This document shows, piece after piece, positions 1-64,000 of a stretch of 64,000 nucleotides of DNA (the stretch's first letter is position 1; each line of letters starts with the position of its first letter). The notes under the pieces are model-generated. The model saw nothing but the letters and a program-made list of their open reading frames with translations. It made no database searches and had not been told where the DNA came from. The stretch is from Ralstonia soli (lineage in GTDB: Bacteria; Pseudomonadota; Gammaproteobacteria; Burkholderiales; Burkholderiaceae), in the NCBI RefSeq assembly GCF_023955655.1, contig NZ_JAMXHT010000005.1, forward strand, positions 497,462 to 561,461, in the 5' to 3' direction. Position numbers and translations under genes: made by a program.

Positions 1-163
1 GCCGCCGGCTGCGGTGCTATGCGAACTGATGTTGCCCGACGGCACCATGGCGCGCCGTGACGACGCGGTGCGCTTTGCTGATCAACACAACCTGCCGGTG
101 CTGACCATTGAAGACATCGTCCAGTATCGGGAGCAGATGGAGCGCGCGGTCAGCTTCGTCTGA
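1..163 (+). CDS. ribB: 3,4-dihydroxy-2-butanone 4-phosphate synthase, C-terminal fragment
   Basis: Only the last 53 codons lie in the window; the frame starts at base 2 and ends in TGA at 161-163. The tail carries [12 protein letters not shown] and [13 protein letters not shown], which match the C-terminal part of DHBP synthase, the enzyme that converts ribulose 5-phosphate to the four-carbon precursor of riboflavin. The protein stops directly after this domain, so it is the stand-alone RibB form and not a RibBA fusion with GTP cyclohydrolase II. It faces the eda operon tail-to-tail, 31 bases away. Nothing can be said about its start or promoter. Confidence 0.9.
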
Positions 164-164
164 C

Positions 165-217
165 GAAAAAGCGGCCGCGCGCGAGTGAAGCGATTTACCG
201 CTTGAGCGCGGCCGCTT
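165..217 (-). terminator. Rho-independent terminator of the eda operon, overlapping the end of eda
   Basis: A perfect 12-bp stem (169-180 with 206-217, GC-rich, NotI-like core) is followed, read on the minus strand, by a run of T (165-170). One arm lies inside the last codons of eda. The ribB transcript would also cross this hairpin but would meet only a short T run. Confidence 0.75.
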
Positions 218-821
218 CCTTGGCCAGCGCCGTGATGCCGGCCCAGTCGCCGGCAGCGACCTTGTCCTTGGGCACCATCCACGAGCCTCCCACGCACACC
301 ACGTTGGGCAGGGCCAGGTAGTCGGGTGCGCTTTGCGGCGTGATGCCGCCGGTCGGGCAGAAACGCACGTCGCCGAACGGGCCGTAGATCGACTTGAGCA
401 TCGGGATGCCACCCGCCGCTTCGGCCGGGAAGAACTTCAGCGTGGTCAGGCCGAATTCCAGCGCCAGGATCAGCTCCGACGGCGTGGCGATGCCCGGCAG
501 CCATTCCAGGCCGGATTTGGCTTGCGCCGCCGCCAGCGCGGGCGTGATACCGGGCGACACGGCAAACACCGCGCCTGCGTCTTTCGCCTGTTGGAAATGC
601 TCCGGCCGCGTGAGCGTGCCGGCACCGACGATGGCATCGCTGCCGAGGTCCTTCACCACCGCGCGGATCACATCCAGCGCCACGGGCGTGCGCATCGTGA
701 TCTCGAACGTGCGGATACCGCCCTCGTACAGCGCGCGGCACACCTTGACGCCTTCATCGACGGATTGGAACTGCAGCACCGGGATGACCGGGCCGGCCTT
801 GACGACGGAATCGATACCCAC
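195..821 (-). CDS. eda: 2-dehydro-3-deoxy-6-phosphogluconate (KDPG) aldolase
   Basis: 208-residue class I aldolase that cleaves KDPG to pyruvate and glyceraldehyde-3-phosphate, the last step of the Entner-Doudoroff route. The family signatures are present: the Schiff-base lysine in LKFFPAE (Lys129), the catalytic glutamate in FEITMRT (Glu40) and the phosphate-binding CPTGG motif. The start is GTG at 821, chosen because AGGAGA lies 5 bases upstream; there is no ATG alternative nearby. It is the last gene of a minus-strand operon (rpiR, deacylase, ridA, gntT, eda), 33 bases after the permease. Here it probably serves the catabolic pathway of this island rather than general glucose metabolism. 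Confidence 0.95.
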   Translation of the reverse strand: MGIDSVVKAGPVIPVLQFQSVDEGVKVCRALYEGGIRTFEITMRTPVALDVIRAVVKDLGSDAIVGAGTLTRPEHFQQAKDAGAVFAVSPGITPALAAAQAKSGLEWLPGIATPSELILALEFGLTTLKFFPAEAAGGIPMLKSIYGPFGDVRFCPTGGITPQSAPDYLALPNVVCVGGSWMVPKDKVAAGDWAGITALAKEAAALKR

Positions 822-854
822 AACGTTCTCCTAGATCAGTGTTGACAGAACAAC

Positions 855-2207
855 TTAAACGACGAGCGACAGCGCCAGGGTCAGCAGCAGCGCCACGATG
901 GAGATGATGGTTTCCAGCACCGTCCACGTCTTGAAGGTTTCTGGCACGGTCAGGTTGAAGTATTCCTTCACCAGCCAGAAGCCGCCGTCGTTCACGTGCG
1001 AGAGGATCAGCGAGCCGGCACCGGTGGCGAGCACCATCAGCTCCGGCCGGACGGCCGCGCCCGACGCCGCAGCGATGGGGGCGACGATGCCGCAGGCGGT
1101 GGTCATGGCCACGGTGGCCGAACCGGTCGCAATGCGGATCATCACGGCCACCACCCAGCCCAGCAGCAGCGGCGACAGGTGCGCATCCGTGGCCACACCC
1201 ACGATGGCCTTCGACACGCCGGAGTCACGCAGGATCTGGCCGAAGCCACCGCCTGCGCCCACCACCAGCGTGATCGTGGCGATTGGCGCCAGGCACTCGT
1301 TGGTGAACTTGAGGATGGTCTCGCGGTTGAAGCCGCGTGCCTTGCCGAAGGTGTAGAAGCTCACCAGCGCAGCGATCAGCAGCGCCATCACCGAGTTGCC
1401 GGCCAGCTTCAGGATGTCATTGGCGAGCGTCTTGGGTGTCGCGATCAGATCGGCCCAGCTGCCGATCAGCATCAGCACCACCGGCAGCAGGATCGTGAAC
1501 AGCGTCACGCCAAAGGCCGGCAGTTCGCGCGTCTGATCGGCTTCAACGAATTGCGCGGCCAGGGGGTTGTCCTCAACCGGCTTGACGTAGCGCGAGATCA
1601 ACATCGCAAACAGCGGACCAGCCAGGATGGCCGTCGGCACGCCGACGATCAGGGCGTACATGATGGTCTTGCCGATGTCCGCCTGGTAGGCCGTCACGGC
1701 CAGCAGCGCGGCCGGGTGCGGCGGGATCAGGCCGTGCACCACCGACAGGCCCGCCACCATCGGCAGGCCGACCATCAGGATCGGTGTGCCCGTGCGCTTG
1801 GCCACGTTGAAGGCAATCGGGATCAGCAGCACGAAACCGACTTCAAAAAACACCGGCAAGCCGATGATGAAGGCAATCACCATCATTGCCCAGTGCGCGT
1901 TCTTCTCGCCAAAAGCGTTGATGAGCGTTTTGGCGATGCGCTCCGCGCCGCCTGATTCGGCCATCATCTTGCCGAGCATCGTACCCAGGCCTACCACCAG
2001 CGCAATGTGGCCAAGCGTGTTGCCCACGCCGGTTTCGAACGCCTTGACGATGCCGGCCATCGGCATGCCCACCACCACGCCCAGCGCCAGCGAGACGACG
2101 ATCAGCGTAACGAACGGGTTCAGTTTCTGGACGGCGATCAGGTAGATCAGCGCGACCACCGCCAATGCGGCGGTTAGCAATAGCGAGTTGCCTTGCATCG
2201 GGACCAT
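855..2207 (-). CDS. GntT/GntP-family sugar-acid:H+ symporter
   Basis: 450-residue integral membrane protein, about 12 hydrophobic helices, full length for the gluconate permease (GntP) family. It starts with ATG at 2207 behind GAGGAG. Characteristic stretches are VGLGTMLGKMMAESGGAERIA and the loop around GLIPPHPAALLA. The family imports gluconate, ketogluconates, D-serine or related hydroxy- and amino-acids across the inner membrane. Its place between ridA and eda, in an operon with an N-acyl-D-amino-acid deacylase, suggests that it imports the amino-sugar acid (or acylated form) degraded by this island rather than plain gluconate. The substrate is inferred from context only. Confidence 0.9.
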   Translation of the reverse strand: MVPMQGNSLLLTAALAVVALIYLIAVQKLNPFVTLIVVSLALGVVVGMPMAGIVKAFETGVGNTLGHIALVVGLGTMLGKMMAESGGAERIAKTLINAFGEKNAHWAMMVIAFIIGLPVFFEVGFVLLIPIAFNVAKRTGTPILMVGLPMVAGLSVVHGLIPPHPAALLAVTAYQADIGKTIMYALIVGVPTAILAGPLFAMLISRYVKPVEDNPLAAQFVEADQTRELPAFGVTLFTILLPVVLMLIGSWADLIATPKTLANDILKLAGNSVMALLIAALVSFYTFGKARGFNRETILKFTNECLAPIATITLVVGAGGGFGQILRDSGVSKAIVGVATDAHLSPLLLGWVVAVMIRIATGSATVAMTTACGIVAPIAAASGAAVRPELMVLATGAGSLILSHVNDGGFWLVKEYFNLTVPETFKTWTVLETIISIVALLLTLALSLVV

Positions 2208-2290
2208 CGGGTTTTCTCCTCAGTGGGTCTTCACGGCTCTTGTTGTCGTAGACGCCCCGTTGTGCAGGGCGCCTCGTCTTGAAATACGGA

Positions 2291-2677
2291 TTACGGCTTC
2301 TTGTAGGCCACGCAATCGACTTCGACCTTGCAGTCGATCACCATGCTCGACACCACGCACGCGCGTGCAGGCGGGTTGGCGCCGAAGTATTCCTTGAACA
2401 CCTTGTTGAACGACTGGAAGTCGCGCGGATCATCCAGCCACACGCCGCAGCGCACAACGTGCTCGGGGCCGTAGCCCGCTTCGGCCAGGATGGCCAGCAC
2501 GTTCTTGATGGTCTGGTGCGACTGTTCGACGATGCCGCTGCCGACCACCTCGCCGTTCACCATGGGCGTCTGGCCCGAGACGAACAGCCAGCCATCCGCG
2601 CCGGCCGCGCGGGCAAAGGGGAGATGCTGGCCACCGGTGCCGGTGCCGCCTTCAACGCCAATTCGGGTAATCGTCAT
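2291..2677 (-). CDS. RidA/YjgF/YER057c/UK114-family enamine/imine deaminase
   Basis: 128 residues, the usual length of a trimeric Rid protein. ATG at 2677 has AAGGAAC 6 bases upstream; the longer open frame to 2836 is not supported by a ribosome site. The sequence has the Rid features LFVSGQTP near residue 40 and the ligand-binding region RCGVWLDD; near the C-terminus the archetypal arginine of the RACV-type motif is present (PPARACVVSS). Archetypal Rid proteins hydrolyse reactive 2-aminoacrylate-type enamines released by PLP dehydratases. In this operon it probably discharges the enamine/imine product of the PLP deaminase encoded divergently at 5219-6496. Confidence 0.92.
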   Translation of the reverse strand: MTITRIGVEGGTGTGGQHLPFARAAGADGWLFVSGQTPMVNGEVVGSGIVEQSHQTIKNVLAILAEAGYGPEHVVRCGVWLDDPRDFQSFNKVFKEYFGANPPARACVVSSMVIDCKVEVDCVAYKKP

Positions 2678-2711
2678 CGTTACGTTCCTTCTTTCAAACA
2701 CATGCTGAGAT

Positions 2712-4196
2712 TCAGTGGGTTTCAGTGGTGGCCGCTGCCTGTGCACGCGGCCCGCGCTTGAGGAAGCGCCCCGCGCGGTGAGGCTGGACGGCGCCGTCCT
2801 GATATGAGAGGTGGCCGTTGACCCACACTGCGGCAATGCCTGCCGCTGGTTGCTGCGGGTCGCTAAAGGTCGCGACGTCGCGCACCGTCTCAGGGTCGAA
2901 CAGCACGAGGTCCGCCCAGTAGCCTTCGCGCACCAGGCCGCGTTCGGTCAGGCCGAAGCGCTCGGCGGACTGGCCGGTCATCTTGCGGATGGCTGCCGAC
3001 AGCGACAGTAGCTTGCGCTCGCGGCTGTAGTAGCCCAGCACGCGCGGGAAGGCGCCCCACAAGCGCGGGTGCGGTTTCGGATCGTTCGGCAGGCCATCGG
3101 AGCCGATCACCGTGGCGGGGTGCGTGATGATGCGGTCCAGGTCTTGCGGCGACATGTTGTGGTACACGGCCCCGGCCGGCTGCAAGCGGCGCGCAGCGTC
3201 CATCAGATCGGTACCCCAGGCGGCCGCGATCTCCTTGAGCGTCTGCCCGGCCATGCCAGGATGCGGCTCCGACCACGTGATGAAGATGTCGAATTCGTCC
3301 GTCACCTGCTTCAAGTCGAGCGTGGACGAGCTGGCGGTGTATGGGTAGCAGTCGCAGCCCACCGGCTGGTAGCGCTGCGCGTTCTCAATCGATTCCAGCA
3401 CCTCGCCCGCGCGGCCCCAGTTGGCGGCGCCCGCACATTTCAGGTGCGAGATCACGATGGGCACGCGCGCGTGCTTGCCGACGCGGTAGGCCTCGTCCAT
3501 TGCGTCGAGAATCGCAGCGAATTCGGTACGCAGGTGCGTGGTGTAGATGGCGCCGGCTTCGGCCAGCGGCTCGGCCAGGCCCATCACCTCTTCGGTGGTG
3601 GAGGCGAACGCGTTGGCATAGGCCAGGCCGGTGGACAGCCCCAGCGCGCCGTTGTCGAGCGCCTCGCGCAACTGCATGCGCATGCCTTCCACCTCATTGG
3701 CGGTGGCCGGGCGATCGAGGCGGTCCAGATGGTTGTTGCGCAGCGCCGTATGGCCGATCAGCGCCGCCACGTTCACGGCCGGCTGCGCGCGTTCTACCGC
3801 TTCCACGTAAGACGCGAAGGTCGGATACGCAAACGCGCCGGCGGGCCCAAGCAGGTTCATCGGGTCCGGCGGATCACCCTTGAGCGTGGCCGGCGACGCG
3901 CTGATCCCGCAGTTGCCGACGATGACCGTGGTGATGCCCTGCGACACCTTGGGCAGCATGTCCGGCGTGCGGATGACGTTGGTGTCGTCGTGCGTGTGCA
4001 CGTCGATGAAGCCGGGGGCGAGCACGCGGCCCTCGCCGGCGATTTCCTCGTCGCCCAGCCACGCGGTGGAATCCGACGTGGCGATGGCGGCGATGCGCCC
4101 ATCGGTGATGGCCACGTCGAACAGCGTGGCCTCGGGCTCGTGGCCGCTGCCATCGACGATGCGGACCTGGCGGATGACGGTGTCGTACTGCTGCAT
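2712..4196 (-). CDS. N-acyl-D-amino-acid deacylase (D-aminoacylase), amidohydrolase superfamily
   Basis: 494-residue zinc amidohydrolase that removes an acyl group from N-acyl-D-amino acids. Visible family features in order: the metal-binding IDVHTHDD (about residue 65), GNCGIS (about 97), the AHL-like ISHLKCAG region (His/Lys/Cys, about 250) and the GSDGLPNDPKPHPR loop near residue 365 that carries the catalytic aspartate. ATG at 4196 lies one base after the stop of rpiR (TGATATG), so the two are translationally coupled; the open frame extending to 4301 overlaps rpiR and is rejected. The natural substrate may be an N-acyl-D-glucosaminate (C2 has D-amino-acid geometry) instead of an ordinary amino acid; that is inference from the neighbours. 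Confidence 0.9.
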   Translation of the reverse strand: MQQYDTVIRQVRIVDGSGHEPEATLFDVAITDGRIAAIATSDSTAWLGDEEIAGEGRVLAPGFIDVHTHDDTNVIRTPDMLPKVSQGITTVIVGNCGISASPATLKGDPPDPMNLLGPAGAFAYPTFASYVEAVERAQPAVNVAALIGHTALRNNHLDRLDRPATANEVEGMRMQLREALDNGALGLSTGLAYANAFASTTEEVMGLAEPLAEAGAIYTTHLRTEFAAILDAMDEAYRVGKHARVPIVISHLKCAGAANWGRAGEVLESIENAQRYQPVGCDCYPYTASSSTLDLKQVTDEFDIFITWSEPHPGMAGQTLKEIAAAWGTDLMDAARRLQPAGAVYHNMSPQDLDRIITHPATVIGSDGLPNDPKPHPRLWGAFPRVLGYYSRERKLLSLSAAIRKMTGQSAERFGLTERGLVREGYWADLVLFDPETVRDVATFSDPQQPAAGIAAVWVNGHLSYQDGAVQPHRAGRFLKRGPRAQAAATTETH

Positions 4197-4197
4197 A

Positions 4198-5079
4198 TCA
4201 GTCTCCCAGCGGCTGGCGGTTACCCCCGCCGCGATGCGCATCGAGCACGTACTTGATGCGCCGTAAGAGCTCCTTGCTGCGATCGGCCTGCTGCAGCGCA
4301 ACTTCGGTCGCCAGCAGGTCGATCATCATCATCATCGCGTAGCGCGATGATGACGGCTTGAAGATGAAATCAGTCTCCATGGCCTGGATCGGCAGCAAGA
4401 CATCGGCCAGCCCGGCCAGCGGCGAGCCGATGGCGGTGATGGCGATGATCTTTGCGCCGTATTCGCGCGCGATGGTCACGCTGTCGATCACCTCCGGCAC
4501 ATGGCCGGTTACGGAGAACACGACCACCACATCGTCCGGGCTGAGCGTGGCCGCGACCATCCGCTGCAGCATCGAATCATGATAGGTGGTGACGGGCCGT
4601 CCGAGACGCGCGAGGCGGTAGCGCATTTCGTCGGCCATGGTGGTCGAGCCGCCGCCCATGCCGAACACGGCGATCATGCGCGCGGCCGCCAGCGCAATTG
4701 CCGCATTGCGGAACGCCTCGGGCCGCACCAGCGCGCGATTGGCTTCCAGCACGTTGCTGATGTCGGCCAGGATGCCGTCGGCGCTGGAGGGCGGGCGATC
4801 GGCGCCCCCATCCAGAAAACGCTGGCCGACTGCCGCTGCCTGCGCTAGCTTGAGCTTGAGTTCGCGAACGTCGCGACAGCCCATTGCCTTGGCGAATCGG
4901 GTGACGCTTGCCTCACTCACGCCTGCGCGTTCGGCCAGCGTTTGGATGCTCCCCGCCGCCGCTTCTGCAATGTCGGCCAGGACCGTCTGGGCGACCTTCT
5001 GCTCGGCGGGGCGCAGTTCAGCGGCACGCTGGGAGAGGCGGGTGACGATGTCCATCGGTTCGCGCATAGGGTCACGCAT
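4198..5079 (-). CDS. MurR/RpiR-family transcriptional regulator (HTH + SIS domain)
   Basis: 293 residues. N-terminal RpiR helix-turn-helix (about 1-80; EQKVAQTVLADI, then AGVSEASVTRFAKAMGC) is followed by a SIS sugar-phosphate isomerase fold (about 120-260; FGMGGGSTTMADEMRYRLARLG and VFSVTGHVPEVID). ATG at 5079 has GGGAG 7 bases upstream; in-frame ATGs at 5067 and 5055 are alternatives, and the longer open frame to 5253 runs across the divergent promoter. RpiR proteins sense phosphosugars through SIS; KDPG or KDG-phosphate would be logical here. It is first in the minus-strand operon and divergent from the deaminase/kinase pair, so it probably controls both transcripts. Confidence 0.92.
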   Translation of the reverse strand: MRDPMREPMDIVTRLSQRAAELRPAEQKVAQTVLADIAEAAAGSIQTLAERAGVSEASVTRFAKAMGCRDVRELKLKLAQAAAVGQRFLDGGADRPPSSADGILADISNVLEANRALVRPEAFRNAAIALAAARMIAVFGMGGGSTTMADEMRYRLARLGRPVTTYHDSMLQRMVAATLSPDDVVVVFSVTGHVPEVIDSVTIAREYGAKIIAITAIGSPLAGLADVLLPIQAMETDFIFKPSSSRYAMMMMIDLLATEVALQQADRSKELLRRIKYVLDAHRGGGNRQPLGD

Positions 5080-5123
5080 TCTGGGCTCCCGGTAGTTGTC
5101 CGGATAGCGTCTGACAGGGCGGT

Positions 5124-5239
5124 TTGGTACTTTGTAACAGGTTGGCCCGGAGAATAGTTTCGCCGCTATCATCATGTCAACTCGATATTTACCCGCACTG
5201 GAATCCGAGACTATTCCCATGAGTGATACAAAGTACCAA
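5124..5239. promoter_or_regulatory. Divergent promoter region with two nested inverted repeats (candidate RpiR operators)
   Basis: A perfect 13-bp inverted repeat, TTGGTACTTTGTA (5124-5136) and its reverse complement TACAAAGTACCAA (5227-5239), encloses a second 10-bp inverted repeat, GAATAGTTTC (5152-5161) with GAGACTATTC (5207-5216; 9 of 10 match). Both pairs are centred near 5182, between the divergent rpiR and deaminase genes. The right outer arm lies in codons 3-7 of the deaminase if that gene starts at 5219. The arrangement suggests two operator pairs for a regulator that bridges or loops the region. The link to RpiR is inference. Confidence 0.5.
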
Positions 5240-6496
5240 GGAGACAACGCCACCCCGGTTTACCCGCTCGACAAAGGGTTGGGTGCGCTGAGCGCCGCTT
5301 GTGCGCCGGAGCAAGTGGCGGCTCAGGGCTGGAACGTCCTGAACGAAGACCTGAATCTGCCGGCAGCCGTCCTGTCGCAATCCCGCCTGGAGCACAACCT
5401 GGCCTGGATGCAGCGTTTTGTGGGTGAATACGGCGCCAAGCTCGCGCCGCACGGCAAGACGACGATGGCACCGCGCCTGTTTCAGCAGCAACTGGCGGGC
5501 GGTGCATGGGGCATCACGCTGGCAACGGCGCACCAGACACGCGTGGCTTATGCCCATGGCGTGCGCCGCGTGCTGATGGCCAACCAGCTGGTCGGCAAAC
5601 GCAACATGGCGATCGTGGCCGAGCTGCTGGCCGATCCGTCATTCGAGTTCTTCTGCCTGGTGGATGCAGCGGATCAGGTCGACCAGCTCGCTGCCTTCTT
5701 TGGCAAGGCCGGCCGCCCGATCCAGGTGCTGATCGAACTGGGCGTGCAGGGCGGCCGCACCGGCGTGCGCGACGATGCGCAACTGCAATCGGTGCTCGAC
5801 GCGCTCACGCGGGCCAACGGCGCCGTGAAGTTGGCAGGCGTGGAAGTCTACGAAGGCGTAATCAAGGAAGAGGCGGACATTCGCGCCTTCCTCCAGCGTG
5901 CCGTCAAGACCATCGGTGATCTCGCCAAGGCAGGCCGCCTGCAACGCACGCCGGCCGTGCTCACGGGTGCCGGTTCGGCCTGGTATGACGTGGTGGCCGA
6001 GGAATTCGCCAAGGCCAACATCGGCCAGCCGCTGGACGTGGTGCTGCGCCCGGGTTGCTACCTCACGCATGACGTGGGCATCTACAAGGCCGCGCAGGCC
6101 CGTATCGACGCCAACAATCCGATCGCACACAAGATGCGCTCGAGCCTGCTGCCCGCGCTGCAACTGTGGGCCTATGTGCAATCGGTGCCGGAAGCCGACC
6201 GCGCCATCATTGCGATGGGCAAGCGCGATGCCGCGTTCGACGCGGGCCTGCCGCTGCCCGTGCAGCGCTTCCGGCCAGGCGACAAAGCACCATCCGCCAC
6301 GCCCGCGCACTGGGAAGTCACCGGCATGATGGATCAGCACGCCTACCTGAAGATCGCCCCGGGCGACGACATCAAGGTTGGCGACATGATCGCCTTCGAC
6401 ATCTCGCACCCGTGCCTGACGTTCGACAAGTGGCGCCAGATCTCGGTGATCGACGATGCGTACAACGTCGTCGACGTGGTGCAGACGTACTTCTGA
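5219..6496 (+). CDS. DSD1-like PLP-dependent amino acid deaminase / ammonia-lyase
   Basis: 425 residues from ATG 5219 (an in-frame ATG at 5174 would add 15; neither has a clear ribosome site). Fold type III: N-terminal alanine-racemase-like barrel with the PLP lysine in LAPHGKTTMAP (Lys80), and a C-terminal beta domain with the His-x-Cys metal site of D-serine dehydratases in FDISHPC. Relatives include D-serine dehydratase, D-threonine aldolase and bacterial 'amino acid deaminases'; D-glucosaminate dehydratase activity is known for PLP enzymes of pseudomonads. With a KDG-type kinase 13 bases downstream and eda in the facing operon, conversion of D-glucosaminate to KDG plus ammonia is the most economical proposal, but D-serine/D-threonine deamination cannot be excluded. 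Confidence 0.85.
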   Translation: MSDTKYQGDNATPVYPLDKGLGALSAACAPEQVAAQGWNVLNEDLNLPAAVLSQSRLEHNLAWMQRFVGEYGAKLAPHGKTTMAPRLFQQQLAGGAWGITLATAHQTRVAYAHGVRRVLMANQLVGKRNMAIVAELLADPSFEFFCLVDAADQVDQLAAFFGKAGRPIQVLIELGVQGGRTGVRDDAQLQSVLDALTRANGAVKLAGVEVYEGVIKEEADIRAFLQRAVKTIGDLAKAGRLQRTPAVLTGAGSAWYDVVAEEFAKANIGQPLDVVLRPGCYLTHDVGIYKAAQARIDANNPIAHKMRSSLLPALQLWAYVQSVPEADRAIIAMGKRDAAFDAGLPLPVQRFRPGDKAPSATPAHWEVTGMMDQHAYLKIAPGDDIKVGDMIAFDISHPCLTFDKWRQISVIDDAYNVVDVVQTYF

Positions 6497-6509
6497 TTCG
6501 GACGCGGAC

Positions 6510-7436
6510 ATGGCAGACATCCTCGCTTACGGCGAAGCGCTGATCGAGTTCAACCAGGCGGATTCCGGCAGCACGTCGTGGAATTTCGGCTTTGGCGGCG
6601 ATACGTCCAACTTCTGCATTGCCGCGGCGCGGCAGGGCGCGCGCACCGGCTATATCAGCGCGGTCGGTGCCGACCGTTTCGGCCAAGCGCTGCGCGCGCT
6701 GTGGCAGGACGAAGGCGTGGACCACACCTACGTGCACACCGATACGCAGGCGCCCACGGGGCTGTATTTCGTCTCGCACGACGCGCGCGGCCATCATTTC
6801 GATTACCTGCGGGCGGGGTCTGCTGCCAGCCGGTTCCAGACTACGCAGTTGCCGCTGCAGGCGATTGCGGCGGCCAAGGCTTTCCACCTGTCGGGTATCA
6901 GCCTGGCAATCAGCGACTCGGCTTGCGATGCCGGGCTGGCGGCGATGGCGCATGCGCGGGCTTCGGGTGTGATGGTGTCGTTCGATACCAACCTGCGCCT
7001 GCGTCTGTGGCCGCTGGCGCGCGCCCGTGCGGTGATGCAGGAAGCTATGCGCACGTGCGATCTCTGCCTGCCCAGCTGGGATGACGTGACGGTGCTGCTC
7101 GATTGTCATGACCGCGACGGTATCGTCGATACGCTGCTCGACTGGGGTGTGAGGCTGGTGGCGCTCAAGATGGGTGCGGAAGGCTGCTATGTGGCCACGC
7201 CAGAGTCGCGCACGCAGGTGCGGCGTCATACGGTGAATGCCGTTGATGCGACCGGTGCGGGGGATTGCTTTGGCGGCGCCTTCGTTGCGCGGATTGTGGC
7301 CGGTGATTCGCCGGTGGAGGCTGCGCGGTATGCCAACGTGGCGGCGGCGATTTCCACGACTGGGTATAGCGCCGTTGCGCCGATTCCGCGGGCGGAGGTT
7401 GTGCGGGCGGCGTTGGCTCAAGTTCCGGCTGGTTAG
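6510..7436 (+). CDS. kdgK: PfkB-family sugar kinase, likely 2-keto-3-deoxygluconate kinase
   Basis: 308 residues, ribokinase/PfkB fold. N-terminal substrate lid ILAYGEALIEF and GGDTSNFCIAAARQG (PfkB signature 1); C-terminal VDATGAGDCFGGAF with the catalytic aspartate (signature 2). This is the KDG kinase subgroup pattern, phosphorylating KDG at O6 to give KDPG, the substrate of eda. ATG at 6510 follows the deaminase stop by 13 bases, so the two genes form one transcript; the ribosome site is weak (CGGACGCGGAC), and coupling with the upstream stop is plausible. A longer open frame upstream overlaps the deaminase and is rejected. Confidence 0.88.
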   Translation: MADILAYGEALIEFNQADSGSTSWNFGFGGDTSNFCIAAARQGARTGYISAVGADRFGQALRALWQDEGVDHTYVHTDTQAPTGLYFVSHDARGHHFDYLRAGSAASRFQTTQLPLQAIAAAKAFHLSGISLAISDSACDAGLAAMAHARASGVMVSFDTNLRLRLWPLARARAVMQEAMRTCDLCLPSWDDVTVLLDCHDRDGIVDTLLDWGVRLVALKMGAEGCYVATPESRTQVRRHTVNAVDATGAGDCFGGAFVARIVAGDSPVEAARYANVAAAISTTGYSAVAPIPRAEVVRAALAQVPAG

Positions 7437-7529
7437 GCCTGGTTGGTCCATCCTGCGTTTCGTCCCGTGCCGGGGCCGACTCACTGTCTTTGTCTTGCCA
7501 AAGAAAGTAAGCAAAGAAAGGCGCGCCCG

Positions 7530-7645
7530 ATGCGGCGACCCCCTCCTTGAATTTCTGTCGCGAGGAGGGAGAGGAGGCCAACTCGCTGCGCTCAGACAGC
7601 CTCCTCTCTTTTTCCTCCTCGCAACAGAAATTCAAGGCGCCGCAT
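7530..7645. repeat. Long imperfect inverted repeat (hairpin element) in intergenic DNA
   Basis: Arms 7530-7578 and about 7599-7645 can fold into a long hairpin: ATGCGGCG (7530-7537) pairs with CGCCGCAT (7638-7645), CCTTGAATTTCTGT (7545-7558) pairs with ACAGAAATTCAAGG (7624-7637), and GAGGAGGC pairs with GCCTCCTC near the loop. The preceding bases (7480-7520) contain CTTTG and CAAAG motifs around a run of purine-rich repeats. The rest of 7437-7764 holds no gene. From memory, related hairpins are dispersed between genes in Ralstonia genomes; I cannot verify copy number from one window. Confidence 0.7.
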
Positions 7646-7709
7646 AGAGCAGGGTACGGCCACACCGTGGGTGTGCACGGGCTGGCTTCAGGGTGTACTT
7701 CGGCCGATA

Positions 7710-7745
7710 AAAAACGCCACCGCGTTGTATTGCGGTGGCGTTTTT
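7710..7745. terminator. Bidirectional rho-independent terminator
   Basis: Perfect 14-bp stem including A and T tracts: AAAAACGCCACCGC (7710-7723), 8-base loop, GCGGTGGCGTTTTT (7732-7745). It sits between the convergent kinase gene (ending 7436) and the acylase gene (ending 7765) and can serve both strands. Confidence 0.9.
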
Positions 7746-7764
7746 CTTGGTGCGTGTTTGCGTG

Positions 7765-10209
7765 TTATTTGGCGGGCACCAGGTGCACACGCGATTCCGT
7801 AGCGGCTTCTACGGCCTTGCGCGAATACAGCAGCGGGAAGTACTCGCCCTTGAGCCACAGCGGCGCGAGGTCGCGATAGTGCGGGCTGTCGGGGTTGCCG
7901 GACTGGCCTGGCAGGTTGACGGCACGCGAGTTGTCCCAGTTGCCGACATCCACGACTGTGCGGAACGACGGGCCGTTGGTCTGCAGGAAATCGCTCGCGC
8001 GGTACGTCGACTGATTCGGCGTGTAGGGGCTGCCGCCTTCCGGTGTCGGGCCGACGTTGAGCTTGGCGCGCGTGGCTTCGTCGACGATGGCGGCGAACGG
8101 GTGGGCGTTCAGGTTGTGATGCAGCTGTCCCCAGTTCCAGGCCTGCGGGTTCGCGCCCTGGCGCTTGACCATGTCGGCCCACGCATCCTTCAGGCTCGCG
8201 AGCAGCACGGTGTCGCGCTTGACGGCGGCTTGCTGCGGGTCTTCGCCAAACTTACGTTCGCTGCCTTGGGGGTGTTCCAGCGTATCGAGCATCACCGCCG
8301 TATCGGGGGCGCCCATGGCTTCGGCGCCGGCCTTGTCGAGCACCGCATTCTTGAACGCGCGGCCCAGGTGGTGCGTGAACCAGACTTCGTGCAGCGCGGC
8401 CTGCGGAGAATCCGCCAGCATGGTCGCGTTCCAGCCCTTGAACAGGTTGAGCGCGGCCTGCGTGTCCGCGTCATCGGACGAGAGCGGCGCGAGCAGCGCC
8501 ACCAGCCGCCGCGCCGGGATCGACACCATGTCGTTCTGCAGGCGCATCGAATCTTCGATCGACACCTTGTCGAGCTTGGCCAGCACTTCGTCAATGCGTG
8601 CGTGGCGCGAGCCGTTGGTCCACTCGAAGCCGAGTTTGCGCTCGCGGTACGGATAGTCCGCCGGCAGGTTCATCTCGTTGGATGAGGTGAAGTAGCCCGA
8701 CTTCGGGTTGTAGGTGCTGGGCAACTGGTCGCCGCGCCAGAAGCCGGCCCATTCGTAGCGGCCATCGCCGGGTACGGGCAGCAGGCCGTCCCAGTTCGGG
8801 CGGATGGGGGCGAGACCGCCCGGCACCCAGCCGATGTTGCCCTGGGTATCGGCGTAGACCTGGTTCTCGGTGGGGGCGCCCCAGTTCATCATCGATTGCT
8901 TGAACTGCGCGAACGTGCGCGCGCGCATGTAGCCGACCGAACCGAAATACGGCGACATGCCCGGCGACAGCCACGCCGAGCGCACCGCATATGCGCGATG
9001 TTTTTCGGCATCGATGTAGATGACGGGGCCGTGGCGCGTGAACGTCAGATCCACGGGGCGGCGGGTTGTGTCGCCCGTGCCGCCGCGCACCTTCACGGTT
9101 TCGTGCAGCACGGTGAACGGCTCCCAGCCGTCCTTGTAGCGGTATTCGTTGTTGTTGGCCGGGTTGAGTTCGTAAACGTAAAGGTCTTCCTGGTCGATGT
9201 TGAAGATGGTCAGGCCGAAGGCGACGTGGCCGTTATGCCCGATCGACACGGCCGGCAGCGACGGCTCCCCCGCGCCGATGATGTCGAGCGTGGGCGTGCT
9301 GACGTGGGCGATGTAGCGCAGGCTCGGTGCAGAGTATGCGCGGTGCGGGTCGTTGGCCATCACGGCGCGGCCGGTGGCGGATTTGTCCGGTGCGATCACC
9401 CAGTTGTTGCTGCCTTCCATGGTCTCTTCGAGGTTGGTGGCCGCCGCAACACGCACGCTGTCGATGTCGACGCCCTTGAGCGATTCCGGCGTGACGCGCA
9501 CCCCTTGCGTGGCGAGTGTGAAGACCTTGAGCAGATCCTTCGGCAGGCACGGGTCCAGGCCCTCGGGCACCTGGGTTTGCCAGGCGGGTTGCAGGCCGAA
9601 GCGAATGGTGTCGTCGGCCAGGTTGGCTTTGCACGCCACGTTGGCACGCGCCACTTCCGATTGCAGATTGCGCGTGAGGCCATGGCTGCGAATGCGGACC
9701 ACGTCTTCCGGCGCCCAGTGCGCAGGCGCGTAGTTGAGTTTGCGGAACTCGAACGGCATCTGCTCGGGGTGTTTGACCAGCCAATCGACATAGGCATTGA
9801 TACCGGCGACGAAGCGCGTGGCAATGCGCTGTGCATCGGGGCTGTAGTGGTTCCACTCGACCTGCATGTCGCCGCGATAGAGGAACAGCCGCGTAGCGCG
9901 ATCCTGCTCCACATAAGACGGGCCGAACACTTCCGACAATTGCCCCAGGCCGCGGCGGCGCCACAAGTCGATCTGGAACAGGCGGTCGCGCGCGGCATTG
10001 AAGCCCTGCGCGAAGAAACCATCGTCTTCGCTCTTCGCATAGATGTGCGGCACGCCCCAGCGATCGATCAGGATATCGGCAGGTTTGGACAGGCCCGGCA
10101 CGGCGATCGTTTGCGAAACGGAGGCCTTGGGGGCGTCCTTGGCGATCGCCTGCGTGGCTACGCCCAGTGCAAGGGCAGACAGCAGAACGGGAAGGGAACG
10201 GAAGGGCAT
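7765..10209 (-). CDS. Secreted penicillin acylase family protein (Ntn-hydrolase)
   Basis: 814 residues from ATG 10209, with a signal peptide (LPVLLSALALGVATQAIA, cleavage about residue 23). It is a single-chain precursor typical of penicillin G acylases, cephalosporin acylases and acyl-homoserine-lactone acylases. The alpha subunit contains RDRWGVPHIYA-like and GFNAARDRLFQIDLWRR segments. The autocatalytic site is in EGSNNWVIAPDKS (about residue 267), where the serine becomes the N-terminal nucleophile of the beta subunit; the beta chain has the ANDPHR and GHNGHVAFGLTIF motifs. A GAGGAG lies 11 bases upstream of the ATG. Substrate cannot be told from sequence: amide antibiotics, N-acyl amino acids or quorum-sensing AHLs are all possible. 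It appears monocistronic. Confidence 0.9.
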   Translation of the reverse strand: MPFRSLPVLLSALALGVATQAIAKDAPKASVSQTIAVPGLSKPADILIDRWGVPHIYAKSEDDGFFAQGFNAARDRLFQIDLWRRRGLGQLSEVFGPSYVEQDRATRLFLYRGDMQVEWNHYSPDAQRIATRFVAGINAYVDWLVKHPEQMPFEFRKLNYAPAHWAPEDVVRIRSHGLTRNLQSEVARANVACKANLADDTIRFGLQPAWQTQVPEGLDPCLPKDLLKVFTLATQGVRVTPESLKGVDIDSVRVAAATNLEETMEGSNNWVIAPDKSATGRAVMANDPHRAYSAPSLRYIAHVSTPTLDIIGAGEPSLPAVSIGHNGHVAFGLTIFNIDQEDLYVYELNPANNNEYRYKDGWEPFTVLHETVKVRGGTGDTTRRPVDLTFTRHGPVIYIDAEKHRAYAVRSAWLSPGMSPYFGSVGYMRARTFAQFKQSMMNWGAPTENQVYADTQGNIGWVPGGLAPIRPNWDGLLPVPGDGRYEWAGFWRGDQLPSTYNPKSGYFTSSNEMNLPADYPYRERKLGFEWTNGSRHARIDEVLAKLDKVSIEDSMRLQNDMVSIPARRLVALLAPLSSDDADTQAALNLFKGWNATMLADSPQAALHEVWFTHHLGRAFKNAVLDKAGAEAMGAPDTAVMLDTLEHPQGSERKFGEDPQQAAVKRDTVLLASLKDAWADMVKRQGANPQAWNWGQLHHNLNAHPFAAIVDEATRAKLNVGPTPEGGSPYTPNQSTYRASDFLQTNGPSFRTVVDVGNWDNSRAVNLPGQSGNPDSPHYRDLAPLWLKGEYFPLLYSRKAVEAATESRVHLVPAK

Positions 10210-10488
10210 GGCGATGCAGTCTCCTCTCTGAGCCCGAAATGCCAATGCAACCCGGGACGGGCTACAGGATTCAGGCGTTCTTTTTGGGTACGGCAGACAG
10301 CCGCGAGCGCGACTGATGGGAAGGGCAAGCTGGCCGATCGAGTGGGCGGGTGCTGGGCACTGCTAGGGGAGAGATGCCCACCGATCGGCACAGATCGACA
10401 AGTATGCGGATGCGCCACCGTGCGCGCCAATGACTTTTGTTTGGGCAACCATTCCGTCAGGGCATGGATGGCACGGCGCATGGCAGCC

Positions 10489-12534
10489 TTACGGCAGCGG
10501 TTCAGGCCCCGCCTTGCGGTGCACGTTGGCAGCGAGCACATGGCCGAGTTCGCCAGGAAAGATCGGCTTGGTGATGACCGATTGATAGCCCGCTTCCTTG
10601 GCCGCCTTCAGCCGGATCGGGTCGGCAAACGCGGTGACGGCAATGGCCGGCAGGTCGACCATGCCGCGCGCACGCACGGCCTGCACGAGCTGCATGCCGT
10701 CCATGCCCGGCATGGCGAGGTCGCTGACCAGTGCATCGAATGGGTGGGCGTTGGACGCCGCGTGCTCCAGCGCATCGAGCGCAGCCGCACCGCTCGAGAC
10801 GGTGACCACCTCGGCGCCGTAGCGCTCGAGCATCAACGCAATCACGCCAAGCGATTCGGGATTGTCGTCCACCGCCAGCACACGGATGCCGTCCAGTGTC
10901 GGCATGCCGGTTCCAGCGACGAGGCCAGGTGTGCGATTGGCCTGCTCTCCCACCGGGGCCTGCAGCGGCAGCGAAACCGCCATGGTTGTCCCGCGATCCG
11001 GCCCGCTGCTGGCCGCGGTGATGCGGCCGTGGTGCAACTCGACCAGTTGCTTGGCAATCGCCAGTCCGAGCCCCAGCCCGCCGTGACGGCGCGTGCTCGA
11101 AAGGTCCGCCTGCTGGAAGCGGTCGAAGATGTGCGGCAGGAACGCCGGCTCGATGCCGATGCCCGTGTCGCGTACGGTGGCAACCACGCCTTCGGGCGAC
11201 GGGTGGACCGAGAGCCGGATATGCCCGTTCTCGGGCGTGAACTTCACGGCATTGGCCAGCAGGTTCCAGAACACCTGCTTCAGGCGTCCGGCGTCGCCCT
11301 GCAGCATGGGCACCGGCAGGTACTCGGTATCGACGGTGATCTGCTTCTGGCGTGCCATCGGCTCGATGGTCTCTCGCGCGCGCTCCAGCACGTCGGCCAG
11401 GTCCACCGGCCCGATTTCCAACGGCACCTTGCCCGAGAGAATGGCCGACATGTCGAGCAGATCGTCGATCAGGTGGACCTGCGTGCGGGCGCTGCGCTCG
11501 ATGGCTTCAATGCCGCGCTTGAACATCGCCTCGTCGTAAGCGCGCATGTTCAGCAGTTGCGCCCAGCCGAGCACCGCGTTCAGCGGCGTGCGCAGTTCGT
11601 GGCTGACGGTGGCGAGGAAGTCGTCTTTCAGGCGGCTGGCGCGCTCGGCTTCTTCGCGCGCGCGGGATTCCGCCTCGAGCAGTTGCGCACGGCGCGCTTC
11701 GGCCTGGCGGCGCTCGCTGATGTCGATCACGGCATTGGTCAGCCCGATGATCTCGCCGGTGTCATTGCGCAGCGGCATGACCACCACGTCGTAGACGACG
11801 CGCTGCGTATGCCGCCGGCGGAAGGCAAATTCCACGCGCGTGGGCGTGCCGGTGGCAATCACGTGTTGGCCGGCTTCGGTCAGGCGCGCTGCGGCACGGC
11901 GGCCGAACACTTCGCGCACGGTCCGTCCCAGCAGTTCTTGCGGCTGCAGGCCGAACACCGGGTTGTGCACCCACGTGAAGTGCATCGTGTTGTCGACGTC
12001 GTAGAGCGAGATGGGCGATGCCTGCAGCGCGGCCAGCAGCCGTTGCTGAGACAGCCGTTGCTGGGTTTCGGCCAACGCGCGGCGCTCCGCCCCGGCGCGT
12101 GCGCGCCGCAACTGCTCGCACAATCCGCAGATCAGGACGGCGCCCACCGCAAACACCGTCAACTGGACGGGCGTCAGCGGGATTTCCGCAGGCCAGCTTT
12201 GCAACGCAGCCAGCGCCATGAACAGCCCGGCGTAGCAAACGATGGCCAGCATGCCCGGCCAGAAGCCGCCATACCAAGCCGCAATCGTGACCACTGGAAA
12301 CGCCAGATAGAACGGCAGGCGGATGCCCCCGGCTGATTCCAGCAAGAGCCTCCCTACCGTGCCGACGGCGGCCGCAACCATTGCCACCAGCCACGCCGAT
12401 GGGCGAATGGCTGGCGCAACGCTCAGCCCCGTGCCGCTGAAGGGCCCGGGGTCGGCCGGCCGCGCCGGATCGGCAGTGCGCGGGTCCGGCGGACGGGACG
12501 AAGGAGGCGGGATGGACGTCACAATCGAGCGCAA
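10489..12534 (-). CDS. Hybrid sensor histidine kinase with membrane domain, PAS and receiver
   Basis: 681 residues. Order: four predicted membrane helices resembling DUF4118/KdpD sensor segments (about 40-125), a short coiled coil, one PAS domain (about 150-265), HisKA with FLATVSHELRTPLNAVLGW (phospho-His about 300), HATPase with NLLANAVKFTP, DTGIGIEP and GLGLGLAIAKQLVELH (about 390-510), and a C-terminal receiver (about 550-670) with the phospho-acceptor Asp in ALVSDLAMPGMDG and the conserved lysine in VITKPI. It is a phosphorelay kinase with no linked response regulator, so the output partner is unknown. It lies 139 bases after the MFS gene on the same strand. Confidence 0.9.
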   Translation of the reverse strand: MRSIVTSIPPPSSRPPDPRTADPARPADPGPFSGTGLSVAPAIRPSAWLVAMVAAAVGTVGRLLLESAGGIRLPFYLAFPVVTIAAWYGGFWPGMLAIVCYAGLFMALAALQSWPAEIPLTPVQLTVFAVGAVLICGLCEQLRRARAGAERRALAETQQRLSQQRLLAALQASPISLYDVDNTMHFTWVHNPVFGLQPQELLGRTVREVFGRRAAARLTEAGQHVIATGTPTRVEFAFRRRHTQRVVYDVVVMPLRNDTGEIIGLTNAVIDISERRQAEARRAQLLEAESRAREEAERASRLKDDFLATVSHELRTPLNAVLGWAQLLNMRAYDEAMFKRGIEAIERSARTQVHLIDDLLDMSAILSGKVPLEIGPVDLADVLERARETIEPMARQKQITVDTEYLPVPMLQGDAGRLKQVFWNLLANAVKFTPENGHIRLSVHPSPEGVVATVRDTGIGIEPAFLPHIFDRFQQADLSSTRRHGGLGLGLAIAKQLVELHHGRITAASSGPDRGTTMAVSLPLQAPVGEQANRTPGLVAGTGMPTLDGIRVLAVDDNPESLGVIALMLERYGAEVVTVSSGAAALDALEHAASNAHPFDALVSDLAMPGMDGMQLVQAVRARGMVDLPAIAVTAFADPIRLKAAKEAGYQSVITKPIFPGELGHVLAANVHRKAGPEPLP

Positions 12535-12673
12535 TACCGGACGTAAGACGAAGCAGCTAAAGGTGACTCAGGATACGAACTGGCCGTTGCCACTGCCATC
12601 GGGGTTTCGCTGACACGCGTGCAAGACGGCCCCCGATTCTTGCTCAGGCCAGCAGCGGCGCGGGCCCGCGGGC

Positions 12674-13972
12674 TTATCCCCCTGGCGAGGGGTGCCCGGG
12701 GTGCGGATCGCGCATGCGGTCGCGGTGCGTCAGCGCCGGGAACAGCCGCATCCACAGCGCCACCACGACAAGCGTGCCCAAGCCACCGATGACCACCGAG
12801 GCCACCGGACCCAGCAGCCCGGCCACCATGCCCGATTCGAATTCGCCCAGTTGGTTGGATGCGCCCACGAACACGGAATTGACCGCGCTCACGCGCCCGC
12901 GCATGGCATCGGGTGTGTCGAGCTGCACCAGCGAGGTGCGGATCACGACGCTGATCATGTCCGATGCGCCCAGCAGCACCAGCGCCAGCATCGACAGCGG
13001 CAGCCAGCGCGACACTCCGAACACCAGCGTTGCCAACCCGAACACCGCGACGGCCGCAAACATCACGCGGCCCACGTGCCGATCCAGCGGACGGTGTGCC
13101 AGGAACAGCGCCATGCCAAGCGCCCCCACGGCCGGTGCCGAACGCAGCAGCCCCAGTCCCCAAGCACCGGTCCCGAGGATGTCGCGCGCGTAGATCGGCA
13201 GCAGCGCCGTCGCGCCGCCGAGCAGCACGGCAAACAGGTCCAGCGAGATGGCGCCCAGCACCACCGGCCGTCCCTTGATGAACACGATGCCCGCAAACAG
13301 CGACTCCAGGCTCACCGGCGTGCTGACGGGCGCTACGCGCTCCATGCGCAGCACGGCCAGCAGCACGTGCGCCAGCACGAACAGGCCCGCTGCCGACGCA
13401 TACACAACCGGCGCACCGGCCACATACAGAAACCCGCCCACGGCAGGCCCGAGGATGATGCCCGTCTGGCCTGCCGAGCTGGACAGCGCCACCGCGCGCG
13501 GCAGCACCTCCAGCGGCACCAGCGAGGGCAGCAGCGCCTGCAGCGTGGGCGTCTCGAAGGCGCGCATTGCGCCGATCACTACCACGCACAGGAAGATCGG
13601 CTGGACGCTGGCATGCCCCATCGACGTGATGACGGCCAGCGACAGCGCCACCAGCGCCTCGATCGCCTGACAGGCGCGCACCACGCGGCGCCGGTCGTAG
13701 CGGTCGGCAATGTGGCCCGAGGCCAGCACCAGCACGACCGACGGCAGGAATTGTGCAAGTCCGACCAGGCCAAGCACATAGGCACTGCGGGTCAGGTCGT
13801 AGATCTGCCAGCCGACGGCTACGCCGAACATCTGATAGGCGAACGTGGTGGATAGCTTGGCGAACCAGAACAGCCGGAACGCTGGGTAGGAGAACGGCGC
13901 ATGCGAAGCCGTTGGCACAGGCGCGGAAGCCGCGGAAGAAGGGGCGGAGGAAAGACCGGCGTCGCCAGACAC
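12674..13972 (-). CDS. MFS transporter, EntS/MFS_3-type exporter
   Basis: 432 residues, about 11-12 hydrophobic helices. It has the loop 2-3 motif GHIADRYDRRRVVRACQ typical of the major facilitator superfamily and a second-half copy ending in RGRVSAVNSVFVGASNQLGEFESG. This pattern (PF05977/EntS group) belongs to putative exporters of siderophores or small metabolites. No biosynthetic gene is nearby, so no substrate is proposed. A long open frame on the same strand (12519-14342) is a shifted shadow of this gene. It is divergent from the DUF3175 gene, leaving 152 bases for promoters. Confidence 0.88.
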   Translation of the reverse strand: MSGDAGLSSAPSSAASAPVPTASHAPFSYPAFRLFWFAKLSTTFAYQMFGVAVGWQIYDLTRSAYVLGLVGLAQFLPSVVLVLASGHIADRYDRRRVVRACQAIEALVALSLAVITSMGHASVQPIFLCVVVIGAMRAFETPTLQALLPSLVPLEVLPRAVALSSSAGQTGIILGPAVGGFLYVAGAPVVYASAAGLFVLAHVLLAVLRMERVAPVSTPVSLESLFAGIVFIKGRPVVLGAISLDLFAVLLGGATALLPIYARDILGTGAWGLGLLRSAPAVGALGMALFLAHRPLDRHVGRVMFAAVAVFGLATLVFGVSRWLPLSMLALVLLGASDMISVVIRTSLVQLDTPDAMRGRVSAVNSVFVGASNQLGEFESGMVAGLLGPVASVVIGGLGTLVVVALWMRLFPALTHRDRMRDPHPGHPSPGG

Positions 13973-14124
13973 GTTGATTGCACGCCGGAGCTCGGCGGTA
14001 AATGAAGGAGGTGGAAAAACGCAGCAAAACGTCCGTCATCGTAACGGAAGTCGAGCGTTTGCAGCCGCTTGCACGGGTACGAGGCTTGCGGGAACGCGGG
14101 TATCGCATTACGGGAGATTTCACC

Positions 14125-14487
14125 ATGGCTACACGCCACACCACTTCGCACCCCAGATCGAAAACCGCGCGGGCCAAGCCGGCAGCCCATCGTTGGTCAC
14201 ACCGCGTGATGGAAACCAGCGACGCGCTGGACCTCGAACCCGACATCTTCAAGGCGCGCAGCCCCGCGCGCATCGCGGCCTCGCTCAAGGCCTCGGCCGA
14301 GCACAGCCGGCGGCGCAAGGGGACGGCATTCCAGTCGGCCATGTCGATGCTGACGTTCTATATCAATCGGGCGGGGCACAACCTCAGCACCGGGCGGCGC
14401 CAGATTCTGGAGCGAGCGAAGGACAGCCTGCGGGCGGAATTCGGTCGACCGGTGCGCGGCGCGCGCGCCGTCAAAGCCCGGCATTGA
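14125..14487 (+). CDS. DUF3175 domain-containing protein
   Basis: 120 residues, basic. The domain covers about 24-105: WSHRVMETSDALDLEPDIFK, ARIAASLKASAEHSRRRKG and FQSAMSMLTFYINRAGHNLS, which is the pattern of DUF3175, a small soluble family of unknown function common in proteobacteria. ATG at 14125 is preceded by GGGAG at 8 bases; the frame is open back to 14002 but without a ribosome site. The lysine/arginine-rich N-terminus (residues 1-20) could contact nucleic acid; that is speculation. No function is assigned. Confidence 0.85.
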   Translation: MATRHTTSHPRSKTARAKPAAHRWSHRVMETSDALDLEPDIFKARSPARIAASLKASAEHSRRRKGTAFQSAMSMLTFYINRAGHNLSTGRRQILERAKDSLRAEFGRPVRGARAVKARH

Positions 14488-14512
14488 GCCGGATGAAGCC
14501 CGAACCAGGGGC

Positions 14513-14773
14513 TCAGATGGTCAGCATCACGCAGAGCAGCTGACGCGCGACGGCTTTGTGGTCGCCCTGGGGCGAATAGGTGGACAGCGTCTTGTCCCGA
14601 TACTTGACGGTCACGATGTCGTTGCGCGCCGAATAGGTGGCCTCGATCCGGCGGCCGCAGCACTCCATCTCAAGCGGAACGGTATTGGCCAGCAGGCGTG
14701 CCGTGTCGGATGGCATGTCGGCCGGGGCCGACGTGTGCGGGCTTGGCGCGGCAGTTTGGGCGGGGTCACGCAT
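14513..14773 (-). CDS. Hypothetical small protein
   Basis: 86 residues from ATG 14773; the frame is open further upstream to 14935 and no start has a clear ribosome site. The C-terminal 50 residues look like a folded domain (VPLEMECCGRRIEATYSARNDIVTVKYRDK, read in two parts, then TLSTYSPQGDHKAVARQLLC), with a Cys-Cys pair and alternating beta-like hydrophobicity; the N-terminal 35 are low complexity (Pro, Ala, Ser, Thr). No family recognised. It converges with the DUF3175 gene, 25 bases apart. The reading frame shows the codon bias of its neighbours, which supports it being real. Confidence 0.55.
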   Translation of the reverse strand: MRDPAQTAAPSPHTSAPADMPSDTARLLANTVPLEMECCGRRIEATYSARNDIVTVKYRDKTLSTYSPQGDHKAVARQLLCVMLTI

Positions 14774-15106
14774 GGCGCGGTCTTTGGGAAAGGGGATATC
14801 ACCGTCGAGGCATGTTTTGTGCCAGCGGCGGAGCGCTTGTCTGCGGGCAAAACGCGCGCAGCACACGTACGAAATGTGACAACTCGGAGGCTGGCTGCCA
14901 TGGGTTTGACACGATGCGTCGCTCGCAGCTGACAACGTTTGTCAACTTTGTAAACGCAATTAACCGCCAGGATTTTTCAGCCCCGTGCAAATCCGGGCTA
15001 TCAGAGGGCGGAGTCAGGTGCCATTCTGTAAGTGCCATGACCTGCGCACCGCGGGCGCGCAGCCCGGGCACCGCCGACGTTCCAATCATGCCAACAAGGA
15101 GGCGAT
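14774..15106. other. Intergenic region between the hypothetical gene and dodecin, with a short palindrome
   Basis: 333 bases without a convincing gene. It holds a dyad TGACAA-CGT-TTGTCA (14930-14944), followed by an A/T-rich stretch (TTTGTAAACGCAATTAA), which together look like a promoter with an operator; the dodecin gene is the nearest plus-strand target. A TTGACA (about 14905) might be a -35 box but no good -10 follows at the right distance. Confidence 0.35.
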
Positions 15107-15355
15107 ATGGGTTCCCATACCTACAAGATGATCGAGCTGGTCGGTTCTTCTCCCGACTCCAGTGACGCAGCCATCCGTAACGCGGTCGCCCGAGCGGGCG
15201 AGACGCTCAAGTATCTGGACTGGTTTGAAGTGCTGGAAACGCGCGGCCATCTTGTTGACGGCCGGATCGCTCACTGGCAGGTGACGATCAAGGTGGGGAT
15301 GCGGCTCGAAACGCTGGAGAGCGAAAAGCCCGCCGGCAAGAAGAAGGGCAAATAG
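15107..15355 (+). CDS. Dodecin family flavin-binding protein
   Basis: 82 residues with the ribosome site AAGGAGG 6 bases before ATG. Dodecins form hollow dodecamers that store or sequester FMN/riboflavin. Characteristic residues are present: [13 protein letters not shown] at the N-terminus, the flavin-stacking tryptophan in [15 protein letters not shown], and the strand [12 protein letters not shown]. The C-terminus carries an extra lysine-rich tail (GKKKGK). It ends just before a bidirectional terminator. Confidence 0.93.
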
Positions 15356-15366
15356 CGCGCAATGAA

Positions 15367-15402
15367 AAAAGGCGGCCAGGATGGCTCCGGGCCGCCTTCT
15401 TT
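15367..15402. terminator. Bidirectional rho-independent terminator
   Basis: AAGGCGGCC (15369-15377) pairs with GGCCGCCTT (15390-15398). An A run precedes it (15365-15370) and a T-rich tail follows it. It separates dodecin from the convergent phosphoesterase gene. Confidence 0.85.
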
Positions 15403-15422
15403 ATCACGATTGCGCCGCAGCG

Positions 15423-17564
15423 TTACTGCACCTGCGAGAAGTCCAGCGCGTTGGTCAGGTCACCCATCGGCTTGTTGCCGTTGGTGACGAGGGCGTCGTC
15501 GCGCTGCTTCAGGCCAGCCAGCGTCGGCAGAGCGAAGCGGTGCGTGATCAGGCGCAGCACCGAAGCCGTGTCGTACTGGGTGTGGTCAACGAAGCCCTTC
15601 TTCGCGAACGGCGAGACGATGATCGCCGGAATACGCGTGCCCGGCCCCCAGCGGTCGGCCTTCGGCACGGTGGCGTGGTCGTAGAAACCGCCGTTTTCGT
15701 CATACGTCACGACGATCACCATGTTCTTCCACTGCGGGCTGTTCTGCAGCTGGGCGATCACCTTGGCGATGTGGGCGTCGCCGTCGGCCACGTTGGCGTA
15801 GCCGGGGTGCTGGTTCAGGTTGCCTTGCGGCTTGTAGAACGTCACGGGCGGCAGCTTGCCGGCGGCAGCATCCTGCAGGAAGGCGGCGTCGTAGTCCTTC
15901 AGGTGGGCTGCGCGCTCGGTGGCGCCGTTCGTGGTGGCCGGGTCAAAGCGGCTGTAGTAGTTGAACGGCTGGTGGTGCGGCTGGAACTGAACCGTGCCCG
16001 AGTAGATCACGCTGCGCGTGGTGTTGGGCGCGTCGGCCAGGGCCGAGTTCCAGGCGCCGGCGTACCAGGCCCAGTTCACGCCCTTGGCCGTGAGCAGGTC
16101 GCCGATGTTCGTGGTCGACTGCGTCGGCATGGTCGTGGCCTTGGACGGGTCGGCATAGGCCGGGTTGCTGCTGGCCACGGCGTTGCCCGACGGCTGGTAC
16201 GGCGGCTGCATCGTGTTGACGGCGTAGAACACGCCCGAGCCGTCGTCGGCCGTGAGCGTGCTGTCCTTGGCATACACCGGTGCGCCCGACAGGGCTGAAG
16301 TCGGGGCGCCCGTGCCCGCATCCAGCACCGGAATGCCATCCGCATTGACCGTGACCTTCGAGATGCTGTTGGCTGCCGGCGAGCTCTTGGCGTTCGGGTA
16401 GACCGGCGCGCAGGCGCAGATCAGGTACTGGTGGTTCAGGAACGAACCGCCGAACGCGCCCATGAAGAAGTTGTCGGCCAGTGTGTACTGCTTGGCGATG
16501 TTCCACATCGACATCTTGCTGCCGTCGTAGTAGCCCATCGACAAGCCGCCGGCGTCGGAGTAGGCGGCAAACTTGTCGTTCTTGCCGCCATTGATCTGCA
16601 TCTGGTTGTTATAGAAACGGTGCACCAGGTCGCGCGTGGTTACGCTTTGCGGCACCACCACGCCCGTGCCGTTCACGCCGGCAGGGTTGTCGATCTGGTA
16701 GGGCTTGTTGGCCCAGCCGGTGGTCTGTGCCTGCGTGACGGTCACGCTCTGGCCGGCGGCGGTCAGGCCACCCCAGGTCGGCGGCAGCGTCGGCAGCACG
16801 GAGCCGTCGAAGTCCTTCTGCGCGACGGCGGTACCGGTGGAGGTGGGGTTCACGCCGGGGATGCCGTTGGCGCCCGGGAACAGACCGTACATGTTGTCGA
16901 AGCCGCGGTTTTCCGCGTAGATCACGACGATCGTCTTGACGTTGTCGACCAGCGCCATGCGCTTGCTCACGCTGTCACGCACCGCTTTGCCGACATCGCC
17001 GCCACTGGACACGGCATCGGCGATCAGGTCGATGGCCTGGTCGATCTCGGCCTGCAGTGCAGCCTTGGTCGTGGCGTCGGTTTCCTTGTTGTGGTCTTCC
17101 AGCAGCTTGTCGACCGTCACGCCCAGACGCGCGGCGAGGGCCGTCTTGGCGGCGTTGATGTCGCCACCGTTGGTGTCCATCAGCGTGGCCAGTTCGGTGG
17201 AGATCGCGCTGACGATGGCGTTGGCGCCGGCCGGTGCACGGAACACCAGCGGACGCGTGATGGCCGTGTGCGCGCCGGTGGCCGGATCGTTGCGGAAGGC
17301 GTCGGTGCCGATCTCCACGGTGATGGCGCCCGAGCCCGGCAGCGTGTACGCGCCGTTGGCATCGGTATAGGTGCTGGCTTCACCCGAATCGCACTTGCCG
17401 TTGTTATTGGAGTCGATGCAGACCTTGGCATGTTCGAAGTAGCTGCCGGTCACGACGCCCGAGGTGGACGCGGAGGCGTTGCTGTTCGAATCGCTGCCGC
17501 CACAGGCAGACATGCTGGCCGCGACCAATGCGGTCAGCGGCAGAAGACGAAACGCTCGGCTCAT
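15423..17564 (-). CDS. Lipoprotein phosphoesterase, phospholipase C / acid phosphatase family
   Basis: 713 residues from ATG 17564 (AGGGA just upstream). The frame runs on to 17795 with another signal-like segment, but the start at 17564 gives a clean lipoprotein signal: LTALVAASMSAC, lipobox Cys about residue 21. Residues about 35-110 resemble a carboxypeptidase-regulatory/SdrD-like beta domain (VCIDSNNNGKCDSGE, ANGAYTLPG). The main domain (about 210-700) is PF04185: VIYAENRGFDNMYG at its start and VVTYDENGGFYDH near its end hold the metal and catalytic residues. Members hydrolyse phosphate mono- or diesters in the periplasm or outside the cell. It is divergent from a cytochrome c peroxidase gene. 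Confidence 0.9.
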   Translation of the reverse strand: MSRAFRLLPLTALVAASMSACGGSDSNSNASASTSGVVTGSYFEHAKVCIDSNNNGKCDSGEASTYTDANGAYTLPGSGAITVEIGTDAFRNDPATGAHTAITRPLVFRAPAGANAIVSAISTELATLMDTNGGDINAAKTALAARLGVTVDKLLEDHNKETDATTKAALQAEIDQAIDLIADAVSSGGDVGKAVRDSVSKRMALVDNVKTIVVIYAENRGFDNMYGLFPGANGIPGVNPTSTGTAVAQKDFDGSVLPTLPPTWGGLTAAGQSVTVTQAQTTGWANKPYQIDNPAGVNGTGVVVPQSVTTRDLVHRFYNNQMQINGGKNDKFAAYSDAGGLSMGYYDGSKMSMWNIAKQYTLADNFFMGAFGGSFLNHQYLICACAPVYPNAKSSPAANSISKVTVNADGIPVLDAGTGAPTSALSGAPVYAKDSTLTADDGSGVFYAVNTMQPPYQPSGNAVASSNPAYADPSKATTMPTQSTTNIGDLLTAKGVNWAWYAGAWNSALADAPNTTRSVIYSGTVQFQPHHQPFNYYSRFDPATTNGATERAAHLKDYDAAFLQDAAAGKLPPVTFYKPQGNLNQHPGYANVADGDAHIAKVIAQLQNSPQWKNMVIVVTYDENGGFYDHATVPKADRWGPGTRIPAIIVSPFAKKGFVDHTQYDTASVLRLITHRFALPTLAGLKQRDDALVTNGNKPMGDLTNALDFSQVQ

Positions 17565-17850
17565 GATTTCCCTGGATTGTTGTGTGGGGGACGAAAGCGA
17601 GCCGGAGTCTGTGCTTCGTGTGTGACAAGTTGATGATGCAAACGCTGGCGTGGAGCCCCGCAGTGGGCTGAACTCACCCCAGTTCAGCATGAACACCACC
17701 ATCAGGAGGAGCAGGGGCACCATCGAACGTTTGAAGACATTTGCCACCATGGGAACTCTCCAAGGGCTGACGTGACATCGGTTTGACGACATCAAAGTGT
17801 CATGGGCGCCATGCTAAGTTGCAAGGCTTCCATCATTGCGCTCACCGTCG

Positions 17851-19239
17851 ATGCCTCATCTTCTGCCGCTGTCCACTGTTCGCATGCTTGGCGCTTCTGC
17901 GCTCGTGCTGGGGTTGGCCGCCGGGTTGAGCGGATGCGGGCGGGCTGAACCGGTGGCGCACGCCGCAACCGCACCGGCACTCGCGTCGGCCCCCGCAGCC
18001 AAGCCCGCTGCAACGGTGGCCCCGGCAGCCGCGCCGGCCTACGAAAAGGCCTTCTACACGATGATGGCAACGCGCCGACCCTCGGTGCCCGCCATGACGG
18101 CACTCGGCAAGGCGCTGTTCTTCGATCCCGCACTGTCTGCCTCCGGCAAGCTGGCCTGCGCGAGCTGCCACAGCCCCACGCACGCCTATGGCCCGCCGAA
18201 CGATCTTTCGGTGCAGCTCGGCGGCGCGGGCATGAACAACACAGGCGTGCGTGCCGCGCCGTCGTTGCGCTATCTGCAGAATGTGCCGCCGTTCTCTGAG
18301 CACTTTTTTGAGAACGACGGCAACGATGCCGAAGATCAGGGCCCCACCGGCGGCTACACGTGGGACGGCCGCGTGTCGTCCACGCACGACCAGGCACGCA
18401 TTCCGCTGCTGTCGGCGCACGAAATGGCCAACGGCACGGCGGCCAGCGTGGTAGCCAAGCTACGCGCGGGCCGTCATGCGCAGACCTTCCGCCAGGTGTT
18501 CGGCAACGACATTCTCGACAACGAAGACACCGCCTTCCGCGCGGCGCTCATGGCGCTCGAAGTCTTCCAGCAGACGCCCGGCGAGTTCTACCCGTACGAC
18601 AGCAAGTACGACGCGTATTTGCGCAAACAGGTCAAGCTGTCGCCGCAGGAAATGCGTGGCCTGCAGGCGTTTGCCGATCCGGCCAAGGGCAACTGCGCCT
18701 CGTGCCACGTGAGCGCCATCAAGCAGGACGGCGCGTTTCCGGCCTTTACCGATTTCGGCCACATTGCCGTGGGCGTGCCGCGCAACCGCACACTGGCGGG
18801 CAATGCCGATCCGGCGTTCTTCGACCTCGGCCTGTGCGGCCCCGACCGGACCGACCTGAAAGGCCACGCCGACTACTGCGGCCGCTTCCGCACGCCGTCC
18901 TTGCGCAACGTTGCACTGCGCAAGACGTTCTTCCACAACGGTGCCATCCATTCGCTGGAAGATGCGGTGCGTTTCTATGCGCAGCGCGACACGCAGCCGC
19001 AGAAGTGGTATCCGCGCCGCGCCGACGGCACCGTCGACAAGTTCGACGACCTGCCGTCGCAGTACCGCGCCAACGTCAACATGGAGCCCCCGTTTGGCGG
19101 CAAGCCCGGCGACAAGCCTGCGCTGTCCGAGGCCGACGTGCGCGACATCGTTGCCTTCCTCAAGACGCTGACCGACGGCTACCGCCCCGCGCGCGCGATG
19201 CAATCCGCTCAGGGCGGCAGCCGCGTCGCACAACGCTAG
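17851..19239 (+). CDS. Di-heme cytochrome c peroxidase family protein, lipoprotein-type signal
   Basis: 462 residues from ATG 17851 (a TTG 15 bases upstream and an ATG at 17884 are alternatives; no strong ribosome site). Signal with lipobox LSGC (about residue 30), then a low-complexity Ala/Pro linker. Two heme c motifs: CASCH at about 107 and CASCH at about 290, spaced as in the CCP/MauG family, with [16 protein letters not shown] before the first. C-terminal [31 protein letters not shown] (in two parts) is the usual second-heme region. The family reduces peroxide or oxidises protein/organic substrates in the periplasm. Its pairing with the divergent phosphoesterase suggests joint expression. 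Confidence 0.9.
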
Positions 19240-19363
19240 ATCTTCGGCTGAACCCCGCCGCGGCCCGTTTGTTGCAACACTTCACGCGGGATTCGCCGGG
19301 GGCCGTGTATGCGCTGCGGTTATCATCGGCGGATTGTCTTTCTGCGGCTTTTGTATTCCCACT

Positions 19364-20944
19364 ATGACCTGGCTTGCTGACCCGTCCATCTGGATCGGCC
19401 TGTTCACCCTGGTGGTGCTCGAGATCGTTCTCGGCATCGACAACCTCGTCTTCATCGCCATCCTGGTCAACAAGCTGCCGCCGGCGCTGCGCGACCGCGC
19501 CCGGATGATCGGGCTGGGCCTGGCCCTGGTGATGCGCATGGTGCTGCTGGCGACCATGTCGTGGCTGATCGGGCTGACCAAGCCGCTGCTCACGCTCGGG
19601 CCCGTGGAGTTGTCCGGCCGCTCGATCATCCTGCTGCTCGGTGGCTTCTTCCTGCTGTTCAAGGCGACGTCCGAGCTGCACGAGCGCCTGGACGGCGAAC
19701 CGCAGGACGAGAGCCACGGCACCGGCCACGGCAAGTTCTGGAACGTGATCGCGCAGGTGGTGATCCTGGATGCGGTGTTCTCCATCGACTCCGTCATCAC
19801 GGCCGTGGGCATGGTCAACGATCTGCCGGTGATGATGACGGCCGTGGTGATCGCCATGGGCGCCATGCTGTTTGCGTCGCGCCCGCTTACGGCGTTCGTC
19901 AATGCGCACCGCACGGTGGTGGTGCTGTGCCTGAGCTTCCTGCTGATGATCGGCTTCTCGCTGGTGGCGGAGGGTCTGGGCTTCCATATTCCGAAGGGCT
20001 ATCTGTACGCGGCCATCGGCTTCTCGATCCTGATCGAGTTCTTCAACCAGGTGGCCCAGCGCAACACCGTGCGCTACGAACGCCGCCGCCCGCTGCGCGA
20101 GCGCACGGCCGATGCGGTACTCAGCCTGCTGGGCGATCGCCGTGGCGCACAAGCGGAAGCCGAGCCGCATGAAGCGGCCGCCCACGAGGCGGGCCAGCAC
20201 GCGCCGGAGACCGTGTTCCGCCCCGAAGAGCGCAGCATGGTCAGCGGCGTGCTGGATCTGGCCGAACGCTCGGTGCGCTCGATCATGACGCCGCGCCACG
20301 ATATTTCGTGGGTGGATCTGGATGCCGATGCGGCGGTCACCCGCAAGCTGCTGCTGGCCGTGCCGCACAACCAGTTTCCGGTGTGCCGCGGCGGGCTCGA
20401 TGACCTGGTGGGCGTGGCGCGCGCTAAAGACCTGATGGGCGATCTCGACACGCGCGGCGCCATCGACGTGAACCGCAGCGTCAAGCCCGCGCTCAAGGTG
20501 TCGGACAACATCGGCATCCTGCGCCTGATGGATAAGCTCAAGCGCGCACGCGGACGCATGATGGTGGTGACAGATTCGCTCGACGTGATCCAGGGCGTGG
20601 TCACCCCCATCGACGTGCTCGAAGCCATCGCAGGCGAATTCCCCGATGAAGACGAGCGCCCCGGCGTGGTTGAAGTCAGCGACGGCTGCTGGGAAGTGGC
20701 CGGCGAAGCCGACCTGCGCCAGCTCGAAGACGTGCTGCACGTCGACTGGCTCCTCGACGAGGGCGGCGGCGCCACGAGCCTGGGCGGCTACCTGTTCAAC
20801 CAATGGGACCGCCTGCCCGAAGTGGGCGACACGCTGGTGCGCCACGACCTGCGTTTCGTCATCCTCGAAGCCGGCAGCCGCCGCATCGTGCGTGTGCGCA
20901 TCGAGCGCATGGAAGACGTGACGGCGCCCGAGGCCGAAGCCTAG
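19364..20944 (+). CDS. TerC-family membrane protein fused to CBS pair and CorC/HlyC domain
   Basis: 526 residues from ATG 19364; an extension to 19334 lacks support. Residues 1-235 form the TerC domain with about seven helices and the acidic motifs [15 protein letters not shown] and [19 protein letters not shown], thought to bind metal ions. Two CBS domains follow (about 290-420; [31 protein letters not shown]) and a CorC_HlyC/transporter-associated domain (about 430-515). This three-part layout matches E. coli YegH/YoaE. Recent work on TerC proteins points to Mn2+ or Ca2+ export and metalation of secreted proteins; the exact ion here is unknown. Confidence 0.92.
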
Positions 20945-21846
20945 GGCGTCGACGAAGCGGGCGCTGATGCACGCGCCAGCCCGAGGCTGAGCACCGCGGC
21001 CAGCACGCACGCAATGCCGCCCGCCTGGCGTGCGCTGACGGACTCGCCCAGCAGCGTTGCCGCAAACACCACCGCCGCCACCGGCGCCAGCGCCGTGAAC
21101 AGCGCGGCTTCGGCACCGCTCACGCGCGCCGCGCCCGCATACCAGAGCACAAATCCGCCGACCGTCGGCACGATCGCGTAGTACGCCACGGCGGCCAGCG
21201 CATGCGTTGCTTCAGTGGAGGCGTGCAACTGCCATGGCGCTTCCCACAGCGTGGGCAGCAACGCCGTCAACAAACCGAATGCACTCATCAACGCCGACAG
21301 CGCCAGCGGCGGCACTGGTGTGCGCAGCCGCTTGTTGAGCAGGATGAAGAGCCCCTCGCACACCACTGCGCCCATCACAAGCAGGTTGCCCAGCAGCGGG
21401 TGCGTTGCATCGCCGCGCGGTTGCAGCGCAATAGCCAGCACACCCGCCGTGGCCAGCGCAATTGCGCCGAGCGTGGTGCGGCCCGGCCGCTCGCCTAGCA
21501 GCACGATGGCAATGAGCGCCGACATGACGGGCAGCGTGCCGATGATGACGCCTGCATCCGCCGCCGATGTGTGCCGCAACCCCGAAATCAGCAGCGTCGT
21601 ATACCCCACGCTGCCGGCCGCCGCCTGCAGGAACAGCAGCGCCCAATCGCGACGCGCGAGCACCGGCCAGCGCGCGCCCGTTGCACGCAGGATGACGAGG
21701 AACAGCGGCAGCGCCATCGCAAAGCGCAACGCCGTCGCCGTAAACGGCGGCAAGCCCGCCGCGATGATCTTGCTGGCCGCCACCGTGCTGCCCACCAGCA
21801 CCATCGCCAGCGCCAGGTAGACGCAACCTTCGAGTCGTTTGGACAT
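20941..21846 (-). CDS. EamA/DMT-superfamily transporter
   Basis: 301 residues, ten predicted helices in two EamA repeats (about 10-140 and 150-290). Typical start [19 protein letters not shown] and second-repeat [25 protein letters not shown]. The family includes exporters of amino acids and other small metabolites. Its stop codon shares the palindrome CTAG (20941-20944) with the stop of the convergent TerC gene. It lies 84 bases after an AraC-type regulator on the same strand, which probably controls it. Confidence 0.9.
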
Positions 21847-21930
21847 ATCGCACCCCGCGCGTGAGAAAGCCGCAGGATGGGCGCACGCGATACGCGCGTC
21901 TTGAACGAAATTGCAGTGCCGCGGATTCCG

Positions 21931-22746
21931 CTAGCGCGCCGCCGCCACCATGCCCGGTGACACACCGTATTTGCGTACGAACTGCCGCGTCATGTGGCTC
22001 TGGTCGGCAAAGCCGCAGGCGGCGGCCACGTCTGCCAGCGGCAGGCCCTGGCCGATCAGCCGGCGCGCGAGGGCCACGCGACGTTGCACCTGGTAGGCGT
22101 GGGGCGTAAGGCCAACCACGCGGGCAAAGCCGCGCAGCACTTGGAAGCGGCTCAGGCCGGTCTCGTGCGCCAAGTCCAGCAGGGAGACGGCAGCAGCTGG
22201 GTCGTCGTCGATGCGGGTGTGGGCGAGCCGGATGGCATCAGGGGCATCGTCGGCGGATGGGGTGGGGGCATGCAGCGCATTCGCCAATACGGAGAGCAGC
22301 AGTTGCTCGCGCAGCAACGCATCGTGTTGCGCGGCGGTCACCGTCATCTGCGCGAACAACAGGCGCACGCTGCGGCCCAGGTGCGCATCATGGATGACGG
22401 GGCGATCAAACTCAGCGTCGCGGTGGTGGCCGGTGTGCAGGTCGTGCGCCAGTTCGGCGACGACGTCGGGGTCGAGGTAAAGCATGCGCCACGCGCGGCC
22501 GGCATCGCCGATGGGTGTGCCGTCGTGCACTTCAAACGGGTTGACCGTGATGACGTCGCCCGCGCCGGCTTGGACCATGCCGCGTCCGCTGAATGACTTC
22601 TGTGCCCCGCGATCGATGATGCCGATGCCGAACTGGCCGTGCGTATGGCGCGGGAAGGTGTGGCCGGAATCGGCCGCGACGGCCTGCACGCCGCGCATGG
22701 CGCAGCGGTGCATCGAAAACGCGGGGTTGGCCGGCCGACTGGGCAA
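21931..22746 (-). CDS. AraC-family regulator with N-terminal cupin ligand domain
   Basis: 271 residues if it starts at TTG 22746, chosen because AAGGAG lies 7 bases upstream; ATG at 22713 or 22698 would give 260 or 255 residues but have no ribosome site. Residues about 20-110 are an AraC_binding cupin (HTFPRHTHGQFGIGIIDRG, GDVITVNPFEVHDG); about 165-265 hold the two helix-turn-helix motifs (VSLLDLAHETGLSRFQVLRGF and LPLADVAAACGFADQSHMTRQF). The same layout is found in regulators of amino-acid exporters, which fits the EamA gene downstream. Confidence 0.88.
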   Translation of the reverse strand: MPSRPANPAFSMHRCAMRGVQAVAADSGHTFPRHTHGQFGIGIIDRGAQKSFSGRGMVQAGAGDVITVNPFEVHDGTPIGDAGRAWRMLYLDPDVVAELAHDLHTGHHRDAEFDRPVIHDAHLGRSVRLLFAQMTVTAAQHDALLREQLLLSVLANALHAPTPSADDAPDAIRLAHTRIDDDPAAAVSLLDLAHETGLSRFQVLRGFARVVGLTPHAYQVQRRVALARRLIGQGLPLADVAAACGFADQSHMTRQFVRKYGVSPGMVAAAR

Positions 22747-22951
22747 GGGAGGGCTCCTTGGGGCGGAAGCAATGATGCAGCGTGGCAGCAGCATACGCTT
22801 TCTTCGCATTTCGCTCATTTTCTGCCCGCATGCGGTTGGTATGCTGGGGCGCTCTGCCCGCAGCACGCCCGGTAAGATGCGGCCGTACCTGCTGCCGGGC
22901 CGTGCGGGAACCACTCCCGCCGGCGGCCTGCCAGGCCACCCTGACTGTTTC

Positions 22952-24451
22952 ATGCGCCCGTCTTTCGGTATCACCTCCAAGCTGTTCGTCGCGCTGTTCA
23001 TGCTGAGCATCGTTGTTGCGCTCGCGATGGGTGTGGCGGTGCGCTGGCGCTTCGACGCCAACTTTCTCGACTACGTGAACGCACGCGAGGCCGAGCGCAT
23101 GGCCGTGCTCGCGCAAGGCGTGGAGACCGCCTACACGCAGCACGGCAACTGGGATTTCCTCCGTGAGGATCGCGCGGCGTGGTTCCGCCTGCTGCGCCGC
23201 GAGGGCGCGCGTGCCCGTGCCAGCGGCATGGGCGGGGAGCATTTGGAACCGCCGGCCGGCCGCCGCTTTGAACCGTTCCCGCTCGGCGCACCACGCACGG
23301 ACAGCCAGCCGCCACTTGCGCCGGGCGAAGCACCACCGATGCCGCGTTCGCCGGTCTGGCTGCTCGACGCCCAGCGCAACGTCATCATCGGCGACGGGCC
23401 GCCGCTCGGGCCCAACGCGCGATGGCACGAACTGCACCACAACGGCCAGACCGTCGGCTGGCTGGCCATGCCGCCGCGCGTGCGCGTCCCCGAGGGTGCT
23501 GACCAGGCCTTCCAGGCGCAGCAGTTGCGCGCCACGTGGATCATCGCAGGGCTGTCGGTCCTGCTGGCTGCGCTCGTGGCGGTGCTGCTCGCCCGCGGCT
23601 TGCTTGCCCCGATGCGCCGGATGACCGATGCCGCGCGCCGCATGGCCGACGGCGATTACGCCGCCCGCGTGGACGTGCATTCGCGCGATGAGCTCGGCGG
23701 CCTGGCGGCGGATTTCAACCACCTCGCCGCGTCGCTGGAGGCCAACCAGAAGATGCGCCGCCAGCTCACCGCCGATATCTCGCACGAGCTGCGCACACCG
23801 CTGGCCGTGTTGCGCGGCGAGCTGGAAGCGTTGGAGGATGGCGTGCGCCCGCTGACGGCCACCTCGCTCGCCTCATTGCAGGCAGAGGTGTCGACGCTCA
23901 GCAAGCTGATCGATGACCTGTATGAGCTCTCGCTGGCCGACGTGGGCGCGCTAGCCTTCCACATGGAGCCATTGGACCTGGCCGATGCCGTTTGCAGCGC
24001 CGTACAGGGCTTTACGCCTCGTTTGATGGAAAAGGGCATTGCGCTGCAGCTGGATGTGCCGGCCGGACCTTCGTACGCCCACCTGATCAATGGTGACCCG
24101 CAGCGCTTGCGCCAGGTCATGCACAACCTGCTGGAAAACACGCTGCGCTATACCGATGCCGGTGGCACGTTGCGTGTGCGCGTCCACCAAGACGGCGACT
24201 GGCAGCGGATCGATGTGCAGGACAGCGCGCCGGGTGTGCTCGAAGCGGCGCTGCCGCGCCTCTTCGACCGCCTGTTCCGCGTCGACGCCTCGCGCAGCCG
24301 TGCGCAGGGCGGAGCCGGGCTGGGCCTGAGCCTGTGCCAGACCATCGTTGCCGCCCATGGCGGCACCATTGAGGCCAAATCTTCGCCACTGGGCGGGCTG
24401 TGGATTGCCATTCGCTTGCCTGTTCTTCATTCTCTTGCTGCCCGTGATTGA
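22952..24451 (+). CDS. baeS: BaeS-like sensor histidine kinase
   Basis: 499 residues from ATG 22952; the longer frame to 22484 overlaps the divergent regulator. Order: membrane helix (about 10-32), periplasmic domain (about 33-195, with a Pro/Arg-rich loop around 95-130), second helix (about 196-218), HAMP (about 219-270), HisKA with LTADISHELRTPLAVLRGE (His about 280), HATPase with NLLENTLRYTDAGG, DSAPGV and QGGAGLGLSLCQTIVAAHGG. The gene order kinase-regulator-spy and the sequence of the partner regulator identify it as BaeS-like, a sensor of envelope stress, flavonoids, indole and some metals in enterobacteria. Confidence 0.88.
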   Translation: MRPSFGITSKLFVALFMLSIVVALAMGVAVRWRFDANFLDYVNAREAERMAVLAQGVETAYTQHGNWDFLREDRAAWFRLLRREGARARASGMGGEHLEPPAGRRFEPFPLGAPRTDSQPPLAPGEAPPMPRSPVWLLDAQRNVIIGDGPPLGPNARWHELHHNGQTVGWLAMPPRVRVPEGADQAFQAQQLRATWIIAGLSVLLAALVAVLLARGLLAPMRRMTDAARRMADGDYAARVDVHSRDELGGLAADFNHLAASLEANQKMRRQLTADISHELRTPLAVLRGELEALEDGVRPLTATSLASLQAEVSTLSKLIDDLYELSLADVGALAFHMEPLDLADAVCSAVQGFTPRLMEKGIALQLDVPAGPSYAHLINGDPQRLRQVMHNLLENTLRYTDAGGTLRVRVHQDGDWQRIDVQDSAPGVLEAALPRLFDRLFRVDASRSRAQGGAGLGLSLCQTIVAAHGGTIEAKSSPLGGLWIAIRLPVLHSLAARD

Positions 24452-24453
24452 CC

Positions 24454-25113
24454 ATGATTCTGATCATTGAAGACGAACCCAAGCTGGCCGCATTGATGAT
24501 CGACTACTTGCGTGCCGCACACTATGAAACCGAGTGGCTGGCCGATGGCTCGAACGCCGTGCAGCGCATCCGTGAAGCCGCGCCCGAACTCGTGCTGCTC
24601 GACCTCATGCTGCCCGGCAAGGACGGCCTGGAGATCTGCCGCGAGGTGCGTGCCTTCAGCGAGGTGCCGATCGTCATGGTCACGGCGCGCGTGGAAGAGA
24701 TCGACCGCCTGCTCGGCCTGGAACTCGGTGCCGATGACTATGTCTGCAAGCCCTTCAGCCCACGCGAGTTGGTGGCGCGCATCAAGACGATCCTGCGCCG
24801 CGTGCAGCGCGGCGGCGGTACGCCTGAAAGCGCGTTGCTGATCGATGCCGCTGGCTATGCCGCCACGCTGCGTGGCCAGCGTCTGGACCTCACGCCCGTG
24901 GAGTTTCGGCTGTTGGCCGCGCTGGCCGGCGCGCCGGGCCGCATCCTCTCACGCGCCAATCTGCTCGAGCAGATCTACGACGACCACCGCATCGTGACCG
25001 ACCGCACGGTCGACACGCATGTCAAGAACCTGCGCCGCAAGATGGAGCAGGCGAGCCCGGGAACGGACATGATCCACTCCGTCTACGGCGTGGGCTATCG
25101 GCTCGACGCCTAG
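24454..25113 (+). CDS. baeR: BaeR-like OmpR-family response regulator
   Basis: 219 residues, ATG at 24454, two bases after the kinase stop, so translation is coupled; a TTG at 24448 is an alternative start. Receiver domain 1-115 with the phospho-acceptor Asp in LVLLDLMLPGKDGL and the long BaeR-like block VPIVMVTARVEEIDRLLGLE, then ADDYVCKPFSPREL; winged-helix DNA-binding domain about 130-219 (LTPVEFRLLAAL, VTDRTVDTHVKNLRRK, VYGVGYRLDA). It closely follows the E. coli BaeR pattern I remember. Predicted to activate the spy-like gene downstream. Confidence 0.92.
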   Translation: MILIIEDEPKLAALMIDYLRAAHYETEWLADGSNAVQRIREAAPELVLLDLMLPGKDGLEICREVRAFSEVPIVMVTARVEEIDRLLGLELGADDYVCKPFSPRELVARIKTILRRVQRGGGTPESALLIDAAGYAATLRGQRLDLTPVEFRLLAALAGAPGRILSRANLLEQIYDDHRIVTDRTVDTHVKNLRRKMEQASPGTDMIHSVYGVGYRLDA

Positions 25114-25119
25114 GCGGCA

Positions 25120-25166
25120 CGTCAACGGAGCGTCAAGAAAACTCCACCGTTTGCCCACCTTTGACG
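25120..25166. promoter_or_regulatory. CGTCAA direct repeats with an inverted copy upstream of the spy-like gene
   Basis: CGTCAA occurs at 25120-25125 and 25131-25136, an 11-bp period, and again inverted as TTGACG at 25161-25166. OmpR-family regulators usually bind direct repeats spaced 10-11 bp. The site lies just after baeR and 70-115 bases before the Spy-like start, so it is a candidate BaeR box; the assignment is inference. Confidence 0.4.
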
Positions 25167-25234
25167 CGGGGCCGATGGCTACAGTGAGCGTATGGCTGGC
25201 ATGTCCGGCCGACGATCTCATCAGGAGCCTCATC

Positions 25235-25798
25235 ATGATCGCTGTGACTTCCCCCCGCCTGGTTGCCGTTGCTGCCGGGCTTCTGCTTTCGTGCGCCGCG
25301 CTGGCGCAGACCGCCGCGCCTGGCGCTGCGCCGCTGTCGCCCATGCTGCCGCATGGTCCGGAGATTATGGGGCGGGGCCCGGGCCCTGGCTTTGGTGCGG
25401 GCGGCGCGCATGGCATGGGTCGCCATCACGGCGGTGAGTTTTTCCTGCGCGGCCTGAAATTGACTGAAGAACAGCGCGACAAGATCTTCGCGATCCAGTA
25501 TGCGCAGATGCCGCAGGAGCGCGAGCAGCGCAAGGCCATCGCGCATGCGAGCCGCGACCTGCATCAGATGGTCGCATCAGGCCAATATGACGAAGCACGT
25601 GCTCGCGCGCTGACCGAAGCGCTTGGCCGCGCTGTTGCCAAGTCGGCGCAACTGCGCGCGCAAGCCGGCGCCAAGGTCATGGAGGTGCTTACGCCCGCGC
25701 AGCGCAAGGAGATCAGCGATCGTGAGGCCCGACGCGTGGCCGAACGCGAACTGGAGCACGATGAAGGTGCTCCGATGCAGGAACTGGCGGCAATGTAA
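25235..25798 (+). CDS. Spy/CpxP-like periplasmic chaperone (LTxxQ family)
   Basis: 187 residues, ATG 25235 with AGGAG 8 bases upstream. Signal peptide VAVAAGLLLSCAALAQ (cleavage about 25), then a Gly/Pro/His-rich segment (GRGPGPGFGAGGAHGMGRHH, possibly metal-binding), then an all-helical domain with both LTxxQ motifs of PF07813: LKLTEEQRDKIF (about 75) and VLTPAQRKEI (about 150). Spy and CpxP are small periplasmic chaperones induced by envelope stress; spy is a classic BaeR target, which agrees with its place after baeSR. Confidence 0.9.
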   Translation: MIAVTSPRLVAVAAGLLLSCAALAQTAAPGAAPLSPMLPHGPEIMGRGPGPGFGAGGAHGMGRHHGGEFFLRGLKLTEEQRDKIFAIQYAQMPQEREQRKAIAHASRDLHQMVASGQYDEARARALTEALGRAVAKSAQLRAQAGAKVMEVLTPAQRKEISDREARRVAERELEHDEGAPMQELAAM

Positions 25799-25810
25799 TC
25801 GGCGCGGCGT

Positions 25811-26251
25811 TTAACGGTAGACCACCACCGGCACGTGCGCGTAGGTCAGCACCTTGCGCGTTTCGTTGCCGATCAGCAATCGTCCCATCAGGCTGCGGTG
25901 CCCGTGCGAAGCCATGAAGATGACGTCGCACGCGTGCCGCTTCGCCGCATCGAGGATGCCAAGGTAGGGCTCCGCAAACTGCGACACGTCGCTGTCGAAC
26001 GTCACGCCTTCTTCCTTCGCGCGTTCTGCAATGCGGTCAATGCAGTCCTTGGCGTAGCCCTGCACCTGCTCCATGTAGTGCGCATGCGGACACTCGCCCA
26101 CGCCGGCCGAATAGGCCATGTTGGGGAATTCTTCGATGCACGTGTAGGCCGTGAGCCGGCACCCGGTAGCGCGGGCGAGCTTGAGTGCGCCGTCGATGGC
26201 CTTGCGGCATTGCTCGGAGCCGTCGGTCGGCAGGAGGATATGGGTAAACAT
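25811..26251 (-). CDS. Universal stress protein (UspA family)
   Basis: 146 residues from ATG 26251 with GGAG 8 bases upstream (the frame to 26299 is unsupported). Single Usp domain: FTHILLPTDGSEQCRKAIDGA at the N-terminus and DVIFMASHGHRSLMGRLLIGNETRKVL at the C-terminus, the ATP-binding glycine region in a slightly variant form, then VPVVVYR. It is a cytoplasmic, nucleotide-binding stress protein. It converges with the Spy-like gene, 12 bases apart. Confidence 0.93.
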   Translation of the reverse strand: MFTHILLPTDGSEQCRKAIDGALKLARATGCRLTAYTCIEEFPNMAYSAGVGECPHAHYMEQVQGYAKDCIDRIAERAKEEGVTFDSDVSQFAEPYLGILDAAKRHACDVIFMASHGHRSLMGRLLIGNETRKVLTYAHVPVVVYR

Positions 26252-26390
26252 GGTCAGTCTCCATGGGGAACCCGCCTCCACGTTACTGCGATGACCCATG
26301 TGCCTCTATCGTGGAAAACGCTATGCTGGCGCAGCTTTTCGGCCGATGGCGAAGTACGGTCGTTCGTTTATTGACGCGGCAGGCTGAGGC

Positions 26391-27317
26391 TCATGCGCGT
26401 TGCCAGGCCTGCCGGTAGCGTGACGGCGATGCGCCCAGTTGCATGGTGAAGCGCCGGCTGAAATGGCTGGCGCTGGCAAAGCCGCAGCGCTCGGCAATGG
26501 TGGCGAGTGGCAGAGTGGTGGTGCGCAGCAGTGTCTGCGCGCGTGTCATGCGTTGCTGCATCACCCACGTGTGCGGCGCGGCCCCGAACGACGCGTGAAA
26601 CATCCGCGCGAAATGGAATTCGGACAGGTTCGCTTCTGCCGCCAGTTGCCCGAGCGAGAGCGGCAGATGCAGCTCGGCATCGATGCGTGCGGCGATGCGG
26701 CGGCACACGTGCGGCGCCAGCCCGCCGCGCACCGCCAGCGCACGCGTGCGGCCTTGCGTCTGCACCAGATACGACAGCGTGTCGTTGGCCAGCGCATTGG
26801 CGCGCATGCGGTCATCGAGGTCGTTCCAGTCAAGCCGGGCGATGTTCGCGCAGGCCTGTGCAAGCTGCGCGTCTTCGATGAAGGTGCGGTCGTGCAGCGT
26901 GAACAGCCGGGGCTCGGCGTCGAGCAGGCGCACCGCGTGCCCGGCCAGTGCATCGGGCGCGAAGTACAGGTGCACAAAGCGCATCGGCTGCTCGATCACC
27001 CACGCCGACTGGTGGTCGGCGGGCAGCATGCATACGCGCCCCGGTGCACCGAACAGGTGCGGCAAGTCTTGCCGGTGCGTGGTGTAGCCGCCTTGCAGAT
27101 AGACCGACAGTGTGTGGTGGCCGGGCTGGGTGTAGCGCGCCTCGTCGTGCTCGTTGCGCCAGATGGCGGCGGTCACGCCGTCGCCCAGGTTGGCCACGCG
27201 CTCCAGCGATGCGCGCGAGCCGCGTGCGAGCGTGCCGAAAACGCTGGCATCCGCCGTTACACGCGGGTCAGGCGACGGGGGTGAAGCGGGCGAAGGGGAC
27301 AGGGAGGCGGGGCGCAC
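26391..27317 (-). CDS. AraC-family transcriptional regulator
   Basis: 308 residues, apparently starting at GTG 27317; the first 25 residues are Pro/Ser-rich and a later start is possible. The N-terminal half (about 40-180) is a sensing domain without an obvious HTHGQ cupin motif (HHTLSVYLQGGYTTHR). The C-terminal 100 residues carry the two helix-turn-helix motifs (LSLGQLAAEANLSEFHFARMF; LPLATIAERCGFASASHFSRRF). No divergent or co-directional target is evident: the next gene upstream (27378-27809) runs the same way and encodes a secreted protein. Target unknown. Confidence 0.88.
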   Translation of the reverse strand: MRPASLSPSPASPPSPDPRVTADASVFGTLARGSRASLERVANLGDGVTAAIWRNEHDEARYTQPGHHTLSVYLQGGYTTHRQDLPHLFGAPGRVCMLPADHQSAWVIEQPMRFVHLYFAPDALAGHAVRLLDAEPRLFTLHDRTFIEDAQLAQACANIARLDWNDLDDRMRANALANDTLSYLVQTQGRTRALAVRGGLAPHVCRRIAARIDAELHLPLSLGQLAAEANLSEFHFARMFHASFGAAPHTWVMQQRMTRAQTLLRTTTLPLATIAERCGFASASHFSRRFTMQLGASPSRYRQAWQRA

Positions 27318-27377
27318 GCGGCGATGTTACCAACGATGGCGCCGCCGCGTGAGTCCAGGGCGCGGAGGGTGGTGCTG

Positions 27378-27809
27378 CTATCCGCTGCAGAGCTGGTGCG
27401 CCACCGCGCCGGCCAGGCCGACGCCGTCCACGCGCTGCCAGCCGGCATCGTTGCCGAGCTGCTTTTCGGCGACCGTCATGGCGCCCTGGTACAGCTTGGC
27501 GCGCGAGACCGAGAATTGCTGGCTGCGGCAGTCGACGGTGTACTGAAAATCAGCCATGTCACCGCGAAATGCGCCGAACATGCGCTGTAACGCCCGCATG
27601 CCTGCGCGGTTGGCCGCTTCCACGCGCACCCATGCGCTCACCGGGCCGCTGGGCATGCGCTGGATGCTGCCAACGTCGAGCGAGGCGTAGCTGTCGGGTT
27701 GGTCGGGCAGTGCAATCCAGTGTTCTGCACCCGTGGCTGCAGCGGACAGCATGGCCAGCGCCGCGAGCGTGCCGACGGCAGTGCGGTAAGCGATGGCGAA
27801 GCCTGTCAT
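27378..27809 (-). CDS. Surface-adhesin E-like secreted protein
   Basis: 143 residues, ATG 27809 overlapping the stop of the upstream gene by ATGA. Signal peptide AVGTLAALAMLSAAATGA (cleavage about 27). The mature part matches the Adhesin_E (PF16747) layout: a tryptophan start HWIALPDQ, the strand SAWVRVE, FQYTVDCRSQQF with a cysteine, and a C-terminal cysteine (HQLCSG) that could form a disulfide. The family includes Haemophilus protein E but most proteobacterial members are uncharacterised periplasmic proteins. It is co-transcribed with the small secreted protein upstream. Confidence 0.75.
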   Translation of the reverse strand: MTGFAIAYRTAVGTLAALAMLSAAATGAEHWIALPDQPDSYASLDVGSIQRMPSGPVSAWVRVEAANRAGMRALQRMFGAFRGDMADFQYTVDCRSQQFSVSRAKLYQGAMTVAEKQLGNDAGWQRVDGVGLAGAVAHQLCSG

Positions 27810-28183
27810 CGGGGCTTGCCGCCCGGTACGGGAATGGCAATCGAGTCGGAATGGCTGCAAGCCATCGTCACGCCGGCCTTGTCGACATCGATCATCACTG
27901 CGCCGGGCTTGTCGGCTGTGCTGGGCGTGGCCGCCAGGCTGCCCGACAGACGCTGCATGATGGCCTGGCACGTGGGGCCGCTCGCAACGGTGGTGCGCTT
28001 GGGGGCCTTCGGCGCGGGGGCGGGGGTGGGCGCTTCTGGTGTGCTGGTGAGGGGTGGCGCGGAGTGCGGCGTGGCCGCATGCGCGCGCGGCAGCGCAACC
28101 AGGGCGGCCAGCACGCTCACGGCAATCAGCAACCGCATGCTGCGCCGCGAAAGCGTTCGGGTGGGGGGAGATAGCGACGGCAT
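27806..28183 (-). CDS. Hypothetical secreted protein with Pro/Ala-rich linker
   Basis: 125 residues if it starts at ATG 28183; ATG 28210 and ATG 28138 are in frame and none has a strong ribosome site. Signal peptide LIAVSVLAALVALPRAHA, then a linker of Pro, Ala and Thr (about 45-72), then a short domain with two cysteines (GPTCQAIMQRLSGS and VTMACSHSDSIAIPVPGG). It overlaps the adhesin E-like gene by 4 bases (ATGA), so the pair is translated together and may act together in the envelope. No family recognised. Confidence 0.65.
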   Translation of the reverse strand: MPSLSPPTRTLSRRSMRLLIAVSVLAALVALPRAHAATPHSAPPLTSTPEAPTPAPAPKAPKRTTVASGPTCQAIMQRLSGSLAATPSTADKPGAVMIDVDKAGVTMACSHSDSIAIPVPGGKPR

Positions 28184-28557
28184 GGGGAGTCCAGACACGG
28201 GGGCATCCAAATTGCGCCTGCAGGATCACGGGGCAAGCGCGCTCTTCCGTCCCATAACGGCAGCGCAAGGCCAAACTTGACGCCGTGATCTGCCGCATGG
28301 GTCACTCGGGCGTGATTTTATCTGCGCAAATGTTTCATCGGATCGACATAATCGACTGCAGCGGAACATTCTCGGCCATCGGCCGACCAATCAATATGCC
28401 GGGGAGATTTTTTCTCGATGTCGTCGGCATCGTGAAACGGGCGGCAAACAAGGCCTGCGCACGCAGACGGGACAAGCAGCAACGGGGTTCAAGCAGTGCC
28501 AGAAAAACGGGTCGGCGGAAAATCAAAATGGGGTGGAAACCCCGGTCTTTTCCGTCC

Positions 28558-28585
28558 TTTGTTTTTTTAAGGGGGCCACTATGAT
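28558..28585 (+). promoter_or_regulatory. Candidate sigma70 promoter of the small RNA
   Basis: TTTGTT (28558-28563), 16-base spacer, TATGAT (28580-28585). Predicted start near 28591. It stands about 125 bases before a strong terminator. The upstream stretch 28184-28557 holds no gene I can support. Confidence 0.45.
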
Positions 28586-28590
28586 TCACT

Positions 28591-28713
28591 GCATGGAAGC
28601 GATGCGATGCAACACTGCGTCGATCGCCTCATGGGACGGTTCTCCTCTCTGGAACAGATCGACACGGTCCAGAGATTTCAACCCGCGCCTCGTCAACTGA
28701 GCGCGGGTTTTTT
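28591..28713 (+). ncRNA. Candidate small RNA or terminated leader, about 120 nt
   Basis: Between a promoter-like sequence and a rho-independent terminator there is a compact segment with no convincing reading frame. It contains a perfect 7-bp hairpin CTCTGGA/TCCAGAG (28647-28653 with 28668-28674), then the terminator. It could be an independent sRNA or an attenuated 5' leader of the GGDEF/EAL gene, which starts at 28890 on the same strand. It does not match the c-di-GMP riboswitch consensus as I know it. No Rfam family recognised. Confidence 0.45.
28680..28713 (+). terminator. Rho-independent terminator
   Basis: AACCCGCGC (28680-28688), 12-base loop, GCGCGGGTT (28701-28709) followed by six T in total. 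It is well formed, yet no plus-strand protein gene precedes it: the genes upstream run the other way. Confidence 0.85.
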
Positions 28714-28889
28714 CTTGGGGCACCCCGACGAGGGGTTGCCGATGCACGCATGCCGGGGGTATTGCATGCGTCGCTCTTCAGTTTTCCGCCGGTGCGCCGT
28801 TGTTGGATAGGGTCGAGACTTCGGTTTTGTCTACCTGCCGGGTCTGTCGTGTTCCTGTTGCCGTTGCTGTTCCAGCTACCGTATTGCCC

Positions 28890-31640
28890 ATGACCCAGTA
28901 CCTTCCGGTCCAGACCGGAGCCTCTTCTGTTGACGTTGCGCCGAGCCCCGAGGCTGCGCCGCGTCCGGTGGCGGCCGCAGCCGGGGCTGTGACGGTGGGG
29001 CGCGGCACCGATTTCGATGCGCTGTCCCGGCTGTCGTCCGATGCCGTCCTGCTGACGGTGGAAGGGCGTGTGGTGCGAGCCAACCCGGCCGCCGCGCGCC
29101 TGATGGGCGCCCAGGATGTGGCGCAACTGGCAGGCGCGCAGCTCGCCGGCCTGATCCACCCCGATGACGTTGCCCAGGTGGTCCCGCGCCTGGCCGGCAT
29201 GGTGAGCAGCGGCACCGCCGCCCAGCCGGTCGAGCACCGCCTGGTGCGCGCCGACTACACCCATGTGCTGGTCGAAAGCGTCGCCACCGCGTGCGAGCAC
29301 GACGGCCAGCCTGCTGTCATGCTGGTGCTGCGCGAGGCTGGCTCCCGCCATGCGCTGGAGCGCCATGCCGTGCAGGCACGCGCTGAAGCGCTGCATGCGC
29401 GACGCCTGCTCGCCTCGGAGAACGCCGTGCTTGCGCAACTCGCCTCCAATGCGACGCTGTCGACCGTGCTGCGCCACCTGTGCCTGTATGTGGAGCAGGT
29501 CTATCCGAATGCGATGTCGGCCGTGCTGCTGCTTGATCCGGCCACCCAGCGCCTGCGGGTGGCCGCCGCGCCAACGCTGCCTGCGCCCTATACCGCCACG
29601 CTGGAGAACACGCCCGTCGGTCCGGATGCCGGCGCATGTGGCTGCGCCGTGTACCTGGGCGATACCGTACTGATCGACAACATTGCGGCCGACCCACGCT
29701 GGCAGCACGAGCGCACGGCGGCTCTGGCGGCCGGCTTTGCTGCGGCATGGGCGTTCCCGATCCGTTCGTCGCGCGGCGACAAGCTCGGCGTGCTGACGCT
29801 GTTCTATCGCCAGTCCTGCCTGCCGGTCGACGAGGAGCAACAGTTGCTGGACGATGTCACGCACCTGGCGGGCGTCGCCATCCAGAAAGACACCATCGAG
29901 CGTGGCCTGGCTGAGAGCGAAGAGCGCTATCGCCTGGCCATCTCGCACCTGAACGAGGGCGTGCTGATCCAGTCTCTGGACGGCGTGGTGCTTGCTGCCA
30001 ACGCCAGCGCCGAGCGCATCCTGCGTGTGCGGCCCGGCCAGCTGGTCGGCCGCAACCGGCTGGACCCGCTACAACGGGTGGTGGACGAAGACGGCCGCGA
30101 GGTGGCGCGTGATGTGTTGCCATCGCAGCTCGTCAAGCGTAGCGGCGAACCCATCCTGGGGCGGGTCTATGGCCTGCTGCTCAAGACCGGCGAGCTGGTC
30201 TGGATTCGCGAGAACATCATCCCGATCCGCCGCCACGGCGAGCCGGTGCCCAGCAGCATCATGCTGTCGTTTGCCGACATCACCGACATCAAGCGCGCCG
30301 AGCAGCGGCTGCGTCACCTCGCCGCGCACGATGCGCTCACGGGGCTGACCAACCGCAGCTTCTTCATCGCGCATCTGGAAGGTGCCATCGACGGTGCGCG
30401 CGACGAGAGCCGCGAACTTGCGCTGTTCTTTCTCGATCTCGACCGCTTCAAGAGCGTGAACGACACCGCCGGCCATGCCTGCGGCGACACGCTGCTGCAA
30501 AGCGCCGCCGCGCGCCTGACCGACAGCATCGGCCCCGGCGACGTGATCGCGCGCCTGGGCGGCGACGAGTTCGTCATCCTGATCGACCAGCGGGTCGAGG
30601 GCAAACGCATCGCGCTGCTGGCCGAACGGCTGCTGCAGGCAATGCGGGAGCCGTTCGACACGGTGAATGGGCGCTATTACCTAGGCGTGTCGATTGGCGT
30701 GGCGCTGTATCCGCACGACGGCCTCACGGGCTCCGACCTGCTGCGCTCGGCCGACGCCGCCATGTACCGCGCCAAGCAGAACGGCCGCAACCGCGCGCAG
30801 TTCTACACGGCGGAGCTCAACGCCCGCCTGCAGCGCCGCTACCTGCTGGAAAACGCCCTGCGCGATGCCCGCGAGAACGACGAACTGCAACTCGTCTACC
30901 AGCCCAAGTACGACCTGGCCAGCCACCGCATCGTCGGCGCCGAGGCGCTGCTGCGCTGGAACAGTGCCAAGCTCGGGGCAATCTCGCCGGTGGAGTTCAT
31001 CCCGGTGGCGGAAGAGACCGGGCTGATCGTGCCGATCGGCGCTTGGGTATTGCGCCGCGCCTGCGAACAGGCGGTGACGTGGTACCAGGCGCTTGGTTAT
31101 GACTTCCGCATGGCGGTCAACCTCTCGGCGCGCCAGTTCCAGGCCGGCGACGTGGTGCCGATGATCGAGCAGGTGCTGGCCGACACCGGCCTGCCGCCCA
31201 CCGCGCTGGAAGTGGAAATTACCGAAAGCCTGCTGATGGGCGGCGCGGATGAAGTCCGCCCGATGTTCGATGCGCTCACTGCGCAGGGCATTCGCATTTC
31301 CATCGACGATTTCGGCACCGGATATTCGTCGCTGTCGTATCTGCAGCGCTTCCCGATCAGCAACGTCAAGATCGACCGCTCGTTCATCACCGGCATTCCG
31401 GGCGACCCCGATTCCGTGGCGCTGACCGAGGCCATCGTCGCCATGGCGCGTGCGCTGGGCATGACTGTCACCGCTGAAGGCGTGGAAGATGCCGACCAGG
31501 TGGAATTCCTGGCCAAGGCGGGCTGCCAGGAAATCCAGGGCTACTACATCGGCAAGCCGGTTACCGCGGAAGGTTTCGACCGCCTGCTGCGGGCGCACTT
31601 GTCCGTGGTGGACGCAGGTGTGCGTGCCGCGCTTGGATGA
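28890..31640 (+). CDS. PAS-GAF-PAS-GGDEF-EAL c-di-GMP turnover protein
   Basis: 916 residues from ATG 28890 (the frame is open 90 bases upstream). Domains: PAS (about 45-150), GAF (about 185-335, with [20 protein letters not shown]), PAS (about 345-465), GGDEF (about 475-640) with an intact [10 protein letters not shown] active site near 558, and EAL (about 660-905) with [33 protein letters not shown] and TAEGVE motifs all intact. Both diguanylate cyclase and phosphodiesterase activity are therefore possible; in such tandems one is often regulatory. No membrane helices, so a cytoplasmic signal is expected. It is preceded by the candidate sRNA/leader. Confidence 0.95.
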
Positions 31641-31765
31641 CTGAGTCGGCTGACTGCATCGGCTGACCGAGCCGTTCACGCCGGCGTTTCTGCCGTTCGT
31701 CGCAATCCGCTCCCGCGTGCCGCAACCGGCACCCAAGCTGGCGTCATTCCAACAGGGAGACCGCC

Positions 31766-32269
31766 ATGCTCGAATCCATCAGCGCCATCGTGTCGCATAC
31801 GCCCGCCTGGGTGTTCGTGGTGTTTGCCGTGCTGATCGCTATCGGGGTGCGCCAGATGCAGCCGCGTGTCGTGTCACGTCGCCGCTTGGTCATGCTGCCG
31901 CTGGTGGTGGCCGCGTACTCGCTCTACGGCGTGTCGATGGCGAGCCATGGCAGCCCGCTTGCGCTCACGATGTGGCTGGTGGCCGTCCTGGTGGCGTTCC
32001 TGCTCACATATATGTCGCCGCCCAACGGGGCGGTGTCGGAGACAGCCGGCACCGTGCGCGTGCCCGGCAGCTGGGTGCCGATGGTGGTGATCGTGGGCCT
32101 GTTCGGCGCCCGCTACGCCTACAACGTGATGCTGGCGATGCACCCGGAAGTCTCGCACTCGGCCAGCTTCATGACGCTGTTCAGTGCGCTGTTCGGCTTC
32201 CTCGGCGGGTTGCTGCTCTCGCGCTCGGTGCTGCTGCACGTGCGTACGCCGCGCCTGATGGCGGCTTGA
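31766..32269 (+). CDS. Small integral membrane protein of unknown function
   Basis: 167 residues, ATG with GGGAG upstream (ACAGGGAGACCGCC). Five predicted helices (about 12-28, 40-58, 64-84, 102-120 and 132-155); basic residues between helices 1 and 2 (RVVSRRRL). It resembles DUF6622-type proteobacterial membrane proteins but I am not certain of the family. It lies 125 bases after the GGDEF/EAL gene and before modE; no shared function is evident. Confidence 0.75.
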   Translation: MLESISAIVSHTPAWVFVVFAVLIAIGVRQMQPRVVSRRRLVMLPLVVAAYSLYGVSMASHGSPLALTMWLVAVLVAFLLTYMSPPNGAVSETAGTVRVPGSWVPMVVIVGLFGARYAYNVMLAMHPEVSHSASFMTLFSALFGFLGGLLLSRSVLLHVRTPRLMAA

Positions 32270-32363
32270 TCCTGTCCCACCCCGGGATGCGCTGATCCCG
32301 CCCCCGATCGGCGTGTCAGCGTTAACATCTGCATGTTGCAATCTCCATCCAACACGAGACGAC

Positions 32364-33188
32364 ATGCTGGAACTCGACGGCACCATCTGGCTGCGCGCCG
32401 GTGAAGACAATTGGGGCGGTCACGGCCGCATCGAACTGCTGGCTGCCATCGGCCAGACGGGCTCCATCACTGCGGGTGCCAAGGCCGTGGGGCTGTCCTA
32501 CAAGGCTGCGTGGGACGCCATCGACACCATGAACAACCTGGCCGGCGAGCCGCTGGTGGTGCGCACCACGGGCGGCAAGGGCGGTGGCGGCAGTGTGCTG
32601 ACGCCGCGCGCGCAGCGGCTGATCGAGAGCTTCCGTGTGCTGGAAGCCGAGCACCGCCGATTTGTCGAATGCCTGGACGCCGCCGCGCGAGCCGCGAGTG
32701 AAGATGCCCACCTGCTGCGACGCCTGATGCTGCGCACGAGCGCGCGCAATGCGCTATTCGGCACGGTGGAATCGGTGGCATCGGGCGCCGTCAACGATGT
32801 GGTGTCGCTGCGCCTGCCGGGCGGCCAGGCCGTGGCCGCCACCATCACGCAGGAAAGCACGCATGCGCTGGGGCTGGCACCGGGCGTGCAGGCCGTCGCG
32901 CTCATCAAGGCGCCCGCCGTGATGCTGCTGCGCAGTATGGGCGACGGCGTGGGCGAGTGGCGCGTGTCGGCAGAAAACCAGTTGCCATGCGTGGTGACGG
33001 AAATTCGCGATGGCGCGGTACAGGCCGAAGTGCGCCTGCGTTTGCTGGATGCGCATGCCGCATCGGCGGGTGAAACCGTGCTGGTGGCCATGCTCTCGCG
33101 CACGGCGGTCGAGACGCTGGGCTTGGCCGAGGGTGTGGAGGCCGTGGCCGTGTTCGAGGCGTCGAGCGTGATTCTCGGGTTGGCGTAG
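32364..33188 (+). CDS. modE: Molybdate-responsive regulator ModE (HTH + two MOP domains)
   Basis: 274 residues from ATG 32364. N-terminal LysR-like winged helix (about 1-110: GRIELLAAIGQTGSITAGAKAVGLSYKAAWDAIDTMN, read in parts, and GGKGGGGSVLT). C-terminal molybdate-binding pair of MOP/TOBE domains (about 130-200 and 205-272; RTSARNALFGTVESV, NQLPCVVTEIRDGAVQAEV). Full length for E. coli-type ModE. Molybdate-bound ModE represses mod genes; modB and modC lie 0.5 kb downstream on the opposite strand. A flavodoxin gene begins 5 bases after its stop. Confidence 0.93.
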   Translation: MLELDGTIWLRAGEDNWGGHGRIELLAAIGQTGSITAGAKAVGLSYKAAWDAIDTMNNLAGEPLVVRTTGGKGGGGSVLTPRAQRLIESFRVLEAEHRRFVECLDAAARAASEDAHLLRRLMLRTSARNALFGTVESVASGAVNDVVSLRLPGGQAVAATITQESTHALGLAPGVQAVALIKAPAVMLLRSMGDGVGEWRVSAENQLPCVVTEIRDGAVQAEVRLRLLDAHAASAGETVLVAMLSRTAVETLGLAEGVEAVAVFEASSVILGLA

Positions 33189-33193
33189 GCGCC

Positions 33194-33694
33194 ATGGCTG
33201 CAGCCAAAACGCTGCTGATCGTCTATCACTCGATGACGGGCGGCACGCGCCAGATGGCCGAGGCTGCGCAGGCGGGCGCCGTTGCGGAAGGCAGCGTGGT
33301 CGTGCGCTTGCTCCACGCGGCGCAGGCAGGGCCCGACGATGTGCTCGCGGCGGACGGCTACGTCTTTGCCACACCAGAGAACCTCGCCGCCATCAGCGGG
33401 CAGCTCAAGGATTTTTTTGACCGCTGCTACTACCCCGCACTGGACCGCATCAACGGCCGTCCTTACGCATGCCTCATCTGCGCGGGCAGCGACGGCCAGA
33501 ACGCCGTGCGGCAGATCGACCGCATCGCCACCGGCTGGCGGCTCAAGCCCGTGGCCGAGCCCATCATCGTGTGTACACATGCGCAAACGCCCGAGGCCAT
33601 CCTGGCCTCCAAGCACATCGGCGCAGAAGCGCTAGAACGTTGCCATGCCCTGGGCGAGGCGTTGGCAACCGGGTTGGCGTTGGGCGTGTTTTAG
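33194..33694 (+). CDS. Flavodoxin-family protein
   Basis: 166 residues. N-terminal strand and phosphate loop LLIVYHSMTGGTRQMAEAA bind FMN; the second loop FATPENLAAISGQLKDFFDRCYY (in two parts) is typical of the flavodoxin/NAD(P)H-dependent FMN reductase group. The start is ATG 33194, only 5 bases after modE, so the two genes form one transcript. A redox role in molybdenum metabolism or in a molybdoenzyme is possible but not shown. It converges with modC, 9 bases apart. Confidence 0.85.
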   Translation: MAAAKTLLIVYHSMTGGTRQMAEAAQAGAVAEGSVVVRLLHAAQAGPDDVLAADGYVFATPENLAAISGQLKDFFDRCYYPALDRINGRPYACLICAGSDGQNAVRQIDRIATGWRLKPVAEPIIVCTHAQTPEAILASKHIGAEALERCHALGEALATGLALGVF

Positions 33695-33703
33695 GTCCGG
33701 ACC

Positions 33704-34435
33704 CTAGCGGTTCACCACCGCCGTCAGATGCGGATAGGGCGACAGCGGGGGCGCATCCGGCGAGCGCACCGCATCGGCCACCACGCGGCCATCGCGCAGC
33801 TCGAACACGTGGTCACCGAAAATCTCCACATCGGCTGGGTCATGCGTGATCATCAGCATCGGCACCTGCAGCCGCGCTTGCAGGGCAGACAGCTCCGAGC
33901 GCATGCGTGTGCGCAGCGCCGGGTCCAGCGCGGCAAAAGGCTCGTCGAGCAGCAGCATGGAGGGTTCGGCGATCAGCGCACGGGCCAGTGCCACCCGCTG
34001 GCGCTGGCCTCCCGAGATCTGCGCAGGGTAGTTGGCGGCCACGGCGCCCAGTTCGAACGTGTCGATCCACGGCTGTACGCGCGGGTCATGCCGACGACGG
34101 GGCGGGTTGAACCACCCGCGCTTGAGCCCGAACGCGATGTTCTGCGCCACCGTCAGGTGGTTGAAGAGCGCGTAATCCTGGAAGAGATAACCGACGCGGC
34201 GCTCCTGCACGCTGAGGCTGACCCCCTCGGTGTGGTGGAACAGCGTGCGGCCGTTCAGCACGATATGGCCGCGGTCGGGCGTCATCAGGCCGGCGATGGC
34301 ACGCAGCGTGAGGCTCTTGCCTGCACCGGACGGCCCGTACAGCACCACGCGATGGCTGTCAGAACGCACGGCAATGTCGAGCGAGAACACACGTGCCGCG
34401 CTCGCCAGCGTCTTCTGCACGACGAGGTCGATCAT
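33704..34435 (-). CDS. modC: Molybdate ABC transporter ATP-binding protein, short form
   Basis: 243 residues, ABC ATPase with Walker A GPSGAGKSLT (about 35), Q-loop FQDYALF, signature SGGQRQRVALARAL (about 138), Walker B LLLDEPFAALD and the switch histidine in ITHDPADV. Typical ModC proteins are about 350 residues and end in a molybdate-binding MOP domain; here the protein stops shortly after the nucleotide-binding domain, with only a 40-residue tail. ATG 34435 overlaps the stop of modB by ATGA. Molybdate is preferred over sulfate because of modE nearby and because the permease looks like ModB. Confidence 0.85.
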   Translation of the reverse strand: MIDLVVQKTLASAARVFSLDIAVRSDSHRVVLYGPSGAGKSLTLRAIAGLMTPDRGHIVLNGRTLFHHTEGVSLSVQERRVGYLFQDYALFNHLTVAQNIAFGLKRGWFNPPRRRHDPRVQPWIDTFELGAVAANYPAQISGGQRQRVALARALIAEPSMLLLDEPFAALDPALRTRMRSELSALQARLQVPMLMITHDPADVEIFGDHVFELRDGRVVADAVRSPDAPPLSPYPHLTAVVNR

Positions 34436-35118
34436 GCCGGCTGCTCCTGCAGGCTGGGTGCTCGCCCTTGCAGCAGGCGGCTGGCCACCACCAGCACCAC
34501 GATGCAGGTGAGCGAGGTGATCAGCACCAGCGTGTTGGCGGTGGCATCGTCGCCGGCCTGCACGGCTTCGTAGATGGCGACGGAGAGCGTCTGCGTGCGG
34601 CCGGGCAGGTTGCCGGCAATCATCAGCGTCGCGCCAAACTCGCCCAGCGCACGTGCAAACGCCAGCAGCACCCCGGCGGCAATGCCGCGCGCGGCCAGCG
34701 GCAGCGTCACGCGAAAGAACACAGCCGCTTCCGGCAGGCCCAGCACGCGGGCGGCGTTTTCCAACTGGTGGTCTACCCCCTCAAACGCGGCGCGTGCCGA
34801 CTTCATGACCAGCGGAAACGCCACCACCGTGGAGGCGATCACCGCGCCCTGCCACGTAAAGACGAGCTGGATGCCCATGCTGTCGAGCCATCCGCCGATT
34901 GGGCCGCGCCGGCCCAGCAGCACGAGCAGGTAATAGCCGAGCACGGTCGGCGGCAGCACCAGCGGCAGCGTGAGCACCGAATCGATGACGTCACGCAGGC
35001 CGCTGCGCATGCGCGCCAGTGCGTAGGCGGCGGCGACGCCCAGGACGAGGTTGAGGGCGGTCGCCCAGCCGGCCACCTTGAGGGAGAGCAGCAGGGGCGT
35101 CCAGGTCGAAGCGGACAT
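34432..35118 (-). CDS. modB: Molybdate ABC transporter permease
   Basis: 228 residues, about five helices. The ABC permease coupling loop (EAA motif) is ENAARVLGLPEAAVFFRVTLPLAARGIAAG (in two parts). The N-terminus PLLLSLKVAGWATALNLVLG and LTLPLVLPPTVLGYYLLVLLG are ModB-like. It is the first gene of the pair; upstream there is no modA for the binding protein, only about 710 gene-free bases. A candidate ModE site lies 48-71 bases upstream of its start. Confidence 0.9.
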   Translation of the reverse strand: MSASTWTPLLLSLKVAGWATALNLVLGVAAAYALARMRSGLRDVIDSVLTLPLVLPPTVLGYYLLVLLGRRGPIGGWLDSMGIQLVFTWQGAVIASTVVAFPLVMKSARAAFEGVDHQLENAARVLGLPEAAVFFRVTLPLAARGIAAGVLLAFARALGEFGATLMIAGNLPGRTQTLSVAIYEAVQAGDDATANTLVLITSLTCIVVLVVASRLLQGRAPSLQEQPA

Positions 35119-35165
35119 GTCGCGGGTAAAAGCGGTGAGACGGCGGCTGAATGGAGTGTCGTAAG

Positions 35166-35189
35166 CGCAATATAGGGTCGGTGATAACG
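35166..35189. promoter_or_regulatory. Candidate ModE operator upstream of modB
   Basis: CGCAAT-N12-ATAACG, 24 bp. The E. coli modA operator, as I remember it, is CGTTAT-N12-ATAACG with the same spacing; one half here is perfect and the other matches four of six. The position 48-71 bases before modB and the nearby modE gene support it. Confidence 0.45.
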
Positions 35190-35829
35190 GTGGTCAATGC
35201 ACAGTGCCTGATTCCGCATATGGGAACAGCGAAATAACGCCTGGCGACGTGACAGCGGAGGCGGGAGCCATGGCGTGCCTTGGTCGCAGCCATGATGAAG
35301 TGGCATATCCGGACGCCGCCGATACCTGCGCATCGCCGCTTCTCGATGCCTGTGTGCAGACAAAAGGAGACACCCCGGGGGATGGGCGGGAATGCCGTCG
35401 CGCGTTTGCACCTGTATTGGCGTTGCCTCTTCACCGGTACGCGAATGCAAGGCCGATCGCCTCCTGATTGCCGGTTCCGCAGCGGAAAATAACGCGTTCA
35501 GGCAATGAAATGGCTGTATCGCAAGTCCGGAAGCGGCTGTGCGCCTGGCGAACGATTCTTGCAATAGGTGCGCTTTGCCATTAAGTTTCCGCCGGATTTG
35601 CCGTTTATCATTCGAGCCCCCGAAAAAGGGGGTAATGCCAGTCAGCCATTCTGTTTAAAAAAACGTGGGGTGGCGGCGAAGGTCTGTTCATTGAGAAAAT
35701 CGCGGCCTGCACGACGCCCGATTTCCACGCCCACAGTCGCAGGAGAGCAGAGGTGGCGTCCACCGATTTTCCGCCTCGTCAGTCCTGTATGCGCATGCGT
35801 CGTGCATGCCGTGCCCTTTCTATCCGGTT
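35190..35829. other. Gene-free stretch upstream of the polysaccharide operon
   Basis: About 640 bases without a reading frame I can support; the longest plus-strand frame (35204-35467) has no ribosome site. The right half is noticeably richer in A/T than the neighbours (for example GTTTAAAAAAACG near 35655), and there is a small C5/G5 hairpin at about 35615-35631. This suggests a promoter with a long regulated leader for the operon starting at 35830, and possibly imported DNA. I see no recognisable riboswitch and no strong sigma70 box. Confidence 0.4.
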
Positions 35830-36999
35830 ATGAAAATTCTCTCCGTCTTCGGTACGCGCCCCGAAGCGATCAAGATGGCGCCGCTCGTCAAGGTCCTAGC
35901 TGAGCAGTCCGCCATGGAATCGGTCGTGTGCGTGACGGGGCAGCACAAGCAGATGCTGCAGCAGGTGCTGGACCTGTTCGACATCGTTCCGCAGTACGAC
36001 CTGGAACTGATGACGCAGAACCAGACACTGAACGGACTCAGCGCGCGCCTGCTGACAGCTTTTGACGACGTGCTGGAGACGGTGCGTCCCGACCGCATCC
36101 TCGTGCATGGCGATACCACCACGGCCATGATGTCGGCGCTGGCGGCATTCCATCGCCGCATTCCCATCGGCCACGTGGAAGCCGGCCTGCGCACGGGCGA
36201 CTTGTACCAGCCGTGGCCAGAAGAGATGAACCGCCGCACCATCGACGTCTGCGCCGACCTGTTGTTTGCGCCCACCGAATCGTCGCGCCGCAACCTGCTG
36301 GCTGAGAACCTGGGCGGGCGCATCCTGGTGACGGGCAACACCGTGATCGACGCGCTGCTGCAGACCACGCAACGCATCCTGAAGGACGACGCCTTCCGCG
36401 CCGAACTGGATGCGCACTTCCCGTTCCTGCAGGACGATCGCAAGGTGCTGCTGGTGACGGGCCACCGCCGCGAGAACTTTGGCCCCGGCTTCGCCAACAT
36501 CTGCGAGGCACTGGCCGCGCTGGCACGCCGCGACGACATCCAGATCGTCTACCCGATCCACCTGAACCCGAACGTGCGCGGCCCGGTGCAGACGGCGCTG
36601 GCGGGCCTGCCCAACGTGCACCTGATCGAACCGCTGGATTACGCGCGCTTCGTGCGGCTGATGCAACGCGCCCACGTGATCCTGACGGACTCGGGTGGCG
36701 TGCAGGAAGAGGCGCCGTCGCTGGGCAAGCCGGTGCTCGTGATGCGCAACGTAACGGAGCGCCCCGAGGCCGTGCAGGCCGGCACTGTGCGCCTGGTCGG
36801 TACGGAGGTGGACAGCATCGTGGGTGCCGTCAACCACCTGTACGACAACGACGACGCATGGCGCGCGTTCTCGCAGCACCTGAACCCGTATGGCGATGGG
36901 CTGGCTTCGCAGCGCATCGTGTCCGCCCTGGGGGGCGGGTTCGTCCAGGAGTTCCTGGGCGACATGGGCGGCATGGACGACGAGCGCGAAGCCGCCTGA
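35830..36999 (+). CDS. wecB: UDP-N-acetylglucosamine 2-epimerase (non-hydrolysing)
   Basis: 389 residues, GT-B fold, starting KILSVFGTRPEAIKMAPLV. Other signatures: VHGDTTTAMMSALAAF, GHVEAGLRTGDLYQPWPEE, VTGHRRENFG and TDSGGVQEEAPSLGKPVLV. It interconverts UDP-GlcNAc and UDP-ManNAc in the cytoplasm. The ATG at 35830 is chosen by homology; an in-frame ATG 24 bases upstream exists and neither has a clear ribosome site. It is the first gene of a seven-gene operon, so UDP-ManNAc is probably the sugar donor, or one of them, for the glycosyltransferase 19 bases downstream. Confidence 0.93.
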   Translation: MKILSVFGTRPEAIKMAPLVKVLAEQSAMESVVCVTGQHKQMLQQVLDLFDIVPQYDLELMTQNQTLNGLSARLLTAFDDVLETVRPDRILVHGDTTTAMMSALAAFHRRIPIGHVEAGLRTGDLYQPWPEEMNRRTIDVCADLLFAPTESSRRNLLAENLGGRILVTGNTVIDALLQTTQRILKDDAFRAELDAHFPFLQDDRKVLLVTGHRRENFGPGFANICEALAALARRDDIQIVYPIHLNPNVRGPVQTALAGLPNVHLIEPLDYARFVRLMQRAHVILTDSGGVQEEAPSLGKPVLVMRNVTERPEAVQAGTVRLVGTEVDSIVGAVNHLYDNDDAWRAFSQHLNPYGDGLASQRIVSALGGGFVQEFLGDMGGMDDEREAA

Positions 37000-37018
37000 C
37001 CGAAAGGCGATCACGATC

Positions 37019-38353
37019 ATGTCTGCCCTTGCGATCGATATCCTGCAGGTTCTTCTGCTCTGCATCGTCATGCTGCTGGTGATCTACACCGCGCGGCATT
37101 ACCTGTTCACGCTGAACCGACTGTTTGGCCGCCAGCGCCAGCCGTATCTCGATATCGAGCAGGGGCTGTGGCCGAGCGTGGTCGTCTGCGTGGCCGCGCA
37201 CAATGAAGAGCGCGTGATTGCCGACTGCCTCAATGCGCTGCTGCAGGTGGACTACCCGCAGGACAAACTGACCATCATGCCGGTCAATGACCGCTCGAAA
37301 GACCGCACGCGCGAGATCATCGACGAGATCGCGGCGCGCAATCCGGGCCGTTTTCAACGGTTCCACCGCACCGAAGGCCGGCCCGGCAAGGCGGCCGCGC
37401 TGCGCGATGCGACGCAGCTGATCGATGCCGAGATCATGATCGTGTTCGACGCCGACTACCTGCCGGCGCGCGGCCTGATCAAGCAGCTCGTGGCACCGTT
37501 TTTCGACCCCGAAGTCGGCGCCATCATGGGCCGCGTGGTGCCCGTGAATGCCGGGGCCAACCTGCTGACGCGCCTGCTCGACCTGGAGCGCTCCGGCGGC
37601 TATCAGGTGGACCAGACCGCCCGCATGAACCTGGGCCTGGTGCCCCAATACGGCGGCACCGTGGGGGGCGTGCGCCGTCGCGCGTTGGACGATATCGGCG
37701 GCTGGAACATCGACACGCTGGCCGAAGACACCGACGTGACGTTCCGCCTGCTGCAGCACGGCTGGAAGACGGTCTACCAGAACCGCTCCGAGTGCTACGA
37801 GGAAGTGCCCGAAGTCTGGCCCGTGCGTCTCAAGCAGATCAGCCGGTGGTCGCGCGGCCACAACCAGGTGATGGTCAACAACATCCGCAAGCTGCTCGCC
37901 AACGATCGGATCGGCAAGCTGGAGCGGCTCGACGGCGCGTTGCTGCTGCTCATCTTCATCATGCCGATGGTGCAGCTGCTTGGCTGGGTGGTGGCGGTCG
38001 TCCTGTTCTACGTGGCGGCGCAGTCCATGGTCTCGGGCTGGGTGCTGCTGGCCGCGCTGATGTGCTACGGCGGGTTGGGCACCAATGCCGCGTTCTTCGA
38101 GATTGCGGCGGCCACGTACCTCGACGGGCATCGCAACCGCATCCGCCTGCTGCCGCTGAATCTGTTCGGCTTCCTGGTCAGCATGATGACGATCTCGCGC
38201 GCCGGGGTGACGCAGATGATCGACGCCTGGAAGAAGCGCGAACTGGTGTGGGACAAGACCGAGCGCTTTCGCACCGAAACCTCCGACGTGGTGAGCATCA
38301 TGGACGGCGAAGGCCCCATCGGCCGCGCCCGCACCGGTTCGGAGCGCACATGA
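37019..38353 (+). CDS. Processive family-2 membrane glycosyltransferase (polysaccharide synthase)
   Basis: 444 residues from ATG 37019 (AAAGG 11 bases upstream). One N-terminal helix (about 8-28), the GT2 catalytic domain (about 45-300), then three or four C-terminal helices (about 305-400). The synthase signature D,D,D,QxxRW is complete: NDRSKDRT, VFDADYLP, EDTDVTF and QISRWSRGH. This is the plan of PgaC, NodC and cellulose/hyaluronan synthases, which polymerise and extrude the chain through the inner membrane. The next gene overlaps it by ATGA. Confidence 0.92.
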   Translation: MSALAIDILQVLLLCIVMLLVIYTARHYLFTLNRLFGRQRQPYLDIEQGLWPSVVVCVAAHNEERVIADCLNALLQVDYPQDKLTIMPVNDRSKDRTREIIDEIAARNPGRFQRFHRTEGRPGKAAALRDATQLIDAEIMIVFDADYLPARGLIKQLVAPFFDPEVGAIMGRVVPVNAGANLLTRLLDLERSGGYQVDQTARMNLGLVPQYGGTVGGVRRRALDDIGGWNIDTLAEDTDVTFRLLQHGWKTVYQNRSECYEEVPEVWPVRLKQISRWSRGHNQVMVNNIRKLLANDRIGKLERLDGALLLLIFIMPMVQLLGWVVAVVLFYVAAQSMVSGWVLLAALMCYGGLGTNAAFFEIAAATYLDGHRNRIRLLPLNLFGFLVSMMTISRAGVTQMIDAWKKRELVWDKTERFRTETSDVVSIMDGEGPIGRARTGSERT

Positions 38354-39393
38354 TCGGAAACCTTCTGCTGCTGGGCGGTTCTGTGGCGGGCCTGCTGGTT
38401 CTGCCGTTCCTGCCGGCATTGTCGGAGTGGCTGCGCCCGACGGATTCCGCGCCGCTGCCAATGCGGCGTGACCAGCCGAACAATCTCACGTTCTTCGCCA
38501 ACAGCTTTCGTCGCCGGCTGCAGGATCAGTATGGCGTCGACGTTGATGCAATGCGCACCGCGGGCACTGCATACCAGGTGCCCGTCAGCGCGGAACTCAG
38601 TGTCGGCCGGGATCCGCGTGGCTTGGCCCCGGACGAGCAGGCGGCGTTGAAGCGGGCACTGGGCAAGGGCAACCACATCGTGGTCTTTCGCGGCAATGCG
38701 TGGCTGGGTTCGCGCAGCCGTGTGCGCGCCGATCTGTATGTCGAGCAGGATGTGGCCGTCGAGCGCGACACCCGCCTGCGCGCCTGCCTGGCCGAGGGCG
38801 ATATCGAACTCGGCGAAAACGTGGTGGTGCAGCGCTGGGTGCATGGCCGCAATGTCCGCTTCTCGCCCAATGTGCGCATCGAGGGCCGCGTCACGGCGCA
38901 GGAACACATCGTGATGGCTGCCCCCGCGCATTTCGAACGTGCCAGCGCCAGTGATGTGATGTTTGGCGATACCCGCGGCGCTGCGCACCCGGTGGACTTG
39001 CCCAAGCCGGCAACCGAGCGTCGCGTACTGGACGGCGAAGCCACCTTGTCCACGGACAATGCCACCGATGGCGATTACGTCGTGCGCGGCGATTGCCGTG
39101 TCTCGGGCGGTACGGTGCTCGAAGGCAGCATCAAGACGCACGGACACTTGCGCACGGGTGAGGGCGTGCGCATTGCCGGAACGCTTTCGGCACGCAAGAA
39201 TCTCGAGATCGGCGCGGGCAGCGCTGTACTCGGCCCGTTGATCGGCTTTGAAGATATCGTGCTTGGCCCGAACTGCCGCATCGGCCGTCCGGATGCGCCC
39301 ACCACGCTCGTGTGCAACCGCTTGTTCGTCTCGCCGGGTTGTGTCGTGCATGGCGTGATCACCGCGCACGAGTTTGCCCGAGTGCAAGGGTAA
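38350..39393 (+). CDS. Membrane-anchored bactofilin-like / polymer-forming protein
   Basis: 347 residues. One N-terminal helix (LLLLGGSVAGLLVLPFLPAL), then about 60 residues with no clear fold, then a long region (about 110-345) of short beta-strand periods such as GNAWLGSRSRVRADLYVEQD, GDIELGENVVVQ, VRIEGRVTAQEHI, GSIKTHGHLRTGEGVRIAG and SARKNLEIGAGSAVLG. This is the right-handed beta-helix pattern of bactofilins (PF04519), here repeated to more than twice the usual length. ATGA overlap with the synthase gene implies a close functional link. It may be a scaffold for the synthase at the membrane. The side of the membrane is not certain. Confidence 0.75.
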   Translation: MIGNLLLLGGSVAGLLVLPFLPALSEWLRPTDSAPLPMRRDQPNNLTFFANSFRRRLQDQYGVDVDAMRTAGTAYQVPVSAELSVGRDPRGLAPDEQAALKRALGKGNHIVVFRGNAWLGSRSRVRADLYVEQDVAVERDTRLRACLAEGDIELGENVVVQRWVHGRNVRFSPNVRIEGRVTAQEHIVMAAPAHFERASASDVMFGDTRGAAHPVDLPKPATERRVLDGEATLSTDNATDGDYVVRGDCRVSGGTVLEGSIKTHGHLRTGEGVRIAGTLSARKNLEIGAGSAVLGPLIGFEDIVLGPNCRIGRPDAPTTLVCNRLFVSPGCVVHGVITAHEFARVQG

Positions 39394-39403
39394 GGAGGTT
39401 CGC

Positions 39404-40417
39404 ATGGTCGCCTTCTGGAACCGCTGTGTCCGCCACTGGAGCGCTGTGTTAGCAGGTTTGGTCCTGTGGACGGCTACCGCTCAGGGGGCGACGATGTTTG
39501 AAGACTTCATCACGCCCGATGGAGCGATGACCGTATTCGCCCAAGGCGATTACGTGGAGCCCTACGTCGCCATCGAGGCGTTGCTGGTGGCCCATCGCCT
39601 GGGTGTTGATGTGCAGGCGCCTGCCGTGGGGTTGGCTAACTGGCTGCTGCCGTATCAACAGGCCAACGGCGCATTCCCGCGCATCTGCCGCAGCGGCACA
39701 AACGGTACGAGCGCTACAAGTGGCGCAAACGGCTGGACGGTCTGCGGCCAAGCCGATGCGGACGACTCGCAGGCTGCGTTCTGGTGCCTGCTCGTCAACG
39801 AGATCCTGCACGGCCCACCGCAACTGCTGGCGAGTTGCAGCCGCTCGCTGCTGCACCTGACCGCGCTGTGGGACCCGACGCGCACCACCTTCCAGGCGTT
39901 CGCCGATGGGCCGGCAGCCTACTTTGCCGACAACGTGGAAGTGATCGGCTCGCTCAATTGGCTGCGTGCCGATCCCAGGGCGTCGCTGCAATACGCGCTG
40001 GAGCTAGCTTTGCTGCCGTCGAACAAGCAACTGATGGACGGCCTGGCAAAGGCCTACGGCTATCAGTTGAATGGCGCGCTCGATCCCGCACGCGTCAGTC
40101 TGCCGCCTGTGCCGTACGGGTTCTATCCAACGGCGGTGGCGCCGGTCTACCCGTGGGTTCATGGCCTGGAGGCCATCCCCACCGCGCAGCGCAAATGGGC
40201 GGTGTGGAAGGTCCGTTACGGGCAGGCATGGCTGTCCGGCCAGGCAGACCCTTTCCCGTGGGGCATGATCGCGTGGGCCGCCTACAAGCTGGGTGATGCG
40301 CAGACTGCGCTCAAGTGGCTTCAGGCCGCGCCGCAATGGCGTGCGGCAGGCCGCTGGAATTTGATGGAAGAGGGCGCGCTTGTCGGGCTCTCGCATGCAC
40401 TGGCTGTTTCCCAATGA
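39404..40417 (+). CDS. Secreted protein of unknown function, predicted helical (alpha/alpha) barrel
   Basis: 337 residues, excellent ribosome site (AAGGAGG, 5 bases before ATG). Signal peptide VLAGLVLWTATAQG (cleavage about 28). The mature part is mostly helical with repeated W/Y and conserved aspartates (PDGAMTVFAQGDYVEPYVAIEA in two parts, QADADDSQAAFWCLLVNE), as in alpha/alpha toroid carbohydrate-active proteins such as glycoside hydrolases or lyases of polysaccharide loci. Three or four cysteines (ICRSG, VCGQ, FWCLL, SCSRS) may form disulfides. I do not recognise the family; carbohydrate binding or trimming is inferred from position. The stop overlaps the next ATG. Confidence 0.7.
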   Translation: MVAFWNRCVRHWSAVLAGLVLWTATAQGATMFEDFITPDGAMTVFAQGDYVEPYVAIEALLVAHRLGVDVQAPAVGLANWLLPYQQANGAFPRICRSGTNGTSATSGANGWTVCGQADADDSQAAFWCLLVNEILHGPPQLLASCSRSLLHLTALWDPTRTTFQAFADGPAAYFADNVEVIGSLNWLRADPRASLQYALELALLPSNKQLMDGLAKAYGYQLNGALDPARVSLPPVPYGFYPTAVAPVYPWVHGLEAIPTAQRKWAVWKVRYGQAWLSGQADPFPWGMIAWAAYKLGDAQTALKWLQAAPQWRAAGRWNLMEEGALVGLSHALAVSQ

Positions 40418-42261
40418 ACATGACTTCCAAGACGACCTGGGGCAAGCGCCTGGCTGGTCTGCTGATCCTGGTTGCCTTCGTGGCGTGCGCGTTGCTGCTG
40501 GCGCGTAATCTCAGTGCCGGCCCCGGCCGGCCGCAGTCCGATGACATCGTGCTGGTGGTGCCCGACAACGTGGGTAAGGACAACCGCGTCTATGTCCAGG
40601 CTTGGGAGGACGCCGCACTGGAAGAGGGCGTACGCCTGCGCACGATGTCGGCGTCGGAGTTCGTGCGCCATGGGTTGAACGGTGAGCGCACGTTCGCGGG
40701 CGTGATCCTGCCTGACACCGTGCACCGTTCGATGACCACCGCGCTCATCAACCAGATCAGCCAGTTTGTGCAGAACGGCGGCGCGCTGATGCAGGTCTAT
40801 GACGCGGGCATCCTCAACGAGAAGGGCTTTTACGAAGACGGCGCCTCGCGCATGTCGACGCTGGCCGGCGTGCAGTACGGTTTCTATTCAGCCCTGCGCG
40901 CAAAGATGGAGGCCCAGGCGACTGTCTACGGCGATCCCGATGTGATGGCCGATCTGCACATCCCGCCGGGCCGGTGGATCGTCGCCGATGGGCGTGCCGT
41001 GCTGTCGGGCTACGGGCGGGACATGCTGCAGTATCCGACCCTGCAGACACGTGGCGACTATGCCGGCACGGTGCTGCTGCGCTCGGAGGACAACTCCGTC
41101 ATCGCGGGCGAGCGCGCGGTGGGCAAGGGCGCCGTGCTGTTTGTCAACCTGCCGCTGACGTATCTCAAACTGCGGACCGACGGCGTGCTGATGCACGGTT
41201 TCCTGAGCTACTTTGCCGGCCACATGCTGGAGCAGCCGCGCCTGTCACCGGCACCGCAGGGTGTGGGCGGCCTGGTGCTGAACTGGCACTGCGATGCGCG
41301 CATCTGTATCGACGCGACCGATAAGCTGATCAAAGACGGCGTCTTCAAGCGCGGCCCGTTCAGCTTCCACATTACCGCAGGCCCCGACCAGCGCCAGTTT
41401 GGCGACGGCCTGGGCGTGGACCTCGCCAACAACCCCGAGTTTGCAGATGTGGTGCATGGCCTGATGCAGCAGGGCCACGAGGTGGGCAGCCATGGCGGCT
41501 GGATTCACGACTGGTTCGGCCTGACCGTGAATGAAGACAACCAGGCCAGCATGGAGACCTATCTGCAGAAGAACGCAGACGCCATTCAGGCGCTGACCGG
41601 CAAGCCGCAGACCGAGTATTCCGCGCCTACCGGCAATCAACCCGAATGGGCGACACGCTGGCTGGACGAGCACAACGTCAAGGGCTACTACTTCACGGGC
41701 AACATTGGCCAGGGCCCTACGCGCACGTATCGCAACGGCCGGCGAGACGAGCACATCTGGTCGTTCCCGGTCCAGACATATGGCCAGTACTCGACCATTG
41801 AAGAAGCGTATATGTCGAGCATCCCCGAGCCGGAGATTGCGGCGTGGCTCACGTCGCTGGTGAAGTTCACCACCGACACGGGCGAGGTCCGCCTGATCTA
41901 TTTCCACCCGCCGGGCGCGGTGCGCTACCTGCATGCTATCGACGCGCTGATGGACGCAGCCGATGCGCAAGAGGCGCGCAAGCGGTTCCGCTGGCACACC
42001 ATCACGCAGATGGCCGAGTTTGCCGAGCGGCGGGAGAAGACCGTATGGCAGGTAACATCGGCGCGCGGTGATCTGCGCCTGAACGCAGAGAACCCGCAAA
42101 CATTGAACGAGTTGACCTGGTTGTTTCCGGTGGATCGCTATGACGAGCCACGCGTGGAGGATGGGCAGGCCAGTGTGAACCGGGAAGGCGACAATTGGCG
42201 CGTGGTGGCGGGGGCCGGTAACAAGCTTGCCGTTGCAGCAAGGCTGAAGACGGGCAGCTAG
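40414..42261 (+). CDS. Membrane-anchored polysaccharide deacetylase-like protein with N-terminal Rossmann-like domain
   Basis: 615 residues; ATG 40414 overlaps the upstream stop (ATGA), a second ATG follows six bases later. N-terminal signal anchor (about 12-32). Residues about 45-285 resemble a glutamine-amidotransferase-like (beta-galactosidase trimerisation-type) fold: DIVLVVPDNVG, GVILPDTVH, GGALMQVYDAGIL. Residues about 290-550 resemble a NodB deacetylase: LNWHCDARICID in place of TFDDG, HEVGSHGGWIHDW for the HxxSH-type metal site, YSAPTGNQP for motif 3, LIYFHPPGA for the later motif. Metal-binding residues seem mostly retained, motif 1 is unusual. Likely periplasmic modification of the polymer. 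Confidence 0.75.
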   Translation: MNMTSKTTWGKRLAGLLILVAFVACALLLARNLSAGPGRPQSDDIVLVVPDNVGKDNRVYVQAWEDAALEEGVRLRTMSASEFVRHGLNGERTFAGVILPDTVHRSMTTALINQISQFVQNGGALMQVYDAGILNEKGFYEDGASRMSTLAGVQYGFYSALRAKMEAQATVYGDPDVMADLHIPPGRWIVADGRAVLSGYGRDMLQYPTLQTRGDYAGTVLLRSEDNSVIAGERAVGKGAVLFVNLPLTYLKLRTDGVLMHGFLSYFAGHMLEQPRLSPAPQGVGGLVLNWHCDARICIDATDKLIKDGVFKRGPFSFHITAGPDQRQFGDGLGVDLANNPEFADVVHGLMQQGHEVGSHGGWIHDWFGLTVNEDNQASMETYLQKNADAIQALTGKPQTEYSAPTGNQPEWATRWLDEHNVKGYYFTGNIGQGPTRTYRNGRRDEHIWSFPVQTYGQYSTIEEAYMSSIPEPEIAAWLTSLVKFTTDTGEVRLIYFHPPGAVRYLHAIDALMDAADAQEARKRFRWHTITQMAEFAERREKTVWQVTSARGDLRLNAENPQTLNELTWLFPVDRYDEPRVEDGQASVNREGDNWRVVAGAGNKLAVAARLKTGS

Positions 42262-42363
42262 CCGCCAGCTGTCGACCAGACGGAGCAGTCAGATTGGACA
42301 GGGCCGCGGCTATGCATTCAAAAAGGCGGGCGCCCACATTGATAACAGACGGGGAATACCAGC

Positions 42364-43314
42364 GTGGATCGAACTTCAATCGCGTGGATGGTCGCTGCAG
42401 CCATGAGCGGCATGACGGCGCCCACCGCATGGGCGCAAGCGGGCCAAGAACAGCAGACACAGCGGGCAGAGGCTCAGCCGGGGCAACCGGCCGCGCAGGA
42501 GGGCGCCGCCGCCTCGGCTGGTGCAACGGCCGTCGCCGTGACGCCTGTGCCCGCGCCAGGCGCCGACGCCGCCACCGTGCCGCAGCCGTTGCCTGCTCCC
42601 TATGCACCCGAGCGGGCCGCTATTGAAGTCGTGCTCGACAACGGTCGCATGACCGACGGTAACGGCGGCGCCACCGCGCTGGCCGTGCGCGGCATGATGG
42701 TCACGCCGTACGGCATCTGGCAGGCAGAGCTGGATCGCCAGAGCCGCTTCGGCTTTGCCGGGCAGTACGGCGCGTTGTCGCTCACCCGCGATCTTTCGGA
42801 CGACTATTACGTCACCGTCGGTGCCGGCACGGGCAACAGCGAGCTGTTCTCCAAGTGGCGCGTTGACGTAGCCGGTTATCGCAAGTTTGGCCCTGACCGC
42901 CGCTTCGTCGCAGGCATTGGCGCCTACTACGCGCAAGGACAGGACAGCGACCGCTCCGACCAGGGCCTGGTGCTGAGCACGCTGGCGTACTTCCAATCGG
43001 TGGTGCTCGAAGGCGGACTGCGCTTCAATCGGGCCAATCCAGGCATGGTGTTCGGCCCCAGCCAGTACATCGCAGCCACAATCGGCAATGACGAGAAGCG
43101 CGCCCTGATCTTGCGCGTGGAGCACGCCCGCGAGGCGTATCAGGTGTTGTCCACCGGCAGCGAACGTGCGGACTACAACAGCATGAGCTACGGCGTGCAG
43201 TGGCGCGAGCGCGTCTCGCGCGACCTGCTTCTGCTGATCGGTGCGCAGTACTACCACAACCCCTTCTACAACCGCACGTACGGTGAAATCGGTTTCCGCT
43301 GGAGCTTCCGATGA
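42364..43314 (+). CDS. YaiO-family outer-membrane beta-barrel protein
   Basis: 316 residues from GTG 42364, which gives a proper signal peptide (SIAWMVAAAMSGMTAPTAWAQA); the ribosome site is weak and 102 bases separate it from the previous gene. A Pro/Ala/Gln-rich linker (about 25-80) precedes a beta-barrel of alternating strands (GIWQAELDRQSRFGFAGQYG, YYVTVGAGTGNSELFSKWRV, VVLEGGLRFN, LLLLIGAQYYHNPFYNRTYG) ending GEIGFRWSFR with the terminal Phe/Arg typical of barrels. YaiO barrels occur next to GT2 and deacetylase genes in the E. coli yaiOPS locus. Likely export pore or surface anchor for the glycan. Confidence 0.8.
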   Translation: MDRTSIAWMVAAAMSGMTAPTAWAQAGQEQQTQRAEAQPGQPAAQEGAAASAGATAVAVTPVPAPGADAATVPQPLPAPYAPERAAIEVVLDNGRMTDGNGGATALAVRGMMVTPYGIWQAELDRQSRFGFAGQYGALSLTRDLSDDYYVTVGAGTGNSELFSKWRVDVAGYRKFGPDRRFVAGIGAYYAQGQDSDRSDQGLVLSTLAYFQSVVLEGGLRFNRANPGMVFGPSQYIAATIGNDEKRALILRVEHAREAYQVLSTGSERADYNSMSYGVQWRERVSRDLLLLIGAQYYHNPFYNRTYGEIGFRWSFR

Positions 43315-44156
43315 GCGCCAAGCCGTTGCCTGATGAGGCCTCGGCAGGCGCACCGCCTGACAAGCGCCGCGTGCGCGGGCATCAACCCAAGCGCGTGATC
43401 GGTTACCGCGGCGACCGCATCCTCATGCACCGTGCAATGCGGCGCTTGGCGTTTCCGTTGTCGCGCTGGGTCGACGTGCTAGGCATTCCGTTGGCCCTGA
43501 CTATTGGCTACTGCGCGATATGGCCGATGGTGGCAGCGCTGTGGCAACGCATCATCGGCTTCTGGAACGTGGCGCTGGAAGGGCAGGTTCGCCTGGCAGC
43601 CGTCAAGGCGCTGGTGCCGGGGTTCGGCTCGATCCCGTATCCGCACAGCGATGCCGCACTGCCCACGTCCGTGCAATGGCTGGTCGGCATGATCGTGACG
43701 CTGGTGCTGCTGTTCGGTACGCGATTCATCAGTGGCCGTGCGCTGCCGCTGGCGTACTGGCTGCGCTTCATTGGCGTGGTGCAGGCCAGCGCCCAGTTCT
43801 ACTTCTTCATCTGGCCGGCGAGCTTTCCGTATGACGGCGGCGGGTCGATCGGCTCGCTCATGCAGGCGTCAGTGGTGGTGGTGCTGATCACGCCGTGGCT
43901 CTATGCGCTGATCTATAACGTGCTGGACTTCGGCTTCGTGCGCAAGCTCGTGCTGTCGGTCATGGGCATGGCGTATCTGACGGTGTTCATCCCGTTCCAG
44001 TACACGCTGGCATCGGTGGTGCTGCTCAAAGGGTCGATGCTCTGGTATCCGCAGATCTTCCTGCTGTGGGCCGTGTTCCTGCAGTTCGGCATGCTGGTCG
44101 GCTTCTATGCGTGGGCGATGAGCTGGAAGGCACGCGGCGCGAAAAACGCGACCTGA
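43311..44156 (+). CDS. Six-helix inner-membrane protein of the polysaccharide operon
   Basis: 281 residues, ATG overlapping the upstream stop (ATGA). A basic cytoplasmic N-terminus (about 1-45; KRRVRGHQPKRVIGYRGDR) is followed by six hydrophobic helices (about 50-75, 122-142, 148-170, 185-205, 212-235, 242-268). Trp- and Tyr-rich loops. It is the last gene before a terminator on the other strand. I recognise no family. A role in synthase assembly or in transfer of the polymer is likely only from its position. Confidence 0.7.
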   Translation: MSAKPLPDEASAGAPPDKRRVRGHQPKRVIGYRGDRILMHRAMRRLAFPLSRWVDVLGIPLALTIGYCAIWPMVAALWQRIIGFWNVALEGQVRLAAVKALVPGFGSIPYPHSDAALPTSVQWLVGMIVTLVLLFGTRFISGRALPLAYWLRFIGVVQASAQFYFFIWPASFPYDGGGSIGSLMQASVVVVLITPWLYALIYNVLDFGFVRKLVLSVMGMAYLTVFIPFQYTLASVVLLKGSMLWYPQIFLLWAVFLQFGMLVGFYAWAMSWKARGAKNAT

Positions 44157-44172
44157 CCTGACGCCGTCCCTC

Positions 44173-44196
44173 AAAAGAAACGCGGCCGAAGCCGCG
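44173..44196 (-). terminator. Rho-independent terminator of the RND operon
   Basis: Read on the minus strand: CGCGGC-TTCG-GCCGCG, a UUCG tetraloop hairpin (44181-44196), followed by TTTCTTTT (44173-44180). It lies 41 bases after the end of the outer-membrane channel gene. Confidence 0.85.
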
Positions 44197-44236
44197 CTGA
44201 ATCTCGCTTTCCAGAGAGAGGGAGCCATCCTTACGT

Positions 44237-45763
44237 TTACTGCTGCGCCACCGTTGCGGGCTTGGCTTGGTCCGGTGGCGGCAAGTCACCCCAACCGCCG
44301 CCCAGCGCCTTGATCAGCCCCACCGTGGCATTCACCCGGCTGCCCGCGAGCTGTACGCCGATGCGCTCGGCGGACAGCATATTGCGCTCGGCATCGATCA
44401 CATCCAGGTAGTTGACCGAACCCGCGTTGTACCGCGTGCGCGAAAGCTGCGCGGCACGCGACGAGGCACGCACCGCATCGTCCTGGGCCCTGGATTGATC
44501 GGCCAGCAGGCGCAGGTCTGACAGGTTGTCTTCCACCTCGCGGAAGGCCACCAGCACGCTCTCGCGGTAATTGGCGACATTCTCTTCGTATGCGGCACGC
44601 GCTTGCTTCACGCCGGCGCTGCGTGCGCCGCCGTCAAAGATCGGCAACGACAGCGCGGTGCCGACCAGGGGCCCGAGAATCCACGTACGGCTGCCCCACT
44701 TGAGCAGGTCGCCGATGTCGTGCGATTCATAGCCGAAGCCGCCCGTGAGCTGCAGTTGCGGGAAGAATGCTGCGCGCGCCACGCCAATGCGCGCATTGGC
44801 CGCAGCCATCGACCGCTCTGCCGCAGCCACGTCTGGACGGCGTTCCAGCAGGGCGGAGGGAAGGCCGGCCGGCACGCGCACATCCATGGTGTCCAGCGGC
44901 TGGGTCGTCATGCTGAAGTCGGCCGGAGCCTTGCCCAGCAGCGTGGCCAGCGCGTGTTCGAGCACGGCGCGACGGCGCTGCACGCCAATGCGGTCGGAAC
45001 GTGCCGTGGCCAGTTCAGCATCGGCGCGGGCCACATCCAGCTCGCCGATGTCGCCGGTGTTGAAGCGGCGCTGCACGAGCTTGAGTGCCTCTTCACGGCC
45101 GACCAGCGTGCGGGCGAGCAACGCCTCTTCCGCGTCGAGCGTGCGCAGGCTGAAGTACGTCTGCGCGACGTCGGCCTGCAGCGACAGGCGGGCCGCGCGG
45201 TACAGCGCCTCGACACGCTCTGCATCGGCATCGGCGGCACTCACGCTATTGTGTACGCGGCCGAACAGGTCAGCCTCATACGCCACGGTGGCCTGTGCGC
45301 GCCAGTAGGTCTGCGGCTGCACCGGTGCGCCGACCGGCAGGCCCGCCGATGCGGCCGAACCCCGCTGGCGCGTGGGGCCGAAACCCGCATCCAGTTCCGG
45401 GAACAGCGATGCCCGGTTGGCCTGCACGAAGGCGCGGGCCTGAGTTACACGCGCGGCAGCGGCGGCCAGCGTGGGGCTGGCTTCCGCGGCCTGCGCTTCG
45501 AGCTTGTCGAGCGTCGGGTCGTTGAAGATCTTCCACCATGCGCCATCGGCGGGCAGGGCGGGCTCGGCGGTCTTCCACTTGCCTTGCTCGCTGGCGGCCA
45601 GCGGTGCGTCTGCTGGCTGGGCCGCCTCCTTGAAGGCGTTGGGCGTACCGACGTCTGGCTTCTCGTACGTTGGGGCCAGCGAGCAGGCCGCGAGGAACAG
45701 CGCGGCGGCCAGCGCCAATGGCGTCCAGCGGCCCGGCCTCATTTGTTGTTTGAACGCGTTCAT
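44237..45763 (-). CDS. RND efflux outer-membrane lipoprotein channel (NodT/OprN type)
   Basis: 508 residues from ATG 45763. Signal with lipobox LAAC (about residue 24). Two OEP (PF02321) repeats (about 85-275 and 300-490) with long coiled-coil helices: AAAARVTQARAFVQANRASLFPEL and VEALYRAARLSLQADVAQTYF in repeat 1, ANARIGVARAAFFPQLQLTGGFGYES and RSAGVKQARAAYEENVANYRES in repeat 2. It forms the trimeric TolC-like duct. It starts 13 bases after the RND pump stop and closes the operon. Confidence 0.93.
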   Translation of the reverse strand: MNAFKQQMRPGRWTPLALAAALFLAACSLAPTYEKPDVGTPNAFKEAAQPADAPLAASEQGKWKTAEPALPADGAWWKIFNDPTLDKLEAQAAEASPTLAAAAARVTQARAFVQANRASLFPELDAGFGPTRQRGSAASAGLPVGAPVQPQTYWRAQATVAYEADLFGRVHNSVSAADADAERVEALYRAARLSLQADVAQTYFSLRTLDAEEALLARTLVGREEALKLVQRRFNTGDIGELDVARADAELATARSDRIGVQRRRAVLEHALATLLGKAPADFSMTTQPLDTMDVRVPAGLPSALLERRPDVAAAERSMAAANARIGVARAAFFPQLQLTGGFGYESHDIGDLLKWGSRTWILGPLVGTALSLPIFDGGARSAGVKQARAAYEENVANYRESVLVAFREVEDNLSDLRLLADQSRAQDDAVRASSRAAQLSRTRYNAGSVNYLDVIDAERNMLSAERIGVQLAGSRVNATVGLIKALGGGWGDLPPPDQAKPATVAQQ

Positions 45764-45776
45764 AGCGATGTCTTGA

Positions 45777-48700
45777 TTAGTGTTGACCCGACGGCACAGG
45801 CAGTGCGCCATCTAGGTCCAGATCACGGTCCGAAGCATCCTCCGAGCGCTGGCCGCGGCGTGCGGCCAGCGTGCGCAGCAGCACGTAGAACACCGGCGTG
45901 AGGAACAGGCCGAACAGCGTCACACCCAGCATCCCCGCGAACACGGCCACGCCCATGGCATGGCGCATTTCCGCGCCGGCACCGGTCGACACCACCAAAG
46001 GCACCACGCCCATGATGAAAGCGATCGACGTCATCAGGATCGGGCGCAGACGCAGGCGGCAGGCCTCGATGGCGGCTTCCACGATGGAGCGTCCTTGCAG
46101 CTCAAGCTCCCGTGCAAACTCCACGATCAGGATCGCGTTCTTGCACGCCAGCCCCACCAGCACCACCAGACCGATCTGCGTGAAGATGTTGTTGTCTCCA
46201 TGCGAGACCCACACGCCCAGCATGGCGGCAAACAGGCTCATCGGCACGATCAGGATCACAGCGAGCGGCAGCGTCAGGCTTTCGTACTGCGCAGCCAGCA
46301 CCAGGAACACCAGCAGCACGCAGATCGGGAAGATCCACACCGCCGAGTTGCCAGCCAGGATTTGCTGATACGTCAGGTCGGTCCACTCGAAGCGCACGCC
46401 CTTGGGCAGCGTTTCATGCGCGATGCGTTCCACTGCGGCCTGTGCCTGGCCCGACGAGAAGCCCGGCGCCGGGCCACCGTTGATGTCGGCAGCGGTGTAG
46501 CCGTTGTAGCGCACCACCATGTCCGGCCCGAAGCCCTGCGACACGCGCAGCAGCGATGACAGCGGCACCATGTCACCCGCCTGGTTGCGCGTCTTCAGTT
46601 GCAGGATGTCTTCGGCATGGGCGCGGAACGGCGCGTCTGCCTGCACCTTCACCTGGTACGTGCGGCCGAAGCGGTTGAAGTCGTTCACGTACAGCGAGCC
46701 CAGATACACCTGCATGGTGTCGAACACATCCGTGACCGGCACGCCCAACTGCTTGGCCTTTACGCGGTCCAGATCGGCATTCAACTGCGGCACGTTGATC
46801 TGGTAGCTGGAGAACGACGGCCCCAGTTCCGGCGCCTTGCGTGCCTTTGCCATGAAGGCCTGCGTGGCGGCAAAGAGCTGCTCGTAGCCGACTGAACCCC
46901 GGTCTTCGATCTGCATCTTGAAGCCGCCCACCGTGCCGAGACCCTGCACCGGCGGCGGCGGGAATACCGCGATGAACGCGTCCTTGATGGCGCCGTATTG
47001 CTTGTTCAACTGGCCCGCAATCGCACCGCCCGACAGGTCGGCGCTCTTGCGCTGGTCAAACGGCTTGAGCGTGACGAACACGATGCCGGCGCTCGGGCTG
47101 TTGGTGAAGCCGTTGATCGACAGGCCCGGGAAGGCCACGGCGCTTTCCACGCCGGGGTGCTTCAGGGCGATGTCCGACATGCGGCGGATCACGTCTTCCG
47201 TGCGGTCCAGCGAGGCACCGTCCGGCAGTTGCGCGAAGCTCACCAGATATTGCTTGTCCTGCATCGGCACGAAGCCGCCCGGCACCTTGTTGAACAGCAG
47301 TGCGGTCGCGCCGATCAGTGCGAGGTAGATGCCAAGCATCACCGCCTTGCGACCGATCACGCGCGAGGTGCTGCGGCCATACGATTCCGAAGCCGCACCA
47401 AACACACGGTTGAACGGACGGAAGATCCAGCCCAGGCCCTTGTCCATCGCACGCGCCAGCCAATCCTTGGGCGCGTCATGGCTCTTGAGTAACAGTGCTG
47501 CGAGCGCCGGCGACAGCGTGAGCGAGTTGAACGCTGAGATCACGGTCGAAATTGAGATCGTCAGCGCGAACTGCTTGTAGAACTGACCGGTCAGGCCCGT
47601 CATGAAGGCCAGCGGCACGAACACGGCAATCAGCGTCAGCGCAATGGCGATGATCGGGCCGCTCACCTCGCGCATGGCCTTGTACGTCGCCTCGCGTGGT
47701 GATAACCCTTCGGCGATGTTCCGCTCGACGTTTTCCACCACCACGATGGCATCGTCCACCACGATCCCGATCGCCAACACCAGCCCGAACAGCGACAGCG
47801 CGTTGATCGAGAAGCCGAACATCAGCATCAGACCGAACGTACCGATGATCGACACCGGCACCGCCAGCAGCGGAATGATCGACGCGCGCCACGTCTGCAG
47901 GAACAAGATCACCACGAGCACCACAAGCGCCACCGCTTCCAGCAGCGTGTGCGTGACGGCTTCGATACTCGATCGGACGAACTGCGTCGGGTCATAAACG
48001 ATGCGGTAGTCGACACCTTCGGGAAAGTCCTGCTTCAGTTCCTCCATCGTCTTGCGCACGTCATCCGAAATCTGCAGGGCGTTGGACCCCGGCGCCTGGA
48101 AGATCGGAACGGCCACTGCCTGCTTGTTGTCCAGCAGCGAGCGCAGGCCGTATTCCGATGCGGCCAGCTCGATGCGGGCCACGTCGCGCAGGTACGTCAC
48201 CGCGCCGTTGGGCGAGCTCTTGAGGATGATGTCGCCGAATTCCTGCTCGGTCTTCAGGCGCCCTTGCGCGTTGACGGACAGCTGCAAGTCCGTGCCCGGC
48301 ACCGACGGCGAACCGCCGATTACACCGGCCGCCACCTGCACGTTCTGGTCGCGGATGGCCTTGACGACTTCGTTGGCCGTCAGACCGCGCTCGGCGACCT
48401 TGTTCGGGTCAAGCCACACGCGCATCGAGTAGTCACCCGAGCCAAACAGCTGCACCTGGCCTACACCGGCGATACGCGCAAGGCGATCCTTGACGTTGAG
48501 CACCGCGTAGTTGCGCAGGTACGTCATGTCGTAGCGGTCGTTGGGCGACAGCAAGTGCACCACCATCGTCAGGTCGGGGCTGCTCTTGATGGTGGTCACG
48601 CCCAGGCGTTGCACCACATCTGGCAGGCGCGGCAGCGCTTGCGAGACGCGGTTCTGCACCAGCTGCTGTGCCTTGTCGGGGTCGGTGCCCAGCTTGAAGG

Positions 48701-48983
48701 TGACCGTCGTGGTCATGTTGCCGTCGCTGTTGGCCTGCGACTGCATGTACAGCATGTTCTCGACGCCGTTGATCTGCTCTTCGAGCGGCGAGGCGACGGT
48801 CTCGGCAATCACCTTCGGGTTGGCGCCCGGAAACTGCGCACGCACCACCACCGAAGGCGGCACGACCTCGGGGTACTCCGAGATCGGCAATCGCCAGATC
48901 GAGATGATCCCGATCAGCAGGATCAGCGTGGAGAGCACGCCCGCAAAGATGGGGCGGTCCACGAAAAATTTAGAGAAGTTCAT
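45777..48983 (-). CDS. MexF-like RND multidrug efflux pump, HAE1 family
   Basis: 1068 residues, 12 helices and two large periplasmic loops. The start NFSKFFVDRPIFAGVLS and PISEYPEVVPPSVVVRAQFP, SPDLTMVVHLLSPNDRYDM and FLQTWRASIIPLLAVPVS are very close to Pseudomonas MexF as I remember it. The proton-relay Asp pair is intact in GIVVDDAIVVVENVERN (helix 4). MexF pumps export chloramphenicol, fluoroquinolones, trimethoprim and quorum-signal precursors; the substrates here are unknown. It lies 29 bases after the adaptor gene. Confidence 0.94.
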   Translation of the reverse strand: MNFSKFFVDRPIFAGVLSTLILLIGIISIWRLPISEYPEVVPPSVVVRAQFPGANPKVIAETVASPLEEQINGVENMLYMQSQANSDGNMTTTVTFKLGTDPDKAQQLVQNRVSQALPRLPDVVQRLGVTTIKSSPDLTMVVHLLSPNDRYDMTYLRNYAVLNVKDRLARIAGVGQVQLFGSGDYSMRVWLDPNKVAERGLTANEVVKAIRDQNVQVAAGVIGGSPSVPGTDLQLSVNAQGRLKTEQEFGDIILKSSPNGAVTYLRDVARIELAASEYGLRSLLDNKQAVAVPIFQAPGSNALQISDDVRKTMEELKQDFPEGVDYRIVYDPTQFVRSSIEAVTHTLLEAVALVVLVVILFLQTWRASIIPLLAVPVSIIGTFGLMLMFGFSINALSLFGLVLAIGIVVDDAIVVVENVERNIAEGLSPREATYKAMREVSGPIIAIALTLIAVFVPLAFMTGLTGQFYKQFALTISISTVISAFNSLTLSPALAALLLKSHDAPKDWLARAMDKGLGWIFRPFNRVFGAASESYGRSTSRVIGRKAVMLGIYLALIGATALLFNKVPGGFVPMQDKQYLVSFAQLPDGASLDRTEDVIRRMSDIALKHPGVESAVAFPGLSINGFTNSPSAGIVFVTLKPFDQRKSADLSGGAIAGQLNKQYGAIKDAFIAVFPPPPVQGLGTVGGFKMQIEDRGSVGYEQLFAATQAFMAKARKAPELGPSFSSYQINVPQLNADLDRVKAKQLGVPVTDVFDTMQVYLGSLYVNDFNRFGRTYQVKVQADAPFRAHAEDILQLKTRNQAGDMVPLSSLLRVSQGFGPDMVVRYNGYTAADINGGPAPGFSSGQAQAAVERIAHETLPKGVRFEWTDLTYQQILAGNSAVWIFPICVLLVFLVLAAQYESLTLPLAVILIVPMSLFAAMLGVWVSHGDNNIFTQIGLVVLVGLACKNAILIVEFARELELQGRSIVEAAIEACRLRLRPILMTSIAFIMGVVPLVVSTGAGAEMRHAMGVAVFAGMLGVTLFGLFLTPVFYVLLRTLAARRGQRSEDASDRDLDLDGALPVPSGQH

Positions 48984-49012
48984 GGCTGTGAGCGATGAGG
49001 TTCAGGCGCAAA

Positions 49013-50323
49013 TCAAGCGCGGTCGGCCGGCAGGCGTTGCGCGGTAGCGGCGGTCTTGGCGTTGGCCGGCTTGGCCTCGGCCTTTGCGGTGGGGGCAGCA
49101 GGGGTGTCGGCTTTGGCCTCGGCGGGCGTAGCGGGCGCTTCAGGTTGTGCACCCGGCAGCACGACACGCTTGGTGACGAGGCTGTCCATGGTCACCGTGT
49201 TGGGTGCCACAGCGTCGCCAGGGCGCACGCGCTGGATGCCGTTGACGACGATGCGGTCTCCCGCCTTCAGGCCCGACTTCACCACGCGCAGGCCGTCGAT
49301 GGACGCACCCAGCACAACCGGGCGATAGCTCGTCTTGTTGGCCGCATCCACCACCAGCACGAATTTCTTGTCCTGGTCCGTGCCGATGGCCTTGTCGCTG
49401 ATGAGGATGGCGTCGTGCGGTGCACCGCTGCTCATCCGCACGCGGGCGTACAGGCCCGGCGTGAGGCGGCCGTCGGCGTTGTCCAGCGTGGCGCGCACGC
49501 GGATCGTCCCCGAGCGCACATCCAGCCGGTTGTCGACGGATTGGATCGCGCCTTCGCGCGTGTAGCCGTCTTCATTGGCCAGGCCGATGTAGACCGGGGT
49601 CTTGGCGCCCTGGGCGGCCTTGGCCGAGTAGCGCAGATAGCTTTGTTCGTCGGCATCGAACGCCACGTACATCGGCGACACCGACACCAGCGTCGTCAGC
49701 ACAGGCGCGGCGCCGCCGGCGGATACCACGTTGCCCACCGTGATCTCTGCGCGCGATACGCGGCCCGACACCGGCGCCACGATGCGCGTGTACTCCAGAT
49801 TCAGTTTGGCGGCATCCAGTGCGGCGGCGGCGCCTTGCAGGTTGGCTTGCGCCTCGCGTGCGGCGTTTTCCTTCTCCTCAAACTCGCGGCGCGCGATGGC
49901 GTTGTCGGCCACCAGCTTCTGTGCGCGGTCGAGTTCGGACGTGGTGTACGCCACGCGCGACTTGGCTGCTGTCAGCGCGGCTTGCGTGCGGGCAACTTCT
50001 GCCGCATAGGGGCGCGGGTCGATGGTGAACAGCGGGTCGCCCTTCTTGACGATGCTGCCGTCCTTGAAGTGGACCGCCGTGACGGTTCCGCCCACCAGCG
50101 GGCGGACTTCCACGCGCTCGACGGCTTCGATGCGGCCGGAAAATTCATCCCATTCCGCCACGTTGCGCGCGACGACGGGTGCCACATCCACCGGCGTGGC
50201 AGCCGGTGCGGCGGCCGGCTGCTGCGAGGCGCCGGCACTGGAAACCAGACCGTAGGTACTGACGGCTGCAATGCCAACCACTGCTGCAACCGAAATGGCG
50301 ATGGTGCGTTTGGACAGGCTCAT
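49013..50323 (-). CDS. RND efflux periplasmic adaptor (MexE-like membrane fusion protein)
   Basis: 436 residues from ATG 50323. N-terminal signal/anchor (SKRTIAISVAAVVGIAAVS) without a lipobox; barrel-sandwich lipoyl domain (VEVRPLVGGTVTAVHFKDGS, YTRIVAPVSGRVSRAEITVG), helical hairpin between (about 105-185), beta-barrel and membrane-proximal domain (about 210-370). The last 60 residues form an Ala/Pro/Lys-rich tail (AEAKADTPAAPTAKAEAKP), longer than in MexE. It is the first gene of the pump operon, 111 bases after the hydrolase gene. Confidence 0.93.
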   Translation of the reverse strand: MSLSKRTIAISVAAVVGIAAVSTYGLVSSAGASQQPAAAPAATPVDVAPVVARNVAEWDEFSGRIEAVERVEVRPLVGGTVTAVHFKDGSIVKKGDPLFTIDPRPYAAEVARTQAALTAAKSRVAYTTSELDRAQKLVADNAIARREFEEKENAAREAQANLQGAAAALDAAKLNLEYTRIVAPVSGRVSRAEITVGNVVSAGGAAPVLTTLVSVSPMYVAFDADEQSYLRYSAKAAQGAKTPVYIGLANEDGYTREGAIQSVDNRLDVRSGTIRVRATLDNADGRLTPGLYARVRMSSGAPHDAILISDKAIGTDQDKKFVLVVDAANKTSYRPVVLGASIDGLRVVKSGLKAGDRIVVNGIQRVRPGDAVAPNTVTMDSLVTKRVVLPGAQPEAPATPAEAKADTPAAPTAKAEAKPANAKTAATAQRLPADRA

Positions 50324-50434
50324 GATGTCTCTCGATTTCGTTGGGATCAGCAAAGAGGAAAGTTAGGAAAACGTTTGGGCCGCAGCGTAGAAACACGCGC
50401 GCGGCCTCGCACTCCGTTTCTTGTTGTTGTGGGT

Positions 50435-51538
50435 TCAGCCGGGTGTTTCCCCGTTTGGCTCGGGCGGCGTGCGGTCCTTGCGGTCAGCACGTGCACGACG
50501 CTTGCGCGGTGTGGCTGCGTCGCGGGTCATGCCCAGGTGCCAGCGCAGGAAGCACGTCATCTCGTCTTGCGCGACGGCGCTCATGGCAATCGACTCATGA
50601 CAGACCTCGCTTACCCGCACGACCTGCGTGACGACGCCCGCTTCGATGAGCGCGGCGGCATAGCGCTCGGCTTCGGTGCGCAGCAGGTCTTGCGGGGCGG
50701 TCAGCAGCAGGGCGGGCGGCAGGCCATGCAGACGGCGCGACTCCACCGGCGCGGCATACGGGTGCACGCGCTCGGTCGGGCGGGGCAGATACTGGCGATA
50801 GCACTCCGCGCACGCCTCCGCCGCGTTTTTGCCAGTGGCGTCGGCATCGGCCAGCCGGTCGGGGCGCACGCGGGCCATGGTCGGGTCCAGCATGGGCGCG
50901 ATCAGCACCTGCGCGCGCAGGTTCGGGCCGCCACGGTCGCGGGCGATCATCGTCAGCGCCGCCGACAGATTGCCGCCGGCGTCATGCCCAGCCACGGCAA
51001 TGCGGCGACGATCAATCCCCCATGCGGCGGCATGGTCGGCCATGCAGCACAGCGCGGCGTACACGTCCTCGGGCGCGGCGGGAAAGGGCGCGGCCGGCGC
51101 CAGCGAATAACCAACCGTCACCACCACCGCAGGCAGCGTGGCCGCCAAATAGCGGGCCGGCGCATCCGCATCGTCGATCGAACCGCGCACGAAGCCGCCG
51201 CCATGCAGGTACAGCACGGCCGCGTTGCGCAAAGACGCTGCAGCGTCGTCAGCCTGCATTTGCGGCCGGAAGACACGCAGGCGGATGCGGCTGGCGTAGC
51301 CCTGGGTCCAGTAGTCGTCGACGGCAACTTCCCGAGGCAGTGGCCCCGCGTCGGCCGTTTCCTTGCTTGATGGAATTTGCCCAGGCAGTTTTGATGCTGC
51401 GCCGCGCAAATTGTTATTCAGTGCAACGTTTGAGGCGTCGGCCCTTGCGTACGGTTGCACCGGGCGAACAGCGGCCGATGCGGCATCGCTGGCGAACGTG
51501 CGTTCCGAAACAACCAGGCGCGGTGGAGAAGAACCCAT
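50435..51538 (-). CDS. Alpha/beta hydrolase of the HSL group with Asp in place of the nucleophilic Ser
   Basis: 367 residues. Hormone-sensitive-lipase-type layout: oxyanion motif LYLHGGGFVRGS (about 116), nucleophile elbow VAGHDAGGNLSAAL where GDSAGG is expected (Asp186, codon GAC at 50983-50981), the acid region TAPQDLLRTEAERYAAALIEAG, and the histidine region EVCHESIAMS. The serine of the triad is thus replaced, while the acid and base seem kept. The last 35 residues are a basic, Pro-rich tail. It precedes the pump operon in the same direction and diverges from a lysR gene. It could act on or protect against an efflux substrate, or be a non-catalytic relative. Confidence 0.85.
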   Translation of the reverse strand: MGSSPPRLVVSERTFASDAASAAVRPVQPYARADASNVALNNNLRGAASKLPGQIPSSKETADAGPLPREVAVDDYWTQGYASRIRLRVFRPQMQADDAAASLRNAAVLYLHGGGFVRGSIDDADAPARYLAATLPAVVVTVGYSLAPAAPFPAAPEDVYAALCCMADHAAAWGIDRRRIAVAGHDAGGNLSAALTMIARDRGGPNLRAQVLIAPMLDPTMARVRPDRLADADATGKNAAEACAECYRQYLPRPTERVHPYAAPVESRRLHGLPPALLLTAPQDLLRTEAERYAAALIEAGVVTQVVRVSEVCHESIAMSAVAQDEMTCFLRWHLGMTRDAATPRKRRARADRKDRTPPEPNGETPG

Positions 51539-51599
51539 GATGTCAGGCGGGGCTTACCTTTGCGGATCACCCGGATATCGATGGGCTGAATGATGGTGA

Positions 51600-51628
51600 T
51601 TAGACGAACGGGGATAAATGCCTATAAT
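51600..51628 (+). promoter_or_regulatory. Sigma70-type promoter with perfect -10 box
   Basis: TTAGAC (51600-51605), 17-base spacer, TATAAT (51623-51628), in the 321-base region between the divergent hydrolase and lysR genes. It points towards lysR, with a leader of about 225 bases that contains no supportable gene. The region is more A/T-rich than its surroundings and could hold LysR binding sites (ATTAG and CTATAAT motifs), but I cannot fix one. Confidence 0.6.
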
Positions 51629-51859
51629 CAGACATCACTATTAGTTGCAGCCGAACAATCAGAATTTACGGTTGTGCTACAAAGTGTCATTGCTCGAGGC
51701 CGATCTTGTTGCGCTGCGGAAATTCGTTCCTCCGCCAATGCGCTGCCCTCCTGATCGCGCCGACCGGGTGCACCCCTCAGATTTCACAGGTCCAGCGCAT
51801 TGCCGTTCTGATTTCGGCAGTGCGCCCGCCCCGTGGAATCCGACCCTCAGGAGCCGCAG

Positions 51860-52804
51860 ATGGATCGATTGCAGGCCATGCAGGTTTTCACGCGCGTCGT
51901 GGAAGCCAGCAGTTTCACCAAGGCTGCCGATAGCCTTCAGTTACCCCGCGCCACGGTGACGAACCTGGTGCAAAGCCTCGAAGCGCATCTTGGCGTGCGC
52001 CTGCTGCACCGAACCACCCGCCGCGTCAACGTGACCGCCGATGGCGCCGCGTATTACGAGCGCTGCGTGCGGCTGCTCGGCGACCTGGAAGAGACCGAAG
52101 CCGCTTTTTCGCAAAGCGCGACCGGCGCGCGGGGCACCTTGCGCATCGACGTTCCTGCCTCGATAGGCAAACGGTTGCTTGTGCCGCGTATCCGCGATTT
52201 TCATGAGGCGTACCCCGATCTTCAGCTCGAGATCGGCATGAGTGATCGCACGGTCGACCTCGTGCAGGAGGGCGTGGATTGCGCAGTGCGCGGCGGCGAG
52301 CTGCAGGATTCGAGCCTCGTTGCGCGCCGCATCGGCCAGTTGTCGATGGTCAATTGCGCCTCGCCCGATTACCTTGCGCGCTATGGCACGCCCCAAACAC
52401 TGGAAGACCTGCAGGATCACGTGGCGGTGAACTATTTTTCTGCGCGCAACGGCCGGCGCATGGATTGGGATTTCGTGATCGACGGCCAGAAGCAGATCCA
52501 CAAGGTGCGCGGCATGGTGTCGGTCAACGACGGCGAATCGGCGGCAGCTTGCGCGCTGCATGGCCTTGGCTTGCTGCAGACCGCGCGTTTCCTGGTGTAC
52601 GAGCACCTGCAGTCGGGCGCGCTGGTGGAGGTGCTGCCGGAATATGTCTCGGAATCGGTGCCGGTGTCGGTGGTCTACCCGCACAACCGCCATCTGTCGC
52701 CCAAGGTGCGGGTGTTTGTGGATTGGGTGGCGACGCTGTTTGCCGACCATCCGTGCCTGCAACTCAAGGAAAATCCACGGCTGCACATTGTTAGCGCAGC
52801 TTGA
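51860..52804 (+). CDS. LysR-family transcriptional regulator
   Basis: 314 residues from ATG 51860, AGGAG 7 bases upstream. N-terminal winged helix (about 1-65: MQVFTRVVEASSFTKAADSL, PRATVTNLVQSLEAHLGVRL) and C-terminal substrate-binding domain (about 90-295), with no unusual length. It is of the common 'DRLQAMQVF' type, not of the MexT type that controls mexEF-oprN in Pseudomonas. Divergent from the hydrolase gene and the pump operon, which are its most probable targets. Confidence 0.93.
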   Translation: MDRLQAMQVFTRVVEASSFTKAADSLQLPRATVTNLVQSLEAHLGVRLLHRTTRRVNVTADGAAYYERCVRLLGDLEETEAAFSQSATGARGTLRIDVPASIGKRLLVPRIRDFHEAYPDLQLEIGMSDRTVDLVQEGVDCAVRGGELQDSSLVARRIGQLSMVNCASPDYLARYGTPQTLEDLQDHVAVNYFSARNGRRMDWDFVIDGQKQIHKVRGMVSVNDGESAAACALHGLGLLQTARFLVYEHLQSGALVEVLPEYVSESVPVSVVYPHNRHLSPKVRVFVDWVATLFADHPCLQLKENPRLHIVSAA

Positions 52805-52901
52805 ACAGTTTTTTCCTGAAAGTCGCATTTATCAGACGGGAGCAACGATCTATTCTGGGTTCCAAGCGCAACAACGAGCGCAACCGAACAAGGAAACGAT
52901 C

Positions 52902-53306
52902 ATGAACTCCCGCCTCTTCTCCGCCTTCTCCCGCCGCGCTCTCCTGGCCATGGTGGCCACCGTGTCGGCTTCTGCCGCACTGCTGTCGGCACAGCCCGCA
53001 GCGGCTTCGATCCAGCCCAACTTCAGCGCACCGGCGGCTACGCAGGCCGGCCGCTTTGATCCGTACACGCAAGGCGCCGACCGCCAGGCCGACACGTACG
53101 GCTATCTGTCCCGCGCTGGCGACCGCTTCGACCCGTACAGCCAAGGCGCCGACCGCCAGGCCGACACGTACGGCTATCTGTCTCGCGCCGGTGACCGCTT
53201 CGACCCGTACACCCAAGGCGCCGACCGCCAGGCCGATACGTATGGCTACCTGTCGTGGAACGGCGACGTGAGCTATCCGAACGGCAGCAGCGCATCGCGC
53301 GCTTAA
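52902..53306 (+). CDS. Secreted protein with three tandem 24-residue repeats
   Basis: 134 residues, AAGGAAAC 5 bases before ATG. Signal peptide ALLAMVATVSASAALLSAQPAAA (cleavage about 35). The mature protein is almost entirely three copies of a 24-residue unit, RFDPYTQGADRQADTYGYLSRAGD in two parts RFDPYTQGADRQ and ADTYGYLSRAGD (residues 51-122), plus a short tail NGDVSYPNGSSASRA. Rich in Asp, Tyr, Gly, Arg and Gln; no Cys. Tyr and Asp at fixed positions could give a beta-solenoid or calcium/surface binding, but no family is recognised. It ends before a strong terminator and seems monocistronic. Confidence 0.85.
   Translation: MNSRLFSAFSRRALLAMVATVSASAALLSAQPAAASIQPNFSAPAATQAGRFDPYTQGADRQADTYGYLSRAGDRFDPYSQGADRQADTYGYLSRAGDRFDPYTQGADRQADTYGYLSWNGDVSYPNGSSASRA
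53052..53267 (+). repeat. Three tandem 72-bp coding repeats
   Basis: Units 53052-53123, 53124-53195 and 53196-53267 are nearly identical at the DNA level, with mainly third-position differences (for example GATCCG/GACCCG, ACGCAA/AGCCAA/ACCCAA). In-frame, so copy number can change without breaking the gene. Confidence 0.95.
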
Positions 53307-53336
53307 ACCGCGCTTCTGATTTCTCCTCCCTTGTTG

Positions 53337-53367
53337 CGGCGTGACTGAGCAGGTCACGCCGTTTTTT
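53337..53367 (+). terminator. Rho-independent terminator of the repeat-protein gene
   Basis: CGGCGTGAC (53337-53345), 7-base loop, GTCACGCCG (53353-53361), then TTTTTT. Confidence 0.92.
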
Positions 53368-53383
53368 ATTTGCCGAGCCCCCA

Positions 53384-53627
53384 GATCAGAACTCCAATCG
53401 CCGAGCAAAAAGTTCGGAGTGCCGAGTTCAGAACTCCAATTGCGGAAAAAAAATGCTCGGAGCGCCGAGTTCGGAACTCCAATCGCCGAGCAAAAAGCTC
53501 GGGGCGCCGAGTTCGGAATTCCAATCGCGGAGAAAAAAGCTCGGAGCACGGAGCTCAGAACTCCACTCTCGCCGAGAAAAAAAGTTCGGGGCGCCGAGCT
53601 CAGGACGCCGAACTCAGCCGCGTGGTT
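53384..53627. repeat. Tandem array of palindromic repeats, about 43-bp period, five full copies and a partial
   Basis: Units begin near 53384, 53424, 53467, 53509, 53551 and 53596 (periods of 40-45 bp). Each unit contains two dyads: GAGTTCnGAACTC and CCGAGC-A5-GCTCGG (or close variants), joined by GGCGCC or CCAATCG. The repeats carry no stop in several frames, which creates long false reading frames on both strands. Together with the terminator it fills the 349 bases between the repeat-protein gene and the next gene. Read as non-coding, structure-forming DNA or RNA. Confidence 0.9.
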
Positions 53628-53655
53628 GGAACGCTGATGCTGGGTTGGGAGTATC

Positions 53656-54432
53656 GTGGCAGGCATGCCACTCGTCTCTCTCTCGTTCGATGCCGACCTG
53701 ACGCCGCTTCTGCCGCTGGCCTTGCGCGGGCATCCTGTTGTGCGGGGGTGGGCAGCAGGCGCCACGTTCAAGCATGCAATCGAGGCGCTGGGCGTGCCGC
53801 ATACCGAGGTGGGGCGCGTATTGGCCGATGGCGAGCCGGTCGTGTTGGAGGCCATGTTGCCGGCAAGCGGCCACGTTGCCGTGTCGGGCGTGCAACCCAC
53901 ATTGCCGGCCGTACCGCTGCGTTTTCTGTGTGACGCGCACCTAGGTGCCACCGCGCGTCTGCTGCGCATGGCCGGCTTCGATACCGCTTACGACAACAAC
54001 TACGCCGACGCCGCCATCGAAGTGCTCGCCCTGGAGGAGGACTGGATCGTGCTGTCGCGCGACCGCGAGTTGCTCAAGCGGCGCGGCATCGGCCGGGGCG
54101 CATTCATCCGCGCGCGCGAACCGCAGGCACAGATGCGTGAGATCGTGACGCGCTTTCGCCTGGCCGATGTGGCCAAGCCGTTCTCTCGCTGCCTGGAATG
54201 CAATGTGCCGCTGCGCATGCTGAGCCCAGAAGAGGCCGCTGCCAGCGTGCCCCCGCGCGTGCGCGAGCGGCAGCGCCTGTTCAGCACCTGCGATGTCTGC
54301 CGGCGTGTCTACTGGCCCGGTTCGCACTGGGCACGCATGAGCGCCGTGCTGGCCGGCATGCTGAGCCCGCCGGACGACGAGGGGCCAGAGCGCGCCGCGC
54401 CCATCCTGCGCAGTGGCAGCGCGGGCGCCTGA
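53656..54432 (+). CDS. Mut7-C RNase-domain protein with N-terminal ubiquitin-like domain
   Basis: 258 residues if GTG 53656 is used; ATG 53665 is three codons later. Residues about 1-85 look like the Mut7-C ubiquitin-like/ThiS-like domain (RGHPVVRGWAAGATFKHAIEALGVPHTEVG in parts), followed by the Mut7-C PIN-like nuclease domain (about 88-235): RFLCDAHLGATARLLRMAGFDTAYDN with the first acidic residues, WIVLSRDRELLKRRG with the second, and a C-terminal zinc-ribbon CLECN...CDVCRRVYWPGSHW. The family is predicted to degrade RNA; the biological target is unknown. The upstream repeat array leaves little room for a promoter. Confidence 0.85.
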   Translation: MAGMPLVSLSFDADLTPLLPLALRGHPVVRGWAAGATFKHAIEALGVPHTEVGRVLADGEPVVLEAMLPASGHVAVSGVQPTLPAVPLRFLCDAHLGATARLLRMAGFDTAYDNNYADAAIEVLALEEDWIVLSRDRELLKRRGIGRGAFIRAREPQAQMREIVTRFRLADVAKPFSRCLECNVPLRMLSPEEAAASVPPRVRERQRLFSTCDVCRRVYWPGSHWARMSAVLAGMLSPPDDEGPERAAPILRSGSAGA

Positions 54433-54434
54433 AC

Positions 54435-54469
54435 AAAAAACGCCCGCCGTGATTCCACACCGGCGGGCG
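54435..54469 (-). terminator. Rho-independent terminator of ohr
   Basis: On the minus strand: CGCCCGCCG (54469-54461) pairs with CGGCGGGCG (54449-54441) and is followed by TTTTTT (54440-54435). It lies between ohr and the convergent Mut7-C gene. Confidence 0.85.
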
Positions 54470-54497
54470 CTTGCCTGACTCGCTGTCGCTCAAGTCA

Positions 54498-54923
54498 TCA
54501 GACCAGACGCAGGCGCACGTCGATGTTGCCGCGCGTGGCGTTCGAGTATGGGCAGACGATGTGGGCGCGTTCGATCAGCGTTTGGGCTTGCTCGCGGTCC
54601 AGGCCGGGCAGGCTGATTGCCAGTTCCACTTCAATGCCAAAACCGTTGGGGATCGGGCCGATGCCCACGGTACCTTGCACGCTGGCATCTGCGGGGATAC
54701 GCAGCTTGTCGCGTGCGGCGACGAACTTCATCGCGCCGATGAAGCAGGCGCTGTAGCCGGCGGCAAACAGCTGTTCGGGGTTGGTGCCCTCACCGCCGGC
54801 GCCGCCGAGTTCACGAGGCGTGGACAGGCTCAGATCCAGGCGGCCGTCGGCAGTGGTGGCTCGGCCATCACGACCCCCGGTGACGTTGGCTTGGGCGCGA
54901 TACAGGACGTTTTCAATCGACAT
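54498..54923 (-). CDS. ohr: Organic hydroperoxide resistance protein
   Basis: 141 residues, full length for Ohr. The two redox cysteines are in [10 protein letters not shown] (about Cys60) and [13 protein letters not shown] (about Cys124); the catalytic arginine is in the N-terminal STPRELGG. Ohr is a thiol peroxidase for fatty-acid and aromatic hydroperoxides. The start ATG 54923 follows GGAG. It is downstream of ohrR on the same strand, with a 152-base gap that contains an operator-like site. Confidence 0.95.
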
Positions 54924-54993
54924 GGCAGTTCTCCTGATGAAAGTTGGGAGCGAAGTGCAACGACCGTCGAAGTCGAGGCACTGGAGTGAAATT

Positions 54994-55018
54994 GTTTGCT
55001 ATTAAATAGTGTGCTATG
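54994..55018. promoter_or_regulatory. Candidate OhrR operator 1 (upstream of ohr)
   Basis: 25-bp A/T-rich site GTTTGCTATTAAATAGTGTGCTATG split as GTTTGCTATTAA and ATAGTGTGCTATG. It contains the dyad CTATT-A-AATAG and matches the site upstream of ohrR at 19 of 25 positions. It lies 71 bases before the ohr start. Confidence 0.6.
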
Positions 55019-55075
55019 TATTTATCTCAAAAAAAAGCGGACGCGCTGCGGCGCCCGCAGGGTATGGCTTTCGTT

Positions 55076-55537
55076 TCAGGCGGCGTGCTTGAAAAGCCGC
55101 TCGCGCAGCTCATTCAATTGGGACCGCAATGACGCAATTTCCTCGGGTGCGCATTCCGCCGCGGCACCGATGCAGGTCGGAACGTCCTTGGCACGATGCT
55201 GCAACGCCCGGCCCTCGTTCGTGAGCGAGATGATCACCTGACGCTCATCCGTTTCCGAACGCTGACGTTCGATCAGGCCCGCTGCCTCCAACCGCTTGAG
55301 CATAGGAGTCAGCGTGGCCGAATCGAGAAACAGCCGCTCGCCAATGGCCGACACCGTCTGGGCGTCCTGTTCCCATAGCACCAGCATGACGAGGTATTGC
55401 GGATACGTCAGGCCGAGGGGCTTGAGTAGCGTCCGATACACCTTGTTCAAACCGATCATGGTCGAGTACAGCGCAAAGCACAGCTGCACATCGAGTGTGA
55501 GGTTCGGGTACGGAGAGTGGGGCTTGCGTTCGTCCAT
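55076..55537 (-). CDS. ohrR: OhrR, MarR-family organic-peroxide sensing repressor
   Basis: 153 residues from ATG 55537 (ATG 55546 is an alternative; no ribosome site precedes either). The peroxide-sensing cysteine is in [11 protein letters not shown] (about Cys20). Winged helix-turn-helix about 50-110 ([33 protein letters not shown] in parts; [12 protein letters not shown] is the wing). Two further cysteines ([14 protein letters not shown]) could give the inter-subunit disulfide of two-Cys OhrR proteins. It should repress ohr and itself through the two similar 25-bp sites. Confidence 0.93.
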
Positions 55538-55550
55538 GACGTGCATATTA

Positions 55551-55575
55551 GATAGCGTACGATCTAATAGCAAGC
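55551..55575. promoter_or_regulatory. Candidate OhrR operator 2 (upstream of ohrR)
   Basis: Reverse complement reads GCTTGCTATTAGATCGTACGCTATC, split as GCTTGCTATTAG and ATCGTACGCTATC; 19 of 25 positions equal operator 1. It lies 14 bases before the ohrR start, overlapping the expected promoter. Confidence 0.6.
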
Positions 55576-55611
55576 GAAATTTGTGTAACCAAGCCCAGAG
55601 CCGTCGCGAGC

Positions 55612-57033
55612 CTATCGTTCCGGCGCGTTGCGGAGGTCGGCCACGAACCGCTCCCGCCAGATGGTCAGGTTCGCCGCGCGCAGCCGATCCATCATATGGG
55701 CGTAGCGCGCCTTGCGTTCTTCCAGCGGCATCGTCAGTGCGCGGTTCAGTGCCTCGGCCATGCCGCGCGTGTCATACGGGTTGACGATGAGCGCCGCATC
55801 CAGCTCGCGCGCGGCACCGGCAAAGCGGGAGAGTACCAGCACACCCGGGTCTTCCGGATCCTGCGCGGCCACGTATTCCTTGGCGACGAGGTTCATGCCG
55901 TCGCGCAGCGGCGTGACGTAGCCGATCTGCGCGCTGCGGAACAAGGCCATCAGCACGCGCCGCTCGTACTGCTTGTTGATGTAGCGGATGGGTGTCCAGT
56001 CCAGCTCCGAATGCTTGCCGTTGATGCGGCCCGACTCTGCCTCCAGCCGCTGGCGGATCTGCTGATAGGTCTGCACATCCTGGCGCGACGTCGGCGCGAT
56101 CTGGATGAACGTCACGTGCCGGCGGTGGTTCGGAAAATCGTCCAGCAACTGCTCGAACGCGCGGAAGCGCTCGGGCAGGCCCTTGGAATAGTCGAGCCGG
56201 TCCACGCTCATGATCAGCTTCGTCGGTTGGCCCACGCCCTGGCTGCCCGCGCGCTCGCCGCGCAGGTTCGCATGCCGCGTGAACGGGTTGCGCCGCGCCA
56301 GGGATGACTTCGCCTGCTGCGCGATCTCGTCCGGGTGTACGCCGATCGGGTAGACCTCCGCGCGCAGGGTGTGGCCGTAGGCGTGCACGGGGCCGTTCTG
56401 CTCCTTCTGCTCGATGTAGCCGCGTGCCTCGCGCTCGATGTAGTCGTAGAAGGCCACGCGATCGGTCTCGGTCTGGAAGCCGACCAGGTCGTACGCGCAC
56501 AGCGCACGCATCAGGTCTTCATGCGGCGGGATTGTCGTCAGGATTTCGGGCGCCGGAAACGGAATGTGCAGAAAGAATCCGATGCGGTTGGTGAGCCCCA
56601 GTGCGCGGCACTCCGCGGCAAACGGGATCAGGTGGTAGTCGTGCACCCAGAGGATGTCGTCGGGTTGCACCAGCGCCTTGAGCTGATGCGCGAACTGCGC
56701 GTTGACGCGTCGGTAGCCGTGGTACTCGTGGCGCTCGTAGCGCGAGAGGTCGACGCGGTAGTGGAAGATCGGCCAGAGCGTGGCATTGGCAAAACCGCGG
56801 TAGTACTGGTCGTAGTCCTTGCGGTTCAGGCTGACAGTGGCATAAGTGATGTTGCCCTTGGTGACGATGCTGGGCTCGTGTGACACAGTGGCCGCGGTTT
56901 CGCCGCTCCAGCCGAACCAGATGCCGCCGGTTTCGCGCAGCGCATCGAACACCCCCACCGCCAGGCCGCCTGCCGTGCCCTGGCCCTCGGTGACGGGCGC
57001 GACGCGGTTGGAGATGACGACGAGCCGGCTCAT
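55612..57033 (-). CDS. otsA: Trehalose-6-phosphate synthase
   Basis: 473 residues, GT20 (GT-B fold), from ATG 57033. Signatures: [10 protein letters not shown] with a G-rich loop (GTAGGLAVG) for the donor, [47 protein letters not shown] (catalytic Arg/Lys) and [16 protein letters not shown]. It makes trehalose 6-phosphate from UDP-glucose and glucose 6-phosphate, for osmotic and desiccation stress. It overlaps the otsB stop by ATGA, so translation is coupled. Confidence 0.95.
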
Positions 57034-57785
57034 GCAGCACCTCGCTTGGCCGCGGCGGCGAGCGCAGCCAGCCACGCGCGCAGGGCGGCGGGGTCCGGCA
57101 CGCGCCAGCGCGCCTGGCTTGGGCCGGTGCCCACCTTGACGGACCAGCCATCAAGCGCGTTGACGGCATCGAAGGCGCTTTCATCGGTGAGGTCGTCGCC
57201 GGCGAACATCACGGTGCGGCCCATGAAGGGCGGCTCGGTCATCAGCGTATGCACCACGTCGCCCTTGCTGGCGCCGCGCGGCTTGAGTTCGACGACCATC
57301 TTGCCGGCCTGCAGCCGTACGTGGTCGGCATAGCGCCGCGCGAGCCCGTCTGCCGCGGTGAGCACGGCGTTTTCGGCTTCAGGTGCGTGGCGGTAATGCA
57401 GCGCGAAGGCGATGCCCTTGCTCTCCAGCATCACGCCGGGAAACTGCCTGGACAGTTGCGTGAGCTCCGCGCGCAACTCGCGCTCCAGTCTTGCGAGCGC
57501 ATCGGCATCGGCATTCAGGCGGACGAAGTTACCGTCTGCATAGCGGCGTTCGGCACCATGCACCCCGGCGATGACGAGGCCGGGCAGCGACAGGCGCGAC
57601 TCCACGTCATGCACCGTGCGCCCGCTGATGATGGCCAACGCGCCGCCGCTGGCGGCATGCAGCGCGGCCAGCGTTTCCCGCAAGGGCGGGCAGACGTGGA
57701 CGGCATCGGGGTGCGGTGCGATATCGACCAGCGTGCCGTCAAAATCGAGCAAAAGCGCCGTTCGCGCGAGATCGAGTGAAGGCAT
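57030..57785 (-). CDS. otsB: Trehalose-6-phosphate phosphatase
   Basis: 251 residues from ATG 57785; a TTG at 57830 in frame would add 15. Neither has a good ribosome site. HAD superfamily: motif I LLLDFDGTLVDIAPHP (nucleophile Asp near residue 14), ISGRT, GVHGAERR, motif III lysine in VELKPRGASKGDVV, motif IV FAGDDLTDESAFD. It removes phosphate from trehalose 6-phosphate. First in the otsB-otsA operon. Confidence 0.92.
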   Translation of the reverse strand: MPSLDLARTALLLDFDGTLVDIAPHPDAVHVCPPLRETLAALHAASGGALAIISGRTVHDVESRLSLPGLVIAGVHGAERRYADGNFVRLNADADALARLERELRAELTQLSRQFPGVMLESKGIAFALHYRHAPEAENAVLTAADGLARRYADHVRLQAGKMVVELKPRGASKGDVVHTLMTEPPFMGRTVMFAGDDLTDESAFDAVNALDGWSVKVGTGPSQARWRVPDPAALRAWLAALAAAAKRGAA

Positions 57786-58021
57786 CGGTGCCGCGTTGGC
57801 AGAAGACTGGGGAGCGACGTTCTTGGACAAACCGGTTCTGGTGAATGTGCGTGATGCGCCTTTTCACGCAAGAACCGGGCCGACCGCGCAGAGCGTTGTC
57901 ATTTCGCCATTTGCGGCCGGTCGAAAGCGGGGTGGGCATGTAAAAAGGAACGCGTGGTGCAAATCCTTCACATCGCACGCGGCCCCTTTACGTCACGGCG
58001 GTCACAGCGGTCACAGCGTGA

Positions 58022-60169
<2,148 letters not shown>

Positions 60170-60189
60170 CTAGATGTGCGAGGGGCGCG

Positions 60190-60459
60190 TCAGGACTTCT
60201 TGGCGTCGTCTTCGGCGGGCTTGCCCAGCAGCGCCTTGAGCAATTTGTTCTGCGGAATCGGCTTGCCGGCGCCCTGGCCGGGCTTGCCGGCGCGTTGGCT
60301 GTCGCGCTTGAGGTTGTTGGCGATCTTGAGGCCCTTGAGTTTTTCGAGGTCGGTTTTCTTCACGATGGGGTCCGCAATGGGATAGATGAGCTGCGTGTTA
60401 CGCTCGGCAGGATACGCGAATTGCCAAACACCCGGCTCCTTACGCCCGCTTTTCTGCAT
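60190..60459 (-). CDS. Conserved small basic protein, unknown function
   Basis: 89 residues from ATG 60459; ATG 60486 (nine codons more) is possible. Sequence: an N-terminal motif KEPGVWQFAYPAERNTQLI with aromatic residues, a Lys/Leu-rich helix DLEKLKGLKIANNLKRDSQR, then a Gly/Pro/Lys linker and a short helix (NKLLKALLGKP) with an acidic-basic tail. Possibly nucleic-acid binding. Its start codon overlaps the start codon of the divergent gene in CATG (60457-60460). Family not recognised. Confidence 0.65.
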   Translation of the reverse strand: MQKSGRKEPGVWQFAYPAERNTQLIYPIADPIVKKTDLEKLKGLKIANNLKRDSQRAGKPGQGAGKPIPQNKLLKALLGKPAEDDAKKS

Positions 60460-61438
60460 GTCTGCCGCTTTCACGCCGCCTGCCACGCCTGTTCCCGACC
60501 TGTTTCAGCCCAGCCTGCAGGACTGGGCCGAGCAACCCGCGCAAGCCTTCGAGCACTGGCTGGCGGCGCGCGGTTATCGCGAATCGTCAGCGACGGTGTA
60601 CCGCGCGATGTGGCGCAAATGGCTGCGTTGGACGGAGTCGCACCACCGTGTGCTGGCCGATTGGAGCGCGGGCGACATCGCCGCCTTCCTCGATGAGTCG
60701 GGCCTCACCAAGCTGCACCGCTATCGCTATGCACGCCTGATCGAGCGCGTCTTCCATCAACTCGAACTGCTGCGTACGGGCACGCACAATCCGGCCAGCG
60801 CCGCTGTGCAGCAGAAGCTGGCCGAAGGCGAGAACGATCCGACCACGTTCCTCTCATTGGCCGAGCGTGCCGCCATTGAAGCCTCGCTGGAGGTGGAGGC
60901 GAGTGGCGGGGCGGCAGCCAACGCCAGCGCCTTCAAGCTGGCGCGCGACCGCGCCCTGGTGGCGGTCTGCCATGGGGCGGGGCTGAAGGTGGCGCAGGTG
61001 CAGGCGCTGCTGCTCCGTCAGGTGGATGCGGGGCTTGAGGCCATCACGATCGAGCGGCCGCGCGGGCCGTCGTACCAGGCGCCGATGCTGGAGGCGGCCC
61101 GGCCGGCCTTGGCTGCGTGGCTGGCGGTGCGTGGTCATGCTGAGGTGCCGGGCGAGCGCGTCTTTGTGGCAGACGCTGGCGGGCGTGTCATGCATGCTGC
61201 CTCGGTGTACAGGCGTGTGGAGGCCTGGCTGACGGCACTGCCAGAATTGATGCACCGCAGCGAACGGCTGTCGCCGCAAACGCTACGCAACGGGTATACC
61301 GCCGCGCTGTTCGACGCCGGAGCGACTCCCGCCGAAGTGGGGAGCGCGCTGGGCCTGCGTGACCAGACCTCGGCATGGCGGTTGCGTGCAACCTATGTCG
61401 AATGGCAGGCTGCAGCCCATCCGGACGGCCGCGCGTAG
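60458..61438 (+). CDS. Degenerate tyrosine recombinase-like protein
   Basis: 326 residues from ATG 60458. N-terminal core-binding/SAM-like domain (about 25-110: FEHWLAARGYRESSATVYRAMWRKWLRW in parts) and a C-terminal integrase-like domain (about 150-320). Of the catalytic set, the first Arg is Lys (GAGLKVAQVQAL, Lys177), the HxLRH box reads QTLRN (Arg kept, both His changed), the LGH box reads LGL, and the Tyr is kept (RATYVEW). Strand transfer is therefore doubtful. No attachment site or phage genes nearby. It is probably a resident chromosomal gene with a DNA-binding role. Confidence 0.8.
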   Translation: MSAAFTPPATPVPDLFQPSLQDWAEQPAQAFEHWLAARGYRESSATVYRAMWRKWLRWTESHHRVLADWSAGDIAAFLDESGLTKLHRYRYARLIERVFHQLELLRTGTHNPASAAVQQKLAEGENDPTTFLSLAERAAIEASLEVEASGGAAANASAFKLARDRALVAVCHGAGLKVAQVQALLLRQVDAGLEAITIERPRGPSYQAPMLEAARPALAAWLAVRGHAEVPGERVFVADAGGRVMHAASVYRRVEAWLTALPELMHRSERLSPQTLRNGYTAALFDAGATPAEVGSALGLRDQTSAWRLRATYVEWQAAAHPDGRA

Positions 61439-61459
61439 TACCGCTTTTTGTGCAAAACA

Positions 61460-61473
61460 GGCGGTATACCGCC
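61460..61473. promoter_or_regulatory. 14-bp perfect palindrome upstream of galE
   Basis: GGCGGTATACCGCC, 22 bases after the recombinase-like gene and 131 before galE. The next sequence has a TATGAT (61497-61502) that may be a -10 box, but no good -35. Could be an operator; no T run, so not a terminator. Confidence 0.4.
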
Positions 61474-61603
61474 CGCAAACCGTTCGTGCCCTTTGCTATG
61501 ATCGCGCTGTCTCGCGCGCCGTCGGCCATGCCGGCGCAGCGTAGAACGACGATGCCGGCCCGAACCGGCACGCTATCTCTCTCTTCTCGATACCTCGCAC
61601 CCC

Positions 61604-62629
61604 ATGACAGAAACCATTCTGCTGACCGGCGCCACCGGCTACATCGCCTCGCACACCTGGGTTGAGCTGCTGGATGCGGGTTATCAGGTGATCGGTCTCG
61701 ACAACCTGTGCAACAGCAGCTCGGCTGTGCTCTCGCGTATCGAGCAGATCACTGCCAAGACGCCGAAGTTCGTCCAGGGCGATGTGCGTGACCGCCGCCT
61801 GCTCGACGACCTGTTTGCCAGCACGCGCATCTCTGGGGTCATCCACTTTGCTGCGCTCAAGTCGGTGGGTGAATCGGTGCAGAAGCCGCTGGCGTACTAC
61901 GACAACAACATCGGCGGGCTGGTGACGCTGTGCGCGGCCATGGCACATGCCAACGTGCGCCAGTTCGTCTTCAGCTCGTCGGCAACGGTGTACGGCAACC
62001 CGCATACGGTGCCGATCACCGAGTCGTTTCCGCTGTCGGCCACCAACCCGTATGGTCAGACCAAGTTGATGGGCGAACAGGTGCTGCGCGACCTGGAGAT
62101 TTCCAACCCCGCCTGGCAGATCGCTTATCTGCGGTATTTCAATCCGGTGGGCGCGCATATCAGCGGCCTGATCGGCGAAGACCCGCGCGGCATTCCCAAC
62201 AACCTGATGCCGTACGTCGCCCAGGTGGCAGTGGGCAAGCGCGAGAAGCTGTCGGTCTATGGCGGTGATTGGCCCACCCCCGACGGCACCGGCGTGCGGG
62301 ACTACATCCACGTGGTGGACCTGGCGCGCGGGCATCTGTCGGCGCTCGACACCCTGCGCCGCGATGGCCGCGGCTTTACCGTCAACCTCGGCACGGGGCG
62401 CGGGTATTCCGTGCTGGAAGTCGTGGAGGCGTACAAGCGCGTCAGCGGCAAGCCTGTGCCGTATCAGATCGTCGATCGCCGCCCCGGTGACATTGCCGCG
62501 TGCTATGCCGATCCGGCGCTTGCCGCATCGCTGCTGGGCTGGCGCGCGCAATACGGCATCGAGCGCATGTGCGAAGACTCGTGGCGCTGGCAAAGCATGA
62601 ATCCGGACGGTTTCCAGAGCCGGAGCTGA
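61604..62629 (+). CDS. galE: UDP-glucose 4-epimerase
   Basis: 341 residues, extended short-chain dehydrogenase. NAD-binding LTGATGYIASHTWVELLDAG, with GATGYIAS instead of the usual GGAGYIGS; the catalytic Tyr-Lys pair in NPYGQTKLMGE; serine in FSSSATVYG; C-terminal RPGDIAACYADP. It interconverts UDP-glucose and UDP-galactose, or the N-acetylated pair, for surface glycans. ATG 61604 is chosen by homology. The gene stands between the recombinase-like gene and a sensor gene and appears to have its own promoter. Confidence 0.93.
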   Translation: MTETILLTGATGYIASHTWVELLDAGYQVIGLDNLCNSSSAVLSRIEQITAKTPKFVQGDVRDRRLLDDLFASTRISGVIHFAALKSVGESVQKPLAYYDNNIGGLVTLCAAMAHANVRQFVFSSSATVYGNPHTVPITESFPLSATNPYGQTKLMGEQVLRDLEISNPAWQIAYLRYFNPVGAHISGLIGEDPRGIPNNLMPYVAQVAVGKREKLSVYGGDWPTPDGTGVRDYIHVVDLARGHLSALDTLRRDGRGFTVNLGTGRGYSVLEVVEAYKRVSGKPVPYQIVDRRPGDIAACYADPALAASLLGWRAQYGIERMCEDSWRWQSMNPDGFQSRS

Positions 62630-62681
62630 ATCACGGCTGCCAGACGTTGCCATGGTTTGAACCAACAGGAGACGCTCGGTC

Positions 62682-64000
62682 GTGGATGAGGCGTTTGCCG
62701 CCCACCTGATCAACACGCTGGCGCGCACGTTGCTGCCTGCGGTGCTGCCATTCGTCGTGGCATGCGGCGCGGGTAGCCTGTTGTTGCGCCTGCTGGACGA
62801 CCTGCGCAGCGCGGCCGCCTCGCGCGCGCGCCTGCCGCTGCTCGTGTTGGCGCTGTTTGCCGCGATAGCGCTGTGGGTCGTACCGCTGCTGCCGCTGCTC
62901 GCGCGCTGGCCGTCGCTCGAAGATGCGTACTTGCTGCCGACGATGCTGGCGTCGTTCTGCTGGAGCCTGGCCGTCGCCGCGTTGTGGTGCGTGCTGGGCG
63001 CGCGTGCCGGCGCCGTGCGTGCCGTGTTGCTGGGTGTACTGCTCAGCGTCAGCGGCCCGGTGGCGGTGTTGCTGCTCGCCGGGGTGACGGGCTTTGGCGG
63101 TGCCGCCTGGGAGGATGCCGGGCTGCTCGGTATCGTGCTGGTGCTGTCGGCCGCGGGCTGTGCGGCGGCGCTGCGGTTTGCGCTCTCGGCCCGATCGGGT
63201 GCCAACGGTGTGGCTGTGCGCCGGCCCGTCGTCAGCTTGTTCGTGAGCACGCTGTTCGGGGTCGCGCTGACGGTGGATGCGGTGTGTGCGGCGTCATTGG
63301 CGGGTGCGTTTTCGGCGTCGTCTGCCAGCGCACCGGCGTGGCTGACTGTGCTGCTCGTCATGGGCGCGGCTGCGGCAGTGCTTGCCGTTTTCCTGCTGGG
63401 CTACCGAGACCGCACGCTGGGCGACACCGCCGCTGCCATTGCCGGCCGGGAGATCCGCCTGCGCAAGGAAACCATGCAGGCGCTCAATGATCTGGAGCAG
63501 AGCTACCGCCAGCGCGAAGCCGAACTGACGACACGCCACCAACTGTTGCTCGACGGTGCCGACGTCGGCTTGTGGGAGTTTGACCTGATCACCCGCGCGG
63601 CACAGTTTTCGCCGCGCTTTGCCGCCATGCTCGGCTACGCGCTCAAGGAGATCGGGCCCAGCACCAGCGAATATCTGCGCCTGGTGCACCCCGACGATCT
63701 GCCGATGGTGCTCAATCGCATCCAGGCGCACGTCGATGGCAGCACGCCGGCATACGCGGCGGAATTCCGCATGCGGCACAAGAACGGCGGCTATCGCCAG
63801 ATCGTTGCGCACGGTGTGGCATGGCGGGATGCCGGCGGGCGCGCCATGCGCATGGCCGGATCGCACGTTGAAGCGGCCGCAACAACCGCCTCACCCGATT
63901 TCACCGCACCAAACCTGGAAACAGCGGCCCAGGTGCCGGGCGCGCAGCAGGCGTTTGCGCGCCACGGGCTGTGGGAATCCTGGTCGCCTGCAGACCATTC
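62682..64000 (+). CDS. Membrane PAS-domain sensor protein, 5' part (cut by window end)
   Basis: GTG 62682 with AGGAG 10 bases upstream opens a frame that stays open for 439 codons to the window end. Seven or eight hydrophobic helices (about 15-245), then a coiled-coil linker (IRLRKETMQALNDLEQSYRQREAEL, about 265-290) and a PAS_3-type domain (about 292-400: GLWEFDLITRAAQFSPRF, HPDDLPMVLNRIQAHVDG, FRMRHKNGGYRQIVAHG). The output domain (histidine kinase or GGDEF/EAL) lies beyond the window. No MHYT or MASE motif is obvious in the membrane part. Confidence 0.8.
   Translation, partial: MDEAFAAHLINTLARTLLPAVLPFVVACGAGSLLLRLLDDLRSAAASRARLPLLVLALFAAIALWVVPLLPLLARWPSLEDAYLLPTMLASFCWSLAVAALWCVLGARAGAVRAVLLGVLLSVSGPVAVLLLAGVTGFGGAAWEDAGLLGIVLVLSAAGCAAALRFALSARSGANGVAVRRPVVSLFVSTLFGVALTVDAVCAASLAGAFSASSASAPAWLTVLLVMGAAAAVLAVFLLGYRDRTLGDTAAAIAGREIRLRKETMQALNDLEQSYRQREAELTTRHQLLLDGADVGLWEFDLITRAAQFSPRFAAMLGYALKEIGPSTSEYLRLVHPDDLPMVLNRIQAHVDGSTPAYAAEFRMRHKNGGYRQIVAHGVAWRDAGGRAMRMAGSHVEAAATTASPDFTAPNLETAAQVPGAQQAFARHGLWESWSPADH

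Follow-up and report, generated by a model that had tools for sequence, protein, structure and literature searches.

We propose that seven co-directional open frames at positions 35830 to 44156 on the forward strand of a 64,000-nucleotide stretch of the Ralstonia soli genome (hereafter the window) form an operon that probably encodes a synthase-dependent secretion system for a glycan containing N-acetylmannosamine (ManNAc), trimmed by a hydrolase and exported through a YaiO-family barrel. An initial annotation of this DNA had recognised the seven genes, and the frame coordinates give the same gaps of 19, 10 and 102 bases that it reported, but they show three ATGA overlaps (at 38350, 40414 and 43311) rather than four, seven genes having six junctions. 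All seven genes were also chosen by a codon-score caller, the training set of which included members of these families, and the start of the YaiO gene is uncertain (42364 or 42388, the latter preferred by the caller).

The gene set stays clustered across Ralstonia, Cupriavidus, Collimonas and other genera, as had been anticipated for a neighbourhood survey, and this recurrence supports the earlier assignment to the synthase-dependent exopolysaccharide type. Among 35 mapped loci with the GT2 synthase, the bactofilin-like gene is present at 35, YaiO at 34, gene 7 at 34, WecB at 33 and gene 5 at 30, the frequencies of gene 4 and gene 5 being biased since every locus was reached via one of these two. 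Presence was set by our own score thresholds, and locus L074 was dropped as a copy of L014. Several gene orders occur, so that the set is shuffled but stays together; the bactofilin-like gene adjoins the synthase at all 35 loci, YaiO adjoins gene 7 at all 34 that hold both, and WecB varies in position and orientation. A GlmS-type gene is found at ten of the loci, and L014 and L019 are without WecB in the mapped stretch. Residue conservation was read from six alignments of chosen members (A1 to A6; n = 13, 16, 14, 12, 14 and 14), A4 omitting L052 and L053, where just a short stretch was recognised, and from a wider set that omits L074, L075 and L011 and holds the gene 5 pieces of L058 as two separate rows. 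Counts made over a broader range of genomes, as distinct from these residue counts, are lower bounds, few candidates having been scored per genome, and they have genomes in common.

The operon is also present or absent as a single piece. In three Ralstonia genomes (L135, L136 and L137) the left flank (approximately 30003-35119) and the right flank (from 44173/44174) are intact and collinear, lying 208, 189 and 190 bp apart, respectively, and the entire 9 kb block comprising the upstream region and the seven genes (35120-44172, + strand) is missing. A different pattern is seen in eight genomes (g12) that retain GlmS, gene 4 and WecB at a locus without the synthase block, with no remnant of it between gene 4 and WecB giving a tblastn match at 1e-2; GlmS, gene 4 and WecB may therefore serve something else.

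The first gene (35830-36999, + strand) belongs to the WecB family of non-hydrolysing UDP-GlcNAc 2-epimerases, scoring 474 bits against TIGR00236 where the cut-off is 210.15, and would supply UDP-ManNAc. It has no close second copy in the genome of the window, where the sole other match is 33% identical. WecB relatives occur in other Ralstonia genomes that are without this operon, and UDP-ManNAc therefore has other uses. The linkage of WecB and of GlmS to the synthase favours, on the basis of gene neighbourhood, an amino-sugar polymer that contains ManNAc. WecB epimerases run in both directions, however, and we consider it an unlikely but real alternative that the same machine makes a polymer based on GlcNAc or on a mixture of GlcNAc and ManNAc, with WecB tuning the UDP-HexNAc pool or feeding a chain of two sugars. 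This would agree with the supply of UDP-GlcNAc by GlmS, with the two loci that are without WecB, and with the best curated family for the synthase being the GlcNAc polymerase PgaC/IcaA, though far under its cut-off. Yet a system with no use for ManNAc would hardly be expected to keep its link to the epimerase across so many rearranged gene orders, and we know of no operon for poly-N-acetylglucosamine (PNAG) that includes WecB.

The second gene (37019-38353, + strand) encodes a GT2 glycosyltransferase (PF13641, 101.5 bits; cut-off 27), which by sequence is an inner-membrane synthase of the processive type, with membrane helices and matches to solved cellulose synthases. The D,D,D,QxxRW motif was rightly described as intact, D91, D144/D146, D237 and Q273-R276-W277 being invariant in all 14 aligned members and the Asp, Arg and Trp columns being kept in 33 of 33 rows of the wider set. 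It is followed by a bactofilin-like protein (38350-39393, + strand) with one N-terminal hydrophobic helix (residues 5-23), which scores 29.6 bits against PF04519, barely over the cut-off of 27.9. Its constant pairing with the synthase suggests a cytoskeletal scaffold for the secretion machine. Weak left-handed beta-helix matches in the same protein (LbH_EIF2B, Hexapep and LpxD, all under cut-off), together with a histidine, H334, that is invariant in 12 aligned members, but missing from the columns reported for the wider set, would instead be consistent with an acyltransferase of the hexapeptide type, modifying either the polymer or its precursor. We think this improbable, as all 12 members scanned match PF04519 (E <=0.01) and share no other Pfam family, and the best match among PDB sequences is bactofilin A (2n3d, E 0.0013).

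Gene 4 (39404-40417, + strand) had been annotated as a secreted helical protein; its predicted fold changes this to an (alpha/alpha) toroid resembling glycosidases, which carries invariant carboxylates and retains two cysteines in 41 of 42 rows. From this model gene 4 is likely a periplasmic glycoside hydrolase. The toroid is not specific to hydrolases, being common to cyclases and complement C3d too, and searches of PDB sequences returned weak cyclase matches only (best E 0.095).

Gene 5 (40414-42261, + strand) encodes a membrane-anchored, multidomain protein, the deacetylase-like label of which is upheld by its predicted fold and by PF01522 (26.2 bits against a cut-off of 23.1), matched by ten of 13 members (E <=0.01), but not by the canonical Asp pair. 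The predicted fold is of the deacetylase type, with a layout like that of the fungal Agd3 and of PelA. CE4 enzymes carry a pair of Asp residues where the first barrel strand ends, as well as a paired motif-2 histidine. At the first of these sites all 13 aligned members have (N/D)(W/M)H(C/F) and no Asp pair, and the motif-2 histidine H360 is glutamine in L052 and L053. The profile of gene 5 found no PDB sequence at E 0.1, and at E 10 its matches were for the most part unrelated chains, with a single polysaccharide deacetylase among them (2j13, E 0.67). Four mapped loci lack the gene, and it was not found in ten further genomes (the eight of g12 and two of g11), a set that held no positive genome, with the same query matching elsewhere. 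The earlier proposal of a partly deacetylated, possibly cationic polymer is weakened because the Asp pair is absent, the histidine varies and the gene itself is absent at four loci, and deacetylation by gene 5 is best regarded as an optional and unproven step. A reading compatible with our proposal, and only a little less probable than its opposite, is that gene 5 is a pseudo-enzyme that binds and guides a polymer that stays acetylated; this draws on the same losses, on the partial Pfam match (positions 48-113 of 124) and on the presence of the CE4 pseudo-enzyme 7bkf among the fold matches. Conversely, the retention of H292, D325, H365 and H498 in all 31 rows with a residue there (32 rows in total) points to a metal site that has been preserved, perhaps in rearranged form.

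Gene 6 (42364-43314, + strand) is a member of the YaiO family, with 147.2 bits against TIGR04390 (cut-off 32) and 66.6 bits against PF19413 (cut-off 23.9), and is the likely export portal; no PDB sequence was matched at E 1. The adjoining gene 7 (43311-44156, + strand) encodes a polytopic inner-membrane protein with about five to six hydropathic stretches, earlier given as six helices, and none of its 14 scanned members matches Pfam. By family and predicted fold, the operon unites a periplasmic modifying or cutting enzyme with an outer-membrane exit.

We infer the sugar and its linkage, the enzyme activities and the route across the envelope as follows. WecB would convert UDP-GlcNAc to UDP-ManNAc, which the synthase would polymerise in the cytoplasm, most simply to a ManNAc homopolymer, threading the chain across the membrane by way of its own helices; the anchored bactofilin-like protein may cluster or position the synthase. 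Once in the periplasm, the chain would be trimmed or edited by the toroid hydrolase and, where gene 5 is present, bound and possibly N-deacetylated by it, and the chain would leave through YaiO, with gene 7 as its inner-membrane partner. WecB is also common in O-antigen and common-antigen pathways, which might point to a cell-attached glycan, either LPS-linked or capsular, in place of a secreted exopolysaccharide. However, no flippase, ligase, Wzy polymerase or ABC exporter family occurs among the seven products, and the operon has a single GT2 enzyme with an outer-membrane barrel, so we regard this alternative as very improbable and retain the secretion system.

None of the seven proteins exceeds the family cut-offs of the Pga, Bcs, Pel or alginate systems, which bears out the view that none of these systems has this set, and searches of an open-licence library returned no description of it. 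The operon shares with Pga a GT2 synthase, an outer-membrane exit and deacetylase-like and hydrolase functions, as described for PgaB (PMC5933820). It differs in that the synthase falls outside the PgaC family (131.7 bits; cut-off 422.3), no PgaA, PgaB or PgaD family is listed for the seven proteins, WecB and the bactofilin are additional, and the barrel is YaiO. With Bcs it shares a GT2 synthase bearing D,D,D,QxxRW, and the predicted hydrolase could act as does BcsZ, the (alpha/alpha) hydrolase of cellulose systems; the synthase nevertheless scores 79.6 bits against a CelA cut-off of 699.1, no PilZ is listed, and BcsB reaches just 7.9 bits (cut-off 1218), in gene 6. Pel systems have a GT4 synthase and a PelA with a GH114 domain, whereas here the synthase is GT2 and Pfam lists no such domain (PF03537) for gene 5. 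Profile comparison (hhalign) of gene 5 with five PelA-like Ralstonia proteins gave a probability of 0.5%, which rejects membership, with the proviso that these proteins were labelled by PF03537 and length and that NCBIfam gave no PelA name for the two submitted to it; the set comprised six regions, L114 being left out as its longest frame lies on the other strand.

Escherichia coli yaiO, the subject of PMC4453288, had been considered with yaiP and yaiS a reduced relative. The yaiO-yaiX-yaiP-yaiS stretch does have a YaiO-family barrel (PF19413) near a GT2 enzyme, but no WecB or bactofilin is annotated there and yaiX is split by IS2 in K-12. It is not a reduced version of the operon: YaiS, a PIG-L protein, gives no alignment to gene 5; E. 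coli YaiO and gene 6 both fall in the YaiO family but do not align with each other pairwise; and the GT2 match of YaiP stands at 27% and extends over 211 residues. The Listeria monocytogenes pss operon (PssA-E) is likewise reported to encode a ManNAc polymer, a poly-beta-1,4-ManNAc with galactose side branches (PMC5039582), in a Gram-positive organism and so with no outer-membrane barrel. GT2-based exopolysaccharide clusters are also described for xag, where xagA and xagB are required for the raised biofilm of a Xanthomonas rpfG mutant (PMC3609779), and for the sfz/sfb stalk genes, where Sfz1 is BcsB-like and Sfz2 has an EpsE-type N-terminal domain (PMC8250860); BcsB-like and EpsE-type parts were not found in the operon, and xag is set apart by its description. 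Going by their published accounts, different sets make up the Rubrivivax psc1 cluster (Wza/Wzx/Wzy and PEP-CTERM genes), the Janthinobacterium wecB-deacetylase cluster (epsH and a tyrosine kinase) and the Wzy-like Pseudomonas pap cluster.

Upstream of the operon, alignment of Ralstonia sequences revealed a conserved element at 35614-35741 (+ strand), a CCCC/GGGG hairpin followed by a conserved block, which may be a promoter or leader. It is kept in six aligned Ralstonia sequences and has a single genomic copy at <=3 mismatches. A simple pattern for it matched five of 28 scanned loci, all Ralstonia, and was absent from L011, L014 and L074. Rfam gave no match at gathering scores in 33000-46000, the element included, and a sigma-70 scan returned one site only, on the opposite strand, where 1.4 are expected. 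Between the operon and a convergent efflux operon lies a hairpin at 44179-44198, a possible terminator called as a terminator-like site on the - strand, for which the evidence is weak because the region holds six such sites against 5.7 expected.

For Gram-negative bacteria, the operon is a complete candidate system that would make and export an N-acetylmannosamine polymer. Its dedicated predicted hydrolase is a candidate reagent to recognise or dissolve the polymer, and because related genomes naturally carry or lack the block as a whole, they can be compared directly. The poorly understood YaiO barrel family gains a testable role as an exopolysaccharide portal. A bolder reading, which we put forward tentatively and consider rather doubtful, is that the operon represents a new Gram-negative class of poly-ManNAc secretion, with the synthase organised at the inner membrane by a membrane-anchored polymer of bactofilin and the trans-envelope exit formed by YaiO together with its polytopic partner; if true, YaiO proteins in general would be exopolysaccharide portals.

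The seven-gene operon is a real, conserved secretion unit that is apparently uncharacterised, and the main proposal of the initial annotation, that it is a synthase-dependent exopolysaccharide operon, stands, with the gene set recurring across the mapped loci. The genes, called as open frames by codon score, lie on the + strand from 35830 to 44156 and are separated by the gaps of 19, 10 and 102 bases originally described; three junctions, rather than the four claimed, overlap as ATGA. ABC-transporter genes on the opposite strand lie on the 5' side and a convergent RND efflux operon on the 3' side, and close relatives of the operon are found in R. pickettii SSH4 and other Ralstonia. Upstream is a conserved element with a CCCC/GGGG hairpin (35614-35741), present in single copy in this genome, around which a 236-nt stretch (35600-35835) has a fold z of -2.6. 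A PAS-GAF-GGDEF-EAL protein is encoded ~4 kb upstream of the operon (28989-31640); no PilZ domain is listed for the operon's own proteins.

The first gene product is WecB (TIGR00236, 474 bits against a cut-off of 210), of which the genome has no second close copy. Gene 2 encodes a GT2 synthase in which D91, D144/D146, D237 and Q273-R276-W277 are invariant (14/14 aligned members); its PDB sequence matches include cellulose synthases, and of the 23 NCBIfam families listed it reaches the cut-off of none, coming nearest to PgaC/IcaA (131.7 against 422.3 bits). Gene 3, with a single N-terminal hydrophobic helix, barely exceeds the Pfam bactofilin cut-off (29.6 against 27.9 bits), although all 12 members scanned match that family and the top PDB sequence match is bactofilin A (E 0.0013). 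Gene 4, initially described as a secreted helical protein, is now likely a hydrolase, while gene 6 is a YaiO barrel (TIGR04390, 147.2 bits, cut-off 32). Gene 7, the polytopic membrane protein (TM), has five to six hydropathy stretches, and none of its 14 members has a Pfam match.

The operon proteins fall below the curated cut-offs for both Pga and Bcs, and differ from Pel in that the synthase is a GT2 and no GH114 domain was found. PF03537 (GH114) has no match in this whole genome, whereas 15 of 16 genus genomes have one; the matches in other genus genomes are of two sizes, ~380 and ~1000 residues, the longer being PelA-like. The E. coli yaiO region resembles the operon in having a barrel of the YaiO family and a GT2 that matches at 27%. 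A passage in PMC5039582 reports that a Listeria pss operon gives a ManNAc polymer, and full-text searches of open-licence literature found no paper on the seven-gene set.

YaiO occurs in 8 of 16 genus genomes and gene 4 in 30 of 200 family genomes; in wider samples, which give lower bounds, gene 4 occurs in at least 7/300 (order) and 4/398 (phylum) genomes and gene 5 in at least 2/369 (class). All these samples share genomes with one another. All loci were located via gene 4 or gene 5, which biases those two counts, the other genes not being directly selected. Gene 4 gave 35 genomes (30 from the family sample, five more from the order sample), the synthase being in the stretch in 27 and missing from it in eight; gene 5 led to the remaining eight GT2 loci, every one of which also has gene 4.

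Across the resulting 35 GT2 loci, neighbourhood maps place the bactofilin-like gene beside GT2 in every case, and gene 4 is likewise present in 35 (a count biased by selection). YaiO and gene 7 each occur in 34 and are always mutually adjacent (34/34), on opposite strands at L151; the locus lacking both, L152, sits at a contig end. WecB is present at 33, with none in the stretch at L014, a metagenome bin, or L019. Gene 5 is present at 30 (again biased by selection), missing from the cut L152 and from L068, L069, L151 and L153, and whole-genome search did not find it in the L068 and L069 genomes; the proposals that the polymer is partly deacetylated and possibly cationic are both downgraded, in part because of its absence from the latter four loci. 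A GlmS-type gene, named from SIS and glutamine-amidotransferase domains (L054, L068) and elsewhere by similarity, is found at 10 loci.

The order WecB-GT2-bactofilin-gene4-gene5-YaiO-TM is shared by 13 loci (Ralstonia, Cupriavidus, Collimonas and L150), a divergent WecB followed by GT2-bactofilin-YaiO-TM-gene5-gene4-GlmS by eight (genus g12), and WecB-gene5-GT2-bactofilin-gene4-YaiO-TM by four, one of them on a Cupriavidus megaplasmid and another in a genome from a different taxonomic order; remaining gene orders occur at one or two loci each. WecB of Ralstonia sp. TCR112 (L011:5305-6611) and gene 5 of G150 (L058:6855-9323) are each split into two frames, through true disruption or sequencing error. 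Two gene 5 relatives flank the single cluster at L154, and in genome G537 a further gene 5 relative (L081) lies in a 20 kb stretch that carries none of the other operon genes. The Cupriavidus sp. P-10 megaplasmid also encodes, outside the full cluster, a protein related to YaiO (NZ_AP025172.1:204209-204919) that shares 29% identity with gene 6.

Eight genus genomes have no YaiO, and seven of these were inspected. In three, the flanking sequence that ends at 35119 on the left and that which resumes at 44173 or 44174 on the right are separated by 208 bp (L135), 189 bp (L136) and 190 bp (L137): the upstream region and seven genes form a 9.05 kb block that is either present whole or absent whole. 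The corresponding interval at L141 measures 1.5 kb, and at L138-L140 the right flank alone is matched within the stretch taken. Among five carriers compared, the left flank varies, the transporter genes being common to L075 only, and in genomes G001 and G013 the operon does not adjoin the efflux gene. In the GT2 tree (33 rows), where long branches make deeper placements unsure, one Cupriavidus plasmid copy groups with genus g3 (100/100) and not with the two further Cupriavidus copies, a placement that suggests transfer. Eight g12 genomes lack the five-gene synthase block (GT2-bactofilin-YaiO-TM-gene5) yet retain GlmS, gene 4 and the divergent WecB (L054, L061, L064, L067, L070, L071, L072, L073), and a search between gene 4 and WecB turned up no remnant of the block.

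We infer the polymer's sugar, its linkage and every enzyme activity. The putative donor is UDP-ManNAc, to judge from the way WecB accompanies the set in changing positions and from the GlmS gene seen at ten loci, and since there is one GT2 domain a homopolymer would be the simplest product. The steady GT2-bactofilin and YaiO-TM pairings suggest two physical modules, which would be a scaffolded synthase and an exit, with gene 5 as an accessory.
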